DNA of 64,000 nt from Pseudomonas antarctica. Its GTDB lineage: Bacteria; Pseudomonadota; Gammaproteobacteria; Pseudomonadales; Pseudomonadaceae. Each line of letters opens with the position of its first letter. Position 1 is the first letter of the stretch. The translations under genes were made by a program, and so were the position numbers. Shown piece after piece: positions 1 through 64,000 of this stretch. The stretch is taken from the NCBI RefSeq assembly GCF_001647715.1, contig NZ_CP015600.1, forward strand, positions 5,518,001 to 5,582,000, in the 5' to 3' direction. The notes beneath the pieces are model-generated. The model was not told the origin of the DNA and did not search any database. It saw nothing but the letters and a program-made list of their open reading frames with translations.

Positions 1-317
1 AAGTCTTTGCACTCTTAAGGACGTTCGGCCAGACCCTCCTGAGCCTTGCCAAACTCGTTGAGCCCCAATACAGGCCCGGACCCAACTCACGTCAATTCAA
101 CGATCCTGGTCATTACTGCTTTTAGCCAGGGACCCGGCCAAAAACGCGGTGACTTTCGCCCGGAAAGCAGGAGCATTCCCAGTCACACCGCCAACATCCG
201 ACCCTTGTCGCATGTTGTAAAAATTCACATACCCCAGACACGCCAACGCGGGAGCAAGCTCCCGCGCGGCGACATCCTACCAGTCACCGCTTGATAGCGG
301 TCAACCGGGCGACCAAC
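1..317. other. dnaK downstream intergenic region
   Basis: No convincing gene is visible here. The stretch follows the dnaK stop on the minus strand, where dnaJ is expected beyond the window edge. At about 249-272 there is a short palindrome (GCGGGAGC..GCTCCCGC) that resembles half of a Pseudomonas REP element and could also act as a weak attenuator after dnaK. The one plus-strand reading frame (46-294) has no recognisable protein character and is probably chance. Confidence 0.5.
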
Positions 318-2234
<1,917 letters not shown>

Positions 2235-2313
2235 GATTGACTCTCCCGAAACATGAATTTGGTTGCCGCAGCAGTGGTGGCTAACTGCGGTAGCACTTAA
2301 ACGCTTGACTTAT

Positions 2314-2341
2314 AAATGGGGGCCTTGCGGCGGATTTCAAG
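2314..2341 (-). promoter_or_regulatory. Sigma-32-type heat-shock promoter for dnaK
   Basis: Read on the minus strand, CTTGAAA (2335-2341) and CCCCATTT (2314-2321) are separated by 13 bp. This matches the RpoH consensus closely (CTTGAAA, 13-17 bp, CCCCATNT). The -35 box overlaps the grpE stop codon, so dnaK can be transcribed independently of grpE. The assignment rests on motif match and gene context only. Confidence 0.75.
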
Positions 2342-2897
2342 CCTGCTCATCAATAGAAGGTGCAACAGGTGCAGGAGCCTTGCTCACCACCACCATTGCC
2401 GGGCGCAGCAAGCGACCGTTGAGCTGATAACCCTTCTGGAACACTTTCAATACGCTGTTCGGCTCAAGGTCATGGCTTTCCTGCATGGCCATAGCCTGGT
2501 GATGCTCTGCATTGAACGGCTCGCCGCCTTGCGGATCGATGGCCTCCAACTGATAACGCTTCAGGGTGTCCTGGAACATTTTCAGGGTCAGCTCGATCCC
2601 TTCGCGCATCGGGCGGATGTTTTCGTCGGCCGCGTTGGACAACTCAAGGCCACGCTCCAGGCTGTCGATAATCGGCAGCAGGTCATTGGCGAATTTTTCC
2701 AACGCGAATTTGTGAGCCTTTTCGACATCCTGCTCGGCGCGGCGGCGGACGTTCTGCAGATCGGCAGCAACACGCAAAGACTGATCCTGCGCAGCGGCCA
2801 ATTGCTCTTCGAGCACTTGCACACGAGTTGCCAGTTCATCACCGGCAGCCGAATTGGCGTCTGGAGTTTGCGTATCCTGCGTCTGTTCGTCAGCCAT
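2337..2897 (-). CDS. grpE: Nucleotide exchange factor GrpE
   Basis: Cofactor that releases ADP from DnaK and acts as a thermosensor of the Hsp70 cycle. The 186-residue protein has the family layout: an acidic disordered N terminus ([12 protein letters not shown]), a long coiled coil (about residues 25-90, rich in [15 protein letters not shown] heptads), a four-helix section, and a C-terminal beta domain ([14 protein letters not shown]) that inserts into the DnaK cleft. AAGGAG precedes the start codon. It is the first gene of a grpE-dnaK group and is preceded by a heat-shock promoter. Confidence 0.97.
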
Positions 2898-2950
2898 AGA
2901 TTTCTCCTTTCAAAATCATGCGCGAACTAAACTCGCGCTTCTGTTCCGGT

Positions 2951-2978
2951 ATATGGGGCCACAATTTCCAGGTTCAAG
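2951..2978 (-). promoter_or_regulatory. Sigma-32-type heat-shock promoter for grpE
   Basis: On the minus strand CTTGAAC (2972-2978) and CCCCATAT (2951-2958) lie 13 bp apart, about 50 bp upstream of the grpE start. The -10 is a perfect RpoH-type box and the -35 differs from consensus at one position. Identified by motif and by its position in front of a heat-shock gene. Confidence 0.75.
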
Positions 2979-3151
2979 GGCGCAGGCGCTTCCATAAGCC
3001 TTTCACTTGCGCCAGATCAATTTCTGAGCAGTCATTCCCAATTGCGCTAATAAAGTCATTCGATCAAGCAAATTGAGCTAAGCGCCAGGATTGTCAGCCC
3101 TAAACAAAACACTGTATAAATAACCAGACCTAACGCCTGGGAGCGGCCGTC

Positions 3152-4825
3152 ATGCTCGTGCACCTGTCTGTACATAACTACGCCATCGTTGAACATCTGG
3201 ATCTCGAACTGGATCGCGGGATGAGCGTAATCACAGGCGAAACCGGCGCCGGTAAATCGATCATGCTCGACGCCTTGGGCCTTACTCTTGGCGACCGTGC
3301 CGATAGCGGCGTGGTGCGCCCAGGCGCGGACAAGGCCGATATCCTTGCCACCTTTGACCTGGCAGATATTCCCGAAGCCGAAGCCTGGCTGGCCGAGCGC
3401 GACCTTAATAATGAGGGCCCGTGCATCCTGCGCCGAGTCATCACGGCAGAAGGACGCTCACGCGGCTACATCAACGGCACGCCTTGCCCCCTTGGCGACT
3501 TGAAAGCCCTCGGCGAATTGCTGATCGATATCCACAGCCAGCATGAACACCAATCCCTGCTGAAAACCGACACCCATCGCCGTTTGCTCGATGAGTACGC
3601 CGGTGCCACCGATCTGGCCCGACAAGTACAACTTGCCGCCCAGCGCTGGAGACAGACGCGCCAGGAGCTGGAGCGGCTCTCCAACTCCGGCGACGAACAA
3701 CGCGCTCGTCACCAGCTGCTCAGCTATCAGCTCGAAGAGCTCGAGAGCCTGGGCCTGGGCGAAACCGAGCTGGAGCAGTTGGAACAGGAACACAAGAACC
3801 TGACCAACGCCGAAACCCTGCTGGGTATCTGCCGGCAAGTGGTGGAGCAATGCAGCGAAAGCGATTCCGGCAACGTGCTCAATGCACTGACCGCCAGCCT
3901 CAATCGCCTGTCCAGCGTGAACAATGCATCCGGCTCGCTGAACGAAGCCACAACGTTACTGACCAGCGCACAGATCCAGGTTGAAGAAGCCGTGGGAGAG
4001 CTCAACCGCTTTCTCGACCACTTCGATGCCGATCCAGCCCGCCTGCAGGAAATAGAGGAACGCCTGGATACCATCTACACCCTGGCGCGCAAACATCGCA
4101 TTCAGCCGACCGAAGTGGCGACGATGCAGCAAAAACTGCTGGATGAAATCGAAACCCTCAACGCCAACGACGAATCCATTGAGCGACTGGGCGACGAACT
4201 CGCCTCTTTCGCCCGACATTACCAAGAAAAGGCCCGCGAACTGAGCGACCTGCGCCAGCAAGCGGCCACAAGCCTGGCCAGCGCCGTAGAGCAGGAAATT
4301 CAGCGCCTTGGCATGCCTGGCGGGCGCTTTACCATCGAACTGCGCACCAACACCAGCAATGAACTACAACCTCACGGCCTGGAACAGGTGGAACTGCTGG
4401 TGAGTGCCAACCCTGGGCAGCCGCTCAAGGCACTGGCGAAAGTGGCGTCCGGTGGCGAACTGTCGCGGATCAGCCTGGCGATCCAGGTGATTACCGCCCA
4501 GACATCACGGGTACCCACGCTGGTATTCGATGAAGTGGACGTTGGTATTGGCGGGCCGACCGCAGAGATTGTTGGCCAATTGTTGCGCCGACTAGGGGAT
4601 CGTGGCCAGGTACTGACGGTCACTCACTTACCGCAAGTGGCGGCTCAAGGGCATCAGCATTTGTTTGTGCATAAAGTAAGAGGCAGCGATGCGACGCACA
4701 CGGCCGTGTCCAAGCTGAACAAGTCGGAACGCGTAGAAGAAGTGGCGCGGATGCTGGGCGGTATCGACCTGACCAAGGAGTCCCTGGCCCACGCGAAGAA
4801 AATGGTCGTGGCTACCAAGGCCTGA
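3152..4825 (+). CDS. recN: DNA repair protein RecN
   Basis: SMC-like ATPase that acts early in recombinational repair of double-strand breaks. The 557-residue protein has the Walker A motif GETGAGKS at residues 29-36, a central coiled-coil region (about 150-380) and a C-terminal ABC signature and Walker B (ASGGELSRISLA, then VFDEVDVGIGG). The start follows GGGAGCGG at a good distance. It diverges from grpE across a 254-bp gap and converges on fur. This fur-recN-grpE arrangement is standard in Pseudomonas. Confidence 0.97.
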   Translation: MLVHLSVHNYAIVEHLDLELDRGMSVITGETGAGKSIMLDALGLTLGDRADSGVVRPGADKADILATFDLADIPEAEAWLAERDLNNEGPCILRRVITAEGRSRGYINGTPCPLGDLKALGELLIDIHSQHEHQSLLKTDTHRRLLDEYAGATDLARQVQLAAQRWRQTRQELERLSNSGDEQRARHQLLSYQLEELESLGLGETELEQLEQEHKNLTNAETLLGICRQVVEQCSESDSGNVLNALTASLNRLSSVNNASGSLNEATTLLTSAQIQVEEAVGELNRFLDHFDADPARLQEIEERLDTIYTLARKHRIQPTEVATMQQKLLDEIETLNANDESIERLGDELASFARHYQEKARELSDLRQQAATSLASAVEQEIQRLGMPGGRFTIELRTNTSNELQPHGLEQVELLVSANPGQPLKALAKVASGGELSRISLAIQVITAQTSRVPTLVFDEVDVGIGGPTAEIVGQLLRRLGDRGQVLTVTHLPQVAAQGHQHLFVHKVRGSDATHTAVSKLNKSERVEEVARMLGGIDLTKESLAHAKKMVVATKA

Positions 4826-4867
4826 ACCGAGCATTTTTCGCTCTCTTTTCTCTACTATAGAAAGCAC

Positions 4868-4891
4868 GAAGGCGACCCTAGGGTCGCCTTC
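4868..4891. terminator. Hairpin between convergent recN and fur
   Basis: A perfect inverted repeat (GAAGGCGACCC / GGGTCGCCTTC) lies between the two convergent genes. It has no long T run on either side, so it is a weak or bidirectional terminator candidate. Confidence 0.45.
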
Positions 4892-4923
4892 AATCGTTTC
4901 GCAGAGCAAATCTGCGTCGATTT

Positions 4924-5328
4924 TTACTTTTTCTTACGGATGTACAGCACCAGATTATGGTCCACCAAATCGAACCCATGCTGCTCAGCGATAGTGTGCT
5001 GGAGCTTCTCGATTTCCGGACTGGTGAACTCGATAACCTCATTGGTATCCAGGTCAACCATGTGGTCGTGATGACCGCCGTCAGCCAATTCGAACACTGC
5101 ATGACCGCCGTCGAAATTATGACGAACCACCAGCCCTGCGGCTTCAAACTGGGTCAGCACACGGTAAACCGTGGCCAGGCCAACGTCCTCGTTAGACTCC
5201 ATCAGCGCCTTGTAAACATCTTCGGCACTCATGTGGCGCTGCTCAGCAGAATCGAGCATTTGTAGAATCTTGACTCGTGGCAGAGTCACTTTAAGACCGG
5301 CTTTGCGTAGTTCGCTATTTTCAACCAT
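4924..5328 (-). CDS. fur: Ferric uptake regulator Fur
   Basis: Iron-responsive repressor of siderophore, uptake and small-RNA genes. The 134-residue protein has an N-terminal winged helix (recognition region DVGLATVYRVL) and a C-terminal dimerisation domain with the metal-binding HHDHM motif. The open frame extends 32 codons upstream, but MVENSELRKAGLK is the conserved Fur N terminus, so the internal ATG is chosen. It diverges from bamE across 98 bp, which must hold promoters for both. No CXXC pair is visible near the C terminus, as is typical of Pseudomonas Fur. Confidence 0.97.
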   Translation of the reverse strand: MVENSELRKAGLKVTLPRVKILQMLDSAEQRHMSAEDVYKALMESNEDVGLATVYRVLTQFEAAGLVVRHNFDGGHAVFELADGGHHDHMVDLDTNEVIEFTSPEIEKLQHTIAEQHGFDLVDHNLVLYIRKKK

Positions 5329-5426
5329 GGTTAGCTTTCTCGCGGATGCTGCTTCGCAGCTTCTCTTAATACGGGTATGATCGGCGTTTACGTTGTCCCA
5401 GCCAAGATAGTGGAAGTCGCCCACCG

Positions 5427-5954
5427 ATGCAAAACACCAAGCTCTTGCTAACCAGTTTCACCCTTGTGGGACTGCTCGCACTCGCCGGTTGTTCATTCCC
5501 CGGGGTTTACAAAATCGACATCCAGCAGGGCAATGTCGTCACGCAGGACATGATAGACCAGTTACGTCCGGGAATGACCCGACGGCAAGTACGGTTTATC
5601 ATGGGCAACCCCCTGCTGACCGACACTTTTCATGCCGATCGCTGGGATTATCTCTACAGCATCCAGCCAGGTGGCGGTGAGCGCCAGCAGGAACGCGTCA
5701 GCGTCATCTTCAATGGCAATGACCAGCTTGTCAGCCTGTCCGGTGACTTCATGCCCGGTGTAAGCCGTGATGAAGCCTTGCTGGGCAAGGACAACGGCAC
5801 CAATGTGACTGCGCCCGCGCAGGAAGCAGAGAAGCCGAAGTCCGAGGTACCGGCCAAGCCAGGCTCGTTGCTGGATCAGATCCAGAAGGACGTGGATGGC
5901 GTGCAAACCGTTCCGGTCCCGACGCCACAGCCTCTGGACACCGCCCCGCAATAA
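5427..5954 (+). CDS. bamE: Outer membrane assembly factor BamE (OmlA)
   Basis: Lipoprotein of the BAM complex that inserts beta-barrel proteins in the outer membrane. The 175-residue precursor has a lipoprotein signal with lipobox LAGC (Cys22), then the SmpA/OmlA fold with the signature [16 protein letters not shown] and WDYLY. The Pro/Ala-rich tail after about residue 120 is longer than in E. coli BamE, as in other Pseudomonas OmlA proteins. It is divergent from fur and followed by a strong terminator. Confidence 0.95.
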
Positions 5955-5966
5955 TTTTGCGGCGCG

Positions 5967-6000
5967 CAACAAAAAGCCCGGCATGCCGGGCTTTTTGTTG
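5967..6000. terminator. Bidirectional terminator between bamE and rnfH
   Basis: GC-rich palindrome (AAAGCCCGGCATGCCGGGCTTT) with T runs on both strands, placed between the convergent genes bamE and rnfH. It can terminate both transcripts. Confidence 0.85.
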
Positions 6001-6017
6001 CCTGTCGATTGGCAGCG

Positions 6018-6320
6018 TTATGAAGGTTGTTGCCTGGCCATCGCGGCCTTGGCCGCGCGCAGCCTGCGCACTTCCTTGGGGTCTGCCAGCAACGGCCGGT
6101 AAATCTCAATTCGATCACCCGGCTGCACAGCACGCACATCCGCGTCCGCAACCAACTTGCCAAAAATCCCCGAAGGGCAATCAGCCAATACCAGCCCCGG
6201 AAGTTGCACTGCAATGCCCGATGCCTGCACCGCCACCCTCAGGCTTGTGCCCGCAGGCACCGTCACCGCCAACAAAACCTGGCGATCCTCGGCGGCATAT
6301 ACCACTTCAATCTCAACCAT
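6018..6320 (-). CDS. rnfH: RnfH family ubiquitin-like protein
   Basis: Small 100-residue protein of the RnfH (RatB) family, a beta-grasp fold of uncertain role. The start MVEIEVVYAAEDRQ is chosen because homologs begin there; the frame runs 34 codons further upstream over ratA. Motifs seen are PAGTSLRVAVQASG and QPGDRIEIYRPL, typical of the family. It overlaps ratA by 8 bp, so the two are translationally coupled. The smpB / ratA-rnfH / bamE neighbourhood is conserved across gammaproteobacteria. Confidence 0.9.
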   Translation of the reverse strand: MVEIEVVYAAEDRQVLLAVTVPAGTSLRVAVQASGIAVQLPGLVLADCPSGIFGKLVADADVRAVQPGDRIEIYRPLLADPKEVRRLRAAKAAMARQQPS

Positions 6321-6747
6321 GCAGTTGCTTGGCCCGCTGACAGAATGCATCGACCAGCGTATTAGCCGCCTGGTTAAACAATGGCCCCAACGTCGCGCGC
6401 ACAATTGGGCCCGCATAATCAAATGACAGGTCGAGGCTGATCTTGCAGGCCTTGTCGGTCAGTGCCTTGAACACCCACACCCCATGCAACTGGGTGAAGG
6501 GCCCTTCCTGCAGATTCATTTCAATGGATTTCCCAGGCACCAGTACGTTGCGCGTAACAAAGTGCTGGCTAAGACCGCCCTTGGCCACCCCAACACTGGC
6601 AACCATGTGCTCATCACTGCCTTCCAGTACCTCGGCAGTGGAGCACCAAGGCAGGAATTCCGGGTAACGCGCAACGTCGTTGACCAGGTCATAGAGCGCC
6701 TGCGCCGGATAAGGCAGTAAGGCCGAACGTTGAATATGCGTCGTCAT
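6313..6747 (-). CDS. ratA: RatA family START-like protein
   Basis: A 144-residue protein of the polyketide cyclase/COQ10 (START-like) fold. E. coli RatA was reported to block 70S ribosome assembly, and relatives bind coenzyme Q, so the role here is open. Visible family marks are YDLVNDVARYPEFLPWCS near the N terminus and FVTRN / DLSFDYAG in the beta sheet. It is the upstream gene of a two-gene unit with rnfH (8-bp overlap) and diverges from smpB. Confidence 0.9.
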   Translation of the reverse strand: MTTHIQRSALLPYPAQALYDLVNDVARYPEFLPWCSTAEVLEGSDEHMVASVGVAKGGLSQHFVTRNVLVPGKSIEMNLQEGPFTQLHGVWVFKALTDKACKISLDLSFDYAGPIVRATLGPLFNQAANTLVDAFCQRAKQLHG

Positions 6748-6913
6748 GTGAGCGTTATTTCCACTGCTGAAGCAAACATCGCGAAAGAACAGCCCGATCC
6801 GCGAGAGAAAAAAACCTAAGAACTGCCCGTATTGTCCGGGATTCGTCCAACACGCTCAAGCACGCAGGTTGACCGTAGCCGACACGCTCGCAACTCCCTA
6901 TAATGCCGCCCCT

Positions 6914-7396
6914 ATGGCTAAACAAAAGAAACACCCTACAGGGACCATCGCGCAAAATAAAAAGGCGCGACACGATTACTTCATCGAACATCGGTTCGAG
7001 GCTGGTCTGGTCCTGGCCGGCTGGGAAGTAAAGAGTCTGCGCGCCAGCAAGCTGCAACTGGTCGACAGCTACGTATTGCTCAAGGATGGCGAGGCATGGC
7101 TGCTGGGCAGTCATATCACCCCGCTGACGACCGCGAGCACCCACGTAATCGCCGACCCGGTGCGCACGCGCAAGCTATTGCTCAACGCCCGCGAACTGGA
7201 AAAGCTCGCTGCCGCCGTACAGCAGAAAGGCTATGCCTGCATCTGCCTGTCCTGGTACTGGAGCAAGCACCTGGTCAAGTGCGAGATCGCGCTCGGCAAG
7301 GGCAAAAAGGAATACGACAAGCGCGACACCGAGCGCGAACGCGACTCCAATCGTGAACTGCACCGTGCCGTGCGCAACAAGGGCAAGGAAGAGTAA
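6914..7396 (+). CDS. smpB: SsrA-binding protein SmpB
   Basis: RNA-binding protein that delivers tmRNA (ssrA, in this window at 13,560) to stalled ribosomes. The 160-residue protein begins [18 protein letters not shown]; the 15 extra upstream codons of the open frame are non-conserved. The OB fold carries [13 protein letters not shown] and the DSYV..G.AWL segment. The basic C-terminal tail ([18 protein letters not shown]) is the part that enters the mRNA channel. Confidence 0.96.
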
Positions 7397-7434
7397 TCCT
7401 TGTGACACTGTAGCCTCGGGTGACTCACCCCGGG

Positions 7435-8202
7435 CTACATGCCTTTACGCCGCTCCGCCCGCGCTACGCGCTGAACTTCCTGACGCACCTCTTCCAACAC
7501 TTCCTGCACATACAACAGGTGACGTGTTGAGACTTCCCGCGCCTGCTCGGCACGCCCCTCGATAATTGCCAGGTACAAATCCCGGTGCTGACTGATCAGC
7601 ATGTCACGGGTCTCCGTACGCTGCTGGTACATGCCGCCGATGTTGGTCACCACGTTCCGCTTGAGCAGATCAAACAGTCCGCGAATGGTGTGCAGCAACA
7701 CCGCGTTATGACTGGCCTCAGCGATGGCCAAGTGAAACCGCGCATCGGCCGCGCCCTCTTCCACCCGGCTGACCTCATCCACACGCGTATAGCAATCCTG
7801 TAACGCTTCAAAAGCCGACGTCAGCCGCTCACGGTCCACCTCGGTAGCCCGCAACGCCGCGTAATAGGCACAAGACGCTTCAAGGGTCTGACGAAACTCG
7901 AGCAAATCACGCTGAGCCTCCGGGTTATTTTCCAGCAGGTGCAGCAGCGGATCACTGAAGGTAGACCCCAGAGAATCCGCCACATAGTTACCGCCACCCT
8001 GACGACTGACCAACAGCCCCTTGGCCGCCAGCTTCTGAATCGCCTCACGCAACGAAGGGCGCGACACGCCAAACTGCTCAGCCAAAGCGCGCTCGGCCGG
8101 CAAGCGCTCGCCCGACTTCAGCGTGCCCTCAAGGATCATGCCCTCGAGCTGCTCGACAATATCGTCAGACAAACGGCGCTGACGCACCTGATCAAACCCC
8201 AT
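7435..8202 (-). CDS. lldR: FadR-subfamily GntR regulator LldR
   Basis: Lactate-responsive transcription factor. The 255-residue protein has an N-terminal winged helix-turn-helix (about residues 10-75; GERLPAERALAEQFGVSRPSLREAI) and a C-terminal FCD ligand domain with FRQTLEASCAYYA and the metal-site histidines in FHLAIAEASHNAVL. It diverges from lldP, and the 262-bp gap holds two palindromes with GntR-type half sites (8325-8339 and 8396-8412). Assignment to lactate rests on the neighbours. Confidence 0.9.
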   Translation of the reverse strand: MGFDQVRQRRLSDDIVEQLEGMILEGTLKSGERLPAERALAEQFGVSRPSLREAIQKLAAKGLLVSRQGGGNYVADSLGSTFSDPLLHLLENNPEAQRDLLEFRQTLEASCAYYAALRATEVDRERLTSAFEALQDCYTRVDEVSRVEEGAADARFHLAIAEASHNAVLLHTIRGLFDLLKRNVVTNIGGMYQQRTETRDMLISQHRDLYLAIIEGRAEQAREVSTRHLLYVQEVLEEVRQEVQRVARAERRKGM

Positions 8203-8324
8203 AACTCACTCTCCACAATCCCGACCACTCGCCGGGGGCTCTATTCTGGCCTATCGCCGCGCTTGCGGCACCTATCAGAACGCCTTCGATAGACCCGAGC
8301 AGGACACCTCGGCTACGTCGCTAC

Positions 8325-8339
8325 GACCAAAGTTTGGTC
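8325..8339. promoter_or_regulatory. Putative LldR operator 1
   Basis: Perfect palindrome GACCAAAGTTTGGTC in the lldR-lldP divergent gap. Its TTGGT/ACCAA half sites match FadR-family (LldR/PdhR) operators but in inverted order compared with the site at 8396. Inferred from symmetry and location. Confidence 0.5.
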
Positions 8340-8395
8340 AGCGGCAAATTGACACAGCCACGCCAACACTTTTACTCTAGCCAACAGCGGCTGTA

Positions 8396-8412
8396 AATTG
8401 GTCTTACCAATT
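8396..8412. promoter_or_regulatory. Putative LldR operator 2
   Basis: Perfect palindrome AATTGGTCTTACCAATT, 52 bp before the lldP start. It fits the AATTGGTnnnACCAATT consensus known for PdhR/LldR-type regulators. Its position suits repression of the lldP transcript, relieved by lactate. Confidence 0.7.
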
Positions 8413-8464
8413 ATCCAAGCTGACTAAACAGTGCCTGACCAACAACAATTAGGGGCCACCCCAC

Positions 8465-10159
8465 ATGCAAACCTGGCAACAGCTCTACAGCCCGCTCGGC
8501 AGCCTCGGCCTGTCCGCACTGGCCGCCGTCATTCCGATCGTATTCTTCTTCCTCGCCCTGGCCGTGTTTCGCCTCAAAGGCCACGTCGCCGGGAGTATTA
8601 CGCTGGCATTGTCGATCCTGGTGGCAATCTTCGCCTTCAAGATGCCGGTCGACATGGCGCTGGCCGCCGCCGGTTATGGTTTTGCCTACGGCCTGTGGCC
8701 CATCGCATGGATCATCGTCGCCGCCGTTTTCCTCTACAAACTGACCGTCAAGAGCGGCCAATTTGAAATCATCCGCAGCTCGGTCCTGTCGATCACCGAC
8801 GATCAGCGCCTTCAGGTGCTGTTGATCGGTTTCTGCTTCGGCGCGTTCCTCGAAGGTGCGGCCGGCTTCGGCGCCCCCGTGGCGATTACCGCCGCACTGC
8901 TGGTCGGCCTGGGTTTCAACCCGCTGTATGCCGCCGGCTTGTGCCTGATCGCCAACACCGCGCCTGTAGCCTTTGGCGCGCTGGGCATTCCGATCATCGT
9001 CGCCGGCCAAGTAACCGGCATTGATTCCTTCAAAATCGGCGCCATGGCCGGCCGCCAACTGCCGTTGCTGTCGCTGTTTGTACCGTTCTGGCTGGTGTTC
9101 ATGATGGACGGCCTGCGCGGCGTTCGCGAAACCTGGCCGGCGGCGCTGGTGGCAGGCTTGAGCTTTGCCGTCACCCAATATTTCACGTCCAACTTCATCG
9201 GCCCGGAACTGCCGGACATCACCTCGGCCCTCGTCAGCCTGGTAGCCCTGACCCTGTTTTTGAAAGTCTGGCAACCCAAGCGTGCCGCGGGCGCACAGAT
9301 TGCGGGGGCCACCTCCGGGGCTGCGGTCACCGCCAGCATCGGCGGCTTCGGTCAGCCGCGCCAAACGCTCGCTTCGCCCTACGGCCTGGGGCAGATATTC
9401 AAGGCCTGGTCGCCGTTCCTGATCCTGACCGTACTGGTCACCATTTGGACCCTCAAGCCATTCAAAGCGATGTTCGCTGCAGGTGGCGCGATGTACAGCT
9501 GGGTCTTCAACTTCGCGATCCCGCACCTGGATCAACTGGTCGTCAAGGTCGCCCCGATTGTCGCTAACCCGACGGCGATTCCGGCGGTGTTCAAGCTGGA
9601 CCCGATCTCTGCAACGGGCACCGCGATTTTCTTCTCCGCGCTGATCTCGATGCTGGTGCTCAAGATCGATGTAAAAACTGGTCTGACCACTTTAAAAGAA
9701 ACCTTCTACGAATTGCGCTGGCCCATCCTGTCCATCGGCATGGTGCTGGCCTTCGCCTTCGTCACTAACTACTCGGGCATGTCCTCGACCATGGCGCTTG
9801 TGCTGGCAGCCACGGGTGCAGCCTTCCCGTTCTTCTCGCCTTTCCTTGGCTGGCTGGGGGTTTTCCTGACAGGCTCCGACACTTCGTCCAACGCCCTGTT
9901 CAGCTCGCTGCAAGCCACCACCGCCCACCAGATTGGCGTTAATGACGTGCTGCTGGTTGCCGCCAATACCAGCGGCGGCGTGACCGGCAAAATGATCTCG
10001 CCGCAATCAATCGCCGTGGCGTGCGCCGCCACCGGCCTGGTAGGCAAAGAATCCGATCTGTTCCGCTTTACCCTCAAGCACAGCCTGTTTTTCGCCACCA
10101 TCGTCGGGCTGATCACCCTGGCGCAGGCCTACTGGTTCACCGGTATGCTGGTGCACTGA
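8465..10159 (+). CDS. lldP: L-lactate permease LldP
   Basis: Inner-membrane lactate:proton symporter (LctP family, 564 residues), also moving D-lactate and glycolate. About a dozen hydrophobic segments span the protein. Family landmarks are [14 protein letters not shown] (about residue 135), [12 protein letters not shown], and near the C terminus [13 protein letters not shown] and [20 protein letters not shown]. It starts the lactate operon downstream of two putative LldR operators. The next gene, 70 bp on, is the D-lactate dehydrogenase rather than lldD. Confidence 0.96.
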
Positions 10160-10229
10160 GACCTGCGCGCAATAGGGTAAGAATCGACGCCGGAACACGG
10201 TTCCGGCGTCTGCTATTTCTGGAGGACCG

Positions 10230-13040
<2,811 letters not shown>

Positions 13041-13176
13041 ACCTGCAAAAAAACAGAACCCCTGCGCGCCGGCGTAGTCATCTGCATAGGCCTCGGCGAA
13101 CGAGGCTCATCAGTGATGTCGCTGGCAGCCGTTGAACGCCAGCAGCGTCGAGCCCTTTTTCGCAAGGAGATACCCT

Positions 13177-13455
13177 ATGAAGCGTTCCGCTCTTGCTGGT
13201 TTGTTCATTACCGCTGCGATCATGGCCTCCCCTGTTTTCGCTGCAGGTGAGCCTGACCTGTGCAGAATCAATCTGGACAAAATCAACAACGGCAAAGCAT
13301 TGCTAGCCACCGACACCAGCGGCAAAAGCGGCGAAATCGACACCGCCGTCTCCCAAGCCAAGGCAGCCCACGCAGCCGGTGATGACAAGAAGTGCATCGA
13401 GATCACGTCCAAAGCACTGCAGGATCTGCAGAACAGCGAAAAAGGCGGTCAATAA
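13177..13455 (+). CDS. Small secreted hypothetical protein
   Basis: A 92-residue protein with a clear signal peptide (MKRSALAGLFITAAIMASPVFA, cleavage near residue 23) and a short helical mature part containing two cysteines (LCRIN and KKCIEI). Start chosen at the ATG with an AAGGAG site 8 bp upstream; the frame extends 15 codons earlier without homology character. I do not recognise a domain. It sits just before ssrA and has its own terminator, so it is probably a single-gene unit exported to the periplasm. Confidence 0.75.
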   Translation: MKRSALAGLFITAAIMASPVFAAGEPDLCRINLDKINNGKALLATDTSGKSGEIDTAVSQAKAAHAAGDDKKCIEITSKALQDLQNSEKGGQ

Positions 13456-13472
13456 GCGCCTCACTCGGTCGC

Positions 13473-13496
13473 GGCCAACCTTCGGGTTGGCCTTCT
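13473..13496 (+). terminator. Terminator after small secreted protein gene
   Basis: Stem GGCCAACC / GGTTGGCC with a TTCG tetraloop, followed by TTCT, just downstream of the small secreted protein gene. The UUCG loop makes it very stable although the T run is short. Confidence 0.65.
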
Positions 13497-13559
13497 GTGA
13501 GCGTTTGGCGTACACTGCACAGGCTTGTCACTCACTATGAAACAACGAGTTACAAGCAC

Positions 13560-13956
13560 GGGGCCGTTTAGGATTCGACGCCGGTCGCGAAACTTTAGGT
13601 GCATGCCGAGTTGGTAACAGAACTCGTAAATCCACTGTTGCAACTTCTTATAGTTGCCAATGACGAAAACTACGGCCAGGAATTCGCTCTCGCTGCGTAA
13701 GCAGCCTTAGCCCTGAGCTTCTGGTACCTTCGGGTCCAGCAATCACCAGGGGATGTCTGTAAACCCAAAGTGATTGTCATATAGAACAGAATCGCCGTGC
13801 AGTACGTTGTGGACGAAGCGGCTAAAACTTACACAACTCGCCCAAAGCACCCTGCCCTTCGGGTCGCTGAGGGTTAACTTAATAGAAACGGCTACGCATG
13901 TAGTACCGACAGCGGAGTACTGGCGGACGGGGGTTCAAATCCCCCCGGCTCCACCA
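13560..13956 (+). ncRNA. ssrA: Transfer-messenger RNA (ssrA)
   Basis: tmRNA of 397 nt that rescues stalled ribosomes with SmpB. The 5' GGGGCCG pairs with the 3' CGGCTCC to form the tRNA-like acceptor stem, and the T-arm (GGGTTCAAATCCC) and an encoded CCA end are present. The tag frame runs 13,656-13,700 with resume codon GCC and encodes ANDENYGQEFALAA then TAA. It keeps the LAA degradation signal but is longer than the 10-residue P. aeruginosa tag. The 3' end is the attachment site for the island that follows. Confidence 0.97.
13934..13956 (+). other. Left attachment site (attL) in ssrA 3' end
   Basis: The T-arm and CCA end of ssrA (TTCAAATCCCCCCGGCTCC then ACCA). A diverged copy lies at 31,798-31,819, and a P4-type integrase begins 188 bp downstream. 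Such integrases commonly insert at tRNA or tmRNA 3' ends, restoring the gene. The exact crossover point cannot be read. Confidence 0.7.
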
Positions 13957-13967
13957 CTTCATCATCT

Positions 13968-13993
13968 AAAGACGTCCACGGACGTCTTTTTTT
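13968..13993 (+). terminator. Terminator after ssrA, carried by the island
   Basis: Seven-base-pair stem (AGACGTC / GACGTCT) with a 4-nt loop and a run of seven T, 12 bp after the ssrA CCA. It lies on the island side of the attachment site, so the element appears to supply a new terminator for ssrA. Confidence 0.8.
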
Positions 13994-14066
13994 GTGCCTG
14001 AAATCCAGAGAATACGGGGGTTTCAGGGCTATTGGGGGCTTTCGAGGTTTTTTGAGTTCCAGGCTA

Positions 14067-14122
14067 TTTGGTATTCCCAATGGTATTCCCGGCTACCCGA
14101 GGCTAATCTTGGGAATACCAAA
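14067..14122. repeat. GGTATTCCC repeats before integrase (putative arm sites)
   Basis: Two direct copies of GGTATTCCC (14,070-14,078 and 14,082-14,090) and one inverted copy (14,111-14,119). The outer pair form a perfect 14-bp inverted repeat TTTGGTATTCCCAA / TTGGGAATACCAAA. Similar GTATTCCAA repeats lie at the right end of the island. They are candidates for integrase arm-binding or excisionase sites and lie directly upstream of the integrase start. Confidence 0.5.
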
Positions 14123-14143
14123 AGGTGTCATGGAGTACTTCTC

Positions 14144-15400
14144 ATGTGCGCTCAAACCACCCGCCTCTCAGACCGCCAGCTCAAGGCGATCAAACCGAAA
14201 GACAAGGATTACGTCCTCACCGATGGCGACGGGCTCCAGCTGCGAGTCAGGGTCAATCGCTCGATGCAGTGGAATTTCAACTACCGACATCCCGTCACCA
14301 AGAATCGAATCAACATGGCGCTCGGCTCCTATCCCGAGGTTTCTCTAGCGCAAGCCCGGAAGAAAACGGTTGAGGCCAGAGAGCTGCTCGCGCAGGGCAT
14401 GGACCCCAAAGCTCAGCGCAATGAGTTGCTGGAAGCAAAACGGGCGGAGACAGAACACACGTTCGAGAACGTGGCCACCGCCTGGTTCGAGCTGAAGAAG
14501 GATTCGGTTACGCCGGCGTATGCCGAAGACATCTGGCGCTCGCTCACGCTGCACGTTTTTCCAAGCATGAAATCAACGCCGTTATCGGAAGTGAACGCCC
14601 CGATGGTCATTAAGCTGCTTCGTCCGATTGAGGCCAAAGGCAGCCTCGAGACGGTTAAGCGAGTGAGCCAGCGCCTTAATGAGATCATGACCTACGGGGT
14701 CAACTCCGGAATGATCTTTGCCAACCCTCTCAGCGGCATTCGAGCGGTGTTCAAGAAACCCAAGAAAGAGAATATGGCCGCGCTACCACCTGATGAGCTT
14801 CCGGAGCTCATGATGGAAATCGCGAACGCCAGCATCAAGCGGACGACCCGCTGCCTGATTGAATGGCAACTTCATACCATGACCCGCCCTGCCGAGGCGG
14901 CCACCACTCGATGGGCAGACATCGACTTCGACAAACGCATCTGGACCATCCCTCCGGAGCGAATGAAAAAGCGTCGTCCGCACACAATCCCGCTGACCGA
15001 ACATGCACTCTCGTTATTGGAAACGCTTAAGCCCCATAGCGGGCACAGGGAATATGTGTTCCCGTCAGATAGAAACCCGCGCACCCACGCGAATAGCCAG
15101 ACAGCCAACATGGCATTGAAACGAATGGGTTTTCAGGACCGCTTGGTCAGCCACGGCATGCGCTCCATGGCCAGCACAATCCTGAACGAGCATGGGTGGG
15201 ATCCGGAACTAATCGAAGTCGCGCTGGCGCATGTCGATAAAGACGAAGTTCGGAGCGCCTACAACCGGGCGGATTACATTGAGCGCCGACGCCCAATGAT
15301 GGCTTGGTGGAGTGAGCATATTCAGAAGGCGGCAACGGGTAGCCTGTCGGCATCTGCGATCAATCAAATCAGAGACAGCAACATCGTGCCGATACGCTGA
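14144..15400 (+). CDS. P4-type tyrosine integrase
   Basis: Site-specific recombinase that inserts and excises the island at ssrA. The 418-residue protein has the DUF4102 arm-binding domain (LSDRQLKAIKPKDKDYVLTD; MALGSYPEVSLAQARK), a core-binding SAM-like domain (about 100-200) and the catalytic domain with Arg in TMTRPAEAATTRW, SHGMRSMAST, and the His/Tyr region LAHVDKDEVRSAYNRADY. Start at MCAQTTRL, preceded by GGAG; the frame extends 50 codons upstream into the repeats and ssrA terminator side, which is implausible. A broken copy of its 3' end recurs at 22,202. Confidence 0.93.
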   Translation: MCAQTTRLSDRQLKAIKPKDKDYVLTDGDGLQLRVRVNRSMQWNFNYRHPVTKNRINMALGSYPEVSLAQARKKTVEARELLAQGMDPKAQRNELLEAKRAETEHTFENVATAWFELKKDSVTPAYAEDIWRSLTLHVFPSMKSTPLSEVNAPMVIKLLRPIEAKGSLETVKRVSQRLNEIMTYGVNSGMIFANPLSGIRAVFKKPKKENMAALPPDELPELMMEIANASIKRTTRCLIEWQLHTMTRPAEAATTRWADIDFDKRIWTIPPERMKKRRPHTIPLTEHALSLLETLKPHSGHREYVFPSDRNPRTHANSQTANMALKRMGFQDRLVSHGMRSMASTILNEHGWDPELIEVALAHVDKDEVRSAYNRADYIERRRPMMAWWSEHIQKAATGSLSASAINQIRDSNIVPIR

Positions 15401-15554
15401 GCGCTCACCTGTTAGCGACAGTGGCGAAACCGGCGACAACCTGCGTAATCCGTGGCGTGCAGCATGGCGACAGAAATGGCGACTGTCGCAACTCGCTTGG
15501 TCAAATGCTATAGGCCCCGACGCCAGGCAGTGCCCATTATTGAGTCAGTCGCCA

Positions 15555-18500
15555 TCAAGCGGCCGCACTGCGTTTGATTGCGGTGATCACCGAAATGATC
15601 GCGTTGGCATCAGCGTCGCCAAACGCACCATCTAATCCCTCATGATGCAGTGCGGTAAACGGCGGCTCGTAGAGCTGGCCCGGCTCCATCACGCCCTGCC
15701 GGGTGAGACGCTCAATAATCATTTCAACAAAACGAATCTGCTGACTACTGTAACGGTTCTCGTCGAGGAATTGACCGAAAGCCTCTTTTGCGGCGTTACG
15801 GTCCAAGCCTACCAATGAGCGGATCAACAGAGTCAGCGGCTGGTCAGCGCCATAGCACTGTTCGAACTGCTCGCGACTCTGAACCGGTTCCGACTCGTAG
15901 ACAAAATGCTCCAGCTCGCTCAGATCGCTCGGCGTCAGCGGCCGGTTGAATTTGAGCTTGGCGATTGCCACGTGATTCTCGTTGCCACGGATATAGACCT
16001 CGACCTTTTTCTTGTACTGCTCCAAATTGATGCCAGTGTTGAAATCTTTCAGGTTGACCACCGTCGCTACGCCAATTTCGTCGCTCAGCACGCTATAAAC
16101 AGGGTTGCTCGGACGGCGCTCGATAAACTTGATCAGCTCGCGCATCTTGCGCCGCAGTTGCTCAAGCATCGGCAAGCGGATGTCCTGCCAGTACTCGTCG
16201 GTTTGCACGTCCTGAAGCAACGCCAGCTCAGCATGCACTGCCGGAACGCTGTCCATCACTTCTAGCTGGCTGGCCAGCTCGACCACCTTATCGCGATACG
16301 TCACGAAGTCGCTGGTCGAGCGCACTAACGCCAGCTGTAAATTCAGGCACAGGAGATCGAACAACTTGGCAGTGATGTGCTCAGGAGCGCGCTCACTCGG
16401 CAAGCCGGCGACGTGACTGCTCAGATCACCCAGCGCCGCATCATCCAGCGCATTCCAAACTTCACGCTCGGCAAAGCGGGTTACGTGCTCAAGTTCGGTA
16501 CGCACGATGAAGTTGTCCGTATTCATCGCCGCGACTTCGTCGTGCAGCTCGTCGGTCAACTCCGTGCGCAGCTCGACAAAGGCATCGTACCGGCCCCTGG
16601 TTTCCGCCAGATCACCAGACTCGCGAACTTCCTTCGGCGCTAACAACGACAGCAGATCCAGCCGCGCTTTGAACAACCGCTTGCCTAGCGGTTCGGCCGT
16701 ACCGCCCAAAGCGCCTTTAGGGTTTTCGTTGAAGTATTCGAAGTTGGCGCAGAAGTCGAAGATGGCGAACTCGCGCTTGTGTACACCCGGCGCAAACAGG
16801 TCCGGGCATAGGCGCGTGCCGCGGCCGATCATCTGCAAAAACTTCACCTTTGAGCGAACGGCCTTGAAGAACACTAAATTCAGCACCTGTGGCACGTCGA
16901 TGCCGGTATCGAGCATATCCACCGAAATGGCGATCTGCGGCTGCTTATTCAGCTTGCTGCTGAAGTCATCGATCAGGGTCTGCGCATAACTCACCGCATG
17001 GGTGATAACCCGCGCAAACTCACCCTTAAATTGCGGATAATGATGATTGAAGCGCCGGGCGATAAAATCGGCGTGCTTTTGGTTCACTGCAAAAATAATG
17101 GTCTTGCCGAGTTTGTCACCACCTTCCACTGTCAGGCCATTTTGCATCAAGTGCTTTAGCATCAGGTCAACAGTTGGCTCGTTGAACAACTGCTTGTTGA
17201 CCTCAGATGCCTGCACCTCGGTGGGGGCAAGGCCGTCTCCGCTGTAGTCACCCCAATCCAGCGATTCCCAGTGCTCTTTCTCGTCATCGGTGAGTTGATC
17301 GTAACGGATACCTTCGCGCACAAACTTGATCGGCACCGAATACGCCTTGGGCGGCACCAAATAACCGTCATCCACTGCCTCATTTAGGCCGTAGGCGTCG
17401 GTCGGCACACCGGTTTCCAAGCCGAACAGGTGATAGGTATCGCGATCCACTTCGTCACGCGGGGTGGCGGTCAGACCCACTAGATAACTGTCGAAGTAAC
17501 GGAAAATAGCGCCGTACTTCTGGTACACGCTGCGGTGTGCCTCATCGATTACGATCAGGTCAAAGTGGCCAACGCCGTACTTGCGACGGTCGCCCTCCAT
17601 CTGTTCGATCAAGCCCATCATGGTCGGATAGGTACACAGATACACCCGACCTTGGCCGTTTTTGTCGGTAACCAGGTTAACCGGACTGGAGGCCGGCAGG
17701 AACTCCTTGAAGGCGTTGGCGGCCTGCTTTACTAAGGCCACTCGGTCGGCAAGAAACAGCACACGTTTGACCCAGTTACCGCGCATCAGCAGTTCGATCA
17801 GGGCAATCGACATACGCGTCTTGCCGGTGCCGGTGGCCATGGTTAGCAAACCTGCACGGCGGCCCAAGTTCAGTGATTCGGTCATCGCTCGAATCGCCCG
17901 GTGTTGATACGCCCGCTCAACAATCTCGCTATTGATCGGCAGTTCGCGTAAGTCGGTTTGTAGGCTGCGCCGCTGAATCGCCAATTCCAGTTCATCTCGG
18001 GTATAAAAACCCTGCACTTCGCGTGGCGGTGCACGGCGGTCGTCCCACAGCCAAGTGTGATTACCGTTGCTGTAGAAAATCAGCGGCCTCTGGCCCTTCT
18101 CGGCCTCCAGGCAATCGGCGTACAACTTGGCTTGCTGCTGCCCCACGTCCGGGTCTTTCAAGCTGCGCTTGGCTTCCACCACCGCCAACGGTTTGCCATT
18201 GGCACCCCACAGCACGTAATCGACAAAACCCTCGCCTTGCCCGTTAGGCATGCCGCTGACTGGCACTTCGGCGTCAGCGTTTTTGCCCAATTCCCAACCG
18301 GCCTCGCGCAGCAGCACATCGATAAACAGACGGCGGGTGTCGGCCTCGTCGTAATCATGGTTATCCGGCACTGCGATATTGGTCGCCTTGGCCTGGGCCA
18401 GCGCCGCACGGGTGGCAACCAGTTCGGCATCCAGTCGCGCCAGCAGCGACTCGCGCTCACTCAGGCTTGCGGCTTGCTCGGCAATCGCCGCCTCGCGGGC

Positions 18501-19031
18501 TTCAAGGGTGCCATGTTGGGCTGCAATCTGTTCCTGGAATTTGGCTTCCTGCTTTTTAAGTTCCGCACGGGTAAAGGCAACTGCCTCATTCATGCTAACG
18601 AGCTGAGGCACACGTTTTTCGTCAAACGCAGCGTCGATACTTTTTGGGTCGCTGGCGCGGGTATAAGTGCGTGCCAGCCAGAACAACACGTGAAACAGCT
18701 CGCGTACCAGCCTCATTGCATCGCTGTAGCCAATCGCTTGATTGGAATGCACCGCCTGATTGCCAAACTTCTGAATCAAGCGCGTCTTTTGATGAATTTG
18801 CGGGGGCAGCAGGCGAACGAACTCCACCTGAGTCAGCAGCAGATTAAGGCCGTTGTCGTAAGGCATGCGCAGGTCGCGATCATGCTCGTACAGCCAATGC
18901 ACCGTCTGCTCCAGCGCATGACGGGTACGCATGCAACAGGCACGCGGGTCAGAATACACCAGGTGTTCCGCCCCCTTGGCCGGCTCAAACAGCGCTTTAA
19001 ATTCGGGGATGAGAAATTCAAAGTTGCTCAT
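15555..19031 (-). CDS. hsdR: Type I restriction enzyme R subunit HsdR
   Basis: ATP-driven translocase and nuclease subunit of a type I restriction system. The 1158-residue protein has an N-terminal DUF4145-like region (1-125), a coiled coil (about 150-215), the HSDR_N nuclease with D271 and E286-A-K288 (VVEAKRS), a helicase with Walker A ATGTGKT (399-405) and DEAH (496-499), motif VI QMIGRGTRL, and a C-terminal EcoEI-R-like domain. Key nuclease and ATPase residues are intact. It is the last gene of the hsdM-hsdS-hsdR set, with a helicase remnant between it and hsdS. Confidence 0.95.
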   Translation of the reverse strand: MSNFEFLIPEFKALFEPAKGAEHLVYSDPRACCMRTRHALEQTVHWLYEHDRDLRMPYDNGLNLLLTQVEFVRLLPPQIHQKTRLIQKFGNQAVHSNQAIGYSDAMRLVRELFHVLFWLARTYTRASDPKSIDAAFDEKRVPQLVSMNEAVAFTRAELKKQEAKFQEQIAAQHGTLEAREAAIAEQAASLSERESLLARLDAELVATRAALAQAKATNIAVPDNHDYDEADTRRLFIDVLLREAGWELGKNADAEVPVSGMPNGQGEGFVDYVLWGANGKPLAVVEAKRSLKDPDVGQQQAKLYADCLEAEKGQRPLIFYSNGNHTWLWDDRRAPPREVQGFYTRDELELAIQRRSLQTDLRELPINSEIVERAYQHRAIRAMTESLNLGRRAGLLTMATGTGKTRMSIALIELLMRGNWVKRVLFLADRVALVKQAANAFKEFLPASSPVNLVTDKNGQGRVYLCTYPTMMGLIEQMEGDRRKYGVGHFDLIVIDEAHRSVYQKYGAIFRYFDSYLVGLTATPRDEVDRDTYHLFGLETGVPTDAYGLNEAVDDGYLVPPKAYSVPIKFVREGIRYDQLTDDEKEHWESLDWGDYSGDGLAPTEVQASEVNKQLFNEPTVDLMLKHLMQNGLTVEGGDKLGKTIIFAVNQKHADFIARRFNHHYPQFKGEFARVITHAVSYAQTLIDDFSSKLNKQPQIAISVDMLDTGIDVPQVLNLVFFKAVRSKVKFLQMIGRGTRLCPDLFAPGVHKREFAIFDFCANFEYFNENPKGALGGTAEPLGKRLFKARLDLLSLLAPKEVRESGDLAETRGRYDAFVELRTELTDELHDEVAAMNTDNFIVRTELEHVTRFAEREVWNALDDAALGDLSSHVAGLPSERAPEHITAKLFDLLCLNLQLALVRSTSDFVTYRDKVVELASQLEVMDSVPAVHAELALLQDVQTDEYWQDIRLPMLEQLRRKMRELIKFIERRPSNPVYSVLSDEIGVATVVNLKDFNTGINLEQYKKKVEVYIRGNENHVAIAKLKFNRPLTPSDLSELEHFVYESEPVQSREQFEQCYGADQPLTLLIRSLVGLDRNAAKEAFGQFLDENRYSSQQIRFVEMIIERLTRQGVMEPGQLYEPPFTALHHEGLDGAFGDADANAIISVITAIKRSAAA

Positions 19032-19127
19032 ATCAACCGGCTGCCTTCTGTGAGTCCATCTGGTCCAGGTGCTGGCGCACGCTGCCTATTGAATCCTGAA
19101 TCCTGCGGGTAAAACTGGTGGCTCGCG

Positions 19128-19412
19128 TTAGGTCATCACCAACCGATCAATCGCGCGAGTCATGGCCACGTAAAGCAAACGCGCCTGTCGGCCTCATCTT
19201 CGCCCTTTTTCGGCATGTCACCCAGGCCAGGAACCAGCACCACCAGACCGAACTCCAAGCCCTTGCTCGAATGCATGCTGACGATCTTGACTGCATCCTC
19301 ATTGCCATACAACGCACTGCGACCCTTGGACAACTGGCCCGAGGCAAAGGCGATGTCGGCCTCACTCAACGCCCGCTCGATGCGTTGTGCCTGGGCGGTG
19401 CTCCACCCATCC
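19128..19412 (-). pseudogene. UvrD-type helicase C-terminal remnant
   Basis: Between hsdS and hsdR the minus strand encodes the tail of a UvrD/PcrA-like helicase: VKIVSMHSSKGLEFGLVVLV (motif V region) in one frame, then after a single-base frameshift near 19,195 ARLLYVAMTRAIDRLVMT and a stop (motif VI). The N-terminal helicase body is missing; the fragment begins right beside the hsdS stop codon. It is a relic of a gene once next to the restriction genes, not a working protein. Confidence 0.85.
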
Positions 19413-19419
19413 TAATTTC

Positions 19420-20586
19420 CTACAGTTCGCCGTTAAAGGCACGGTCTTGCAGGCTAGCGAAGAGGGCGTCCTGCTGTCCAACGTGTTCTTGCAGGGTGCG
19501 CTTTTGTTGTTCGATTTTTTTGGCGAGACTAGCAAATTGGCATTGCAGTTCGAGTGAAGGCACAGGCATTGGCAGTTTCCGTAAGCCAGGGCCACTAAAG
19601 TTCTGCTGCGCAGCTTGGCGCGACTTCACTGCAATAAATTTTTGAATGGATTTAGTCCGGAGTGCAGCGAATACGTATTCGGGCAAAACCGAATTATTGA
19701 CCTGAACTCGTATGAAGTATGCACCTGCGATGCTCGGCGGATCTGACGCTTGGATTAACGCAACTTTCCCAACGGTCGCACCTGTTCGTGCAAAGATTAT
19801 ATCCCCAGGCTGCAACACGAATCGCACCTGCACGTTTTCTTCCACGTCCATTCTAGGCATGGCATCAAAATCTAGTTCGCCCGTTGGACTGAGATCGGTG
19901 ATTCTGACAATCTTTATTCCGTTAAGTGAATAAGCCTCGTTATGAAAACGTGGCCCGTACTGCATGTCTAAAGCAATATCGCCGAGCGTTGTATTGCCCG
20001 GCCAGCCCTTCGGATTTGTCACCGGGTCGCCGAACATTTCCAGAAACACGGTCTGCAGCAGTTGATCGAGCTTGACGATGGCTTCGCGGCGCTTGGCGCG
20101 CAGCGCGTCGGCCTTGTCCAGAATCGCCGTGATACGGCGTTGTTCGGGAAGTGGGGGGAGCGGGACAGGTAGCTCGGCAAGCCTGGCGAATGAAATTGCA
20201 GCGCGCCGGTGCACTGATCCTTTAGAAAGTGTTGGATAAGCTGAAAGAGCCTTTGGTGACTTCAGAAAGCGCTCAAGGTAACTAGCTTCTGCTTTGGTTT
20301 CATCGATTCTAAAGACGGTATACATCGGACTTATTAGTGAGAGTTCAGGGCAAACTCCGATAGAACCTTCGTCAAGATGGATGGTTGCGTAGGCCAGCTC
20401 GCCCGCAACAACCATCTTGTACCCTTTTGTGTCTAGACTGAAAACCTGCTTCTTGAAGTACTCAAGACTCGGAACAAATCCTTGATGCTTAGTGACTGAA
20501 TAAACGGGAAGGTTCGCCTCTGAAGGAGCCCTGCGACTTATTTCATTAGCGAAATCGCCTAGTCGGGTGAGATAGGTTGAGGTCAC
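19420..20586 (-). CDS. hsdS: Type I restriction specificity subunit HsdS
   Basis: DNA recognition subunit that sets the target for methylation and cleavage. The 388-residue protein has two target-recognition domains (about 1-140 and 195-350), each followed by a conserved helix: LPPLPEQRRITAILDKADAL near 143-162 and a C-terminal one (FASLAKKIEQQKRTLQEH). The start overlaps the hsdM stop by 4 bp, so translation is coupled. The variable domains do not allow the target to be predicted. Its stop lies 8 bp from the helicase remnant. Confidence 0.94.
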   Translation of the reverse strand: MTSTYLTRLGDFANEISRRAPSEANLPVYSVTKHQGFVPSLEYFKKQVFSLDTKGYKMVVAGELAYATIHLDEGSIGVCPELSLISPMYTVFRIDETKAEASYLERFLKSPKALSAYPTLSKGSVHRRAAISFARLAELPVPLPPLPEQRRITAILDKADALRAKRREAIVKLDQLLQTVFLEMFGDPVTNPKGWPGNTTLGDIALDMQYGPRFHNEAYSLNGIKIVRITDLSPTGELDFDAMPRMDVEENVQVRFVLQPGDIIFARTGATVGKVALIQASDPPSIAGAYFIRVQVNNSVLPEYVFAALRTKSIQKFIAVKSRQAAQQNFSGPGLRKLPMPVPSLELQCQFASLAKKIEQQKRTLQEHVGQQDALFASLQDRAFNGEL

Positions 20587-22067
20587 AGCAACATCCCCTC
20601 CAGTTCATCCATCCCCTGCATAATCTCTGCCTCCAGCGCCTTCAACTCGGCCAGAATTTTATGCGGCGCTTCGTGCTGCACTTGTTCGTACACTACCTCC
20701 TTGTAGCGGTTGATTGACAGGTCGTAGTCGTTGCCGACGATTTCCGCCTTGGGCACCAGAAAGCTCTGCTCGGTACGCGCGCGGCTGGTTTCGTCGGCAC
20801 AGTTATGCCAGCGGGCGATGATGTCAGGTATGTTGTTGCTGTTATGTTTACTCGTTTCCAACTCGCTGCGTTTATCGTCCAGAGAGTAGCCGTCGGCCTG
20901 CATGTTGTAGAACCAGACGTTATCGGTGCCGCCAGAGTTGGTTTTGGTAAACAGCAAAATAGCGGTGGATACCCCAGCATAAGGGCGGAACACCCCAGAA
21001 GGCATGGAGACGATGCCGTCCAGCTTGTGCTCTTCCACTAGCATCCGTCGTAGCGTCTTGTGAGCCTTGCTGGACCCGAATAGCACGCCGTCCGGTACGA
21101 TCACCGCTGCGCGGCCTCCTGCCTTCATGAAGCGCAGGAACAGGGCGAGAAACAATAGCTCGGTCTTTTTGGTTTTAACGACCTGCTGCAGATCTTTGGC
21201 GCAGCTCTCGTAATCCAGGCTACCGGCAAACGGTGGATTAGCCAAGATTAGGCTGAACTGCCCTTCAACACCTGCGTGGCCTTCGCTGAGCGAGTCACGA
21301 TTTTCAATCGCCGGGTTTTCCACGCCGTGCAACAGCATGTTCATGGAGCCGATGCGAAGCATTGTGCTGTCGAAGTCGAAGCCGTGGAAGGTGTCATGGT
21401 TAAAGCGTCTGGCGCTGGCTTCGTCTTGGTATAGCTCGTGGCTGTAGTGAGTATTGAGGTATTCGGCAGCAGAGACCAGAAAACCGGCGGTGCCGCAGGC
21501 CGGATCACAAATGGTGTCCGACGGTTTGGGCGCCATCATCTCGACCATCAATTTGATAATGTGCCGGGGCGTACGGAACTGACCGTTCTGCCCAGCGCTG
21601 GCAATTTTGCCGAGCATATATTCGTAGAGGTCGCCCTTGGTGTCACGGTCTTCCATGGGGATGGCGTCGAGCATGTCCACCACCTTGGCCAACAGCGCCG
21701 GGTTGGGAATGGTGAAGCGCGCATCCTTCATATGCCCGGCGTAGGTCGACTCGCCATTTTCACCACCCAACGACTTGATAAAAGGGAACACCTTATCGGC
21801 AATCAGCGTGTACAGACTGACCGGATCACCCAGTGCTTTGAACGCTGCCCAGCGCAAATGCGCCTGGTAAGGGCTGAAAATCGGCTGATCAATCGGCTGC
21901 CCGGTGCGCGCGGCCTTGCGCTCTTTAACCGTCTGCAACTCGTCGAGGCGTTTAATAAACAGCAGGTAGGTCATCTGCTCGATGACTTCCATGGGGTTTG
22001 AAATACCGCCGCTCCAGAATGCATTCCAGATCTGGTCAACTTGGGATTTGATAGCGCCTGTGATCAC
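20583..22067 (-). CDS. hsdM: Type I DNA methyltransferase subunit HsdM
   Basis: Adenine-N6 methyltransferase subunit of the type I system (494 residues). N-terminal HsdM helical domain (DQIWNAFWSGGISNPMEVIEQ), SAM-binding motif DPACGTAGFLVSA (188-200) and catalytic NPPF (277-280). It is the first gene of the minus-strand hsdM-hsdS-hsdR group. With HsdS it forms the M2S1 methylase that protects host DNA. All catalytic motifs are present. Confidence 0.95.
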   Translation of the reverse strand: MITGAIKSQVDQIWNAFWSGGISNPMEVIEQMTYLLFIKRLDELQTVKERKAARTGQPIDQPIFSPYQAHLRWAAFKALGDPVSLYTLIADKVFPFIKSLGGENGESTYAGHMKDARFTIPNPALLAKVVDMLDAIPMEDRDTKGDLYEYMLGKIASAGQNGQFRTPRHIIKLMVEMMAPKPSDTICDPACGTAGFLVSAAEYLNTHYSHELYQDEASARRFNHDTFHGFDFDSTMLRIGSMNMLLHGVENPAIENRDSLSEGHAGVEGQFSLILANPPFAGSLDYESCAKDLQQVVKTKKTELLFLALFLRFMKAGGRAAVIVPDGVLFGSSKAHKTLRRMLVEEHKLDGIVSMPSGVFRPYAGVSTAILLFTKTNSGGTDNVWFYNMQADGYSLDDKRSELETSKHNSNNIPDIIARWHNCADETSRARTEQSFLVPKAEIVGNDYDLSINRYKEVVYEQVQHEAPHKILAELKALEAEIMQGMDELEGMLL

Positions 22068-22201
22068 TACTGATAACTACCTGGATTGAATTATAGGTTT
22101 ACTGCCCAGCGCAGCAACAATGCGGGCAATAGGCCAAGCCGGGAAAACGCCGGCCTGACAAGGTGCGCGCAGTGTAACGATTAGCGGGTAAGGCTGTCAG
22201 G

Positions 22202-22342
22202 TACAACCGCGCGGACGACATAGAACGCCGCCCCCCGATGATGGCTTGGTAAAGTGAGCATATCCAGAAGGCTGCCACTGGCAGCCTTCTGGCATCTGCG
22301 ATCAATAAAACGCAGGACCGCAACGCCGTGCCGATACGCTAA
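22202..22342 (+). pseudogene. Broken duplicate of the integrase 3' end
   Basis: Forty-seven codons matching the last residues of the island integrase (15,260-15,400). It reads YNRADDIERRPPMMAW, then a stop where the intact gene has a second Trp, then SEHIQKAATGSL and a tail ending VPIR. The similarity continues into the DNA after the gene (22,440-22,484 against 15,446-15,490). So an older or second element of the same family once ended here. Confidence 0.88.
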
Positions 22343-22399
22343 GCACTCAGCGGATGGCACCGGTAGAGGTAACGCCTCAGACGCAGTGACAGTTCTGTT

Positions 22400-22433
<34 letters not shown>

Positions 22434-22517
22434 ACCCACATAATCCGTGGCGCGCAGCATGGCGACAGAAGTGGCGACTGTCGCCAAACCTCCTACATGT
22501 CTGCGCTCCTCCGGCCA

Positions 22518-22562
22518 AGCCCCAGCGCATAGGAAGGCTCCGCATTCCCATGCGCTGGGGCT
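22518..22562. repeat. Perfect 13-bp inverted repeat
   Basis: AGCCCCAGCGCAT (22,518-22,530) and its exact reverse complement (22,550-22,562), separated by 19 bp. It can form a strong stem-loop. No T run follows, so it is not an obvious terminator. Confidence 0.6.
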
Positions 22563-22923
22563 CACATTTAAAAGACGACGAACGGCTCATCGTCCATCCA
22601 ACGCCACTCATGACCAAGGCATTCCTGCACCGCTGGTTGGCGCAATCGACTGCGCGCAATCCGGTTGACCCAACCATATGCGGACGATAGAAGGAACACT
22701 CAAAGCGCTGCCGTTGGCAGCTCCCAGGTGGCCCGAACCTTTGAGGCTACGCCACATCGTGGTGGTTCTTTCCCAAGTGCGATTAGCGTCCGGCGGCTCG
22801 CACGATCACTACCCATGTGATGGATGCCTACTTCTTCCAGAGCGCCCACTGCGGCAACTCATGCCCCCTCCTGGCTGCTCTGCAGCAACTTATCCGCTTG
22901 GCCATTTCTTGCGCCAACCTGTT

Positions 22924-22953
22924 GCCCGTCTCTTTCCCCCGAAAGAGACGGGC
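22924..22953. repeat. Perfect 12-bp-stem hairpin
   Basis: GCCCGTCTCTTT and AAAGAGACGGGC with a 6-nt loop. It is the strongest small hairpin in the gene-poor stretch ahead of the DUF3987 gene. Role unknown. Confidence 0.6.
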
Positions 22954-23375
22954 GCATCTCACACTGCTGCAGCCTTGCACGAATGGGGCTTTGCGGCTTT
23001 CCCCCTCGTGACAATCGGCGTGACAAACACCGAATGCTCACTCGCTACAGTGATGCAGATGATGGTGCCGCAGCCCACGGAATGGACTGCACCTGACTGA
23101 CAGTCAGGCATGCCCCGGTCATCGCCTCACTGCCTTCACCGACTCAGGATCTCGCGGCACCGGTCTCGTCAGCCAGTGCAGCCTCCACCCGCCCACTTCT
23201 TCGGAGGTGTTCAGGAGGCCAGGTCATGAGATGCCCAAGCTCCCGGTCGTAAGGAGCCGTTAGTCCCGCGTGAGTGGACAAACCTCACAGGTCGCAGGGG
23301 CCTTGATCCCTGATAACACTCAACAACCGTGGCGGGATGAGTGAGGACGAAGTCGATAACCTCGGGAGAATAGCG

Positions 23376-24776
23376 ATGCAATTGTGCGAAGCGTTCGAGC
23401 CACCACAACCGTTGCTGGAATACCAGCAGGCGCCACGGCCCTACCCGGTCGAAGCACTCGGGGGTCTGTTAGGCCCTACGGTCGAACGACTGTCCGAGGT
23501 GATCGGCGTGCCCTGCGCCATGGCTGCACAATCGGTGCTGGCCAGCGCGGCTCTGGTGAGCCAGGGTCATGCCAATGCCCAACTCGACGGCCGAACCTAT
23601 CCGCTATCCCTCTACCTACTGACAGTGGCGTCCTCGGGTGATCGCAAAAGCGCGGTGGATCAGCAGGCACTGAACGCCGCACGCGACTGGGAGCGACAGC
23701 AGTGGACCCTGTATGCAGAAAAGCTCAAAGCCTACCGCGCCGCTACCAGCATCATGACCAAACCCAAAACCTCAAAGAAACACGCGGAGGCGGAAGGCGG
23801 TGAGCTATCCGAGCCGGTACCGCCGAGACTGATCATTGCCGAGCCCACCATTGAGGCTCTGGTCAAAAGCCTGTGCCATGGCTTGCCCAGCATGGGCTTG
23901 TTCAATGATGAAGGCGGCCAGTTCTTGGGCAGCAGCACCATGAGCAAAGAGAACTTGCTCAAGGCGATCACCACCTTGTCGACACTCTGGGATGGCAGCC
24001 CGATCGACCGGGCGCGCTCCATGGCCGGAGAAAGCCTGCGCGCCTATGACCGCCGCCTTAGCCTGCATCTGATGTTGCAACCCTATCTGGCCGAGCAGCT
24101 GTTCAAAGACCCGGTGATCAATGGCCAAGGCATCCTCGGCCGTTGCCTGATCAGTTGGCCCGAACGCCTGGTCGGCCAGCGGCTCTACAAGGCAATTGAC
24201 CTGAACCACGACGCCAGAGTCCAGCGCTACCAACAGCGGATCACCGCTCTGCTACAAAAGCCCTGGTCGCTTCATAAGGATGGATCACTTAATCCCGCCA
24301 CGCTGGTGCTGACATCCCGTGCCCGTCGTGCCTGGATTGATATTCACGACACCATCGAATGTCAGTCTGGCGAGTTCGGCGAGCTGGCCGGCGTCCAGCC
24401 TGTTGCGAGCAAGGCGGCGGCGAATGTACTGCGGATCGCCGGTGTGCTGGCCATGGTTGAAGAAGCCAGTGCGTTGGACGAAGCACACATCCAGCGCGCC
24501 TCCACGCTGATGGACTACTACCTGGCTGAGATCCAGCGTCTGACTGAACAGGAGCCAATAAATAGTCGACGCGAGGAAGCGGATCGGCTGCTGCGCTGGC
24601 TGGTGCAGAAAGGCCGGACCCACTTCACCATCCGTGACGTCAATCGCAACGGCCCTCGTTTTGCTCGCAAGAGCGCTGACCATACCGCCTCTTTATTTGC
24701 CGAACTGATCATTCATCGCTGGCTGAGCAGCCACGATGGAAAAACCTTCGAGGTCCGCCATGTTTCGCCTAAATGA
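23376..24776 (+). CDS. DUF3987 (YfjI-like) protein
   Basis: A 466-residue protein of the DUF3987 family, found in phage satellites and genomic islands and probably a P-loop ATPase or helicase of the primase-helicase class. A degenerate P loop is visible in VASSGDRKSAVDQ (GDRKS in place of GxGKS), and FNDEGGQFLG may be the Walker B region. Start chosen at the ATG with GGGAG 7 bp upstream; an ATG 13 codons earlier (23,337) is possible. It heads an overlapping four-gene plus-strand cassette. Exact function unknown. Confidence 0.82.
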   Translation: MQLCEAFEPPQPLLEYQQAPRPYPVEALGGLLGPTVERLSEVIGVPCAMAAQSVLASAALVSQGHANAQLDGRTYPLSLYLLTVASSGDRKSAVDQQALNAARDWERQQWTLYAEKLKAYRAATSIMTKPKTSKKHAEAEGGELSEPVPPRLIIAEPTIEALVKSLCHGLPSMGLFNDEGGQFLGSSTMSKENLLKAITTLSTLWDGSPIDRARSMAGESLRAYDRRLSLHLMLQPYLAEQLFKDPVINGQGILGRCLISWPERLVGQRLYKAIDLNHDARVQRYQQRITALLQKPWSLHKDGSLNPATLVLTSRARRAWIDIHDTIECQSGEFGELAGVQPVASKAAANVLRIAGVLAMVEEASALDEAHIQRASTLMDYYLAEIQRLTEQEPINSRREEADRLLRWLVQKGRTHFTIRDVNRNGPRFARKSADHTASLFAELIIHRWLSSHDGKTFEVRHVSPK

Positions 24777-25128
24777 CGCGGTGCGCCGCTACCAGGCGCA
24801 ACATCAACCCCAGCCAGAATTGCGGTGTGTCGCCGCCTCTGTCGCCACCTTGTCGCCACGCGACAGGCCAGAAACGACGCGGGTTGTCGCCACTGTCGCC
24901 ACTGTCGCCGCTGTCGCCACACCACCACTCGACTCTGCGCACATCGCGCATCTGATCGAGAAACTGCGTGAGGAAGGGGCACTGCTGCAACACCAGGAGA
25001 ACACCCTGCTGATCCGCCCGACACACTGGCAGCAGGTGGACAGGCTCAGCCCTCATTGGAAAGCCCTGCTGCTCTTTCTGCAAACAAACGAACACGGTGG
25101 TGACGATGGCACTGGTCGGTCGGCGTGA
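24760..25128 (+). CDS. Small island protein with VAT repeat
   Basis: A 122-residue protein whose start overlaps the DUF3987 gene by 17 bp and whose end overlaps the recombinase gene by 23 bp. It starts MFRLNDAVRRYQAQ after a GAGG site. The middle holds a low-complexity VATVATVAAVAT run encoded by the 9-bp TGTCGCC repeats. The C-terminal half (IAHLIEKLREEGALLQHQEN; HWQQVDRLSPHWKALLLFL) looks like a small folded domain. No family recognised; expression coupled to its neighbours. Confidence 0.65.
   Translation: MFRLNDAVRRYQAQHQPQPELRCVAASVATLSPRDRPETTRVVATVATVAAVATPPLDSAHIAHLIEKLREEGALLQHQENTLLIRPTHWQQVDRLSPHWKALLLFLQTNEHGGDDGTGRSA
24885..24918 (+). repeat. Four TGTCGCC repeats at 9-bp period
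   Basis: TGTCGCC at 24,885, 24,894, 24,903 and 24,912, with three more irregular copies at 24,828, 24,840 and 24,851. It is the reverse complement of the GGCGACA array at 22,400. Being 9 bp it also keeps the reading frame of the overlapping small gene. Confidence 0.6.
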
Positions 25129-26086
25129 GGGTCGCAATTTTGGCTACGGTCGTCAGCTGAGCTACGCCGGCCCACAGGCGCTAAAAGATCTATTTGCCGG
25201 CGGCCACTTCGCCACAGTCAAAGCGCACAGCGATCGCTGGCAGGCGTTCGTGCGCTGGTGTCGATCAGAGTTAGGCCCCGGTTGCAACGATGCGCGCCAA
25301 ATCGACCGACAGACACTGCAGGACTATGCCGCGTACCTGCGTCAGCAGATCCAGCTAGGCGAACTGTGCATCGCTACCGCGCAGAACCGCCTGAGCAGTG
25401 TCAACCGTACCCTCGCTGCGTTGCGCGGTGATCAGGACGTGAGGATCGCCAGTCCGAGCCAGGCGTTAGGACTGCAGCGCTCGAGCGTACGCACCCGCGC
25501 GCCGGATGGCCAAGATCATCAACAGGTGCGGCGAGCACTCGAGGCGCTTGGCGAATGGCAACACGAGCGGGTGGCCGCGATTGTCCTTTTGGCCCGAGCA
25601 GCCGGTATGCGTCTGCGCGAAGCGATCCTGGCTGACCTGCCACGACTGCAACGCGAAGCCGAACACTTAGGCCGCATCAACATCCAGGACGGCACCAAAG
25701 GCGGCCGTTCAGGGGCATCAGCGCCGCGATGGGTTGTGGCCAATGAAGAGGTGAAAGCGGCACTGCAGTTTGCTCGTAAGGCATCACCGTCCCGCAGCCG
25801 CAACTTGCTGGCCCGAGAAGAAAGCTACGCCGCATTCCTGCAACAGACCGTGCTCCCCGCCCGCGAAACGCTGCATGAACACGGGCTGAAGGGTTTCCAT
25901 GAACTGCGAGCGGCCTACGCCTGCGAACGCTACGAGCAGCTCACTGGCCACGCCGCACCGGTCAATGGTGGCCACTGCTATCGCATTGACCGCGACCTTG
26001 ATCAACAGGCGCGCCAACAAATCAGCCTTGAGCTCGGGCATAACCGGATCGATGTGGTTTCGGCCTACATTGGAGGTCGAGCGTGA
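25106..26086 (+). CDS. Tyrosine recombinase of the Integrase_1 type
   Basis: A 326-residue tyrosine recombinase. N-terminal SAM-like domain (about 25-120; ATVKAHSDRWQAFVRWC) and a catalytic domain with Arg in AAGMRLREAI, Lys in DGTKGG, HELR as the His/Arg pair, LELGHNR and the nucleophile region VSAYIGG, so all catalytic residues appear present. Start taken at MALVGRRE; an ATG three codons earlier is possible. It differs from the P4-type integrase at the island's left end. Its function may be resolution, inversion or mobilisation of the inner cassette. Confidence 0.85.
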   Translation: MALVGRREGRNFGYGRQLSYAGPQALKDLFAGGHFATVKAHSDRWQAFVRWCRSELGPGCNDARQIDRQTLQDYAAYLRQQIQLGELCIATAQNRLSSVNRTLAALRGDQDVRIASPSQALGLQRSSVRTRAPDGQDHQQVRRALEALGEWQHERVAAIVLLARAAGMRLREAILADLPRLQREAEHLGRINIQDGTKGGRSGASAPRWVVANEEVKAALQFARKASPSRSRNLLAREESYAAFLQQTVLPARETLHEHGLKGFHELRAAYACERYEQLTGHAAPVNGGHCYRIDRDLDQQARQQISLELGHNRIDVVSAYIGGRA

Positions 26087-26358
26087 CCAAGCCTTTCGAT
26101 ATGACGCTGTTCCTGAGCGGCGTACTGACCGGCTCAAAGGTCACGCAGCAACGACACCTGCGGCAAGCCCGATTCATGCAAGCGGCCATCCAACAACGAT
26201 GGCAACGCGATAATCCCTGGACCTGGCAGCTCAAGCATGTGCGCTGGTTTCTCACTCAGCACCTGAAAGACCACTCCGACGCCACCCGGTATTACTATCG
26301 ACTCACCACCCTATTGATCTGGAAACGATTAGGAAATGACCGCGAAATGCTGATCTAA
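26083..26358 (+). CDS. Small hypothetical island protein
   Basis: A 91-residue protein that starts with GTG inside the GTGA overlap with the recombinase stop, so it is translationally coupled to it. It is basic and helix-rich (RHLRQARFMQAAIQQRW; QLKHVRWFLTQHLKDH; YYYRLTTLLIWKRL) and resembles an accessory DNA-binding or core-binding SAM-like fold. No family recognised. Last gene of the DUF3987 cassette. Confidence 0.7.
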   Translation: MTKPFDMTLFLSGVLTGSKVTQQRHLRQARFMQAAIQQRWQRDNPWTWQLKHVRWFLTQHLKDHSDATRYYYRLTTLLIWKRLGNDREMLI

Positions 26359-27046
26359 CGCTCGAATCGTGGATAGGCAATCCTCCAGGCTCGCTTGCCC
26401 GCCTTCATCTGTTTCAGCGTGGATATTCTCTTGCTGAATGAACCTGCTCGAAGAACAGCGCCGCAATGGCAAAAAACAACCCAAAGCGGTTAGTCGTGAC
26501 AGGCCGATAACGGCCGATTGTGTTGAAAAAGTCGGCGTCGGTTTCCACGGCAGAAAAGTACGCGCCTGAGATTGAAATCTGTAATTTACGCAGAGGGTTC
26601 AGGGCTCATATTTAGGGTAGCAGCGTGCAAAGAAGGCATTTTCACAGATCAATGTATGGGTAGCCAGGCGGGTCGACTTTTTCAACACTATCGGCCAGAA
26701 GGACTGTTACGCACAGTGAAGCAGCGACCCATTCTGCGAAGGTCACAAGTGACAGTCGAACGTTGCAAAGTTGCGCGCTTCCCTGCAAATTCCGGTAAGG
26801 GCATGTTTCAGATATCAATGAGCCAAGATCCAACTAACCAGTTACCAATCCCAGCCTGGGCGCTGGATACTGCATGATGCGATGGGACCGGCATGCCCTC
26901 AACCTTAATGGATCATGGGGTTCATGTGCCGAAACAAGGGAAATCGCACAGACATCAACCAGCAAATTAAGAGATCAGTACGCGCTCCACTATTTCATCG
27001 CTGCACTTTTCAATCACAATCACGCATCAAAACCCTGGAGAGCGGT
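26359..27046. other. Intergenic stretch with a MITE-like insertion
   Basis: About 690 bp without a supported gene between the recombinase cassette and the DUF2158 gene. It contains a 185-bp element with 23-bp inverted ends (26,512-26,696). An open frame at 26,572-26,877 crosses the inverted repeat and has no protein character. The rest shows nothing I can identify. Confidence 0.5.
26512..26696. mobile_element. MITE-like element with 23-bp terminal inverted repeats
   Basis: GGCCGATTGTGTTGAAAAAGTCG (26,512-26,534) faces its inverted copy at 26,674-26,696, with 22 of 23 positions identical. The 185-bp interior has no gene. This fits a non-autonomous, transposase-less insertion mobilised in trans. 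GTTGAAAAAGTCG-type ends are common for IS in Pseudomonas, but the family cannot be named from this sequence. No clear target duplication was seen. Confidence 0.6.
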
Positions 27047-27259
27047 ATGACGTTTAAACCTGGCGATGTTGTACAACTGAAATCCGGCGGCCCGCACATG
27101 ACCGTAGAACAGATTGGCGAGGCTGCAATGACAGGTGAAAGCACCGTTTGGTGTGTATGGTTTGAGAAAGTTGGTGGCCGCCAAACACGACACGAAGCGA
27201 CCTTTCGACCGACCTCGCTTGAAATTACGTCAATGTCTTTCGAAATCACCAGTATTTAG
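27047..27259 (+). CDS. YodC-like DUF2158 small protein
   Basis: A 70-residue protein of the DUF2158/YodC type: MTFKPGDVVQLKSGGPHMTV, then VWCVWFE and a HEATFRPTSLE end, a small beta-barrel like fold of unknown function. Start chosen where the family motif begins, with GGAG 6 bp upstream. It ends 11 bp before the caspase-helicase start, so both are probably one transcript. It may be a regulatory or chaperone partner of that protein; this is inference. Confidence 0.8.
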   Translation: MTFKPGDVVQLKSGGPHMTVEQIGEAAMTGESTVWCVWFEKVGGRQTRHEATFRPTSLEITSMSFEITSI

Positions 27260-27270
27260 AGGGTAGCACT

Positions 27271-30264
27271 ATGATGCGCGCCGCGTTCCTGGGGATTGAT
27301 AGGTATCACGATCCGTTAGTGGGTGATCTGACGGGGGCGGCGCGGGATGCGACGGCACTGTGGGCCGTCATGTCGGATTCAATAGAAGGCTTGGATGCCC
27401 AGTTGATTACCAACGAAGATGCCACTGTAGATGCGATGAGGGCGGCGATAGAGGCCACCTTGAGTGCAGCCAACGAGGATGATGTCGTCATGTTTGGCTT
27501 CGCGGGGCATGGGACACCGGACCATCGGCTCGTACTGCACGACACAGAAGTTGATAATTTACCTGGCACAACACTTGGGATGGACGAACTCGCGCGATGG
27601 TTTCGCGGCACGAAAGCGCGGGCCGTCATTCTTCTTTTGGATTGCTGCTTCAGCGGCGGAGCGTCCGCGCGGGTTCTCAACGTAGGGTTGATACCACGCA
27701 ATGCTGTTGCTTTCCCATTGGTCGAAGTGGCTGGCCAGGGTCGCATTTTGTTTGCCGCCTCATCCGCAGATCAGGAAGCAATGGAAGATCCACAGTCACG
27801 CCACGGCCTGTTCACAAAGGCGATTATAGACACTCTATTGGCTGCGGACGCTCCCCTTGGGATGCTGGAGTTGGTGGATAAAGTCACGCGGCTTGTCAGT
27901 GTCAACGCGCAGCGCTATGGGTATGTACAGTCGCCCACCATGTTTGGTCAGACACAAGGAGAGGTCCTAATACCACCGGGTCGCGTAGGCGACCGTTATC
28001 GTGCCGCCTTCCCAGAATATGGAAATTTTCAAACGAACGGCGAGATTCTCGAACTCACGAACGCAGGCATTCCTAACGAAGCGGCGGATGCTTGGAATGA
28101 GCGTTTCCCAGCTGGCCTTAATACCTTGCAGATTGATGCGATCAACGACAAGGGCGTGCTGAGTGGCCAATCCCTCATGGTCGTAGCTCCAACCAGCGCA
28201 GGAAAGACTTTCATAGGCGAACTGGCCGCAATTAAAGCCATCGCAGCAGGGAAAAAAGCCGTTTTTCTGCTGCCTTACAAGGCGTTAGTAAACGAAAAAT
28301 TTGAGGATTTTTCGGCACTTTATGGTGATCGGTTAGGTCTTCGGATCGCCCGGTGTAGCGGCGACTGGCAGGACCAAGTAAGCACCGTTCTGCGGGGCAA
28401 GTACGACATTGCCTTCTTTACCTATGAGAAATTTTTAAGCCTGTCAGTTTCTTCATCCCATATGCTCAATCAGATAGGGTTGGTGGTCTTGGACGAGGCT
28501 CAATTCATCACCGAGCCTGGACGAGGCATGGTGGTAGAGTTATTGCTTACCAGCATAATCAGCGCTCGGCGCCGGGGCGTGTGCCCTCAGCTCATCACGC
28601 TAAGCGCCGTCATAGGCCACGCCAACAGCATGGACAGCTGGCTCGGTTGCGGATTGCTTCAAACGAATTATCGACCCGTGCCTTTGATCGAAGGTGTGAT
28701 GGATCGAAGCGGCGCTTTTACTCGGCTTGGACCGAATGGGCCGGAAACAGTGCAGTTAATCGCCCGTCACGAAATCCGGCAACGCCGCCAAAAACCGTCC
28801 TCGCAAGACATGATCGTGCCCCTCGTACGCAACCTCATAGAAGCCGGGGAAAAGGTTATTATTTTTCGTAACGCGCGTGGACCGGCGAGTGGTTGCGCCG
28901 AATATCTCGCAAGTGAGCTTGGGCTGGAGGCGGCACAAGACGTAATTGACGCACTGCCCGAAGGCGATCCCTCCGCAATGTCCCAAAGTCTGCGTCGTGC
29001 TCTAGCTGGCGGCGTGGCATTTCACAATGGCGACTTGACACGCGACGAGCGAGTGGCGGTTGAACGCGGCTTTCGAGAGCCCAATGGACTAATCAAAGCC
29101 CTTGTGGCGACGAGTACCGTAGCAGCTGGAGTAAACACACCCGCATCAACCGTCATCATTGCCGAAACAGACTTCCCCGGCCGATCCCGCACCCCCTACA
29201 CAGTCGCGCAGTACAAAAATATGGCCGGACGTGCTGGTCGCCTTGGCTATGAAGCCGAAGGTCGATCAGTCCTTCTCGCCGAAACACCCATGGAGCGAAA
29301 CCAGCTCTTTCGAACATATGTGCAAGGAACGCCCGAAGCGATTACCTCATCTTTTGATTCAGCTCAGCCCGGCACCTGGACTATTCGTCTTCTAGCACAA
29401 GTCCGAGAGGTTCCGCGTGATGCGGTCATTGACCTAATCGCAAACACCTACGGAGGTTTCCTTGCCGCGCTGCACTACCCCAATTGGCGGGATCGTATGG
29501 CCAGCTCGCTGGAACAGCTCCTTAACCGAATGATTGATCAAGGTCTGATTGACCAAGAAGGCGAAAACCTCCGCCTGACCATGCTTGGACGTGCATGTGG
29601 CGAATCACCTTTGGCTCTGGAATCTGCCCTACGACTGGTGGAGCTAGTACGTCGTCTCACCCCTGCCGATGCAACACTGGAGAATCTGCTCGTTCTCGTA
29701 GAGGTCCTTCAAGAGCGTGATGAAGATTACACGCCACAGAGCGGCCGAAACGGAGAACCACGATGGCAGCAAGAAGCTATTGTTCGGTTTGGCCCAATTA
29801 TTGGTCGTGGATTGGCTCACAGAGCAGAAAGCGATTTAGCGTTTTATGCTCGGTGCAAACGCGCACTCATTGTGAATGACTGGATCGCAGGCGAACCGAT
29901 AACCGGCATCGAAGCCCATTACTCGGCCAATGCTTACTCTCGCGTGGGACACGGTGATATCCGAGGGTATGCTGATGGCTCACGTTTCATCTTAGAGTCA
30001 GCATTACGCATTGCTGCCATTCTGCTAGGTCGGGCCGAGGATGAAGAAGCCACGGCGCTGCTATTCACCCGGCTCGACCATGGCTTACCTGCCGAAGCCC
30101 TACCATTGTTAGCAGGCCCCTTCACTTTAACGCGTGGGGAGGCTCTGGCGCTCTACCGTGCTGGACACAGAAGCTTCGAAGCGATCTCAACGCTAGGGGA
30201 GCAGGCGCTAACGGCAATTGTCGGGCGTCGTGGTAGTAAATTGCTCGCGTTACTCAATCCGTAG
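27271..30264 (+). CDS. Caspase-like protease fused to Ski2/Hel308-type helicase
   Basis: A 997-residue fusion. Residues 1-225 are a caspase (peptidase C14) domain: FLGID start, catalytic His80 in FAGHG and catalytic Cys126 in LLDCCFSGG. Residues about 280-700 are a DEAD/DEAH helicase resembling Ski2/Hel308: Walker A APTSAGKT (306-313), DEAQ (408-411), ATSTVAAGVNTP, and motif VI QYKNMAGRAGR (647-657). A winged-helix/helical region and a C-terminal helix-hairpin-helix-like segment (TLGEQALTAIVGRRGS) follow. All key residues are intact. Likely role: nucleic-acid-sensing helicase that unleashes a protease in antiviral defence (inference). It follows a DUF2158 gene by 11 bp. Confidence 0.88.
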   Translation: MMRAAFLGIDRYHDPLVGDLTGAARDATALWAVMSDSIEGLDAQLITNEDATVDAMRAAIEATLSAANEDDVVMFGFAGHGTPDHRLVLHDTEVDNLPGTTLGMDELARWFRGTKARAVILLLDCCFSGGASARVLNVGLIPRNAVAFPLVEVAGQGRILFAASSADQEAMEDPQSRHGLFTKAIIDTLLAADAPLGMLELVDKVTRLVSVNAQRYGYVQSPTMFGQTQGEVLIPPGRVGDRYRAAFPEYGNFQTNGEILELTNAGIPNEAADAWNERFPAGLNTLQIDAINDKGVLSGQSLMVVAPTSAGKTFIGELAAIKAIAAGKKAVFLLPYKALVNEKFEDFSALYGDRLGLRIARCSGDWQDQVSTVLRGKYDIAFFTYEKFLSLSVSSSHMLNQIGLVVLDEAQFITEPGRGMVVELLLTSIISARRRGVCPQLITLSAVIGHANSMDSWLGCGLLQTNYRPVPLIEGVMDRSGAFTRLGPNGPETVQLIARHEIRQRRQKPSSQDMIVPLVRNLIEAGEKVIIFRNARGPASGCAEYLASELGLEAAQDVIDALPEGDPSAMSQSLRRALAGGVAFHNGDLTRDERVAVERGFREPNGLIKALVATSTVAAGVNTPASTVIIAETDFPGRSRTPYTVAQYKNMAGRAGRLGYEAEGRSVLLAETPMERNQLFRTYVQGTPEAITSSFDSAQPGTWTIRLLAQVREVPRDAVIDLIANTYGGFLAALHYPNWRDRMASSLEQLLNRMIDQGLIDQEGENLRLTMLGRACGESPLALESALRLVELVRRLTPADATLENLLVLVEVLQERDEDYTPQSGRNGEPRWQQEAIVRFGPIIGRGLAHRAESDLAFYARCKRALIVNDWIAGEPITGIEAHYSANAYSRVGHGDIRGYADGSRFILESALRIAAILLGRAEDEEATALLFTRLDHGLPAEALPLLAGPFTLTRGEALALYRAGHRSFEAISTLGEQALTAIVGRRGSKLLALLNP

Positions 30265-30380
30265 GATTTTAAACACGGAAACCGAGCAATGGATGATCTG
30301 AGCATCTACGAGACCACCGAAGCCCCGTAGATTGCTCATTACTGTTTTTATAGGCGGGAAGCCAGCTAAAGCTAGCCCCC

Positions 30381-30494
30381 TCAACCCTTTTTCGAAGGGT
30401 GTGGCGGAGGCGGATCACGCCGTGGTAACGGAACATCACCTCTAACGTTGCGCATAGGAGGGGGCGGTGGTGGTGGCGGCTTCTGATCGGACAT
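30381..30494 (-). CDS. 37-residue proline-rich microprotein
   Basis: A very small minus-strand frame starting MSDQK followed by eight consecutive prolines, then a second proline block (RRDPPPPHPSKKG) and a stop; 15 of 37 residues are Pro. An AGGA ribosome site overlaps the stop codon of the upstream membrane-protein gene 10 bp away, so it looks like the last gene of that unit. The eight-proline run would stall ribosomes without EF-P. Coding status is inferred from spacing and RBS only. Confidence 0.5.
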   Translation of the reverse strand: MSDQKPPPPPPPPMRNVRGDVPLPRRDPPPPHPSKKG

Positions 30495-30504
30495 TACATG
30501 TTTC

Positions 30505-31026
30505 CTAAGTCAGCGATGATGTATAGGTCGGTACGAACGCAATAATGGACGCTACGACCGCATAAATCACATATTTCGAACACTGGTCGAGCTGACTGCT
30601 ACGCCTGTCATTATTCTTAGCATTTCGCGTTGCGCCCATAATGTAGTAATCCATCATGATCTGCATGAACCAGCCATTGGCTTCAACAATGTCACCATCA
30701 TAGTAGGTAATCAGGAACCTGCGGTGAGATTCAAGATCCTCGGCCGTGGGTATCGCTAGATCATCTAGGCGTACCCGCCATCCTTGTGAGAAATGCGCCA
30801 TTGCCACCAGTACGAAGACGACAGCCATTAAGTATGAAATCCAAAAATACACTCCGGCGGTAACCGCTACCGGAGGTGCCTTCGACAGTAGATAAGACAA
30901 AAAGCTGAGGACCGCTACAATCATTGCAAGGGGTAGGTTAAGACGCCCCATCAACTTCTCTTTCCTATCCGCCTCCGCGAGATAGATTTTTTCGTAAAGC
31001 TTGTACTCTTCGTCGTCTGACTTCAT
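30505..31026 (-). CDS. Three-helix membrane protein, unknown function
   Basis: A 173-residue protein with an acidic/basic N-terminal helix (DDEEYKLYEKIYLAEADRKEK), two adjacent membrane segments (about 31-47 and 53-79), a soluble middle part (80-150) and a third membrane segment at the C terminus (about 151-167). This layout is reminiscent of small membrane effectors in bacterial defence systems such as SLATT-like or Pycsar-like proteins, but no motif proves it. Its start overlaps the upstream frameshifted gene (ATGA). It converges on the caspase-helicase gene. Confidence 0.7.
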   Translation of the reverse strand: MKSDDEEYKLYEKIYLAEADRKEKLMGRLNLPLAMIVAVLSFLSYLLSKAPPVAVTAGVYFWISYLMAVVFVLVAMAHFSQGWRVRLDDLAIPTAEDLESHRRFLITYYDGDIVEANGWFMQIMMDYYIMGATRNAKNNDRRSSQLDQCSKYVIYAVVASIIAFVPTYTSSLT

Positions 31027-31312
31027 GTGTGAATGGCCACCTCAGGGCTGACATTCTCGTTGAAAACACTTTTAACTAAATTCTCAAATCGCGCTTGAGT
31101 GCTCCGCTCCATCTGCTTGGCGACTTCTGCACTCAATAACTGAATCCCTTCAAATCCTGATGTGAGTAAACCACCGCCTGGCAACAGCCCGATACCTGCT
31201 TTCGTCGCAATCGTTATTGGTCATCTGAATCATCTTCCGTCATAGGTCTGGTGCGATCTTTATCCAAGTCGTCACCAGTTTCTACCGACTCTGGCAATCT
31301 CATTACTACCAT
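31023..31312 (-). pseudogene. Frameshifted small gene upstream of the membrane protein
   Basis: Two abutting minus-strand frames read as one protein if a single base is restored near 31,217. The first part runs from ATG at 31,312 (MVVMRLPESVETGDDLDKD .. MTEDDSDD) to a stop; the second continues PITIATKAGIGLLPGGG .. SAEVAKQMERSTQ and ends at a TGA overlapping the next ATG. One missing C in GATGACC(C)AATAACG would join them. No alternative good start exists for the second part. Either a recent frameshift mutation, a sequencing error, or a programmed shift. Confidence 0.6.
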
Positions 31313-31724
31313 GATCCCTAACGGAGGCCGGAAACATGAGGAGTCTTGTCGCACGGCTGGACTCGCTCATTCATTTCAGTCCGTACACAGTGCACTGTAT
31401 CGCTTCGTCAAGGCGCGCGCGCCTGCTTCGGCGGCCTCACCCGGTATGTGACCTCACGTCTCGACCTCACCCAAAGACACCATGGGTGACCCTAGGATGA
31501 GAGTCTTCCACATTGGCGAACAATTCGACATCCTTCTGTACAGTGGCCAAGCTCTGAAACGCCGCGGTGGACAGGAGAAAGTCGGTCGGAGACCGGCTAT
31601 TAGCTCGGCACTCATCTGGTCGTTCCGTCTGTGCAGACTGCCCATCTTGGGCAGTTCACCGCCAATCATGATTACGAAGCGTGCTGGTCAGATCGAATGC
31701 AAGCGGGTGGTCAAGTGGAGTGCA

Positions 31725-31745
31725 GTATTCCAATTGGTATTCCAA
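31725..31745. repeat. GTATTCCAA repeats at island right end
   Basis: Two direct copies (GTATTCCAA and GGTATTCCAA) 11 bp apart, about 55 bp inside the right attachment-like site. They match the GGTATTCCC repeats at 14,067-14,122 beside the integrase, supporting a shared recombination-protein binding site at both ends. Confidence 0.5.
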
Positions 31746-31797
31746 CTAAAAATTTAAATAATTATTAATGTTATAACTCAATAACTTACCGAACCGA

Positions 31798-31819
31798 TTC
31801 AAATTACCCCGGCCCACCA
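31798..31819 (+). other. Diverged right attachment site (attR-like)
   Basis: TTCAAATTACCCCGGCCCACCA resembles the ssrA T-arm to CCA end at 13,934-13,956, with about four differences and one missing base. A rho-independent terminator follows 19 bp later, as expected after an original ssrA 3' end. A non-functional copy stranded by insertion would be free to diverge. Confidence 0.6.
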
Positions 31820-31834
31820 ATTCGAAGCATCGAC

Positions 31835-31863
31835 AAGACCCGCCTAGTGCGGGTTTTGTTGTT
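31835..31863 (+). terminator. Terminator stranded at the island right end
   Basis: Stem ACCCGC / GCGGGT with a five-base loop followed by TTTTGTTGTTT. No gene on the plus strand ends near it. It is best read as the original ssrA terminator, displaced about 17.9 kb by the island. Confidence 0.65.
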
Positions 31864-32247
31864 TCTGGAGGGTGGAAAGTCCAGCCGGCGGGCCTTCGGA
31901 TTTTTCCTTCAAGATGTCCCGCTGTCAGTGAACCGGCTCCCCTCCACCCACGCGGCTCACCTCCCCCATTCGCAGTAAACCTGCCGCCGGGTTTAGCCAC
32001 TCGGCAATATCACGGCCTGCAACACCCACATCCGCTCAGCACCTGCTGGACCGCGTTACGGCGGCTGTGCGTGAGGCACTTTCGGATGCACTGGGTTCCT
32101 TGATTCCTGGTCTGCTAACCCGCGTACAGTTGCCACCCTGTTTCGATCAGCAGGGCGAGACGCCTCACAACGCCTCGCCCGCTGGAATCCCCTCACACTT
32201 CCCATTACCCTGACCGCCTTTATCAGACAACCGGAAGTCCGATACCC

Positions 32248-33273
32248 GTGCTCAAGCCCTTCGCTGTCATCGCCCTCGCCTGCGCGCCCTTGCTCACCCA
32301 CGCTGCCGACCTGGCAGGGGTGTGGAAAGGCACCTTGGGTAAATCCGCCGTTACTGCCTGTTTTAATGGTGCCCATGGCGCCAACGGCAGTTATTACTAC
32401 CAGCGCATCCTCACCCCCATCCAACTGACTCAGGCCAACGCCAGTGAACCGTGGGCCGAAGAAGGCAACACGGGTTTCTGGCAGTTGGATGAGCCGCAAG
32501 GGGACACGCTGACGGGAACCTGGAGCAAAGCCCCGGGAGGCAAAGGCCTGGCATTGCTGCTGAAACGGGCGGATACGGAAAGCTGCGCCAGCGACGCCTA
32601 TAACACGCCACTCGAGGCGGTGCCGCCGAAGGTGACGGTCGAGAAGAAGTCCTTTGGCGAGCACGCCTACCAAGTGCACACCCAAGGTGGGCAGGTCACC
32701 TTGAAGCTCGAAGGCGAAGGGCCGGCTATCGAGAAGATCAACCGCGACCTCGCGCGGTTAGCGGTTAGCCCGGACGGCCAGGCCGACTTCAATCGTGAGC
32801 GGCGCAATGCACTGGACCAGAGCGGCGGCACGACCACCAGTGAGATCACGGTGGAGCCGTTTTACTGGTCCTCGCAATGGATCACGGTGCGGTTCTACCG
32901 CTGGACCGCAGGCTATGGACGCGGCGGTATCAGTTGGGGCCTGCACAGTTGGAACCTGCAAACCGGCGACAGCGTCGACCCATGGACGTGGCTCGGCGGG
33001 CAGCAGGAATGGTACGACGCCTACTCCGGCCAGGTGAAATTGCCCACCCCATTCAGCGACTGGCTGGCCAAGCAAACCACCACCGACGAAGGCTGCCCGG
33101 CGGTGACCAGCTACTCCACCTTCGACCTGAGCTTCAACACCCAAGGCCTGCAACTTTCAACGCCCGCCACCGGCGACGGCTGCGACAACGCGTTGAGTTT
33201 CACCTGGGCGCAATTGGAACCGGTGCTGACCGAGCCAGGCAAAGCGGCGCTGCCAAGCTTGAAACGGCCCTGA
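32248..33273 (+). CDS. Hypothetical exported protein
   Basis: A 341-residue protein with a signal peptide (LKPFAVIALACAPLLTHAA, cleavage near residue 20) and a GTG start. The N-terminal half begins DLAGVWKGTLGKSAVTACF, a pattern seen in small beta-barrel lipocalin-like regions. The C-terminal part is Trp/Tyr-rich (WTAGYGRGGISWGLHSWNL; DPWTWLGGQQEW). Probably periplasmic. I recognise no named family. It is the first chromosomal gene after the island. Confidence 0.75.
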   Translation: MLKPFAVIALACAPLLTHAADLAGVWKGTLGKSAVTACFNGAHGANGSYYYQRILTPIQLTQANASEPWAEEGNTGFWQLDEPQGDTLTGTWSKAPGGKGLALLLKRADTESCASDAYNTPLEAVPPKVTVEKKSFGEHAYQVHTQGGQVTLKLEGEGPAIEKINRDLARLAVSPDGQADFNRERRNALDQSGGTTTSEITVEPFYWSSQWITVRFYRWTAGYGRGGISWGLHSWNLQTGDSVDPWTWLGGQQEWYDAYSGQVKLPTPFSDWLAKQTTTDEGCPAVTSYSTFDLSFNTQGLQLSTPATGDGCDNALSFTWAQLEPVLTEPGKAALPSLKRP

Positions 33274-33401
33274 ATACCTGGCTCAGCGAGCCTTACAAAA
33301 ACCCCACATTCATTCACGAAATATTAAGAATCCGTTACATATACTAGCCGATCGCCACGGCCGTTCCCCCGAACGGCCCCTTGCCCCGGTAGCCAGAACC
33401 T

Positions 33402-34835
33402 ATGACGCGTCCCGTTTCTCTGCTGCTCCTTCTCGTTGGTGTGTTGTTCTTCTTCGCCCTTGGCAGTCATGAGCTGCAAGGTTCCACCGAAGCCCGCGTT
33501 GCCGGGATCGCCATGGCCATGCACTTGGACAATGACTGGGTTATCCCACGCCTGTTTCGTGAGCCGTTCCTGGAAAAACCACCCCTGAGCCTTTGGTTGG
33601 ATGCCGGAGCGATTCGCCTGTTCGGTGGCACAACGTGGGCGGTACGCCTGGCGTCAGCGTTTGCCGGGCTGTTCAGCGTGATGCTGTTTTACGCAATGCT
33701 GCGCAAGTTCGGGCGGCCACAGACCCTGGCGTTCTGCGCGGCGCTGATCCTCGCGACCATGGCCAGTTACTGGGGCAACGTGCGCGGCGTGGGTGAGGAT
33801 TCATTGCTCAGCCTCGGTGTGACCACTGCGTTGCTGGCGTTCTACCAGGCCGTGCGGCCCGAGCGTCAAGGTTCCAGTGTTTGGGCGTGGGCGTTGTTTA
33901 CCGTCGGGATGGCCATCGCGACGTTGAGCAAAGGCGTACTCGGCCTGGCGATGCCGGGCATTGTGATTTTTGTGTACCTGCTCAGCACCAGCGTAATGGA
34001 CAAGCGCCTGCGCATCGGCGACTGGCTCAAGCCTGGGCTGTTCACGCTGCTGGCGCTGGTGCCGCTGCTGATCTGGCTGGGCTTTCTGTTCCAGCGTGGC
34101 GGCATGCAGGCCGTGGCCGAAGTGTTGTGGACCAACAGCGTTGGGCGTTTCAGCGGCTCGTTTGTCGAAGCCGGGCACTACGAACCGTTCTATTACTACA
34201 TTGCAAAACTGCCCGAGGCCTTCCTGCCCTGGAACATTCTGGTGTACCTGGGCCTGTGGCATTTCCGCAAAAGCCTGGTACGTAACCGCTACCGCCTGTT
34301 TTTCAGCGTGTGGCTGGTGGCGCAATTCACCCTGCTGACCCTGGCGTCCAGCAAGCGCGTGGTTTACCTGATGGCACTGACACCGGCAGCCGCCGTACTT
34401 GCAGCGGAATATGCAGGGGTGCTGTTGGAATGGCTCAAAGCGCATAAACCGGCGCTGTACCGTTATCACCGCGGCGTGATCAGCGGTGTGTTCACGCTGT
34501 TGATCGTCAGTTACATGACAGCCGCCTTCTGGTTTGCACCAAAAGCTGACTTGCGCGAGTCCTTCGTACCGGTGGTCAGTCAGGCCAAGGCTTATCAAAC
34601 CGAAGGCAAGGAGGTGGTGCTGTTCCAGCCCAACGAACGCATCGCCGGGGCCAGCGTGTTCTATCTGCAGGGCTATTTGCCGATCCTGCAAACCGAAGCT
34701 GAGCTGCGTAGTTTTCTTGCAGCCAAGCCCGGCAACATGGCGCTGCTGGACCGCCCCGAGCAACTGGCTGAGAAGGTCAGCGTGATCAAGCAGATGGCTA
34801 TCGGTCGCCAGCCTTACTACTTCGTCGAGCAGTAA
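33402..34835 (+). CDS. ArnT-like glycosyltransferase (GT39/GT83)
   Basis: A 477-residue polytopic inner-membrane protein of the PMT/ArnT superfamily, which transfers sugars from polyprenyl phosphate donors to lipid or protein acceptors. About eleven hydrophobic segments span it. The first periplasmic loop has the expected acidic motif region (SHELQGSTEARVAG, in place of the ArnT DE-R motif), then LEKPPLSLWLDA. The substrate cannot be deduced; no arn operon is nearby. It stands alone between the exported protein and a minus-strand gene. Confidence 0.85.
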   Translation: MTRPVSLLLLLVGVLFFFALGSHELQGSTEARVAGIAMAMHLDNDWVIPRLFREPFLEKPPLSLWLDAGAIRLFGGTTWAVRLASAFAGLFSVMLFYAMLRKFGRPQTLAFCAALILATMASYWGNVRGVGEDSLLSLGVTTALLAFYQAVRPERQGSSVWAWALFTVGMAIATLSKGVLGLAMPGIVIFVYLLSTSVMDKRLRIGDWLKPGLFTLLALVPLLIWLGFLFQRGGMQAVAEVLWTNSVGRFSGSFVEAGHYEPFYYYIAKLPEAFLPWNILVYLGLWHFRKSLVRNRYRLFFSVWLVAQFTLLTLASSKRVVYLMALTPAAAVLAAEYAGVLLEWLKAHKPALYRYHRGVISGVFTLLIVSYMTAAFWFAPKADLRESFVPVVSQAKAYQTEGKEVVLFQPNERIAGASVFYLQGYLPILQTEAELRSFLAAKPGNMALLDRPEQLAEKVSVIKQMAIGRQPYYFVEQ

Positions 34836-34850
34836 GGCCGGCGCCGGGCA

Positions 34851-35339
34851 TCAGTGCTTGGTGACTTTGTCCAGGTAACCCATGGCGAACGCCGAGATCA
34901 CGAAGGTCATGTGGATGATCACGTACCACATCAAATGCTGCGGATCGACGTTCTTGGCGTCCATGAAGATGCGCAGCAGGTGAATGGACGAAATCGCCAC
35001 GATGGAGGCTGCGACCTTCATCTTCAGTGACGAGGAGTCCATGGTGCCCAGCCAGTTGAGCTTTTCCTTATCCTCATCGATATCCAGCTGCGAGACGAAG
35101 TTCTCGTAGCCGGAGATCATCACCATCACCAACAAGCCACCGACCAGCGCCATGTCGATCAACGACAGCAGTACCAGGATCAGTTCCGACTCGGCCATCG
35201 AGAACACGCTCGGCAGCAGGTGAATCACCTCCTGGAAAAATTTCAGCGCCAGCGCCAGCAACCCCAGGGACAGGCCGAAATAGATCGGGGCCAGCAGCCA
35301 ACGCGAGGCATACATAGCATTTTCAATAAAGCGTTCCAT
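34851..35339 (-). CDS. YqhA/UPF0114 family membrane protein
   Basis: A 162-residue inner-membrane protein of the TIGR00645 (UPF0114) family. It opens [20 protein letters not shown] and has four hydrophobic segments (about 15-37, 55-78, 107-125, 137-157), with [16 protein letters not shown] as a family stretch. The function of this widely conserved family is unknown. It converges with the ArnT-like gene and diverges from the lipoprotein gene after it. Confidence 0.88.
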
Positions 35340-35501
35340 CGGATCTCACACAGCGTGGCTAAAAATGGCGGCGAGTATACCAGCCGCTACCAAACACCTG
35401 TAACCGCGAGAAAACTGACCTGGGCGGCATCTGTAAGAGAATTTTTCTGCTAGTGTCGAGTCCATTAACTCGGCTCGATGATGTCGGACAGGAAGATTCA
35501 G

Positions 35502-37325
35502 ATGATGGATGTGCGATCCCCTTTGGCCACAATCGGCCTGTGTGCGGCGTTGCTGATGGCCGGCGGCTGCTCTCCCAAAGAAGAGCAGAAGCAGGTCACC
35601 CTCGAAGAAAAAACCGCGAAATTCGAACAGTCACTGGACACCATTCAAGACCCCAAACTCAGAGATGCCACCGCCGACCTCGGCGGCTCGCTGCTGTTGC
35701 TGGAGCGGGCGCGCGTCAAACTCGCCAACAAGCCCATCGAAGCCGAATACGGCGAAGACACCCTCGCCCTGCTCAAGCACTACCCCACGCCCCAAGCCTT
35801 GGTGGACACCTACATCAATGGCCTGTTCGTGCTGCGCAAAGCGTCACACTCCGACTACCTGACGGATTTGCAGCCGGTGTTCCCGTTCAACTTCAACACC
35901 CCGGACCAGTTCCCCTTCCCCCACGGCCTGGAATGGCAGTCGGTGACCTTGAGCAACAATAAAGTCATCCCCTTTCAGCCGGAATGGTCGGAAACCGATC
36001 CAGGCATCCAACTGAGCCCGAGCAGTTCCAACCTGACCAACCCCGATGACCTGACCGTGACTTACCCGTTCATCGAGGGTATCGAGACCGACAACAAGAG
36101 CCAGCCGCAGCCCGTCAGCCTCAAGGGCGCGGTTGAAGTGGTCGCGCCAGGCAAGGTGCTGACGTTCGACTTGTCGAAAAAAGACGTGGGCCACAAACGC
36201 ACCGAGGGCAATATCACCCTCAACCTGCTGTTGCTTGAGAAAAACTACGCCGAGATTGAACTGACCAACAGCGAGCCGCTGGCACCGGAGGTCGGCGACG
36301 AATCACCGAACCCCTTACTGGTACAGGCACGTGACAGTACCGGGCAATTTCTCACCCGCTCGGGCTCGATCAACGAGAATGCTGCGCAAGTGGCGTTCTA
36401 CGAGAAACAACTGGCCGAGATGCAAAAACAGACGACCTGGTCGGATGCCTTTGAAAAGCAACTGACGGACGAGCAAAAAGCCTTCGAACATAAACAAGGC
36501 AGCCACTACGCCAAGGTGTATTTCAATGGCCTGATCGACACCCTGCAGGTCGATGTACTGGACTTCTCCAAGGCCACGCTCACCCGCAAGGACCTCGACC
36601 TGCCGGTGATGCGCTTCGACAAGAACAGCCTGCAGAAGACCGTGCAAGCCCTGCCGATGCCGGTCACGGTGTATGACGACGGCGCCGCCAGTTGGCTCAA
36701 AGACGCCGCGATGACCGAAGACCAACTGAAAAAAAGCGTGACGATCAGCCAGTCGACCGAAGACGCCAGTGCCGCGAAAATCGTGTTTGACCACCCTTTC
36801 ACGTTCAATGACGACCTGGTCGGCGCTGATCGCAACAGCGGCGAGTCGCCTATTACCTTCTTCACAGCGGACGACAAAGGCGAACGCGGCGAGCCCATCG
36901 AGTTGCCGACCGAAGCCTTCGAGTTGAACGCAGGCAGCGGCACGCTCACTTACGACCTCAACCTCTTCCCGGAAAACCCGGCCTTTGTGGTGGGCTCGGT
37001 ACCGCTGTTCCTGGCCACGATCGAAAAAGCCACGATTGACGTGGGCAAGCTGCCTAAAGGCCTGTCGCTGAAGGACAACGCGCTGATTGTCGATCAAAAA
37101 GAGTTCCCCGCCGACAGCTGGCGTTTCTACGCCAAAGACGCGAGCGGCAACTACCTCAAGGAAATTCTCGGTGTGAGCCACCGCGCCGAGGAGTACGGCA
37201 CGGCGCTGTTTGACGTGTTTTATTTCTACGGCCAGCCGACGACGCTGGAAAGCTACCAGCGCACCGACCTCGGCACCGTGCAATACGGTTTTGAAGTGAA
37301 GCTGGACAAACCCGAAAGCAAATAA
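35502..37325 (+). CDS. Large putative lipoprotein, unknown function
   Basis: A protein of about 607 residues with a lipoprotein-like signal (IGLCAALLMAGGC, then SPKEEQKQ), pointing to an acylated periplasmic or outer-membrane protein. Start chosen at the ATG with AGGAAG 6 bp upstream; 35,478 is another in-frame ATG. The body is acidic and mostly beta-rich, with a short coiled part (AFYEKQLAEMQKQTTW). No domain recognised. Confidence 0.78.
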   Translation: MMDVRSPLATIGLCAALLMAGGCSPKEEQKQVTLEEKTAKFEQSLDTIQDPKLRDATADLGGSLLLLERARVKLANKPIEAEYGEDTLALLKHYPTPQALVDTYINGLFVLRKASHSDYLTDLQPVFPFNFNTPDQFPFPHGLEWQSVTLSNNKVIPFQPEWSETDPGIQLSPSSSNLTNPDDLTVTYPFIEGIETDNKSQPQPVSLKGAVEVVAPGKVLTFDLSKKDVGHKRTEGNITLNLLLLEKNYAEIELTNSEPLAPEVGDESPNPLLVQARDSTGQFLTRSGSINENAAQVAFYEKQLAEMQKQTTWSDAFEKQLTDEQKAFEHKQGSHYAKVYFNGLIDTLQVDVLDFSKATLTRKDLDLPVMRFDKNSLQKTVQALPMPVTVYDDGAASWLKDAAMTEDQLKKSVTISQSTEDASAAKIVFDHPFTFNDDLVGADRNSGESPITFFTADDKGERGEPIELPTEAFELNAGSGTLTYDLNLFPENPAFVVGSVPLFLATIEKATIDVGKLPKGLSLKDNALIVDQKEFPADSWRFYAKDASGNYLKEILGVSHRAEEYGTALFDVFYFYGQPTTLESYQRTDLGTVQYGFEVKLDKPESK

Positions 37326-37328
37326 TGC

Positions 37329-37658
37329 TCAGTGATGGGTATCAATGACCGTCTGGGCTCGCCCACCATTGAGTTGTCGCAGATGTGCCTGCAAATGCAG
37401 GCACCAGATCTGCGGGTCATCGGCCAGCGCATACCCGTGCAGGGTCAGGCTTTCAACAATCGATTGCAGGATGGTTTCTGCCACGAAGGGCCCATGAAAC
37501 GGGCCTTGGGACTTGATGGTGGAAGGCTGTTCGCCGGTCATTCCAGCGGCAAACAACAACGTCCACATCCCGTTATCCCCCGCAAGAGGGCGAATGGAGC
37601 ATTCGATACGGGTAACCAGGCCCAAACATTGGCGGGTAAGGCAAAGGTTGCGCGGCAT
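37329..37658 (-). CDS. PA4575-like hypothetical protein
   Basis: A 109-residue protein, start at MPRNLCLTRQCLGLV (GAGGGT upstream); the open frame runs 37 codons further but looks non-coding there. It has the segment GPFHGPFVAETILQSIVESL. Sequence and position beside a LonB-like protease gene match P. aeruginosa PA4575/PA4576 as I remember that locus. Function unknown. A REP pair lies between it and the protease gene. Confidence 0.65.
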   Translation of the reverse strand: MPRNLCLTRQCLGLVTRIECSIRPLAGDNGMWTLLFAAGMTGEQPSTIKSQGPFHGPFVAETILQSIVESLTLHGYALADDPQIWCLHLQAHLRQLNGGRAQTVIDTHH

Positions 37659-37863
37659 GGCGGCGACCCTCGGTAGATCGGTGTTCAACCTCGCGCGTGG
37701 CGAAGCTGTCTCTGTCCAGCGACTCCTGTAGATATCCCTTAAGCTCAGAATAGAATAAAACCAGTACAAACCAAGGCTGTAGGGACCAACGGGCGTTGGT
37801 CCCTGAGAGGCGAGTCAAAAATGTGGCGTTTTTAACAATTTTCCGAATACACCACTGTTCCAA

Positions 37864-37953
37864 TGTGGGAGCTGGCTTGCCTGCGATGACTGACTCATAG
37901 CCAACATTTCTACTGACTGACACACCGCTATCGCAGGCAAGCCAGCTCCCACA
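37864..37953. repeat. REP pair (REPIN)
   Basis: GTGGGAGCTGGCTTGCCTGCGAT at the left and its inverted copy at the right, about 90 bp overall, forming a long imperfect hairpin. Typical Pseudomonas REP doublet spread by a RAYT transposase encoded elsewhere. Confidence 0.85.
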
Positions 37954-37975
37954 CTTACCGAGCTGCCACAAAAAA

Positions 37976-40414
37976 TCAGCTCGGCTTGGCTTCCGCCAAC
38001 GCCTGCTGCGCCAGCTCCTTCTCCGCTTCCTTCAAGTCGTCCTCGCTGATCATCTCGGCAATTGCGCGCAAACGCTCCACCACGCGCGCATTCACCGTGC
38101 CTTCCGGGAATTGCCCCTCTTCGTCCGGCTCACCGGCCGGCTCACCGACCAACAAGCTCAACGCCTCATCCGCCTGACGCACGGCGTAGATATGGAACTG
38201 CCCGTCGCGCACGGCCTGCAGCACCTTCTCGTCGAGCATCAACGTAGCGACGTTGGCTTGCGGAATGATCGCACCCTGCTCGCCGGTCAACCCGCGCGCT
38301 TCACACAGGCGGAAGAAGCCTTCGATCTTCTCGTTGACCCCACCCACCGCCTGCACTTCGCCAAACTGGTTGATCGAGCCGGTGATGGCAAAGCACTGCT
38401 TGAGCGGCGTCTTCGACAACGCCGAAATCAAGGTGCACGCCTCGCCCAGGGAGGCACTGTCGCCGTCCACATAACCGTAGGACTGCTCCAGCGCGATACT
38501 CGCCGAGATCGCCAGCGGGAATTCCTGGGCATAACGGCTGCCCAGGTAACCGGTAAGGATCATCACGCCTTTGGAGTGAATCGGCTGGCCAAGGTTAACC
38601 TCGCGCTCGATGTCGACGATGCCACTGCCGCCCGGGTACACCGTGGCGGAAATCCGCGCCGGTACGCCGAAGGCCGAGTCGCCGACTTCCAGCACCGTCA
38701 GCCCGTTGCATTTGCCGACGGCCGCACCGGCGGTATCGATCAGGATGACCCCGGCGAGCATGTCGTCGAGAATCCGCGCCGACACACGCCCGGTACGCGT
38801 GGCCTTGGCCTTGAGCGCCCGTTCGATATGCCCGGCATCGGTCATCTCATCGCCCGCCAGGTGGCGAATGAAATCCGCCTCGCTCACCAGCTGGAACAAA
38901 TCACCGATACGCGCCGACAAACGCCCCTGGTGTTCCGCCAGGCGTGCGCTGTAGGTCGCCAGACGCGCCACGGCGTCCGACGTCAGCGGCGCCATGCCTT
39001 CTTCCGAGGTGCGGGTTTTGAGCAACTGGGCGAACTGCTCCAGGCTCTCGTCCACCATTGGGATGTCTTCGTCGAAATCCACCAGTACGCGGAACATCTC
39101 CTGGAAGTCCGGATCGGCATCCTGCAACGCGTAGTACAACTGGCGCGAACCGATAATGATGACCTTGACCTGCAACGGAATCATTTGCGGGTTGAGGGTC
39201 ACGGTGGCCAGGCGGCCGAGCTCTCCCAGTGGCGATTCCATCTTCAGCTTGCGCGACTGCAGGGAACGCTTGAGGGCGTCCCACACAAACGGCTCGCTGA
39301 GCATTTTCTCGGCTTCCAGAATCAGGAAACCGCCATTGGCACGGTGCAAAGCGCCCGGGCGCAGCTGGCGATACGTGGTGTAGAGCGCGCCCTGGTCGGT
39401 GCTGTATTCGATACGGCCGAACAGGTTGTCGTAGGTCGGGTGCGGCTCAAACACTACCGGCGCACCGCCGTTGACCGGGTGGCCGACCACCAGGCTCGGG
39501 CAATATTGCTCTTCGAGCAGCTTGCGGGCCTGGGCGTCGGTCTTGGCGTCGTCCACCAGTTGCTCGACCACGGTTTTGAGCAGGTACACCTGCATGGCTT
39601 GCAGGTAACCGCAAACACCCGCGTTTTCCGCGTACTTTTCCGACAGCGGCGCCAGCAAAGGTTGCAGGGCCAGGGTAATGGTTTCTTCGTTGAACTGACG
39701 CAGTTGGTTGTTGGATTCACGCTTCCACTGCGGCAGGCTCGCCAGTTCTTCGTTAAGACGTTCTTCCAGTTCGGAAATATCCGTGTGGAAACGCTCGCGA
39801 TCAGCCTCTGGCAGTTGCGAGAACTCCGCTTCGTCCAACGCTTTGCCGTCGAGCATCGGGGTGAAGGCGATGTTGGAGCTGTCGCGGTACAGCGCCACGT
39901 CCTTTTCCAGGGCCAGGCGTTCGATCACGTCCAACGCCTTGTCGTAACGCTGGTTGAAGGCGCGGTCGATGGCGCTTTTGCGCTGTTGATAGGTCGGATG
40001 TTCGAAAACAGCGGGGAACGTAGCGACCAGGTTGTCGACCAACCCATTGATGTCGGCAATGAACGCCGCCGCCGCGCCGCCGGGTAATTCCAGGGCGCGC
40101 GGTTCGCGCGGCTCATCGAAATTATTCACATAGACCCAGTCCGCCGGGGTCTGCAGGCGTTTGCCTTCGGCCTTCAGGTAGCGTTTGACGAACGAAAAGC
40201 GGCCGGTACCCGGCTCGCCCATGACAAACACGTTGTAACCGGGGCGTGGCATGGCCACGCCGAACTGCAAGGCTTCAACCGCACGTTCCTGGCCAAGCAC
40301 ACCGCGAAAGGGCTCCAAATCATTAGTGGTCGAGAAGCTGAACTGTTCAGCGGAGAAAGGGCGAGTCAGCGCTTCAGGCGCTAGACGCAGGCTGGCAGCA
40401 ACAGGATCAGGCAT
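37976..40414 (-). CDS. LonB-like ATP-dependent protease
   Basis: An 812-residue AAA+ serine protease of the archaeal/LonB-like type (PF13654 AAA_32 plus Lon_C), thought to degrade regulatory or damaged proteins. Walker A near residue 67 (GEPGTGRFSF), a coiled insert (about 170-270), second ATPase motifs (HRANGGFLILEAEKML), and the C-terminal Lon domain with catalytic Ser in DGDSASLGEAC and Lys in GGVNEKIEGFF. It lacks the Lon N-terminal LAN domain. The 658-codon frame opposite is a shadow. Confidence 0.93.
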   Translation of the reverse strand: MPDPVAASLRLAPEALTRPFSAEQFSFSTTNDLEPFRGVLGQERAVEALQFGVAMPRPGYNVFVMGEPGTGRFSFVKRYLKAEGKRLQTPADWVYVNNFDEPREPRALELPGGAAAAFIADINGLVDNLVATFPAVFEHPTYQQRKSAIDRAFNQRYDKALDVIERLALEKDVALYRDSSNIAFTPMLDGKALDEAEFSQLPEADRERFHTDISELEERLNEELASLPQWKRESNNQLRQFNEETITLALQPLLAPLSEKYAENAGVCGYLQAMQVYLLKTVVEQLVDDAKTDAQARKLLEEQYCPSLVVGHPVNGGAPVVFEPHPTYDNLFGRIEYSTDQGALYTTYRQLRPGALHRANGGFLILEAEKMLSEPFVWDALKRSLQSRKLKMESPLGELGRLATVTLNPQMIPLQVKVIIIGSRQLYYALQDADPDFQEMFRVLVDFDEDIPMVDESLEQFAQLLKTRTSEEGMAPLTSDAVARLATYSARLAEHQGRLSARIGDLFQLVSEADFIRHLAGDEMTDAGHIERALKAKATRTGRVSARILDDMLAGVILIDTAGAAVGKCNGLTVLEVGDSAFGVPARISATVYPGGSGIVDIEREVNLGQPIHSKGVMILTGYLGSRYAQEFPLAISASIALEQSYGYVDGDSASLGEACTLISALSKTPLKQCFAITGSINQFGEVQAVGGVNEKIEGFFRLCEARGLTGEQGAIIPQANVATLMLDEKVLQAVRDGQFHIYAVRQADEALSLLVGEPAGEPDEEGQFPEGTVNARVVERLRAIAEMISEDDLKEAEKELAQQALAEAKPS

Positions 40415-40681
40415 CGGGCTTCCTTACATCAGGCGGGGCAGATGACGGCATTCTGGCTCTCGGTTACGCGCTCTGGCAAGGCGCGCCTTTGGGAAAGCAT
40501 AGACACGGGAGGCCTCCTACAAAAAAAACGCGACAACTCGGTTTGTTTTATAAAAAATAACGGAACCCCAGGAACGTGCCTAAACTCCAAACTGCGCGGG
40601 TTGGACTAATAACTGGCCCCTAGGGCGCTGCGACGCGCCTGAACCCTTGTCCATTGGTTTGCACACAAAGAGAACAAAGCT

Positions 40682-41170
40682 ATGAAACGGATCCTTCTTG
40701 GTACTCTCTTCACCGTTGTCTCCCTCAATGCAATGGCTGAATCACCAGGTGGCCCGAACTGCGGTTGGGGCAACATGTTGTTCGAAGGCCAGCGCGGTAC
40801 GCCAGCTCACTTCCTCGCTTCCACCACCAACGGCACCTCGGGTAACGCCACCTTCGGCATGACCTCGGGCACCAACGGTTGCAGCACCAACAGCGCCCTG
40901 ACCTACGGCGGCAAGTCCTGGATTGCCATGAATGGCATGATGAACGAGCTGTCCGAAGACATGGCCAAGGGCAACGGCGAAGCGCTGACCACCTATGCCG
41001 TGGTACTGGGCGTTGCACCGGAAGATCGCGAGCACTTTGCTGCCGTGACCCACGAGCACTTCCAGCAAATCTTCAGCAAGGCTGACGTGACCGCTGACGA
41101 CGTGCACAACAACACCCTGGCTGTACTGAAAAGCGATACCCGCCTGGCGAAATACGCTACCCAGGCTTAA
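40682..41170 (+). CDS. DUF3015 exported protein
   Basis: A 162-residue protein with signal peptide (MKRILLGTLFTVVSLNAMA) and the DUF3015 pattern GPNCGWGNMLFEGQRGTPAHFLA .. TSGTNGCS. Two cysteines probably form a disulfide in the periplasm. Function unknown. The neighbouring DUF4105 gene follows in the same direction, but a terminator separates them. Confidence 0.88.
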   Translation: MKRILLGTLFTVVSLNAMAESPGGPNCGWGNMLFEGQRGTPAHFLASTTNGTSGNATFGMTSGTNGCSTNSALTYGGKSWIAMNGMMNELSEDMAKGNGEALTTYAVVLGVAPEDREHFAAVTHEHFQQIFSKADVTADDVHNNTLAVLKSDTRLAKYATQA

Positions 41171-41180
41171 GCTCGACCCG

Positions 41181-41207
41181 CCCGCGCCTTACGAGGCGCG
41201 GGTTTTA
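41181..41207 (+). terminator. Terminator after DUF3015 gene
   Basis: Nine-base stem CCCGCGCCT / AGGCGCGGG with a TACG loop followed by TTTT, 11 bp after the DUF3015 stop. Confidence 0.8.
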
Positions 41208-41261
41208 CTTTTGGGCCCGCCTCCCCTTTGGGTCTCACTATTTCCGACTTAAGTTGCCCCT

Positions 41262-43115
41262 ATGCTCAAACGCTTTGCCTGGTTGGCACTCTTCGCCTGC
41301 GCCCCGCTATACGCGGCCCCGCATATTGATGATCAACGTTTGCAGCAATTGGCCAACGATCCATTCTGGCTGTCTTTGGGCCATTACGAAGCCGGCAAGC
41401 TCAAAGGCTGGCGCAGCTATGTCAGCGACAAGAAATTCTTCCTCGCTCCCGATGGCGCCCACCACCCGGACGCCGAGCTCAAGGCCACCGTTGAAGCGCT
41501 GTACGCTCCCGCAAGCCTGGGTGAAAAACATGCCCAATGCGTTTACCCGGCACGCACCCGCTGGTTGACGGAACAGTTGCACCTGACCGATCTGCCTGCC
41601 CTGGAGTGCAAAGAATTCACCCAATGGTTCAAGGACGTCGCGCCCCACAGCGCGGTGATGATCTTCCCGGCGGCCTACCTCAATAGCCCGTCGTCGATGT
41701 TCGGCCACACGCTGCTGCGCATCGACCAGGCTGACGTACAAAGCAACAACACCGCCCTGCTAAGCTACGCGATTAACTTCGGCGCCTATATCGAAGGCTC
41801 CGACAACAGCATTCTCTATGCCTGGAAAGGCCTGATGGGCGGCTATCCCGGCCTGTTCGCCCTGGTGCCGTACCAAGAAAAGCTCTCGGAATACCGTAGC
41901 CTCGAGAACCGCGACCTGTGGGAATACCGCCTCAACCTGACCCAGCTCGAGACCGAGCGCATGGTCCGGCACGTGTGGGAGCTCAAGCAGATCCAGTTCG
42001 ACTACTTCTTCTTCGACGAAAACTGCTCCTACCGCCTGCTGGAACTGCTGCAAGTGGCGCGCCCGAGCCTGCGCCTGACCGAGCAATTCCCACTGACGGC
42101 AATCCCGACCGATACCGTAAAGGCGGTAAAAGAAGCGGGTTTAGTCGAGAAAATTGATTACCGCCCGTCGCGTGAACGTGAGCTGCTGGAACGCGCCAAA
42201 CCGCTGGATGGCGACGAGCAACAATGGGTGCTGAAAGTCAGCGACGACCAGAAACAATTGCAGGCGCCGGCCTTCAAAGCCCTGCCCCGCGATCGCCAGG
42301 CACTGATCATCGACGCCGCCTATCGCCTGGGCCGCTACCGCGCCAACGGCCTGGAGCGCGACACCGAACGCTCCCAACGCAGCTTCGAGCTGCTGCGTGC
42401 GATCAACCAGAACCCCGCGCCCGACCTCAAAATTGAGCGCCCGGGCCTGCCCGAAGATGGCCATGAATCACGCACCTGGCAAGCCGGCGTCGGCACTCGT
42501 GGTAACAAAACTTTCGGCGAATACGGCCTGCGCATGGCCTACCACGACCTTAACGACAACGCCGAAGGTTTCCCCTTGGGCGCGCAGATTGAAATCCTGC
42601 AAATGAAACTGCGCCAGTACGAAGGCAATCACTGGCAACTGCAACAACTGGACCTGGCCACCATCCGCTCCCTGACCCCACGCAACGCCCTGTTGCAGCC
42701 TTGGTCATGGCAAGTCACCGGTGGCCTGGAGCGCGTGCCGGGTAAACACGACGACCAAACCCTGGTCTCTCACGTCAACGGCGGCGCCGGCGGCACCTGG
42801 CAACTGAGCGACGACATGCTCGGCTTCGCCCTCGGCACCGTGCGCGTGGAACACAACAACGATTTCAGCGAGGCCATCTCCCCTGCTGCCGGTTTCAACA
42901 CGGGCCTGCTGTGGAAAAATCCACTGGGGAATTTGAGCCTGGAAGCCAAAGGGGATTTCTTCACCAATGGTGAAGTGCGCCGTAGTGTGAGCCTGAACCA
43001 GCAGTGGGAATTGTCGCGCAACCTCGGCCTGCGCCTTAGCGCCCAGCGCGAATACAGCCACTTGTCGACACCCGTGAATGAAGTGATGCTTGAAGTGAAG
43101 TGGTACCACTACTGA
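41262..43115 (+). CDS. DUF4105 exported/outer-membrane protein
   Basis: A 617-residue protein with signal peptide (MLKRFAWLALFACAPLYA). The central DUF4105 domain (about 130-330) holds FPAAYLNSPSSMFGHTLLRID and FDYFFFDENCSYRLLELL, which resemble a NlpC/P60-like thiol-peptidase core (Cys and His visible). The C-terminal third (about 400-617) alternates beta strands and ends in an aromatic residue (VKWYHY), consistent with an outer-membrane barrel. Enzymatic role unproven. Confidence 0.85.
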   Translation: MLKRFAWLALFACAPLYAAPHIDDQRLQQLANDPFWLSLGHYEAGKLKGWRSYVSDKKFFLAPDGAHHPDAELKATVEALYAPASLGEKHAQCVYPARTRWLTEQLHLTDLPALECKEFTQWFKDVAPHSAVMIFPAAYLNSPSSMFGHTLLRIDQADVQSNNTALLSYAINFGAYIEGSDNSILYAWKGLMGGYPGLFALVPYQEKLSEYRSLENRDLWEYRLNLTQLETERMVRHVWELKQIQFDYFFFDENCSYRLLELLQVARPSLRLTEQFPLTAIPTDTVKAVKEAGLVEKIDYRPSRERELLERAKPLDGDEQQWVLKVSDDQKQLQAPAFKALPRDRQALIIDAAYRLGRYRANGLERDTERSQRSFELLRAINQNPAPDLKIERPGLPEDGHESRTWQAGVGTRGNKTFGEYGLRMAYHDLNDNAEGFPLGAQIEILQMKLRQYEGNHWQLQQLDLATIRSLTPRNALLQPWSWQVTGGLERVPGKHDDQTLVSHVNGGAGGTWQLSDDMLGFALGTVRVEHNNDFSEAISPAAGFNTGLLWKNPLGNLSLEAKGDFFTNGEVRRSVSLNQQWELSRNLGLRLSAQREYSHLSTPVNEVMLEVKWYHY

Positions 43116-43140
43116 TCTGTAAGCCCCGGCGATGACCCAA

Positions 43141-43785
43141 TGTGGGAGCGGGCTTGCTCGCGAAGGCGGTGTATCAGTAACGGCTAAGCTGACTGACCCA
43201 CCGCCATCGCAGGCAAGCCAGCTCCCACACTTGTTCGTGCCGGGCCTGAATTCTGCGCCCGCCGCAGTTCAAAAATGTGGGAGCCGGGCTTGCTCGCGAA
43301 TGCGGTGCATCAGTAACGGCTAGGCTGACTGACCCACCGCCATCGCAGGCAAGCCAGCTCCCACACTTGTTTTGTGCCTGGCCTGAATTCTGTGCCCGCC
43401 GCAGTTCAAAAATGTGGGAGCCGGGCTTGCTCGCGAAGGCGGTGCATCAGTAACGGCTAGGCTGACTGACCCACCGCCATCGCAGGCAAGCCAGCTCCCA
43501 CACTTGTTTTGTGCCGGGCCTGAATTCTGCGCCCGCCGCAGTTCAAAAATGTGGGAGCCGGGCTTGCCCGCGAATGCGGTGTATCAGCAGCGGATAGTCT
43601 GACTGACCCACCGCCATCGCAGGCAAGCCAGCTCCCACACTTGTTCGTGCCGGGCCTGAATTCTGCGCCCGCCGCAGTTCAAAAATGTGGGAGCCGGGCT
43701 TGCTCGCGATGGCGGTGGTTCAGGCAATGATGTATTGATTGACCCACCGCATTCGCGAGCAAGCCCGCTCCCACATTTGGCTCGC
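43141..43785. repeat. Tandem REPIN array, five units
   Basis: Five REP doublets start at 43,141, 43,276, 43,413, 43,550 and 43,686, a period of 135-137 bp. Each has TGTGGGAGC(C)GGGCTTGC, a variable loop (GCATCAGTAACGGCT), the inverted REP and a conserved linker (GAATTCTGCGCCCGCCGCAG). The last unit differs in its loop and ends with a plain REP. The near identity of linkers shows duplication of a whole unit, not five separate insertions. Confidence 0.92.
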
Positions 43786-43834
43786 GTATAGTCAGATGCA
43801 CTGCATTTCCCGCCCAGTCAGGAGCTCCATCAAC

Positions 43835-44140
43835 ATGGCCGTTAACTGCACCACCCTTGAAGAAGTCCGCGCAAACATCGACCGCCTCGACAAGCAAATC
43901 GTCACCCTGCTCGCTGAACGCGGCCACTACGTTTCCCAGGCCGCTCGCTTCAAAAAAGACTCGGACGGCGTCAAGGCGCCGCAACGGGTTGAACAGGTGA
44001 TCGCCAAGGTCCGGGGTTTATCGCAGACCGTGGGCGCGAACCCTGAGGTCACTGAGCAGGTGTATCGCGCGATGATTGCAGCGTTTATCCAGCAGGAATT
44101 GGCTGAGCATGCCGCACTGGCGATCAACCAGGCGACATAA
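43835..44140 (+). CDS. Chorismate mutase (AroQ/PchB class)
   Basis: A 101-residue all-helical chorismate mutase, converting chorismate to prephenate; some relatives also cleave isochorismate. Family marks are LEEVRANIDRLDKQIVTLLAERGHYVSQAARFK (Arg, Lys and Glu of the active site) and APQRVEQVIAKVR. Start at MAVNCTTLEE with AGGAG upstream; the preceding open frame runs into REP DNA. No aromatic-biosynthesis or salicylate gene is adjacent, so the pathway is uncertain. Confidence 0.88.
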   Translation: MAVNCTTLEEVRANIDRLDKQIVTLLAERGHYVSQAARFKKDSDGVKAPQRVEQVIAKVRGLSQTVGANPEVTEQVYRAMIAAFIQQELAEHAALAINQAT

Positions 44141-44190
44141 CCCCTGTGGCGATTCGACAAGCCTGCTCGCCACAATGGCAGTGCCAGCCT

Positions 44191-44481
44191 TTAGGTGGCG
44201 GGCGTCATCGCTTGGGTCAGGTCGTCTACGACGGCCTTGCCCATCTCACACAGATAATGCGCAGCCCAGGCGTATTGTTCGCCGCGCACATCCATGGCGG
44301 CTTCCATCGCGAGTTTCTTGGAGTAGAAAAGCAAAGTGGAGGCGTGTTCCAGCGCTTCATCAATCGGCATGCCGGCATTGACGCGGAACAGCGGTTTTGC
44401 GTTTTCGCCGTAGTCGCCGAAGGTGACGACGCCTAGGGTGGTAATTGAAGACAGGGGTGGATCAGGGACGACTTTAGACAT
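44191..44481 (-). CDS. DUF6124-type small protein
   Basis: A 96-residue protein, starting MSKVVPDPPL, with the segment LFRVNAGMPIDEALEHASTLLFYSKKLAMEAA that marks a small Pseudomonas-specific family (DUF3077/DUF6124). Mostly helical, cytoplasmic, function unknown. Usually present in several copies per Pseudomonas genome. Preceded by a long untranslated region. Confidence 0.8.
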   Translation of the reverse strand: MSKVVPDPPLSSITTLGVVTFGDYGENAKPLFRVNAGMPIDEALEHASTLLFYSKKLAMEAAMDVRGEQYAWAAHYLCEMGKAVVDDLTQAMTPAT

Positions 44482-44910
44482 GGTGTACCTACTAAGTGAG
44501 ATAAAGGACCACCACAACACGTCGCTAAACATAAAGGGGTGGCAGCTGTACGCAGGTTAGCGAACCGGTCACCTAGACACCCGGCAGATCCGAAGATCTC
44601 CCGCGCACAGCCGCCATAACACGATATCGACAAGCACAAAAACCGCCTGCCAAGTGTGTAAAGAGGATGAGTCTTAGTGATTCGGGTCGCTAAACCCGGT
44701 CGCTGCTTTCACAGCGAAGCCAGGAGACTAGTGACCCAAACCCTAAGGCACAATAGGCCAAGGATTCTCTAGGAAACGTCCTGCAATTTAAAGAGAATCG
44801 TCGTTGATGGCCCTTTAGCCCAACACCTTTCTCACCTCGCTTTCACACCGCCCCAACAAATCCCTGACTAGACTTCCCCTATCAGCCGGGAAACGGCCAG
44901 GGAGTACGCC
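44482..44910. other. Intergenic region upstream of DUF6124-type gene
   Basis: About 430 bp with no supported gene. A short hairpin (CGCTG..CAGCG, near 44,700) and a repeated GGTCGCT / GTGACC pattern occur around 44,680-44,740. No tRNA-like fold or REP copy was found. Probably promoter and leader DNA for the two flanking divergent genes. Confidence 0.4.
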
Positions 44911-45267
44911 ATGTGGCGGTCTGCGGTAATGCTGTGCGCGGTAATGTGGTTGTCGGGTTGCCAATCAACCCACCAGGAGTTGCTGGCCAAAGGTTATCCA
45001 CCGGCCTTTGCCGATGGCTTTGATGACGGTTGCAGCAGCGGTCGCCAGGCCGCAGGGGTGATCAGCGGGGAGTTTCGCAAAAACGTACCGCGCTATCTGA
45101 AGGACCGCGAGTACGCCGAAGGCTGGGAAGATGGCTTTCGCCAGTGCAAGGCCATGCGCGAGAACGAAGAGTTGCGTGACTACAAGGACAACCACTGGGA
45201 TGACCGTGAGCGTGCCTGGCAGCAAGAGAAAGACCGCGACGCCGGCAGGGCTTATCGCGCGCAATAG
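44911..45267 (+). CDS. Small putative lipoprotein
   Basis: A 118-residue protein with a lipoprotein signal and lipobox LSGC (Cys17, MLCAVMWLSGC). The mature part carries FADGFDDGCSSGRQAAG and YAEGWEDGFRQCK, two related G-x-x-D-G-C/F motifs that suggest a repeat, then a highly charged C-terminal helix. Function unknown. Confidence 0.8.
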   Translation: MWRSAVMLCAVMWLSGCQSTHQELLAKGYPPAFADGFDDGCSSGRQAAGVISGEFRKNVPRYLKDREYAEGWEDGFRQCKAMRENEELRDYKDNHWDDRERAWQQEKDRDAGRAYRAQ

Positions 45268-45337
45268 GTCGCTTTCAGACATCCAGCGAAACTAAAGCCC
45301 GGCGACCATGGCCCAAACTCCATAGAGGGAGAATGTC

Positions 45338-47196
<1,859 letters not shown>

Positions 47197-47356
47197 TTAA
47201 AGGAGATTGAGCCGGACCTTAGCAATTCATGTTGCACCTGAAAAGCGCAAAATGTCGCTTTTGTGAATTTAAATGGTGCATTATATATAAATTATTGTGC
47301 TTTTTTGCACCATGAGAGGGATTTCAACTCAAGGCATGCACCAACCGTTAAAGCGC

Positions 47357-47440
47357 CTTCGCGAGCAAGCCCGCTCCCACATTTGATCGGGTTCCCACTT
47401 TGGAATGCGGTCGAATGTGGGAGCGGGCTTGCTCGCGAAT
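47357..47440. repeat. REP pair (REPIN)
   Basis: CGCGAGCAAGCCCGCTCCCACAT and its inverted copy about 35 bp away, between ettA and gdhA. Same REP class as the array at 43,141. Confidence 0.85.
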
Positions 47441-47472
47441 GAATTCAACGCGGTCCACCTGAATAACGCGCA

Positions 47473-47506
47473 CAAAAAAGCGGAGCCCGAAGGCTCCGCT
47501 TTTTTC
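47473..47506. terminator. Terminator after ettA
   Basis: Stem AAGCGGAGCC / GGCTCCGCTT with A and T runs on the two sides, 13 bp from the ettA stop on the minus strand. Confidence 0.85.
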
Positions 47507-47519
47507 AAACCAGCCCGAC

Positions 47520-49184
47520 TCAGGCCAGTTTTTTGTGCCGTACACGGTGCGGCTGGGCAGCAGCTTCGCCCAAACGCTTTTTACGGTCCGCTTCGTACTC
47601 GGTGTAGTTACCTTCGAAGAACACTGCTTGGGAGTCGTCTTCGTACGCCAGGATGTGGGTCGCGACGCGGTCAAGGAACCACCGATCGTGAGAGATCACA
47701 ATGGCGGCGCCCGGGAAGTCCAACAGGGCTTCTTCCAGGGAACGCAGGGTTTCAACGTCGAGGTCGTTGGACGGTTCGTCGAGCAGCAGGACGTTGCCGC
47801 CCTCTTTCAAGGTCAGGGCCAGGTGCAAGCGACCGCGCTCACCACCGGACAGGTCCTTGACGAACTTCTGTTGGTCGCCGCCCTTGAAGTTGAAACGGCC
47901 GACGTAGGTGCGCGATGGGATTTCATAGTTACCGATGCGGATCTGGTCAGAGCCGTCAGAGATCTGCTGGAACACAGTCTTGCTGCCATCCAGGTCATCG
48001 CGGCTCTGGTCGACACAGGCCAACTGCACGGTTTCGCCGACTTCGATGGTGCCAGAATCCGGGGTTTCCTTGCCCATCAGCATACGGAACAGCGTGGACT
48101 TACCCGCGCCGTTACCACCAATGACGCCGACGATCGCGCCTTTTGGCATCGAGAACGACAGGTTATCGATCAACACGCGGTCGCCATAACCTTTGGAAAC
48201 GTTCTTGAACTCGATGACCTTGTCACCCAGGCGCGGACCGGCCGGGATGTAGATCTCGTTGGTTTCGCTGCGCTTCTGGAATTCCTGCGACTGCATTTCT
48301 TCAAAGCGTTGCAGACGTGCCTTGGATTTGGACTGGCGGGCCTTGGCGCCTTTGCGCACCCACTCCAGTTCTTCCTTCATGGCTTTTTCGTGAGCCGATT
48401 GCTGCTTGGATTCGGTGGCCAGACGGTCGGACTTGGCTTCCAGCCAACCGGAGTAGTTACCCTCGTAAGGGATACCGGCGCCACGGTCGAGCTCGAGGAT
48501 CCAGCCGGCGACGTTGTCCAGGAAGTACCGGTCGTGCGTGATCGCAACCACGGTGCCCGGGAAGTCGTGAAGGAAGTGTTCCAGCCAGGCGACAGAATCG
48601 GCGTCCAAGTGGTTGGTCGGTTCGTCGAGCAGCAGCATGTCGGGTGCCGACAGCAGCAGGCGGCACAGGGCCACACGACGCTTTTCACCACCGGACAGGA
48701 ATTCGACCTTGGCGTCCCACGCCGGCAGGCGCAGCGCATCGGCGGCGACTTCCAGCTGGCGCTCCAGGTTGTGACCGTCGCCGGCCTGCAGGATGGCTTC
48801 GAGCTTGGCCTGTTCGGCGGCCAGCTTGTCGAAGTCGGCATCTTCTTCGGCGTAGGCGGCGTAAACCTCGTCCAGGCGGGCCTGGGCGTTCTTGATCACG
48901 CTGACCGCTTCCTCGACCACTTCGCGCACGGTTTTGGTCGGGTCCAGGATTGGCTCTTGCGGTAGGTAGCCGATGTTCAGTTCGGGCATCGGGCGGGCTT
49001 CGCCTTCGAACTCGGTGTCGACGCCGGCCATGATTTTCAGCAGTGTGGACTTACCCGAACCGTTGAGGCCGAGCACGCCGATCTTGGCGCCTGGGAAGAA
49101 GGACAGCGAAATGTTTTTCAGGATTTCCCGCTTCGGCGGAACAACTTTTCCCAGCCGATGCATGGTGAAGACGTATTGAGCCAT
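47520..49184 (-). CDS. ettA: Energy-dependent translational throttle protein EttA
   Basis: ABC-F ATPase that binds the ribosomal E site and gates entry into elongation in response to ATP/ADP. The 554-residue protein has two ABC domains: Walker A LGLNGSGKST (about 40) with LSGGEKRRVAL, and GGNGAGKST (about 355) with LSGGERGRLHL; the linker and P-site tether (DRLATESKQQSAHEKAMKEE) lies between. Both ATP sites look intact. The long plus-strand frame opposite is a shadow. Confidence 0.95.
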   Translation of the reverse strand: MAQYVFTMHRLGKVVPPKREILKNISLSFFPGAKIGVLGLNGSGKSTLLKIMAGVDTEFEGEARPMPELNIGYLPQEPILDPTKTVREVVEEAVSVIKNAQARLDEVYAAYAEEDADFDKLAAEQAKLEAILQAGDGHNLERQLEVAADALRLPAWDAKVEFLSGGEKRRVALCRLLLSAPDMLLLDEPTNHLDADSVAWLEHFLHDFPGTVVAITHDRYFLDNVAGWILELDRGAGIPYEGNYSGWLEAKSDRLATESKQQSAHEKAMKEELEWVRKGAKARQSKSKARLQRFEEMQSQEFQKRSETNEIYIPAGPRLGDKVIEFKNVSKGYGDRVLIDNLSFSMPKGAIVGVIGGNGAGKSTLFRMLMGKETPDSGTIEVGETVQLACVDQSRDDLDGSKTVFQQISDGSDQIRIGNYEIPSRTYVGRFNFKGGDQQKFVKDLSGGERGRLHLALTLKEGGNVLLLDEPSNDLDVETLRSLEEALLDFPGAAIVISHDRWFLDRVATHILAYEDDSQAVFFEGNYTEYEADRKKRLGEAAAQPHRVRHKKLA

Positions 49185-49467
49185 GGTGAACCTAGCGTCA
49201 GTGACTGATGAGTTAAGCGGGCGAAGCCCGTGCAGGCCATGCGCCGCGCGGGCCGTTGATGGTGATCAATGCCTGCGTGCGAAAAAAGCCTGAAGTCTGG
49301 GGCTGGAACGCCCTCGCGTAACCGGCAAAGCTACCTGAATGCGCTTGGGCAGTCCAGCCAGGCGGGACTGGCACTTTGCCACAACTCAAGGCATGCTAGC
49401 CGCCCTCCGGGCGTCCGGCTTATAGTGCACGTCGCGCGCCAATCCAGCCAAACCGCAGGATCACAGC

Positions 49468-52400
49468 TTGTCCAAAGTCACGCCGCCCACTCCTCTGCGC
49501 GCCGCTCATATAGCGCCGGGAGCGCCCCTGCACGGTACCCTGAAAGGCGCATTGGCGACGCTTGTCCTTATGTTGCTCGCGTTATTGTTCTGGCAACTGC
49601 TGGACCAATTGCAGCAAAACCAGAAAAACCAGCAGCAATACACCATTGACTACAGCGCCGACCTGGCTGAACAGATCAGCCTGAACATGGCCCTGAGCGC
49701 AAAAATCGCCCTGAACCTGTTACCGATGGTCGAGCCGCCGCGCAACGACGAACAACAGCAAGCGCTGATGCGCACCTTGCAACGCTCGCTGCCGGAGCTG
49801 CGCAGTTTCGCCTTGCTGGCGCCAAGCGGCGCGTTGATCAGTGACAGCGCCAAAGACAGCCAGGACCGCGCCTGGCTTGAAGAGCTGGTACAGCGCAGCC
49901 ACTCGCAACCTTATTACCTGAGCAACAATGCCGACGGCACCCTCATTTATCTGTTGCTGCAACAGCCCAGTGGCGGCTCAAAAATGTACTGGGCCCTGCG
50001 CCTGGAGCCTAGCTATCTGAGCAACCTCACCCGCCAGGATGGCCAGGGCCAGCGCCCAATGTGGGCCATCGAGAACCGCTTGAACCACCGCGTGGTCAGC
50101 CGCGATTCCGGCATGCCGGCACAGTGGGCGTCTGCGCTGACGCCGGATGAGCTGAATAAAAGCGTGTTGGTCACGCCCCTGAGCAAAAGTGACTGGCAAT
50201 TGCGCGGGCTGTTCGACCGCGGCGCCGTGTTGGAGCAACTGCTGCCGGCGTTTATCGGCAAATGCCTGTTGGGCCTGGCCTTCTCGCTGATTCCGGTGAT
50301 TGTGTTGCTCAATATGCGTCGCCGTCAGCGTCAGGTGCATGAAGGCCGCAGACGTTATCAGGATATTTTCGAAGGCACCGGCGTGGCCCTGTGCGTACTT
50401 GACCTGTCGGGCCTGAAGTTTTTTTTCGACAAGACCAAAGTGCAGACCCGCGAACAATTGCAGGCCTGGTTGCGCAATAACGCCGAAGAGCGCCAACAAC
50501 TGCTCAAGGAGTTGCGCGTCACCGAGGTCAATCAGGTGGCCGTGCGCCTGCTGAACGTCAGTTCTTGCGAGCAAGCGTGGGAGCGGCTGATCGATGATTG
50601 CCCGCGCAACGCCACGGCCATCGGTTACCAGGTGCTGGAGGCCGTCCTGACCCAGCAAAAACAGCTGGAGTTGGAAATCCAGCTCAACGACGTCGTCGGC
50701 AATGACCAATACCTGTGGCTGGTGATGCGCCTGCCGGAGCAGCAAGACGACTTCAAGGCGGTGATCCTCAGCATCAGCGACATCACCAGCCGCAAGTTGA
50801 TCGAGCTGTCGCTGGTCGAGCGCGAAAGCTTCTGGTCGGACGTGGTGCGTACCGTGCCCGATCACCTGTATGTGCAGGACGTGATCAGCCAGCGCATGAT
50901 TTTCAGCAACCATCACTTGGGCCACACCCTCGGCTACAACAAGGTCGAACTGCAGCAAATGGGTGAGTATTTCTGGGAAATCCTGCTGCACCCCGAAGAC
51001 GCCGAGCATTACCACGACTTGCGCCAGCGGCAACGTGAAGTCGGCTACAGCACCCAATTGCAATGTCAGCTGCGCTTTCGTCACCGCAATAACCAATGGC
51101 GATGCTTCGATATCCGCGAGCAGGCCCTGGCCCGTGACAAATCTGCGCAGGTCACGCGGATCATCGGCGTGGCCAAGGACATTACCGATCAGATCGAAGC
51201 CAGCGAATCCCTGCGCGACAGCGAGCAACGCTACCGCATGCTGGCCGAAAGCATCAGCGACGTAATCTGCTCCACCGACAGCCACCTGGCCCTCAACTAC
51301 GTCAGCCCGTCAGTCAGCGCCGTACTGGGTTATGACGTGGACTGGGTATTCAAGAACGGCTGGCAGTCGATTATTGCCAACCCCCAACAACTGAGTGGCA
51401 TTTACAGCCTGGTGGAACACGTCAGCCGCGCGCTGGGCGACGTGGCCGCGTTGAACAAGCTGCGCGATGAAGTACAGACCCAGTTGTTCCTGTTCGACTG
51501 CCTGCGCGCCGATGGGCGCAAAGTGCCAATCGAGTTGCGCCTGGTGCTGGTGTGGGATGAGCACGGCGCGTTTGAAGGCATCCTCGGTGTGGGCCGCGAT
51601 ATCAGCCAGCAACGCCGCGCAGAGAAAGACCTGCGCATGGCGGCCACGGTATTTGAACACTCAACCTCAGCCATTTTGATCACTGACCCTGCGGGCTATA
51701 TCGTGCAGGCCAACGAGGCGTTCAGCCGGGTCAGCGGCTATGCCGTGGCAGACGTGCTCGACCAGTTGCCAAACATGCTCACTGTCGATGAGCAACAGGA
51801 AGCTCACCTGCGCTACGTGCTCAAGCAACTGCACCAGCACAGCACCTGGGAAGGTGAAGTCTGGCTCAAACGACGCAATGGCGAGCATTACCCGGCCTGG
51901 GTGGGCATTACCGCCGTATTTGACGATGAAGGTGACCTGGCCAGCTACGTGTGTTTCTTCAGCGATATCAGCGAGCGCAAGGCCAGCGAACAGCGCATCC
52001 ACCGTCTGGCGTATTACGACGCCTTGACCCACCTGCCCAACCGCACCCTGTTCCAGGACCGCCTGCACACGGCGCTGCAGTCGGCTGAGCGACAGAAGTC
52101 CTGGGTGGTGCTGATGTTCCTCGACCTCGATCGCTTCAAGCCGATCAACGATTCCCTCGGCCACGCCGCCGGCGACCGCATGCTCAAGGAGATGGCCACC
52201 CGCCTGCTGGGCTGCGTGGCCGAAGACGACACCGTGGCGCGCATGGGCGGTGACGAATTCACCTTGCTCCTGCAACCGCGAGTCAGCCGTGAGATGGCGC
52301 TGAACCGCGCGATCTCGGTGGCCGAGCAGATTCTGGCGAGCCTGGTGAAGCCGTTTGTACTGGAAGGCCGCGAGTTCTTTGTAACCGCCAGTATTGGCAT

Positions 52401-53319
52401 CGCCTTGAGCCCGCAGGACGGCAACGAGCTGAGCCAACTGATGAAAAACGCCGACACCGCGATGTATCACGCCAAAGAGCGCGGCAAGAACAACTTCCAG
52501 TTTTACCAGGCTGATATGAACGCCAGTGCCCTGGAGCGCCTGGAGCTGGAAAGCGACCTGCGCCACGCCTTGGAACAGAACGAATTCGTGCTGTATTACC
52601 AACCGCAATTCAGCGGCGACGGCAAACGTTTGACCGGCGCCGAAGCCCTGCTGCGCTGGCGCCACCCGCGCCGAGGCCTGGTGCCGCCCGGGGACTTCAT
52701 TCCCGTGCTGGAAGAGCTGGGGCTGGTGGTGGACGTGGGCGACTGGGTGATCAGCGAAGCGTGTCGCCAGCTCAAGAGCTGGCACCAGAACAAGGTGCGC
52801 GTGCCGAAAGTCTCGGTAAACATCTCGGCGCGGCAATTCTCGGATGGCCAACTGGGCGAACGCATCGCCACCATTCTCAAGGACACCGGCCTGCCCCCGG
52901 CGTGCCTGGAGCTGGAGCTGACCGAAAGTATCCTGATGCGCGAAGTCAACGAAGCCATGCAGATCCTCGCCAGCCTGAAAAACCTCGGCCTGAGCATTGC
53001 GGTGGACGACTTCGGCACCGGCTATTCGTCGCTCAACTACCTCAAGCAATTCCCCATCGATGTGCTGAAGATCGACCGCACCTTTGTCGACGGCCTGCCC
53101 TCTGGCGAGCAAGATGCGCAGATCGCCCGTGCCATTATCGCCATGGCCCACAGCCTGAACCTGGCGGTGATCGCCGAGGGCGTGGAAACCCATGAGCAGT
53201 TGGACTTCCTGCGTGAGCATGGCTGCGATGAAGTGCAGGGCTACTTATTCGGGCGGCCGATGCCGGCGAATCGGTTTGAAGCGCAGTTCAGCAATGATGC
53301 GCTGTTCATGTTCGACTGA
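49468..53319 (+). CDS. morA: c-di-GMP regulator MorA (PAS-GGDEF-EAL)
   Basis: Membrane-bound protein of 1283 residues with a TTG start, related to Pseudomonas MorA, which tunes flagellar timing and biofilm formation by making and degrading c-di-GMP. A membrane segment near 28-50, a periplasmic sensor domain (50-265), a second membrane segment (about 267-287), several PAS domains (about 295-860), a GGDEF cyclase with intact GGDEF near 928, and an EAL phosphodiesterase with intact AEALLRW near 1058 and DDFGTGYSS near 1179. glyA follows, as in P. aeruginosa. Both catalytic motifs appear functional. Confidence 0.93.
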
Positions 53320-53332
53320 ATAAGAGCAGCGG

Positions 53333-53402
53333 CAAGTTGCAAGCTACAAGCAGCAAGAACGAGCGGAACTGCTTTTACTTGAGGCTTGTGGCTTGCAACT
53401 TG
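53333..53402. repeat. Imperfect inverted repeat after morA
   Basis: CAAGTTGCAAGCTACAAGC (53,333-53,351) and its near-exact inverted copy (53,384-53,402), one mismatch, about 32 bp apart. It lies between morA and glyA. It belongs to the common AAGTTGCAAGC type of Pseudomonas intergenic repeat and may terminate morA. Confidence 0.65.
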
Positions 53403-53502
53403 AAGCTGGCGCTTCATCGCCATGACTATGTTTCATATCCCTTCTAATAAGCGCTTGGGTTAGAATGCCCTCCTTTTCTGCCCCCGATCCTTGAGGACCG
53501 CC

Positions 53503-54756
53503 ATGTTCAGCCGTGATTTGACTATTGCCAAGTACGACGCCGATCTCTTTGCCGCCATGGAGCAAGAAGCCGTGCGCCAGGAAGAGCACATTGAGCTGAT
53601 CGCTTCGGAAAACTACACCAGCCCTGCGGTTATGGAGGCTCAAGGTTCGGTTCTGACCAACAAGTACGCCGAAGGCTACCCAGGCAAGCGCTACTACGGC
53701 GGTTGCGAGTACGTCGACGTGGTTGAGCAACTGGCCATCGATCGCGCCAAGGAACTGTTCGGCGCCGATTACGCCAACGTCCAGCCACACGCCGGCTCCC
53801 AAGCCAACAGCGCCGTGTACCTGGCCCTGCTGCAAGGCGGCGACACCATCCTGGGCATGAGCCTGGCCCACGGTGGTCACCTGACCCACGGCGCCAGCGT
53901 TTCCTCCTCCGGCAAGCTGTACAACGCCGTTCAATACGGTATCGATGCCAACGGCCTGATCGACTACGACGAAGTCGAGCGTCTGGCAGTTGAACACAAG
54001 CCAAAAATGATCGTGGCTGGTTTCTCTGCCTACTCGCAGATCCTGGACTTCCCGCGTTTCCGCGAAATCGCTGACAAAGTCGGCGCTTACCTGTTCGTCG
54101 ACATGGCTCACGTAGCCGGTCTGGTCGCCGCAGGCGTCTACCCGAACCCGGTGCCTTTCGCTGACGTCGTGACCACCACCACGCACAAGACCCTGCGCGG
54201 TCCACGTGGCGGCCTGATCCTGGCTCGCGCCAACGCCGAGATCGAGAAGAAGCTGAACTCCGCGGTATTCCCAGGCGCCCAAGGTGGCCCGCTGGAGCAC
54301 GTGATCGCGGCTAAAGCGATCTGCTTCAAAGAAGCCCTGCAGCCTGAGTTCAAGACTTACCAGCAGCAAGTCGTGAAAAACGCCAAGGCCATGGCCGGTG
54401 TGTTCATCGAACGCGGCTACGACGTTGTCTCCGGCGGTACTGAAAACCACCTGTTCCTGCTGTCGCTGATCAAGCAGGACATCTCCGGTAAAGACGCTGA
54501 CGCCGCCCTGGGCAAAGCCTTCATCACCGTGAACAAAAACTCCGTGCCGAACGACCCACGTTCGCCGTTCGTCACTTCCGGCCTGCGCTTCGGCACCCCG
54601 GCTGTGACCACTCGTGGCTTCAAGGAAGCAGAGTGCAAGGAACTGGCCGGCTGGATCTGCGACATCCTGGCTGACCTGAACAACGAAGCCGTGATCGACG
54701 CGGTCCGTGAGAAGGTCAAGGCCATCTGCAAAAAGCTGCCGGTATACGGCGCTTGA
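53503..54756 (+). CDS. glyA: Serine hydroxymethyltransferase
   Basis: PLP enzyme interconverting serine and glycine with tetrahydrofolate, the main one-carbon source. At 417 residues it has the standard length. Motifs: [22 protein letters not shown] and the PLP lysine K229 in [14 protein letters not shown]. Start at [12 protein letters not shown] with TTGAGGA upstream; the frame extends four codons further. Pseudomonas genomes usually carry two glyA copies; this is the one beside morA. Confidence 0.97.
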
Positions 54757-54773
54757 TTGCAGTTGCTTGAATG

Positions 54774-54802
54774 AAAAGCCCGGCCTTGCGCCGGGCTTTT
54801 TT
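54774..54802 (+). terminator. Terminator after glyA
   Basis: Stem AAGCCCGG / CCGGGCTT with CTTG loop region and TTTTTT, 18 bp after the glyA stop. Confidence 0.88.
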
Positions 54803-54844
54803 ATGCCTGAAAACCCTGCTTGCTCAACCTGCAATACAGTCACA

Positions 54845-54934
54845 TGTGGGAGCGGGCTTGCTCGCGAAAGCGGTGGACCTGCCAGCTTATTTGTAACTGA
54901 TACACCGTATTCGCGAGCAAGCCCGCTCCCACAT
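54845..54934. repeat. REP pair (REPIN)
   Basis: TGTGGGAGCGGGCTTGCTCGCGA and its inverted copy with about 40 bp loop, between glyA and the CobW-type GTPase gene. Confidence 0.85.
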
Positions 54935-54953
54935 TTTTTGATCGCATTTCAAG

Positions 54954-55913
54954 TCAGGGTTGATAGACCCGGGCAAAGCCCTCGCGAATCTTGTCTTCCG
55001 GCAATTCGTCAGCAATAAACACAATCACACTTTCGCGCTGCTCTCCCTCGGCCCATTCGGTATCCCAATCGAAACCGTAGAGTTTGAGCACGCCCTGGAA
55101 CACCATGCGCCGGTCTTCCCCGGCAATATTCAGCACGCCCTTGTAGCGCAGCAGTTGCTTGCCGTGGTCTTCCAGCAACTCGTTCATGAACGCGCTGAGG
55201 CGGTCGATATCCAGCGGCTGGTCGGTGCGCAGCACCAGGCTTGAGATGCGGTCGATGGACGGCGCAGCGCTGACCGGGCGCAGGCTCATGCCGGCGTTGA
55301 GGTTGAAGCCGCGAACATCAAGCAACTCAGCCAGGTCGATGGCGCCGTGGTCGACCACCCGAATCGGCGCTCGGCGGTTGATACGGGTCAAGCGTTGGCT
55401 GAGGGCGTCGAAGGTCGCCTCATCCACCAGGTCGCGCTTGCTCACCAGCAAGCGGTCGGCGAAACCGATCTGGGCCTGGGCGATGGTCTGGGTCAGGTGA
55501 TGCTCGGCGTGCGCCGCATCCACCAGGGTGATGATGCCGTCGAGGATGTAGCGCTCGCGCAGTTCTTCATCGATAAAGAAGGTCTGGGCCACGGGCGCGG
55601 GGTCCGCCAGGCCGGTGCACTCGATCACCAGCCGGTCGAAGGCAATCTCGCCGCTGTCCAGGCGTTCAAGCAGCAGGTACAGGGCTTTGGTCAGGTCGGT
55701 GTGGATGGTGCAGCACACACAGCCGTTGGACAGGGTCATGACTTGCACCGGTTCGGCGCCCAGCAGCTGGGTGTCGATACCGGCGTCACTGAATTCGTTT
55801 TCGATCACGGCGATTTTAAGGCCGTGCTCGGCTTTAAGCAGGTGGCGCAGCAAGGTGGTTTTGCCGGCGCCGAGGAAGCCGCTGAGGATGGTGACGGGGA
55901 TGGGAGAGGACAA
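54954..55913 (-). CDS. yjiA: CobW/YjiA family GTPase
   Basis: A G3E-family P-loop GTPase (about 319 residues) of the COG0523 group, metallochaperone-like proteins linked to zinc or other metals. Walker A GFLGAGKTT near the N terminus, the metal-binding GCVCC motif, ECTGLADPAPV and a C-terminal CobW_C domain. The open frame begins at GTG 55,943, but TTG 55,913 follows AGGAG at the right distance and gives the conserved start (SSPIPVTILSGFLGAG). It follows the YjiX-like and CstA genes on the same strand, as in the E. coli yjiY-yjiX-yjiA cluster. Confidence 0.88.
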   Translation of the reverse strand: MSSPIPVTILSGFLGAGKTTLLRHLLKAEHGLKIAVIENEFSDAGIDTQLLGAEPVQVMTLSNGCVCCTIHTDLTKALYLLLERLDSGEIAFDRLVIECTGLADPAPVAQTFFIDEELRERYILDGIITLVDAAHAEHHLTQTIAQAQIGFADRLLVSKRDLVDEATFDALSQRLTRINRRAPIRVVDHGAIDLAELLDVRGFNLNAGMSLRPVSAAPSIDRISSLVLRTDQPLDIDRLSAFMNELLEDHGKQLLRYKGVLNIAGEDRRMVFQGVLKLYGFDWDTEWAEGEQRESVIVFIADELPEDKIREGFARVYQP

Positions 55914-55951
55914 AGACAGTTCTCCTGATAACTGAAGGAACACAAAACAAA

Positions 55952-56073
55952 TGTGGGAGCAGACCTATGTGGGAGCTGGCTTGCCTGCGATGCAGACAAC
56001 TCGGTCCTCCCGTCAGACCGAGCTGATGCTATCGCAGGCAAGCCAGCTCCCACACAAGCCCGCTCCCACATGG
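55952..56073. repeat. Nested REP elements
   Basis: A REP pair (TGTGGGAGCTGGCTTGCC .. inverted copy) with extra outer half-REPs (TGTGGGAGCAG and GCCCGCTCCCACA), so one doublet appears inserted in another. Between the GTPase gene and the YjiX-like gene. Confidence 0.75.
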
Positions 56074-56099
56074 GATCACTGCAAGCCCAACTTACCGGG

Positions 56100-56297
56100 T
56101 TAGCAGCATTTAGGCCCACCCTTGCCACCGTAACGGGCTTCCTGGCGTTCCCGAAAGAACGCCTTGTAGTCCATCATCGGTTTGTCCGGGTGCTTGGTTT
56201 GCATATGCTCGACGTACGTATCGTAGTCGGGCATGCCGACCATCAGGCGCGCGGCCTGACCGAGGTATTTACCGAGGCGACTGATGTCATTGAACAT
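56100..56297 (-). CDS. yjiX: YbdD/YjiX family small protein
   Basis: A 65-residue DUF466 protein that nearly always accompanies CstA-type carriers. It contains [35 protein letters not shown] and ends KGGPKCC. Paired with CstA it is thought to assist pyruvate or peptide uptake. Start 15 bp downstream of the transporter gene stop, so co-transcribed. Confidence 0.92.
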
Positions 56298-56312
56298 GGT
56301 TGCAATCCTCGA

Positions 56313-58379
56313 TTACGCGTCCGGTACGGCCTGGAACGGGGCTTCTTTATCCGTACGCTCTTTGTTGCCCCAAGCGGCGACGCCGACTTTGAGCGCATAG
56401 AACAGGATGCTGAACACCACGAACAGGAACAGCGCCGTCAGCGTTGCGTTGGTGTAGGCGTTCCAGATCACGTGCTGCATCTGGTCGATGTTCTTGGCCG
56501 GGGCGAGGATCTGGCCGCCGGCCAGGGCATCGCTGTACTTCTTGGCCAGCGACAGGAAGCCGATCGCCGGGTTAGCGTCGAACAGCTTGATGAAGCCTGC
56601 GGTCACGGTGCAGATCAGCAGCCAGACAGCCGGCAACATGGTCACCCAGATGTAGCGTTGGCGTTTCATTTTGATCAGCACAACGGTGGCGAGCATCAGC
56701 GCGATACCGGCCAGCATCTGGTTGGAGATACCGAACAGCGGCCACAAGGTGTTGATGCCACCGAGCGGGTCGATCACGCCTTGGTACAGCAGGTACCCCC
56801 ACATCGCCACGCAACCGGCGGTCGCAATCAGGTTGGCCGGCCAGGAGTCAGTTCGCTTGAGGGACGGCACGAAGGAGCCGAGCAGGTCTTGCAGCATGAA
56901 GCGACCCGCACGTGTACCGGCATCCACCGCCGTCAGGATGAACAAGGCTTCGAACAGGATCGCAAAGTGGTACCAGAATGCCATGGTGTTTTCACCCGGC
57001 AGCACACTGTGCAGGATCTGCGCGATACCCACCGCAAGCGTCGGCGCACCGCCGGCACGCGCCAGGATGGTGGTTTCGCCGATGTCATGCGCCACCGCCG
57101 TCAAGGCTTCCGGGGTAATCGCAAAGCCCCAGCTGCTGACGGTTTGTGCCACAGTCACCACATCCGCACCGACCACGGCAGCCGGGCTGTTCATGGCGAA
57201 GTACACGCCCGGCTCGATCACCGAAGCAGCAACCATGGCCATGATGGCAACGAACGACTCCATCAGCATCGCGCCGTAGCCGATGTAACGGGCGTTGACT
57301 TCGTTATCCAGCAGCTTGGGCGTGGTGCCCGAGGAAATCAGCGCATGGAAACCCGAGACCGCGCCACAGGCAATGGTGATGAACAGGAACGGGAACAGGC
57401 CGCCCTTCCACACCGGGCCGGTGCCGTCGATGAATTGGGTCAGTGCCGGCATTTTCAGCACGGGCATGGTGACCAGGATGCCGATCGCCAGGGCGATGAT
57501 GGTGCCGATTTTGAGGAAGGTGGAGAGGTAGTCCCGTGGTGCCAGGATCAGCCACACCGGCAGTACCGCCGCGACGAAACCGTAGCAGATCAGCATCCAG
57601 GTGATCTGGATGCCGGTGAAGGAGAAGGCCTTGGCCCAGACCGGGTCAGCGGCAATCTGCCCGCCCAGCCAGATCGAACCCAGCAGCAACAGCACGCCGA
57701 TCACCGAGATCTCACCAATGCGGCCCGGGCGGATGTAGCGCATATACACGCCCATGAACATCGCGATCGGGATAGTTGCCATCACCGTGAAGATGCCCCA
57801 AGGGCTCTCGGCCAGGGCCTTGACCACGATCAGCGCCAGCACCGCGAGGATGATGATCATGATCAGGAAACAGCCAAACAGCGCGATGGTCCCGGGAATG
57901 CGGCCCATCTCTTCGCGAACCATGTCCCCCAGGGAACGGCCGTTGCGACGGGTGGACAGGAACAGGACCATGAAGTCTTGCACCGCACCGGCCAGCACCA
58001 CCCCGGCAATCAGCCACAGGGTGCCTGGCAGGTAGCCCATTTGCGCCGCCAGTACCGGGCCGACCAACGGGCCTGCACCGGCAATCGCCGCAAAGTGGTG
58101 ACCGAATAGGATGTGTTTGTTGGTCGGCACGTAGTCCAGACCATCATTATTGAGCACTGCCGGGGTGGCCCGCAGTGGATCAAGTTGCATCACATTGTTA
58201 GCGATGAACAGACTGTAGTAACGGTACGCAACCAGATAGATGGCCACTGCAGCGACCACAATCCACAAGGCGTTGATCGCCTCGCCGCGGCGCAAGGCCA
58301 CTACGCCCAGGGCGCACGCTCCTACGATTGCCAGCAGCAGCCAGGGTAGGTGGCGTAGCAGGCTATTATTATTTTTCAT
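56313..58379 (-). CDS. cstA: CstA-type carbon starvation/pyruvate transporter
   Basis: A 688-residue polytopic inner-membrane protein of the CstA/BtsT family, which imports pyruvate and perhaps peptides under carbon limitation. About 16-18 hydrophobic segments. Family signatures: GHHFAAIAGAGPLVGPVLAAQMGYLPG near the N terminus and GAVSGFHALISSGTTPK in the middle. The open frame extends about 150 codons upstream without coding character; MKNNNSLLRHLPW is the family start. The neighbouring yjiX and yjiA suggest it may be functionally closer to BtsT. Confidence 0.93.
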   Translation of the reverse strand: MKNNNSLLRHLPWLLLAIVGACALGVVALRRGEAINALWIVVAAVAIYLVAYRYYSLFIANNVMQLDPLRATPAVLNNDGLDYVPTNKHILFGHHFAAIAGAGPLVGPVLAAQMGYLPGTLWLIAGVVLAGAVQDFMVLFLSTRRNGRSLGDMVREEMGRIPGTIALFGCFLIMIIILAVLALIVVKALAESPWGIFTVMATIPIAMFMGVYMRYIRPGRIGEISVIGVLLLLGSIWLGGQIAADPVWAKAFSFTGIQITWMLICYGFVAAVLPVWLILAPRDYLSTFLKIGTIIALAIGILVTMPVLKMPALTQFIDGTGPVWKGGLFPFLFITIACGAVSGFHALISSGTTPKLLDNEVNARYIGYGAMLMESFVAIMAMVAASVIEPGVYFAMNSPAAVVGADVVTVAQTVSSWGFAITPEALTAVAHDIGETTILARAGGAPTLAVGIAQILHSVLPGENTMAFWYHFAILFEALFILTAVDAGTRAGRFMLQDLLGSFVPSLKRTDSWPANLIATAGCVAMWGYLLYQGVIDPLGGINTLWPLFGISNQMLAGIALMLATVVLIKMKRQRYIWVTMLPAVWLLICTVTAGFIKLFDANPAIGFLSLAKKYSDALAGGQILAPAKNIDQMQHVIWNAYTNATLTALFLFVVFSILFYALKVGVAAWGNKERTDKEAPFQAVPDA

Positions 58380-58563
58380 TTTTATATTCCAGCCAGGGTG
58401 GACAGAAAGGACAGCCAGCCCGAGTTTAGCGCTACTGGCCTCAAAGACCAGCCCCCTACATTGGTCTAGAGCCTTGCCAAGGAAAAAAACGGCAAAAAAA
58501 TCAGAAATAAAAGCCCGAGGGTGGCGCAGGGCTACAATCTTTCTACCCACAGAGGAATTGACC

Positions 58564-58932
58564 ATGAGCGAGCAGCCCTCAGATCGACGCCGTTTCCGGC
58601 GTATCGCCTTCGATGCGCGGACGACCCTTGCACAAAACGGCTGGAATTGGCCGGTGCAACTGGTGGATTTGTCGCTGAAAGGTTTGTTGGTGCAACGGCC
58701 CGAAGACTGGCAGGGTAATCGCGCAGAACTGTTCGACGTGGATATTCGCCTGGACCCACAGGCGCATATAAAGATGCAGGCCAGGCTGACCCATGACGAC
58801 GATGGCCAGTTGGGGTTTGTGTGCGAGCACATCGACTTGGAGTCGATCAGCCATTTGCGGCGGTTGATCGAACTTAACCTCGGCGATCAGGAAGAACTTG
58901 AGCGGGAACTCGGCGCGCTGCTGCAGGTGTGA
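58564..58932 (+). CDS. mapZ: MapZ-like PilZ domain protein
   Basis: A 122-residue single-domain PilZ protein. The c-di-GMP binding motifs are present: RRRFRR near the N terminus (RxxxR type) and DLSLKG about residue 38 (D/NxSxxG type). It matches P. aeruginosa PA4608 (MapZ) by size and location beside cstA and radA; MapZ binds the chemotaxis methyltransferase CheR1 and so links c-di-GMP to swimming behaviour. Start at MSEQPSDRRR with an AGAGGAA site; the much longer open frame upstream is antisense to cstA. Confidence 0.85.
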   Translation: MSEQPSDRRRFRRIAFDARTTLAQNGWNWPVQLVDLSLKGLLVQRPEDWQGNRAELFDVDIRLDPQAHIKMQARLTHDDDGQLGFVCEHIDLESISHLRRLIELNLGDQEELERELGALLQV

Positions 58933-58936
58933 CGAT

Positions 58937-59680
58937 TCAGGGAAACGCCGTGCGCGCAGGGAATTCGTTTTCTGCGTCCCAGTAGCCCGCCTTCTGACTC
59001 GACTCAGCCTGCCATTGCCCGTCGACAAAACGATAGGTCGTATAGCGGGTCGCGAAATCGTCGTCGCCGTCACCGTCCATAAAGGACGACACTTGCAGTA
59101 GCTCATCCGCGCCACCGCTGGCCGGCGTAGCAATCTGCCACGCGGCTTTGCCGGTCTGGGCCAGCGTCAGAGGCTCGACCTTACCGTCGCCGCCCTTATA
59201 GCTCATCGGCTTGAGTTGCTGTTTGGAAGGCAGCAGCAGTTGAGTCGCCGGGCCGCTGTAACTGCCCATCGGTGCCGTCTGGTCGATGATCAAAAAGTAC
59301 ACCGGTTCCGGCAGGCCTTTGAGCGGAGCCTTCTGGACCTTGGCCAAGGGATAGCCAAGATCGTCGTGCGCCAGCATCGTGCCGGACGCCGACAGTAAGC
59401 GTACCTGAGCGTTGAGCAACGGGTTCTCCACCAGATCGCCGGGCTCGTCAAACGAGTCCTCATCCAGGCCATTGCCCCAACTGTCCTTGTGCAACTGCGC
59501 GCTGATGCGCTGGTCTTCCAGCACCTGCAACACGCTGCCGTCTTCCGTCGCCAACTTCTGGGCCAGGCGGTAACCGGCCGGCAGTGTGGCCGACTCAGCC
59601 AAGGCAATGCCCGGTAACCCGAGCAAGGCCACGAACAGGGCACATACCCCCCAACGATGGGTCTGTTGCATTGCGCTCAT
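58937..59680 (-). CDS. Hypothetical exported protein
   Basis: A 247-residue protein with a signal peptide (GVCALFVALLGLPGIALA). The mature part is beta-rich with acidic clusters (DEDSFDEPGD; MDGDGDDDF) that may bind a divalent metal. Start taken at MSAMQQTHRW with GGAG 9 bp upstream; GTG 59,695 or an ATG three codons on are possible. It starts about 18 bp after the radA stop, so probably co-transcribed with radA. No family recognised. Confidence 0.75.
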   Translation of the reverse strand: MSAMQQTHRWGVCALFVALLGLPGIALAESATLPAGYRLAQKLATEDGSVLQVLEDQRISAQLHKDSWGNGLDEDSFDEPGDLVENPLLNAQVRLLSASGTMLAHDDLGYPLAKVQKAPLKGLPEPVYFLIIDQTAPMGSYSGPATQLLLPSKQQLKPMSYKGGDGKVEPLTLAQTGKAAWQIATPASGGADELLQVSSFMDGDGDDDFATRYTTYRFVDGQWQAESSQKAGYWDAENEFPARTAFP

Positions 59681-59697
59681 CCCTGATTGCTCCACGT

Positions 59698-61065
59698 TTA
59701 TTCGAAAAGTGCATCCAACGCCTGCTCCAGGCGCGTGACCGCAATAACCTGCAAGCCCGGCGGCGATTCTTTCGGCGCATTGCCCTTGGGCACAATTGCG
59801 CGCTTGAAACCGTGCTTGGCCGCTTCTTTCAAGCGTTCCTGGCCACTCGGCACCGGGCGCACCTCGCCCGACAGGCCGACTTCACCGAACACCAACAAGT
59901 CATGGGGCAGCGGCCGATTGCGCAGGCTGGACATCACCGCCGCCATCAAGGCCAGGTCGGAGGCGGTTTCCAGCACCTTGACCCCGCCAACCACGTTGAG
60001 GAATACGTCCTGGTCATGGGTGGGAATGCCGCCGTGACGGTGTAGCACAGCGAGCAACATCGCCAGGCGGTTCTGATCCAGACCCAGCGTGACCCGGCGC
60101 GGGTTGGCCAGGTGGCTGTCATCCACCAGCGCCTGCACTTCCACCAGCATTGGCCGAGTGCCTTCCCACGTCGCCATCACCACACTTCCCGGAACTTCTT
60201 CCTGGGCACGTGTGAGAAAAATGGCCGACGGGTTAGAGACTTCTTTCAATCCTCGGTCGGTCATGGCGAACACGCCCAACTCATTGACTGCACCAAAGCG
60301 GTTCTTCACCGCCCGCAGCAATCGCAAGCGGCCATCGGATTCGCCTTCGAAATACAGCACCGTGTCGACCATATGCTCAAGCACCCGTGGCCCGGCCAGC
60401 GCGCCTTCTTTGGTCACATGGCCGACCAGGAAGATCGCCGTACCGCTCTGCTTGGCATACCGCACCAGCAACGCCGCGCTTTCACGCACCTGGGATACGC
60501 CGCCCGGTGCCGACTGCAACTGCTCGGTGAAAATCGTCTGGATCGAGTCGATCACCATGACCTTGGGCTTTTCGATGCGGGCCGTGGCGATGATGCTTTC
60601 GATGCAGGTTTCGGTCATTACCCGCAGTTGATCCTGGGGCAGGCCCAGGCGACGGGCGCGCATGGCCACTTGCTGCTGGGATTCTTCGCCGGTGACATAC
60701 AGCGCCGGCATGCGACTGGCGATGCTGCACAGGGTTTGCAACAGGATGGTTGATTTACCGATGCCGGGGTCGCCACCGATCAGCACCACCGAACCGTCCA
60801 CCAGGCCACCGCCGAGCACGCGGTCCAGCTCACCGGAAGCCGTGGAGAAACGCGGGATCTCTTCAACACTGACTTCGGCCAAGGTCTTGATCTGCGCCTG
60901 CTGCCCGGTCCAGCCGGCTCGGCCGGTAGGGGCCGCAGCGCCGCCGCTTTCGATCATGGTTTCAGTCAGGGTGTTCCACGCGCCACACTCGGTGCATTGG
61001 CCGGCCCACTTGGGAAAGGTCGCGCCGCACTCCGTGCAGCCGTACATGCGCTTGGCCTTTGCCAT
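59698..61065 (-). CDS. radA: DNA repair protein RadA (Sms)
   Basis: RecA-like branch-migration helicase active in recombinational repair. At 455 residues it has the usual layout: a four-Cys zinc finger (CTECGATFPKWAGQCTECGAW), Walker A GGDPGIGKST (about residue 97), the KNRFG motif characteristic of RadA, and a C-terminal Lon-protease-like domain (DLLVFGEVGLSGEVRPV). All motifs intact. Confidence 0.96.
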   Translation of the reverse strand: MAKAKRMYGCTECGATFPKWAGQCTECGAWNTLTETMIESGGAAAPTGRAGWTGQQAQIKTLAEVSVEEIPRFSTASGELDRVLGGGLVDGSVVLIGGDPGIGKSTILLQTLCSIASRMPALYVTGEESQQQVAMRARRLGLPQDQLRVMTETCIESIIATARIEKPKVMVIDSIQTIFTEQLQSAPGGVSQVRESAALLVRYAKQSGTAIFLVGHVTKEGALAGPRVLEHMVDTVLYFEGESDGRLRLLRAVKNRFGAVNELGVFAMTDRGLKEVSNPSAIFLTRAQEEVPGSVVMATWEGTRPMLVEVQALVDDSHLANPRRVTLGLDQNRLAMLLAVLHRHGGIPTHDQDVFLNVVGGVKVLETASDLALMAAVMSSLRNRPLPHDLLVFGEVGLSGEVRPVPSGQERLKEAAKHGFKRAIVPKGNAPKESPPGLQVIAVTRLEQALDALFE

Positions 61066-61100
61066 TTGAGAACCTCCAACCGAAAAACCGCGATGATAGC

Positions 61101-61640
61101 TCAGCGCGGCGCCGGGGTCCGGATTTCACCACTGGCTAATCGTGAAGCACTGTTGCCGATCGGGTCCTCGGCGTTGAGGTCGGCGCCCTTGGCTTTTAAT
61201 TCATCCATCAGCTCGATGCGCTTGAACAGCCCGGCGTACATGGCGGCGGTCTGCCCGGCGCCGTTGCGCTGGTCGGGGTTGCAGTCGGTGGCCAGCAGCC
61301 GTTGGGCGATTTTCAACTCGCCTTTGAAGATTGCCCCCATCAACGCCGTATTGCCGCGTTTGTCCTGCACGCAGGCGTCGGCGCCGGCGTTGAGCAGGCG
61401 CTCCACGAAAGACCCCTGGCCGTGGTAGGCGGCAAGGATCAGCGCGGTGTAACCCTTGTCGTCCTGGGTATTGAGGCTGTAGCCGGATTCGATGAAGGTG
61501 TTGAGCATATCGACATCGCCACGGCGGGCGGCGTCGAAGTAGTAGTCCTGTAACTGCGCCTTGAGCGCGACCGGGTCGGGGGCCTCGGCATGGGCGACGA
61601 AGGCGAGCATTGCCATCAGTAAACCGAGAGAGATTCGCAT
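61101..61640 (-). CDS. ankB: Periplasmic ankyrin-repeat protein AnkB
   Basis: A 179-residue protein with signal peptide (RISLGLLMAMLAFVAHA) and about four ankyrin repeats (DKGYTALILAAYHGQGSF; KRGNTALMGAIFKGEL; GAGQTAAMYAGLFKRI). In P. aeruginosa AnkB sits in the periplasm and is needed for full activity of the adjacent catalase KatB. Here it follows katB on the same strand with a 57-bp gap, in the same order, supporting that role. Confidence 0.9.
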   Translation of the reverse strand: MRISLGLLMAMLAFVAHAEAPDPVALKAQLQDYYFDAARRGDVDMLNTFIESGYSLNTQDDKGYTALILAAYHGQGSFVERLLNAGADACVQDKRGNTALMGAIFKGELKIAQRLLATDCNPDQRNGAGQTAAMYAGLFKRIELMDELKAKGADLNAEDPIGNSASRLASGEIRTPAPR

Positions 61641-61697
61641 GGGTTTTCTCCTAACAGGGGGTCGACACCCTGATCTGGGCGTCGACCGGAACCAACG

Positions 61698-63239
61698 TCA
61701 GTCAGTCAGTTTTTCTGCCAGCGCTTTAACGCGAGCCAGGTCACCTTTGGCGACCTTGGTCACACCCGTGCCGTACTCCGGGTCAGCTTTATAGAGGAAC
61801 GACAGGATGATGTGCTTGCTCTCATCATCAGTCGTCGCCAGCGAGCCGCCGAAGTTTTCGATCAGGTCCTGACGCTCTTTCTTGCTGTAGGTGCGGTACA
61901 AGTCACCGGCCTGCTTGAAGTTCTGCTCACGCTGGATCTTCGCCTGCTGGGTGCTACCCGACAGCGCCGACTGGCTGTAGCGCGCGGTTTGCGGCTCTTC
62001 GCGTGGTAACAGCCGGCTTGGCTGGTAGTTCACGCCGGTGGTGGTTTTGCCGAAGTTCATCGCGCCGTCCTGGTTACCGTTGTTGACGGTGACGCGGGGT
62101 GCGTTGATCGGCAGTTGCAGGGCGTTCGGCCCCAGGCGGTACATCTGGGTGTCGGCGTAGGAGAACACCCGGCCTTGCAGCAAGCGGTCTTCCGACGGTT
62201 CGATGCCCGGGACCAGGTTGGCCGGGGCCATGGCCACTTGCTCGGTTTCCTGGAAGACATTCGCCGGGTTGCGGTTCAACACCATCTGCCCGACTTTACG
62301 CTCCGGCACGTTCGGCCAGATCTTGGTGGCGTCCAGCGGGTCGAAATCAAACTTGGCCAAGTCCTCGGGTTTAAGCACTTGCACATACAGGTCCCACTTG
62401 GGGAAGTCGCCCTTGTTGATGTGGGTAACCAAGTCATTGGTCATGTGGCTGTAGTCACGCCCTTGCACCTCGGTAACTTGCTTGGGATCGAGGTTCTTGA
62501 TGCCTTGCAGGCTCTTCCAGTGGAACTTGACGTAGTGCACTTCGCCTTTGGCGTTGATCAACTTGTAGGCATGTACGCCGTTGCCGTCCATTTCCCGATA
62601 ACTGGCCGGGGTGCCGGAGTCTGAGTACAGCTCGGTCAGCGTACGGGTGGACTCGGGAACATGGGAGAAGAAGTCAAAACGACGGGAGTCGTCGTCCAGG
62701 TTAGTGCGTGGGTCGGGTTTGAACGCGTGCACCATGTCCGGGAATTTAATGGCGTCACGAATGAAAAACGTCGGGAAGTTGTTTCCTACCAGGTCCCAGT
62801 TGCCTTCGGCGGTGTAGAACTTGGTGGCGAAGCCGCGCGGGTCACGCAGGGTTTCTGGAGAGTGGTTGCCGTGGACCACGGCCGAGAAGCGCACGAATAC
62901 CGGCGTCGCTTCACCTGCGGCGAAGACCTTGGCTTTGGTCAGGTCGCTGAGGTTGTCGGTGGCGGTGAATGTACCGTGGGCGCCGGTGCCACGCGCGTGC
63001 ACCACACGTTCCGGGATGCGTTCACGGTCGAAGCGCTGCAGTTTTTGAATAAGCTGCACGTCCTGCAGCAGCACGGGGCCATTGGCACCGGCCGTTTGGG
63101 AGTTCTGGTTGTCACCCACGGCAGCGCCGTTATCGCGGGTCAGGTTGGCGGCTTGTACAGAGAGGGAAAGCAGGCTGGCGGTCACCAGTGCCAACGCGTA
63201 TCGCGCTGAAACCGGCCCGCGGCTCATTGGAGTATTCAT
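61698..63239 (-). CDS. katB: Periplasmic catalase KatB
   Basis: Heme catalase with a signal peptide, detoxifying hydrogen peroxide. Start at MNTPMSRGPVSARYA (GAGG 8 bp upstream) gives 513 residues, the length I recall for P. aeruginosa KatB; the frame runs 10 codons further up. Catalytic His in VVHARGTGAHG and the proximal heme Tyr in RVFSYADTQMYRLGPN are present. Followed by ankB. Probably induced by peroxide through OxyR, but no operator was resolved. Confidence 0.94.
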   Translation of the reverse strand: MNTPMSRGPVSARYALALVTASLLSLSVQAANLTRDNGAAVGDNQNSQTAGANGPVLLQDVQLIQKLQRFDRERIPERVVHARGTGAHGTFTATDNLSDLTKAKVFAAGEATPVFVRFSAVVHGNHSPETLRDPRGFATKFYTAEGNWDLVGNNFPTFFIRDAIKFPDMVHAFKPDPRTNLDDDSRRFDFFSHVPESTRTLTELYSDSGTPASYREMDGNGVHAYKLINAKGEVHYVKFHWKSLQGIKNLDPKQVTEVQGRDYSHMTNDLVTHINKGDFPKWDLYVQVLKPEDLAKFDFDPLDATKIWPNVPERKVGQMVLNRNPANVFQETEQVAMAPANLVPGIEPSEDRLLQGRVFSYADTQMYRLGPNALQLPINAPRVTVNNGNQDGAMNFGKTTTGVNYQPSRLLPREEPQTARYSQSALSGSTQQAKIQREQNFKQAGDLYRTYSKKERQDLIENFGGSLATTDDESKHIILSFLYKADPEYGTGVTKVAKGDLARVKALAEKLTD

Positions 63240-63525
63240 CGAGGTGTCCTCTGGTTTTTTTGTGCACATTCAGTTGTGCTTGCCAGAGGCTAGTGACCTG
63301 CGAGTCAGAAGATAAATAGAAAAACACCACCGGTACGATTAAGAAAAAAGTGTGGTAACCCACTGAAACAGCGAGTATTTCGCGCGCGATTGGTGGCACT
63401 TTGCAAACTATTTGCGCTTTAATGTGTCGATAAAAATTGACAGTGTTAACGGTTGTGTCGCGCAAGCCGCCTACGACTGAATTACACTGACCTCCACCCT
63501 TCTCATCTGTAACAAGGAATAACCT

Positions 63526-63942
63526 ATGGGCGTGATCAGTGAGTTCAAGGCCTTCGCGGTCAAAGGTAATGTGGTCGATATGGCCGTCGGTATCATCATC
63601 GGCGCCGCCTTCGGCAAGATTGTTTCCTCGTTTGTAGGCGACGTGGTCATGCCGCCCATCGGTCTGCTGATCGGTGGCGTGGACTTCGCTGACTTGGCCG
63701 TGCAACTCAAGGCGGCGCAAGGCAGTGCTCCGGCCGTGGTACTGGCTTACGGCAAATTCATCCAAAGCATTATCGACTTCGTGATCATCGCGTTTGCGAT
63801 CTTCATGGGCGTAAAAGCGATCAACCGCCTCAAGCGTGAAGAGGCCGTGGCGCCGACCCTGCCGGCAACGCCGAGCAAAGAGGAAGAGTTGCTGACGGAG
63901 ATCCGTGATCTGCTCAAGGCTCAGAACAACAAGCCGCTTTAA
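63526..63942 (+). CDS. mscL: Large-conductance mechanosensitive channel MscL
   Basis: Pentameric inner-membrane channel that opens under osmotic down-shock. The 138-residue protein starts [21 protein letters not shown] (the N-terminal amphipathic helix and TM1 lining the pore, with the conserved [14 protein letters not shown]), a periplasmic loop, TM2 ([15 protein letters not shown]) and the charged C-terminal bundle ([11 protein letters not shown]). Diverges from katB. Confidence 0.96.
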
Positions 63943-63956
63943 ATCGGTGGACCCAG

Positions 63957-63988
63957 AAAGGCGCCTATTGCAGGCGCCTTTTTTTTAC
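63957..63988 (+). terminator. Terminator after mscL
   Basis: Stem AAGGCGCC / GGCGCCTT followed by a run of eight or more T, 14 bp after the mscL stop. Confidence 0.9.
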
Positions 63989-64000
63989 CAATAATTTTCC

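Follow-up and report, generated by a model that had tools for sequence, protein, structure and literature searches.

A caspase–Hel308 helicase fusion carried by mobile DNA in Pseudomonas antarctica, a putative one-chain anti-phage sensor-effector

Introduction

What might a protein that joins a caspase-like protease to a helicase in one chain do on a mobile island of Pseudomonas antarctica? The gene in question (27271..30264, + strand; 997 aa) lies in a 64,000-nucleotide stretch of contig NZ_CP015600.1, the whole of which is called the window here. A sequence-only reading had proposed a self-contained anti-phage protein and had known of no named system with this fusion.

Helicase sensors and caspase effectors are separately known in bacterial immunity. 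In the accessible text of two reports, PflHamMAB requires its helicase, protease and nuclease (PMC12799240; PMC12278908), and the accessible part of the latter describes HamB of Hachiman as loading on single-stranded 3ʹ ends or forks and Hel308 as absent from bacteria (PMC12278908). Escape mutations of Canu fall in the phage helicase gene dda, according to the part available of PMC12799240. The pairing of caspase and helicase domains appears in published tables: 12 of 671 bacterial metacaspases are credited with helicase activity (PMC3501461), three cyanobacterial orthocaspases have DEAD and three have Helicase_C (PMC8283722), and DEXDc stands in a cyanobacterial list (PMC7475262). The portions available of the first two give counts alone and assign no system, mechanism or defence role. 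The literature searched, which excluded preprints, supplements and most subscription journals, contained no named caspase-helicase defence system, in agreement with the earlier reading, and no defence system with both parts in one chain.

Results

Predicted folds of the two halves

The N-terminal half (residues 1–235; 27271..27975, +) is a C14, metacaspase/paracaspase-like caspase domain that matched Pfam PF00656. As fold searches with the whole model returned only helicases among the matches listed, the caspase part was modelled alone with AF2 and compared with the PDB by Foldseek and VIA. These searches gave a caspase fold, the outcome on which the sequence-only reading had staked its assignment of residues 1–225. 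With this fold and a catalytic dyad of His80 (codon 27508..27510, +) and Cys126 (codon 27646..27648, +), the latter in a D-x-C-x-S-G motif, the half fits the C14/PF00656 caspase-like peptidases in structure. The nearest NCBIfam caspase model was NF047832 (EACC1-associated caspases; 4e-29), and assignment to that family was rejected, as the 101.6 bits obtained lie below its 140-bit cut-off.

The Hel308-type helicase occupies residues 257–997 (28039..30261, +) and was recognized by both profile and fold searches. Walker A (APTSAGKT, 306–313; 28186..28209), motif II (DEAQ, 408–411; 28492..28503) and motif VI (QYKNMAGRAGR, 647–657; 29209..29241), all on the + strand, were located by alignment, so that the superfamily 2 helicase, previously judged intact from its motifs, is supported by both fold and conserved residues. 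The helicase scored 253.7 bits with the Hel308 model NF040935 and 1.7e-58 with the Hel308 structure 2zj2, compared with at best 114.7 bits for HamB and 8.3e-22 for structure 8vx9. The best PADLOC HamB match (9.2e-34) covered the helicase core alone, came from a model without a curated cut-off and ranked below the Hel308 models. The fold and motor motifs place this half among the Hel308 DNA helicases; the NCBIfam Hel308 equivalog of archaea and metazoa was rejected as an identity for the protein, because 253.7 of the 1200 bits of its cut-off were reached and the protein carries an N-terminal caspase. In sum, a metacaspase/paracaspase-fold protease joined to a complete Hel308-fold helicase is predicted with good confidence.

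Conservation of the active sites and the loop after Cys126

A search of 5.8 billion proteins yielded 1082 matches at E ≤ 0.001 from 7992 scored candidates. Caspase and DEAD domains were both present in 119 of the 120 matches listed of these 1082, the sole exception being P0108 (900 aa), which had no PF00656. After the five shorter of 121 sequences were dropped, 116 sequences of at least 960 aa, the P. antarctica protein included, were aligned. Among these listed matches, His80, Asp124, Cys125 and Cys126 of the caspase and Gly311, Lys312, Asp408, Glu409, Gly653 and Arg654 of the helicase were invariant (116/116), and Arg657 was kept in 115 of 116; the dyad earlier described as apparently complete is conserved in all of them. 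In a separate set of 33 sequences from loci, 31 of which cover the caspase part, His80 was found in 31/31 and Cys126 in 30/31. The exception, L015 of Verrucomicrobia (L015:9989-13015), has Ser at this position (DCSFSG) with the remaining motifs intact, and its protease activity may be absent.

In the full model, pLDDT fell below 50 only at residues 129–135 and 139–148, just after Cys126, and in the caspase-only model at residues 128–133. This poorly modelled stretch (129–148; 27655..27714, +) contains Arg143, invariant in the 116 aligned matches listed and in 31/31 of the locus set, and a basic residue 134, which was Arg in 116/116 of the former and Arg in 28/31 or Lys in 3/31 of the latter. 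Self-processing at Arg143 is predicted from this combination, and we infer that the loop is a candidate activation or self-processing loop. Asp26 was kept in all 114 ungapped aligned sequences among the matches listed and in 31/31 of the locus set, and Asp124 and Glu172 were each kept in 116/116 and 31/31 of these two sets. The HMMER alignment set Gly22-x-x-x-Asp26 opposite Gly-Cys-Cys-Asn-Asp of the trypanosome metacaspase MCA2. Acidic residues of this kind, including the D-x-C Asp, make up the S1 pocket that accepts Arg or Lys in metacaspases and MALT1, and on this likeness cleavage after basic residues is predicted.

Comparison with Hachiman and Canu

The fusion resembles Hachiman (HamAB/HamMAB) in coupling a Ski2-like helicase, here a putative sensor, to an effector, but here the protease is a caspase in one chain with the helicase, and the helicase scores higher with Hel308 than with HamB. 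A two-gene Hachiman was rejected, as no HamA match was obtained among the ten window proteins scanned, including 26915-27256 and 30505-31026. With Canu (CanABC, a caspase-nuclease system) it shares a caspase-family protease, anti-phage in Canu and putatively so here; however, the caspase of Canu comes with an Ig-like part and a pro-nuclease encoded apart, whereas the present protein has its own helicase. Canu was likewise rejected: the fusion gave no Ig-like Pfam match and, with the caspase extending to 235 and the helicase starting at 257, leaves no space for one, and the gene directly downstream lies on the opposite strand and gave no nuclease match. Nor was there a nuclease match in either of the genes directly adjoining the fusion gene.

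The island carrying the gene

The mobile setting proposed earlier was borne out. The island runs in the order tmRNA (13560-13956), tyrosine integrase (13994..15400, +), type I restriction-modification genes hsdR, hsdS and hsdM (15555..22067, −), DUF3987 gene with a second integrase (Integrase_1; 23337..26086, +; Pfam), DUF2158 gene and fusion gene. In the relative genome G029, about 4.8 kb with other genes separates the tmRNA region from a gene related to the glycosyltransferase-like one at 33402. In G028, a similar integrase precedes a DUF3987/integrase module that resembles the present one, and the cargo differs. Judged from these layouts, the variable accessory slot spans roughly 14.0–33.4 kb. 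A second copy of the tmRNA 3ʹ end was sought as the right attachment site, and the pattern (≤3 mismatches) matched the genome only once, so the right end of the island is placed inexactly. The type I restriction system named in the sequence-only reading does lie on the same island, but it is not a conserved companion: neither it nor the integrases nor DUF3987 had a counterpart (E ≤ 1e-10) in any of the 36 relative loci, and one short hsdR-helicase match (3e-6) was seen in the congener locus L053.

Several smaller features were observed in this region. A radC RNA motif (22694-22827, +; Rfam) lies ahead of the DUF3987/Integrase_1 module, and G028 has a stretch similar to this region beside its tmRNA integrase (about 68–82% identity in pieces). 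At 22202-22339 (+), 46 codons share 80% identity with a section of the integrase at 13994-15400; they may be left over from a second integrase and mark a junction of nested islands. C4 antisense RNA, which belongs to P1/P4-type elements, was matched twice together with its targets (Rfam; 32054-32140, +; 44535-44621, −; 44679-44731, −); these matches may perhaps mark satellite or prophage remnants. Convergent with the fusion gene, 30505-31026 (−) encodes a 173-aa protein with hydrophobic stretches, which had neither a PADLOC match nor a relative among the other clustered loci.

Distribution among genomes and plasmids

At E ≤ 1e-100, the fusion was found in three of 199 genomes of the genus (P. 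antarctica and two at 49% identity) and in one of 398 genomes of a phylum sample, that of P. antarctica itself. Caspase-bearing records include Alphaproteobacteria, the cyanobacterium Moorena, Verrucomicrobium, Bacteroidota and Nitrospirota, and colinear relatives with conserved active sites extend to 38% identity. A Marinimicrobia contig (L023) has the later helicase part alone. The two congeners (L053 and L054) are 95% identical over a block of 3.7 kb that comprises the gene and short flanks. Their contexts are otherwise unrelated except for one further 133-base match, and the fusion gene appears to move alone in this clade of about 49% identity. Elsewhere in the P. antarctica genome, a 607-aa open frame has a weak second caspase-like match (L026, G000:C1:5669587-5669820; 32% identity over residues 51–131, E 7.7e-5).

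Among 72,556 plasmid records, 13 matched the fusion, 12 of them over at least 80% of its length; five of the 13 were typed as conjugative and two as mobilizable. The thirteenth, from an archaeon (H13), encodes a helicase without caspase motifs. Ten of the 12 near-full-length cases were inspected (H1, H3 and H5–H12), and annotated defence-type genes lay within 9 kb in seven: multiubiquitin/ThiF, XamI restriction-modification with SAVED, Piwi, caspase, ABC-three component, and TIR with caspase twice. H3, H9 and H12 had no clear defence neighbour within 9 kb by annotation; two of its genes in H3 (in L028) do, however, group with ThiF and DUF6527 genes from L003 and L027. In searches of phage records and viral contigs there was no fusion relative, one set giving no match and the other one helicase-only match covering 21%. 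Two further arrangements were seen on plasmids. L032 and L033 form a deep branch at 38% identity with TIR and caspase genes nearby, and a gene of about 203–239 aa overlaps the start of their fusion gene. L029 has a second helicase gene (L029:15738-19961, −; 1154 aa) beside a SAVED-domain gene and XamI restriction-modification.

A DUF2158 gene upstream in one clade

The fusion gene is preceded, at a distance of 11 bases, by a gene for a small DUF2158 protein (27047..27259, +; PF09926, 2e-13). Its conserved part begins at M45 of a longer open reading frame (26915-27259), from which the start was inferred. The gene lies directly upstream (E ≤ 1e-15) in 15 of the 16 relatives of at least 62% identity that have upstream DNA (L001–L010, L013, L016, L018, L019 and L027), cases that are partly non-independent, with L003 and L027 from one species and L009 and L010 from one genus. 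In L020, the remaining relative, the match spans 22 residues (E 0.006) and reads as a shortened copy, and the gene is broken by an in-frame stop in L009 and by a frame break in L002. Thirteen relatives of about 52% identity or less (L011, L012, L014, L015, L021, L022, L024 and L028–L033) gave no DUF2158 match at E ≤ 0.01, nor did L053, L054 and L060–L062, so the companion is confined to the clade of the P. antarctica gene; judging from these neighbourhoods, no substrate is conserved across the whole fusion family. This companion was absent from the earlier account. The description of the protein as self-contained suits the clade of about 49% identity, in which the gene and short flanks alone are shared, and perhaps does not suit the P. 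antarctica gene, with its conserved DUF2158 neighbour directly upstream.

Defence genes around relatives

We compared nine loci with paired controls drawn from their own nine genomes, stretches of 20 kb at other positions that were not matched for mobile DNA (106 neighbour and 109 control proteins of at least 200 aa). At E ≤ 1e-30, 54 PADLOC families were matched among neighbours and two among controls (dGTPase and mad3, one protein each, in at most two of nine control stretches), indicating an association with defence genes above this unmatched background, as expected for the anti-phage reading. In single-protein scans, 11 neighbour proteins in six of the nine loci were assigned to PADLOC matches (one-sided Fisher p 0.008 for 11/106 vs 2/109, with proteins treated as independent; p 0.015 with 10 neighbours, when two PDC-S06 pieces in L008 are taken as one gene). 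The count of 11 omits GajA, PDC-S36, two UvrD-like matches and 29 of the 54 families. Named after the PADLOC models, the matches were LmuA, LmuB and LmuC (Lamassu models) with AbiEii in L014, AbiEii with AbiEi in L024, the PDC-S06 pieces in L008, GajB in L015, IetS in L013 and a DpdF-like protein in L022. L003, L016 and L019 had no single-scan match; the two UvrD-like matches probably belong to L003 and L016, which would bring the total to eight of nine loci.

In L014 (L014:3848-13012), lmuA, lmuC and lmuB are followed directly by the fusion gene on the same strand, with the AbiEii gene upstream. Outside the nine loci, L021 has a LmuB-like gene, and the nine proteins scanned in L053 gave no more than a weak Lit-like match (5e-17) and one to a helicase (1e-12). 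In L003, L016, L018 and L027, the fusion gene is followed by a common block of a 285–304 aa gene, a 191–192 aa gene and a UvrD helicase gene, whose 1133-aa product has M78 and PD-(D/E)XK parts; in L027 this block is followed by multiubiquitin/ThiF/DUF6527 genes.

Discussion

Mobile DNA carries the gene, and defence genes often accompany it. We consider it on balance probable that its product is a putative one-chain anti-phage sensor-effector, the reading best supported by the folds, conserved active sites, mobile DNA, defence neighbours, patchy distribution and the precedent of HamB. The association with defence genes falls short of proof of function, because mobile DNA generally collects such genes.

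A protease–helicase fusion might instead repair DNA-protein roadblocks or crosslinks, with the Hel308 motor meeting bound proteins and the protease clearing them in the service of the element or the host. SPRTN-type proteases are a model for such clearing, the helicase half belongs with Hel308, a DNA repair type, and the fusion would deliver a protease directly to DNA-bound proteins. However, occurrence in 3/199 congeners and 1/398 genomes of the phylum sample, together with defence-gene neighbours, ill suits a housekeeping role, and we regard this explanation as unlikely. We give equally little credence to a weapon of one element against another, aimed at competing plasmids or other mobile DNA and not at phages. 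The 12 near-full-length plasmid copies, the integrative island and the lack of a fusion relative in phage records or viral contigs would fit it, but the PADLOC-named neighbour systems are mostly anti-phage, and the two roles are not exclusive, as the same sensing logic would serve phage and plasmid targets. Less probable again is a module of larger neighbouring systems, such as the fourth member of Lamassu-like SMC operons. In L014 (where lmuA and lmuC are also present), L021 and L024, a gene for an SMC-type ATPase immediately precedes the fusion gene on its own strand, but this holds for these three loci only; no such gene adjoins the fusion in P. antarctica, and L053 and L054 have in common, at 95% identity, nothing beyond the gene and short flanks. 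A decayed gene or chance joining of reading frames, for which the natural Ser126 variant of L015 is the sole argument, can be dismissed, since colinear relatives down to 38% identity keep the active sites and conservation across the 116 aligned sequences among the matches listed rules out a chance fusion.

For the anti-phage sensor-effector, a specific mechanism can be proposed tentatively, with somewhat less than even confidence, in which a bacterial Hel308 senses phage DNA intermediates and its motor strokes activate its own caspase, making the protein a one-polypeptide immune receptor and bacterial counterpart of helicase-sensor-to-caspase signalling. The Hel308 part would load, as HamB does, on single-stranded 3ʹ ends or forks arising from phage replication or damage. 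ATP-driven movement would then relieve the N-terminal protease, and loop 129–148, disordered at rest, might become ordered or be cut at Arg143 upon activation. The protease would cleave after Arg or Lys, which Asp26, Asp124 and Glu172 would fit as S1 residues, and cleavage of host or phage proteins would halt growth or phage replication. In the P. antarctica clade alone, the co-encoded DUF2158 protein could act as regulator, adaptor or substrate, and most readily, under this proposal, as a regulator.

This reading predicts DNA- and ATP-dependent cleavage after Arg or Lys, self-processing at Arg143 and a role for DUF2158. If true, it would provide a minimal link from DNA sensing to proteolysis and would place a Hel308-type motor in bacteria, contrary to the absence stated in the accessible text of PMC12278908.
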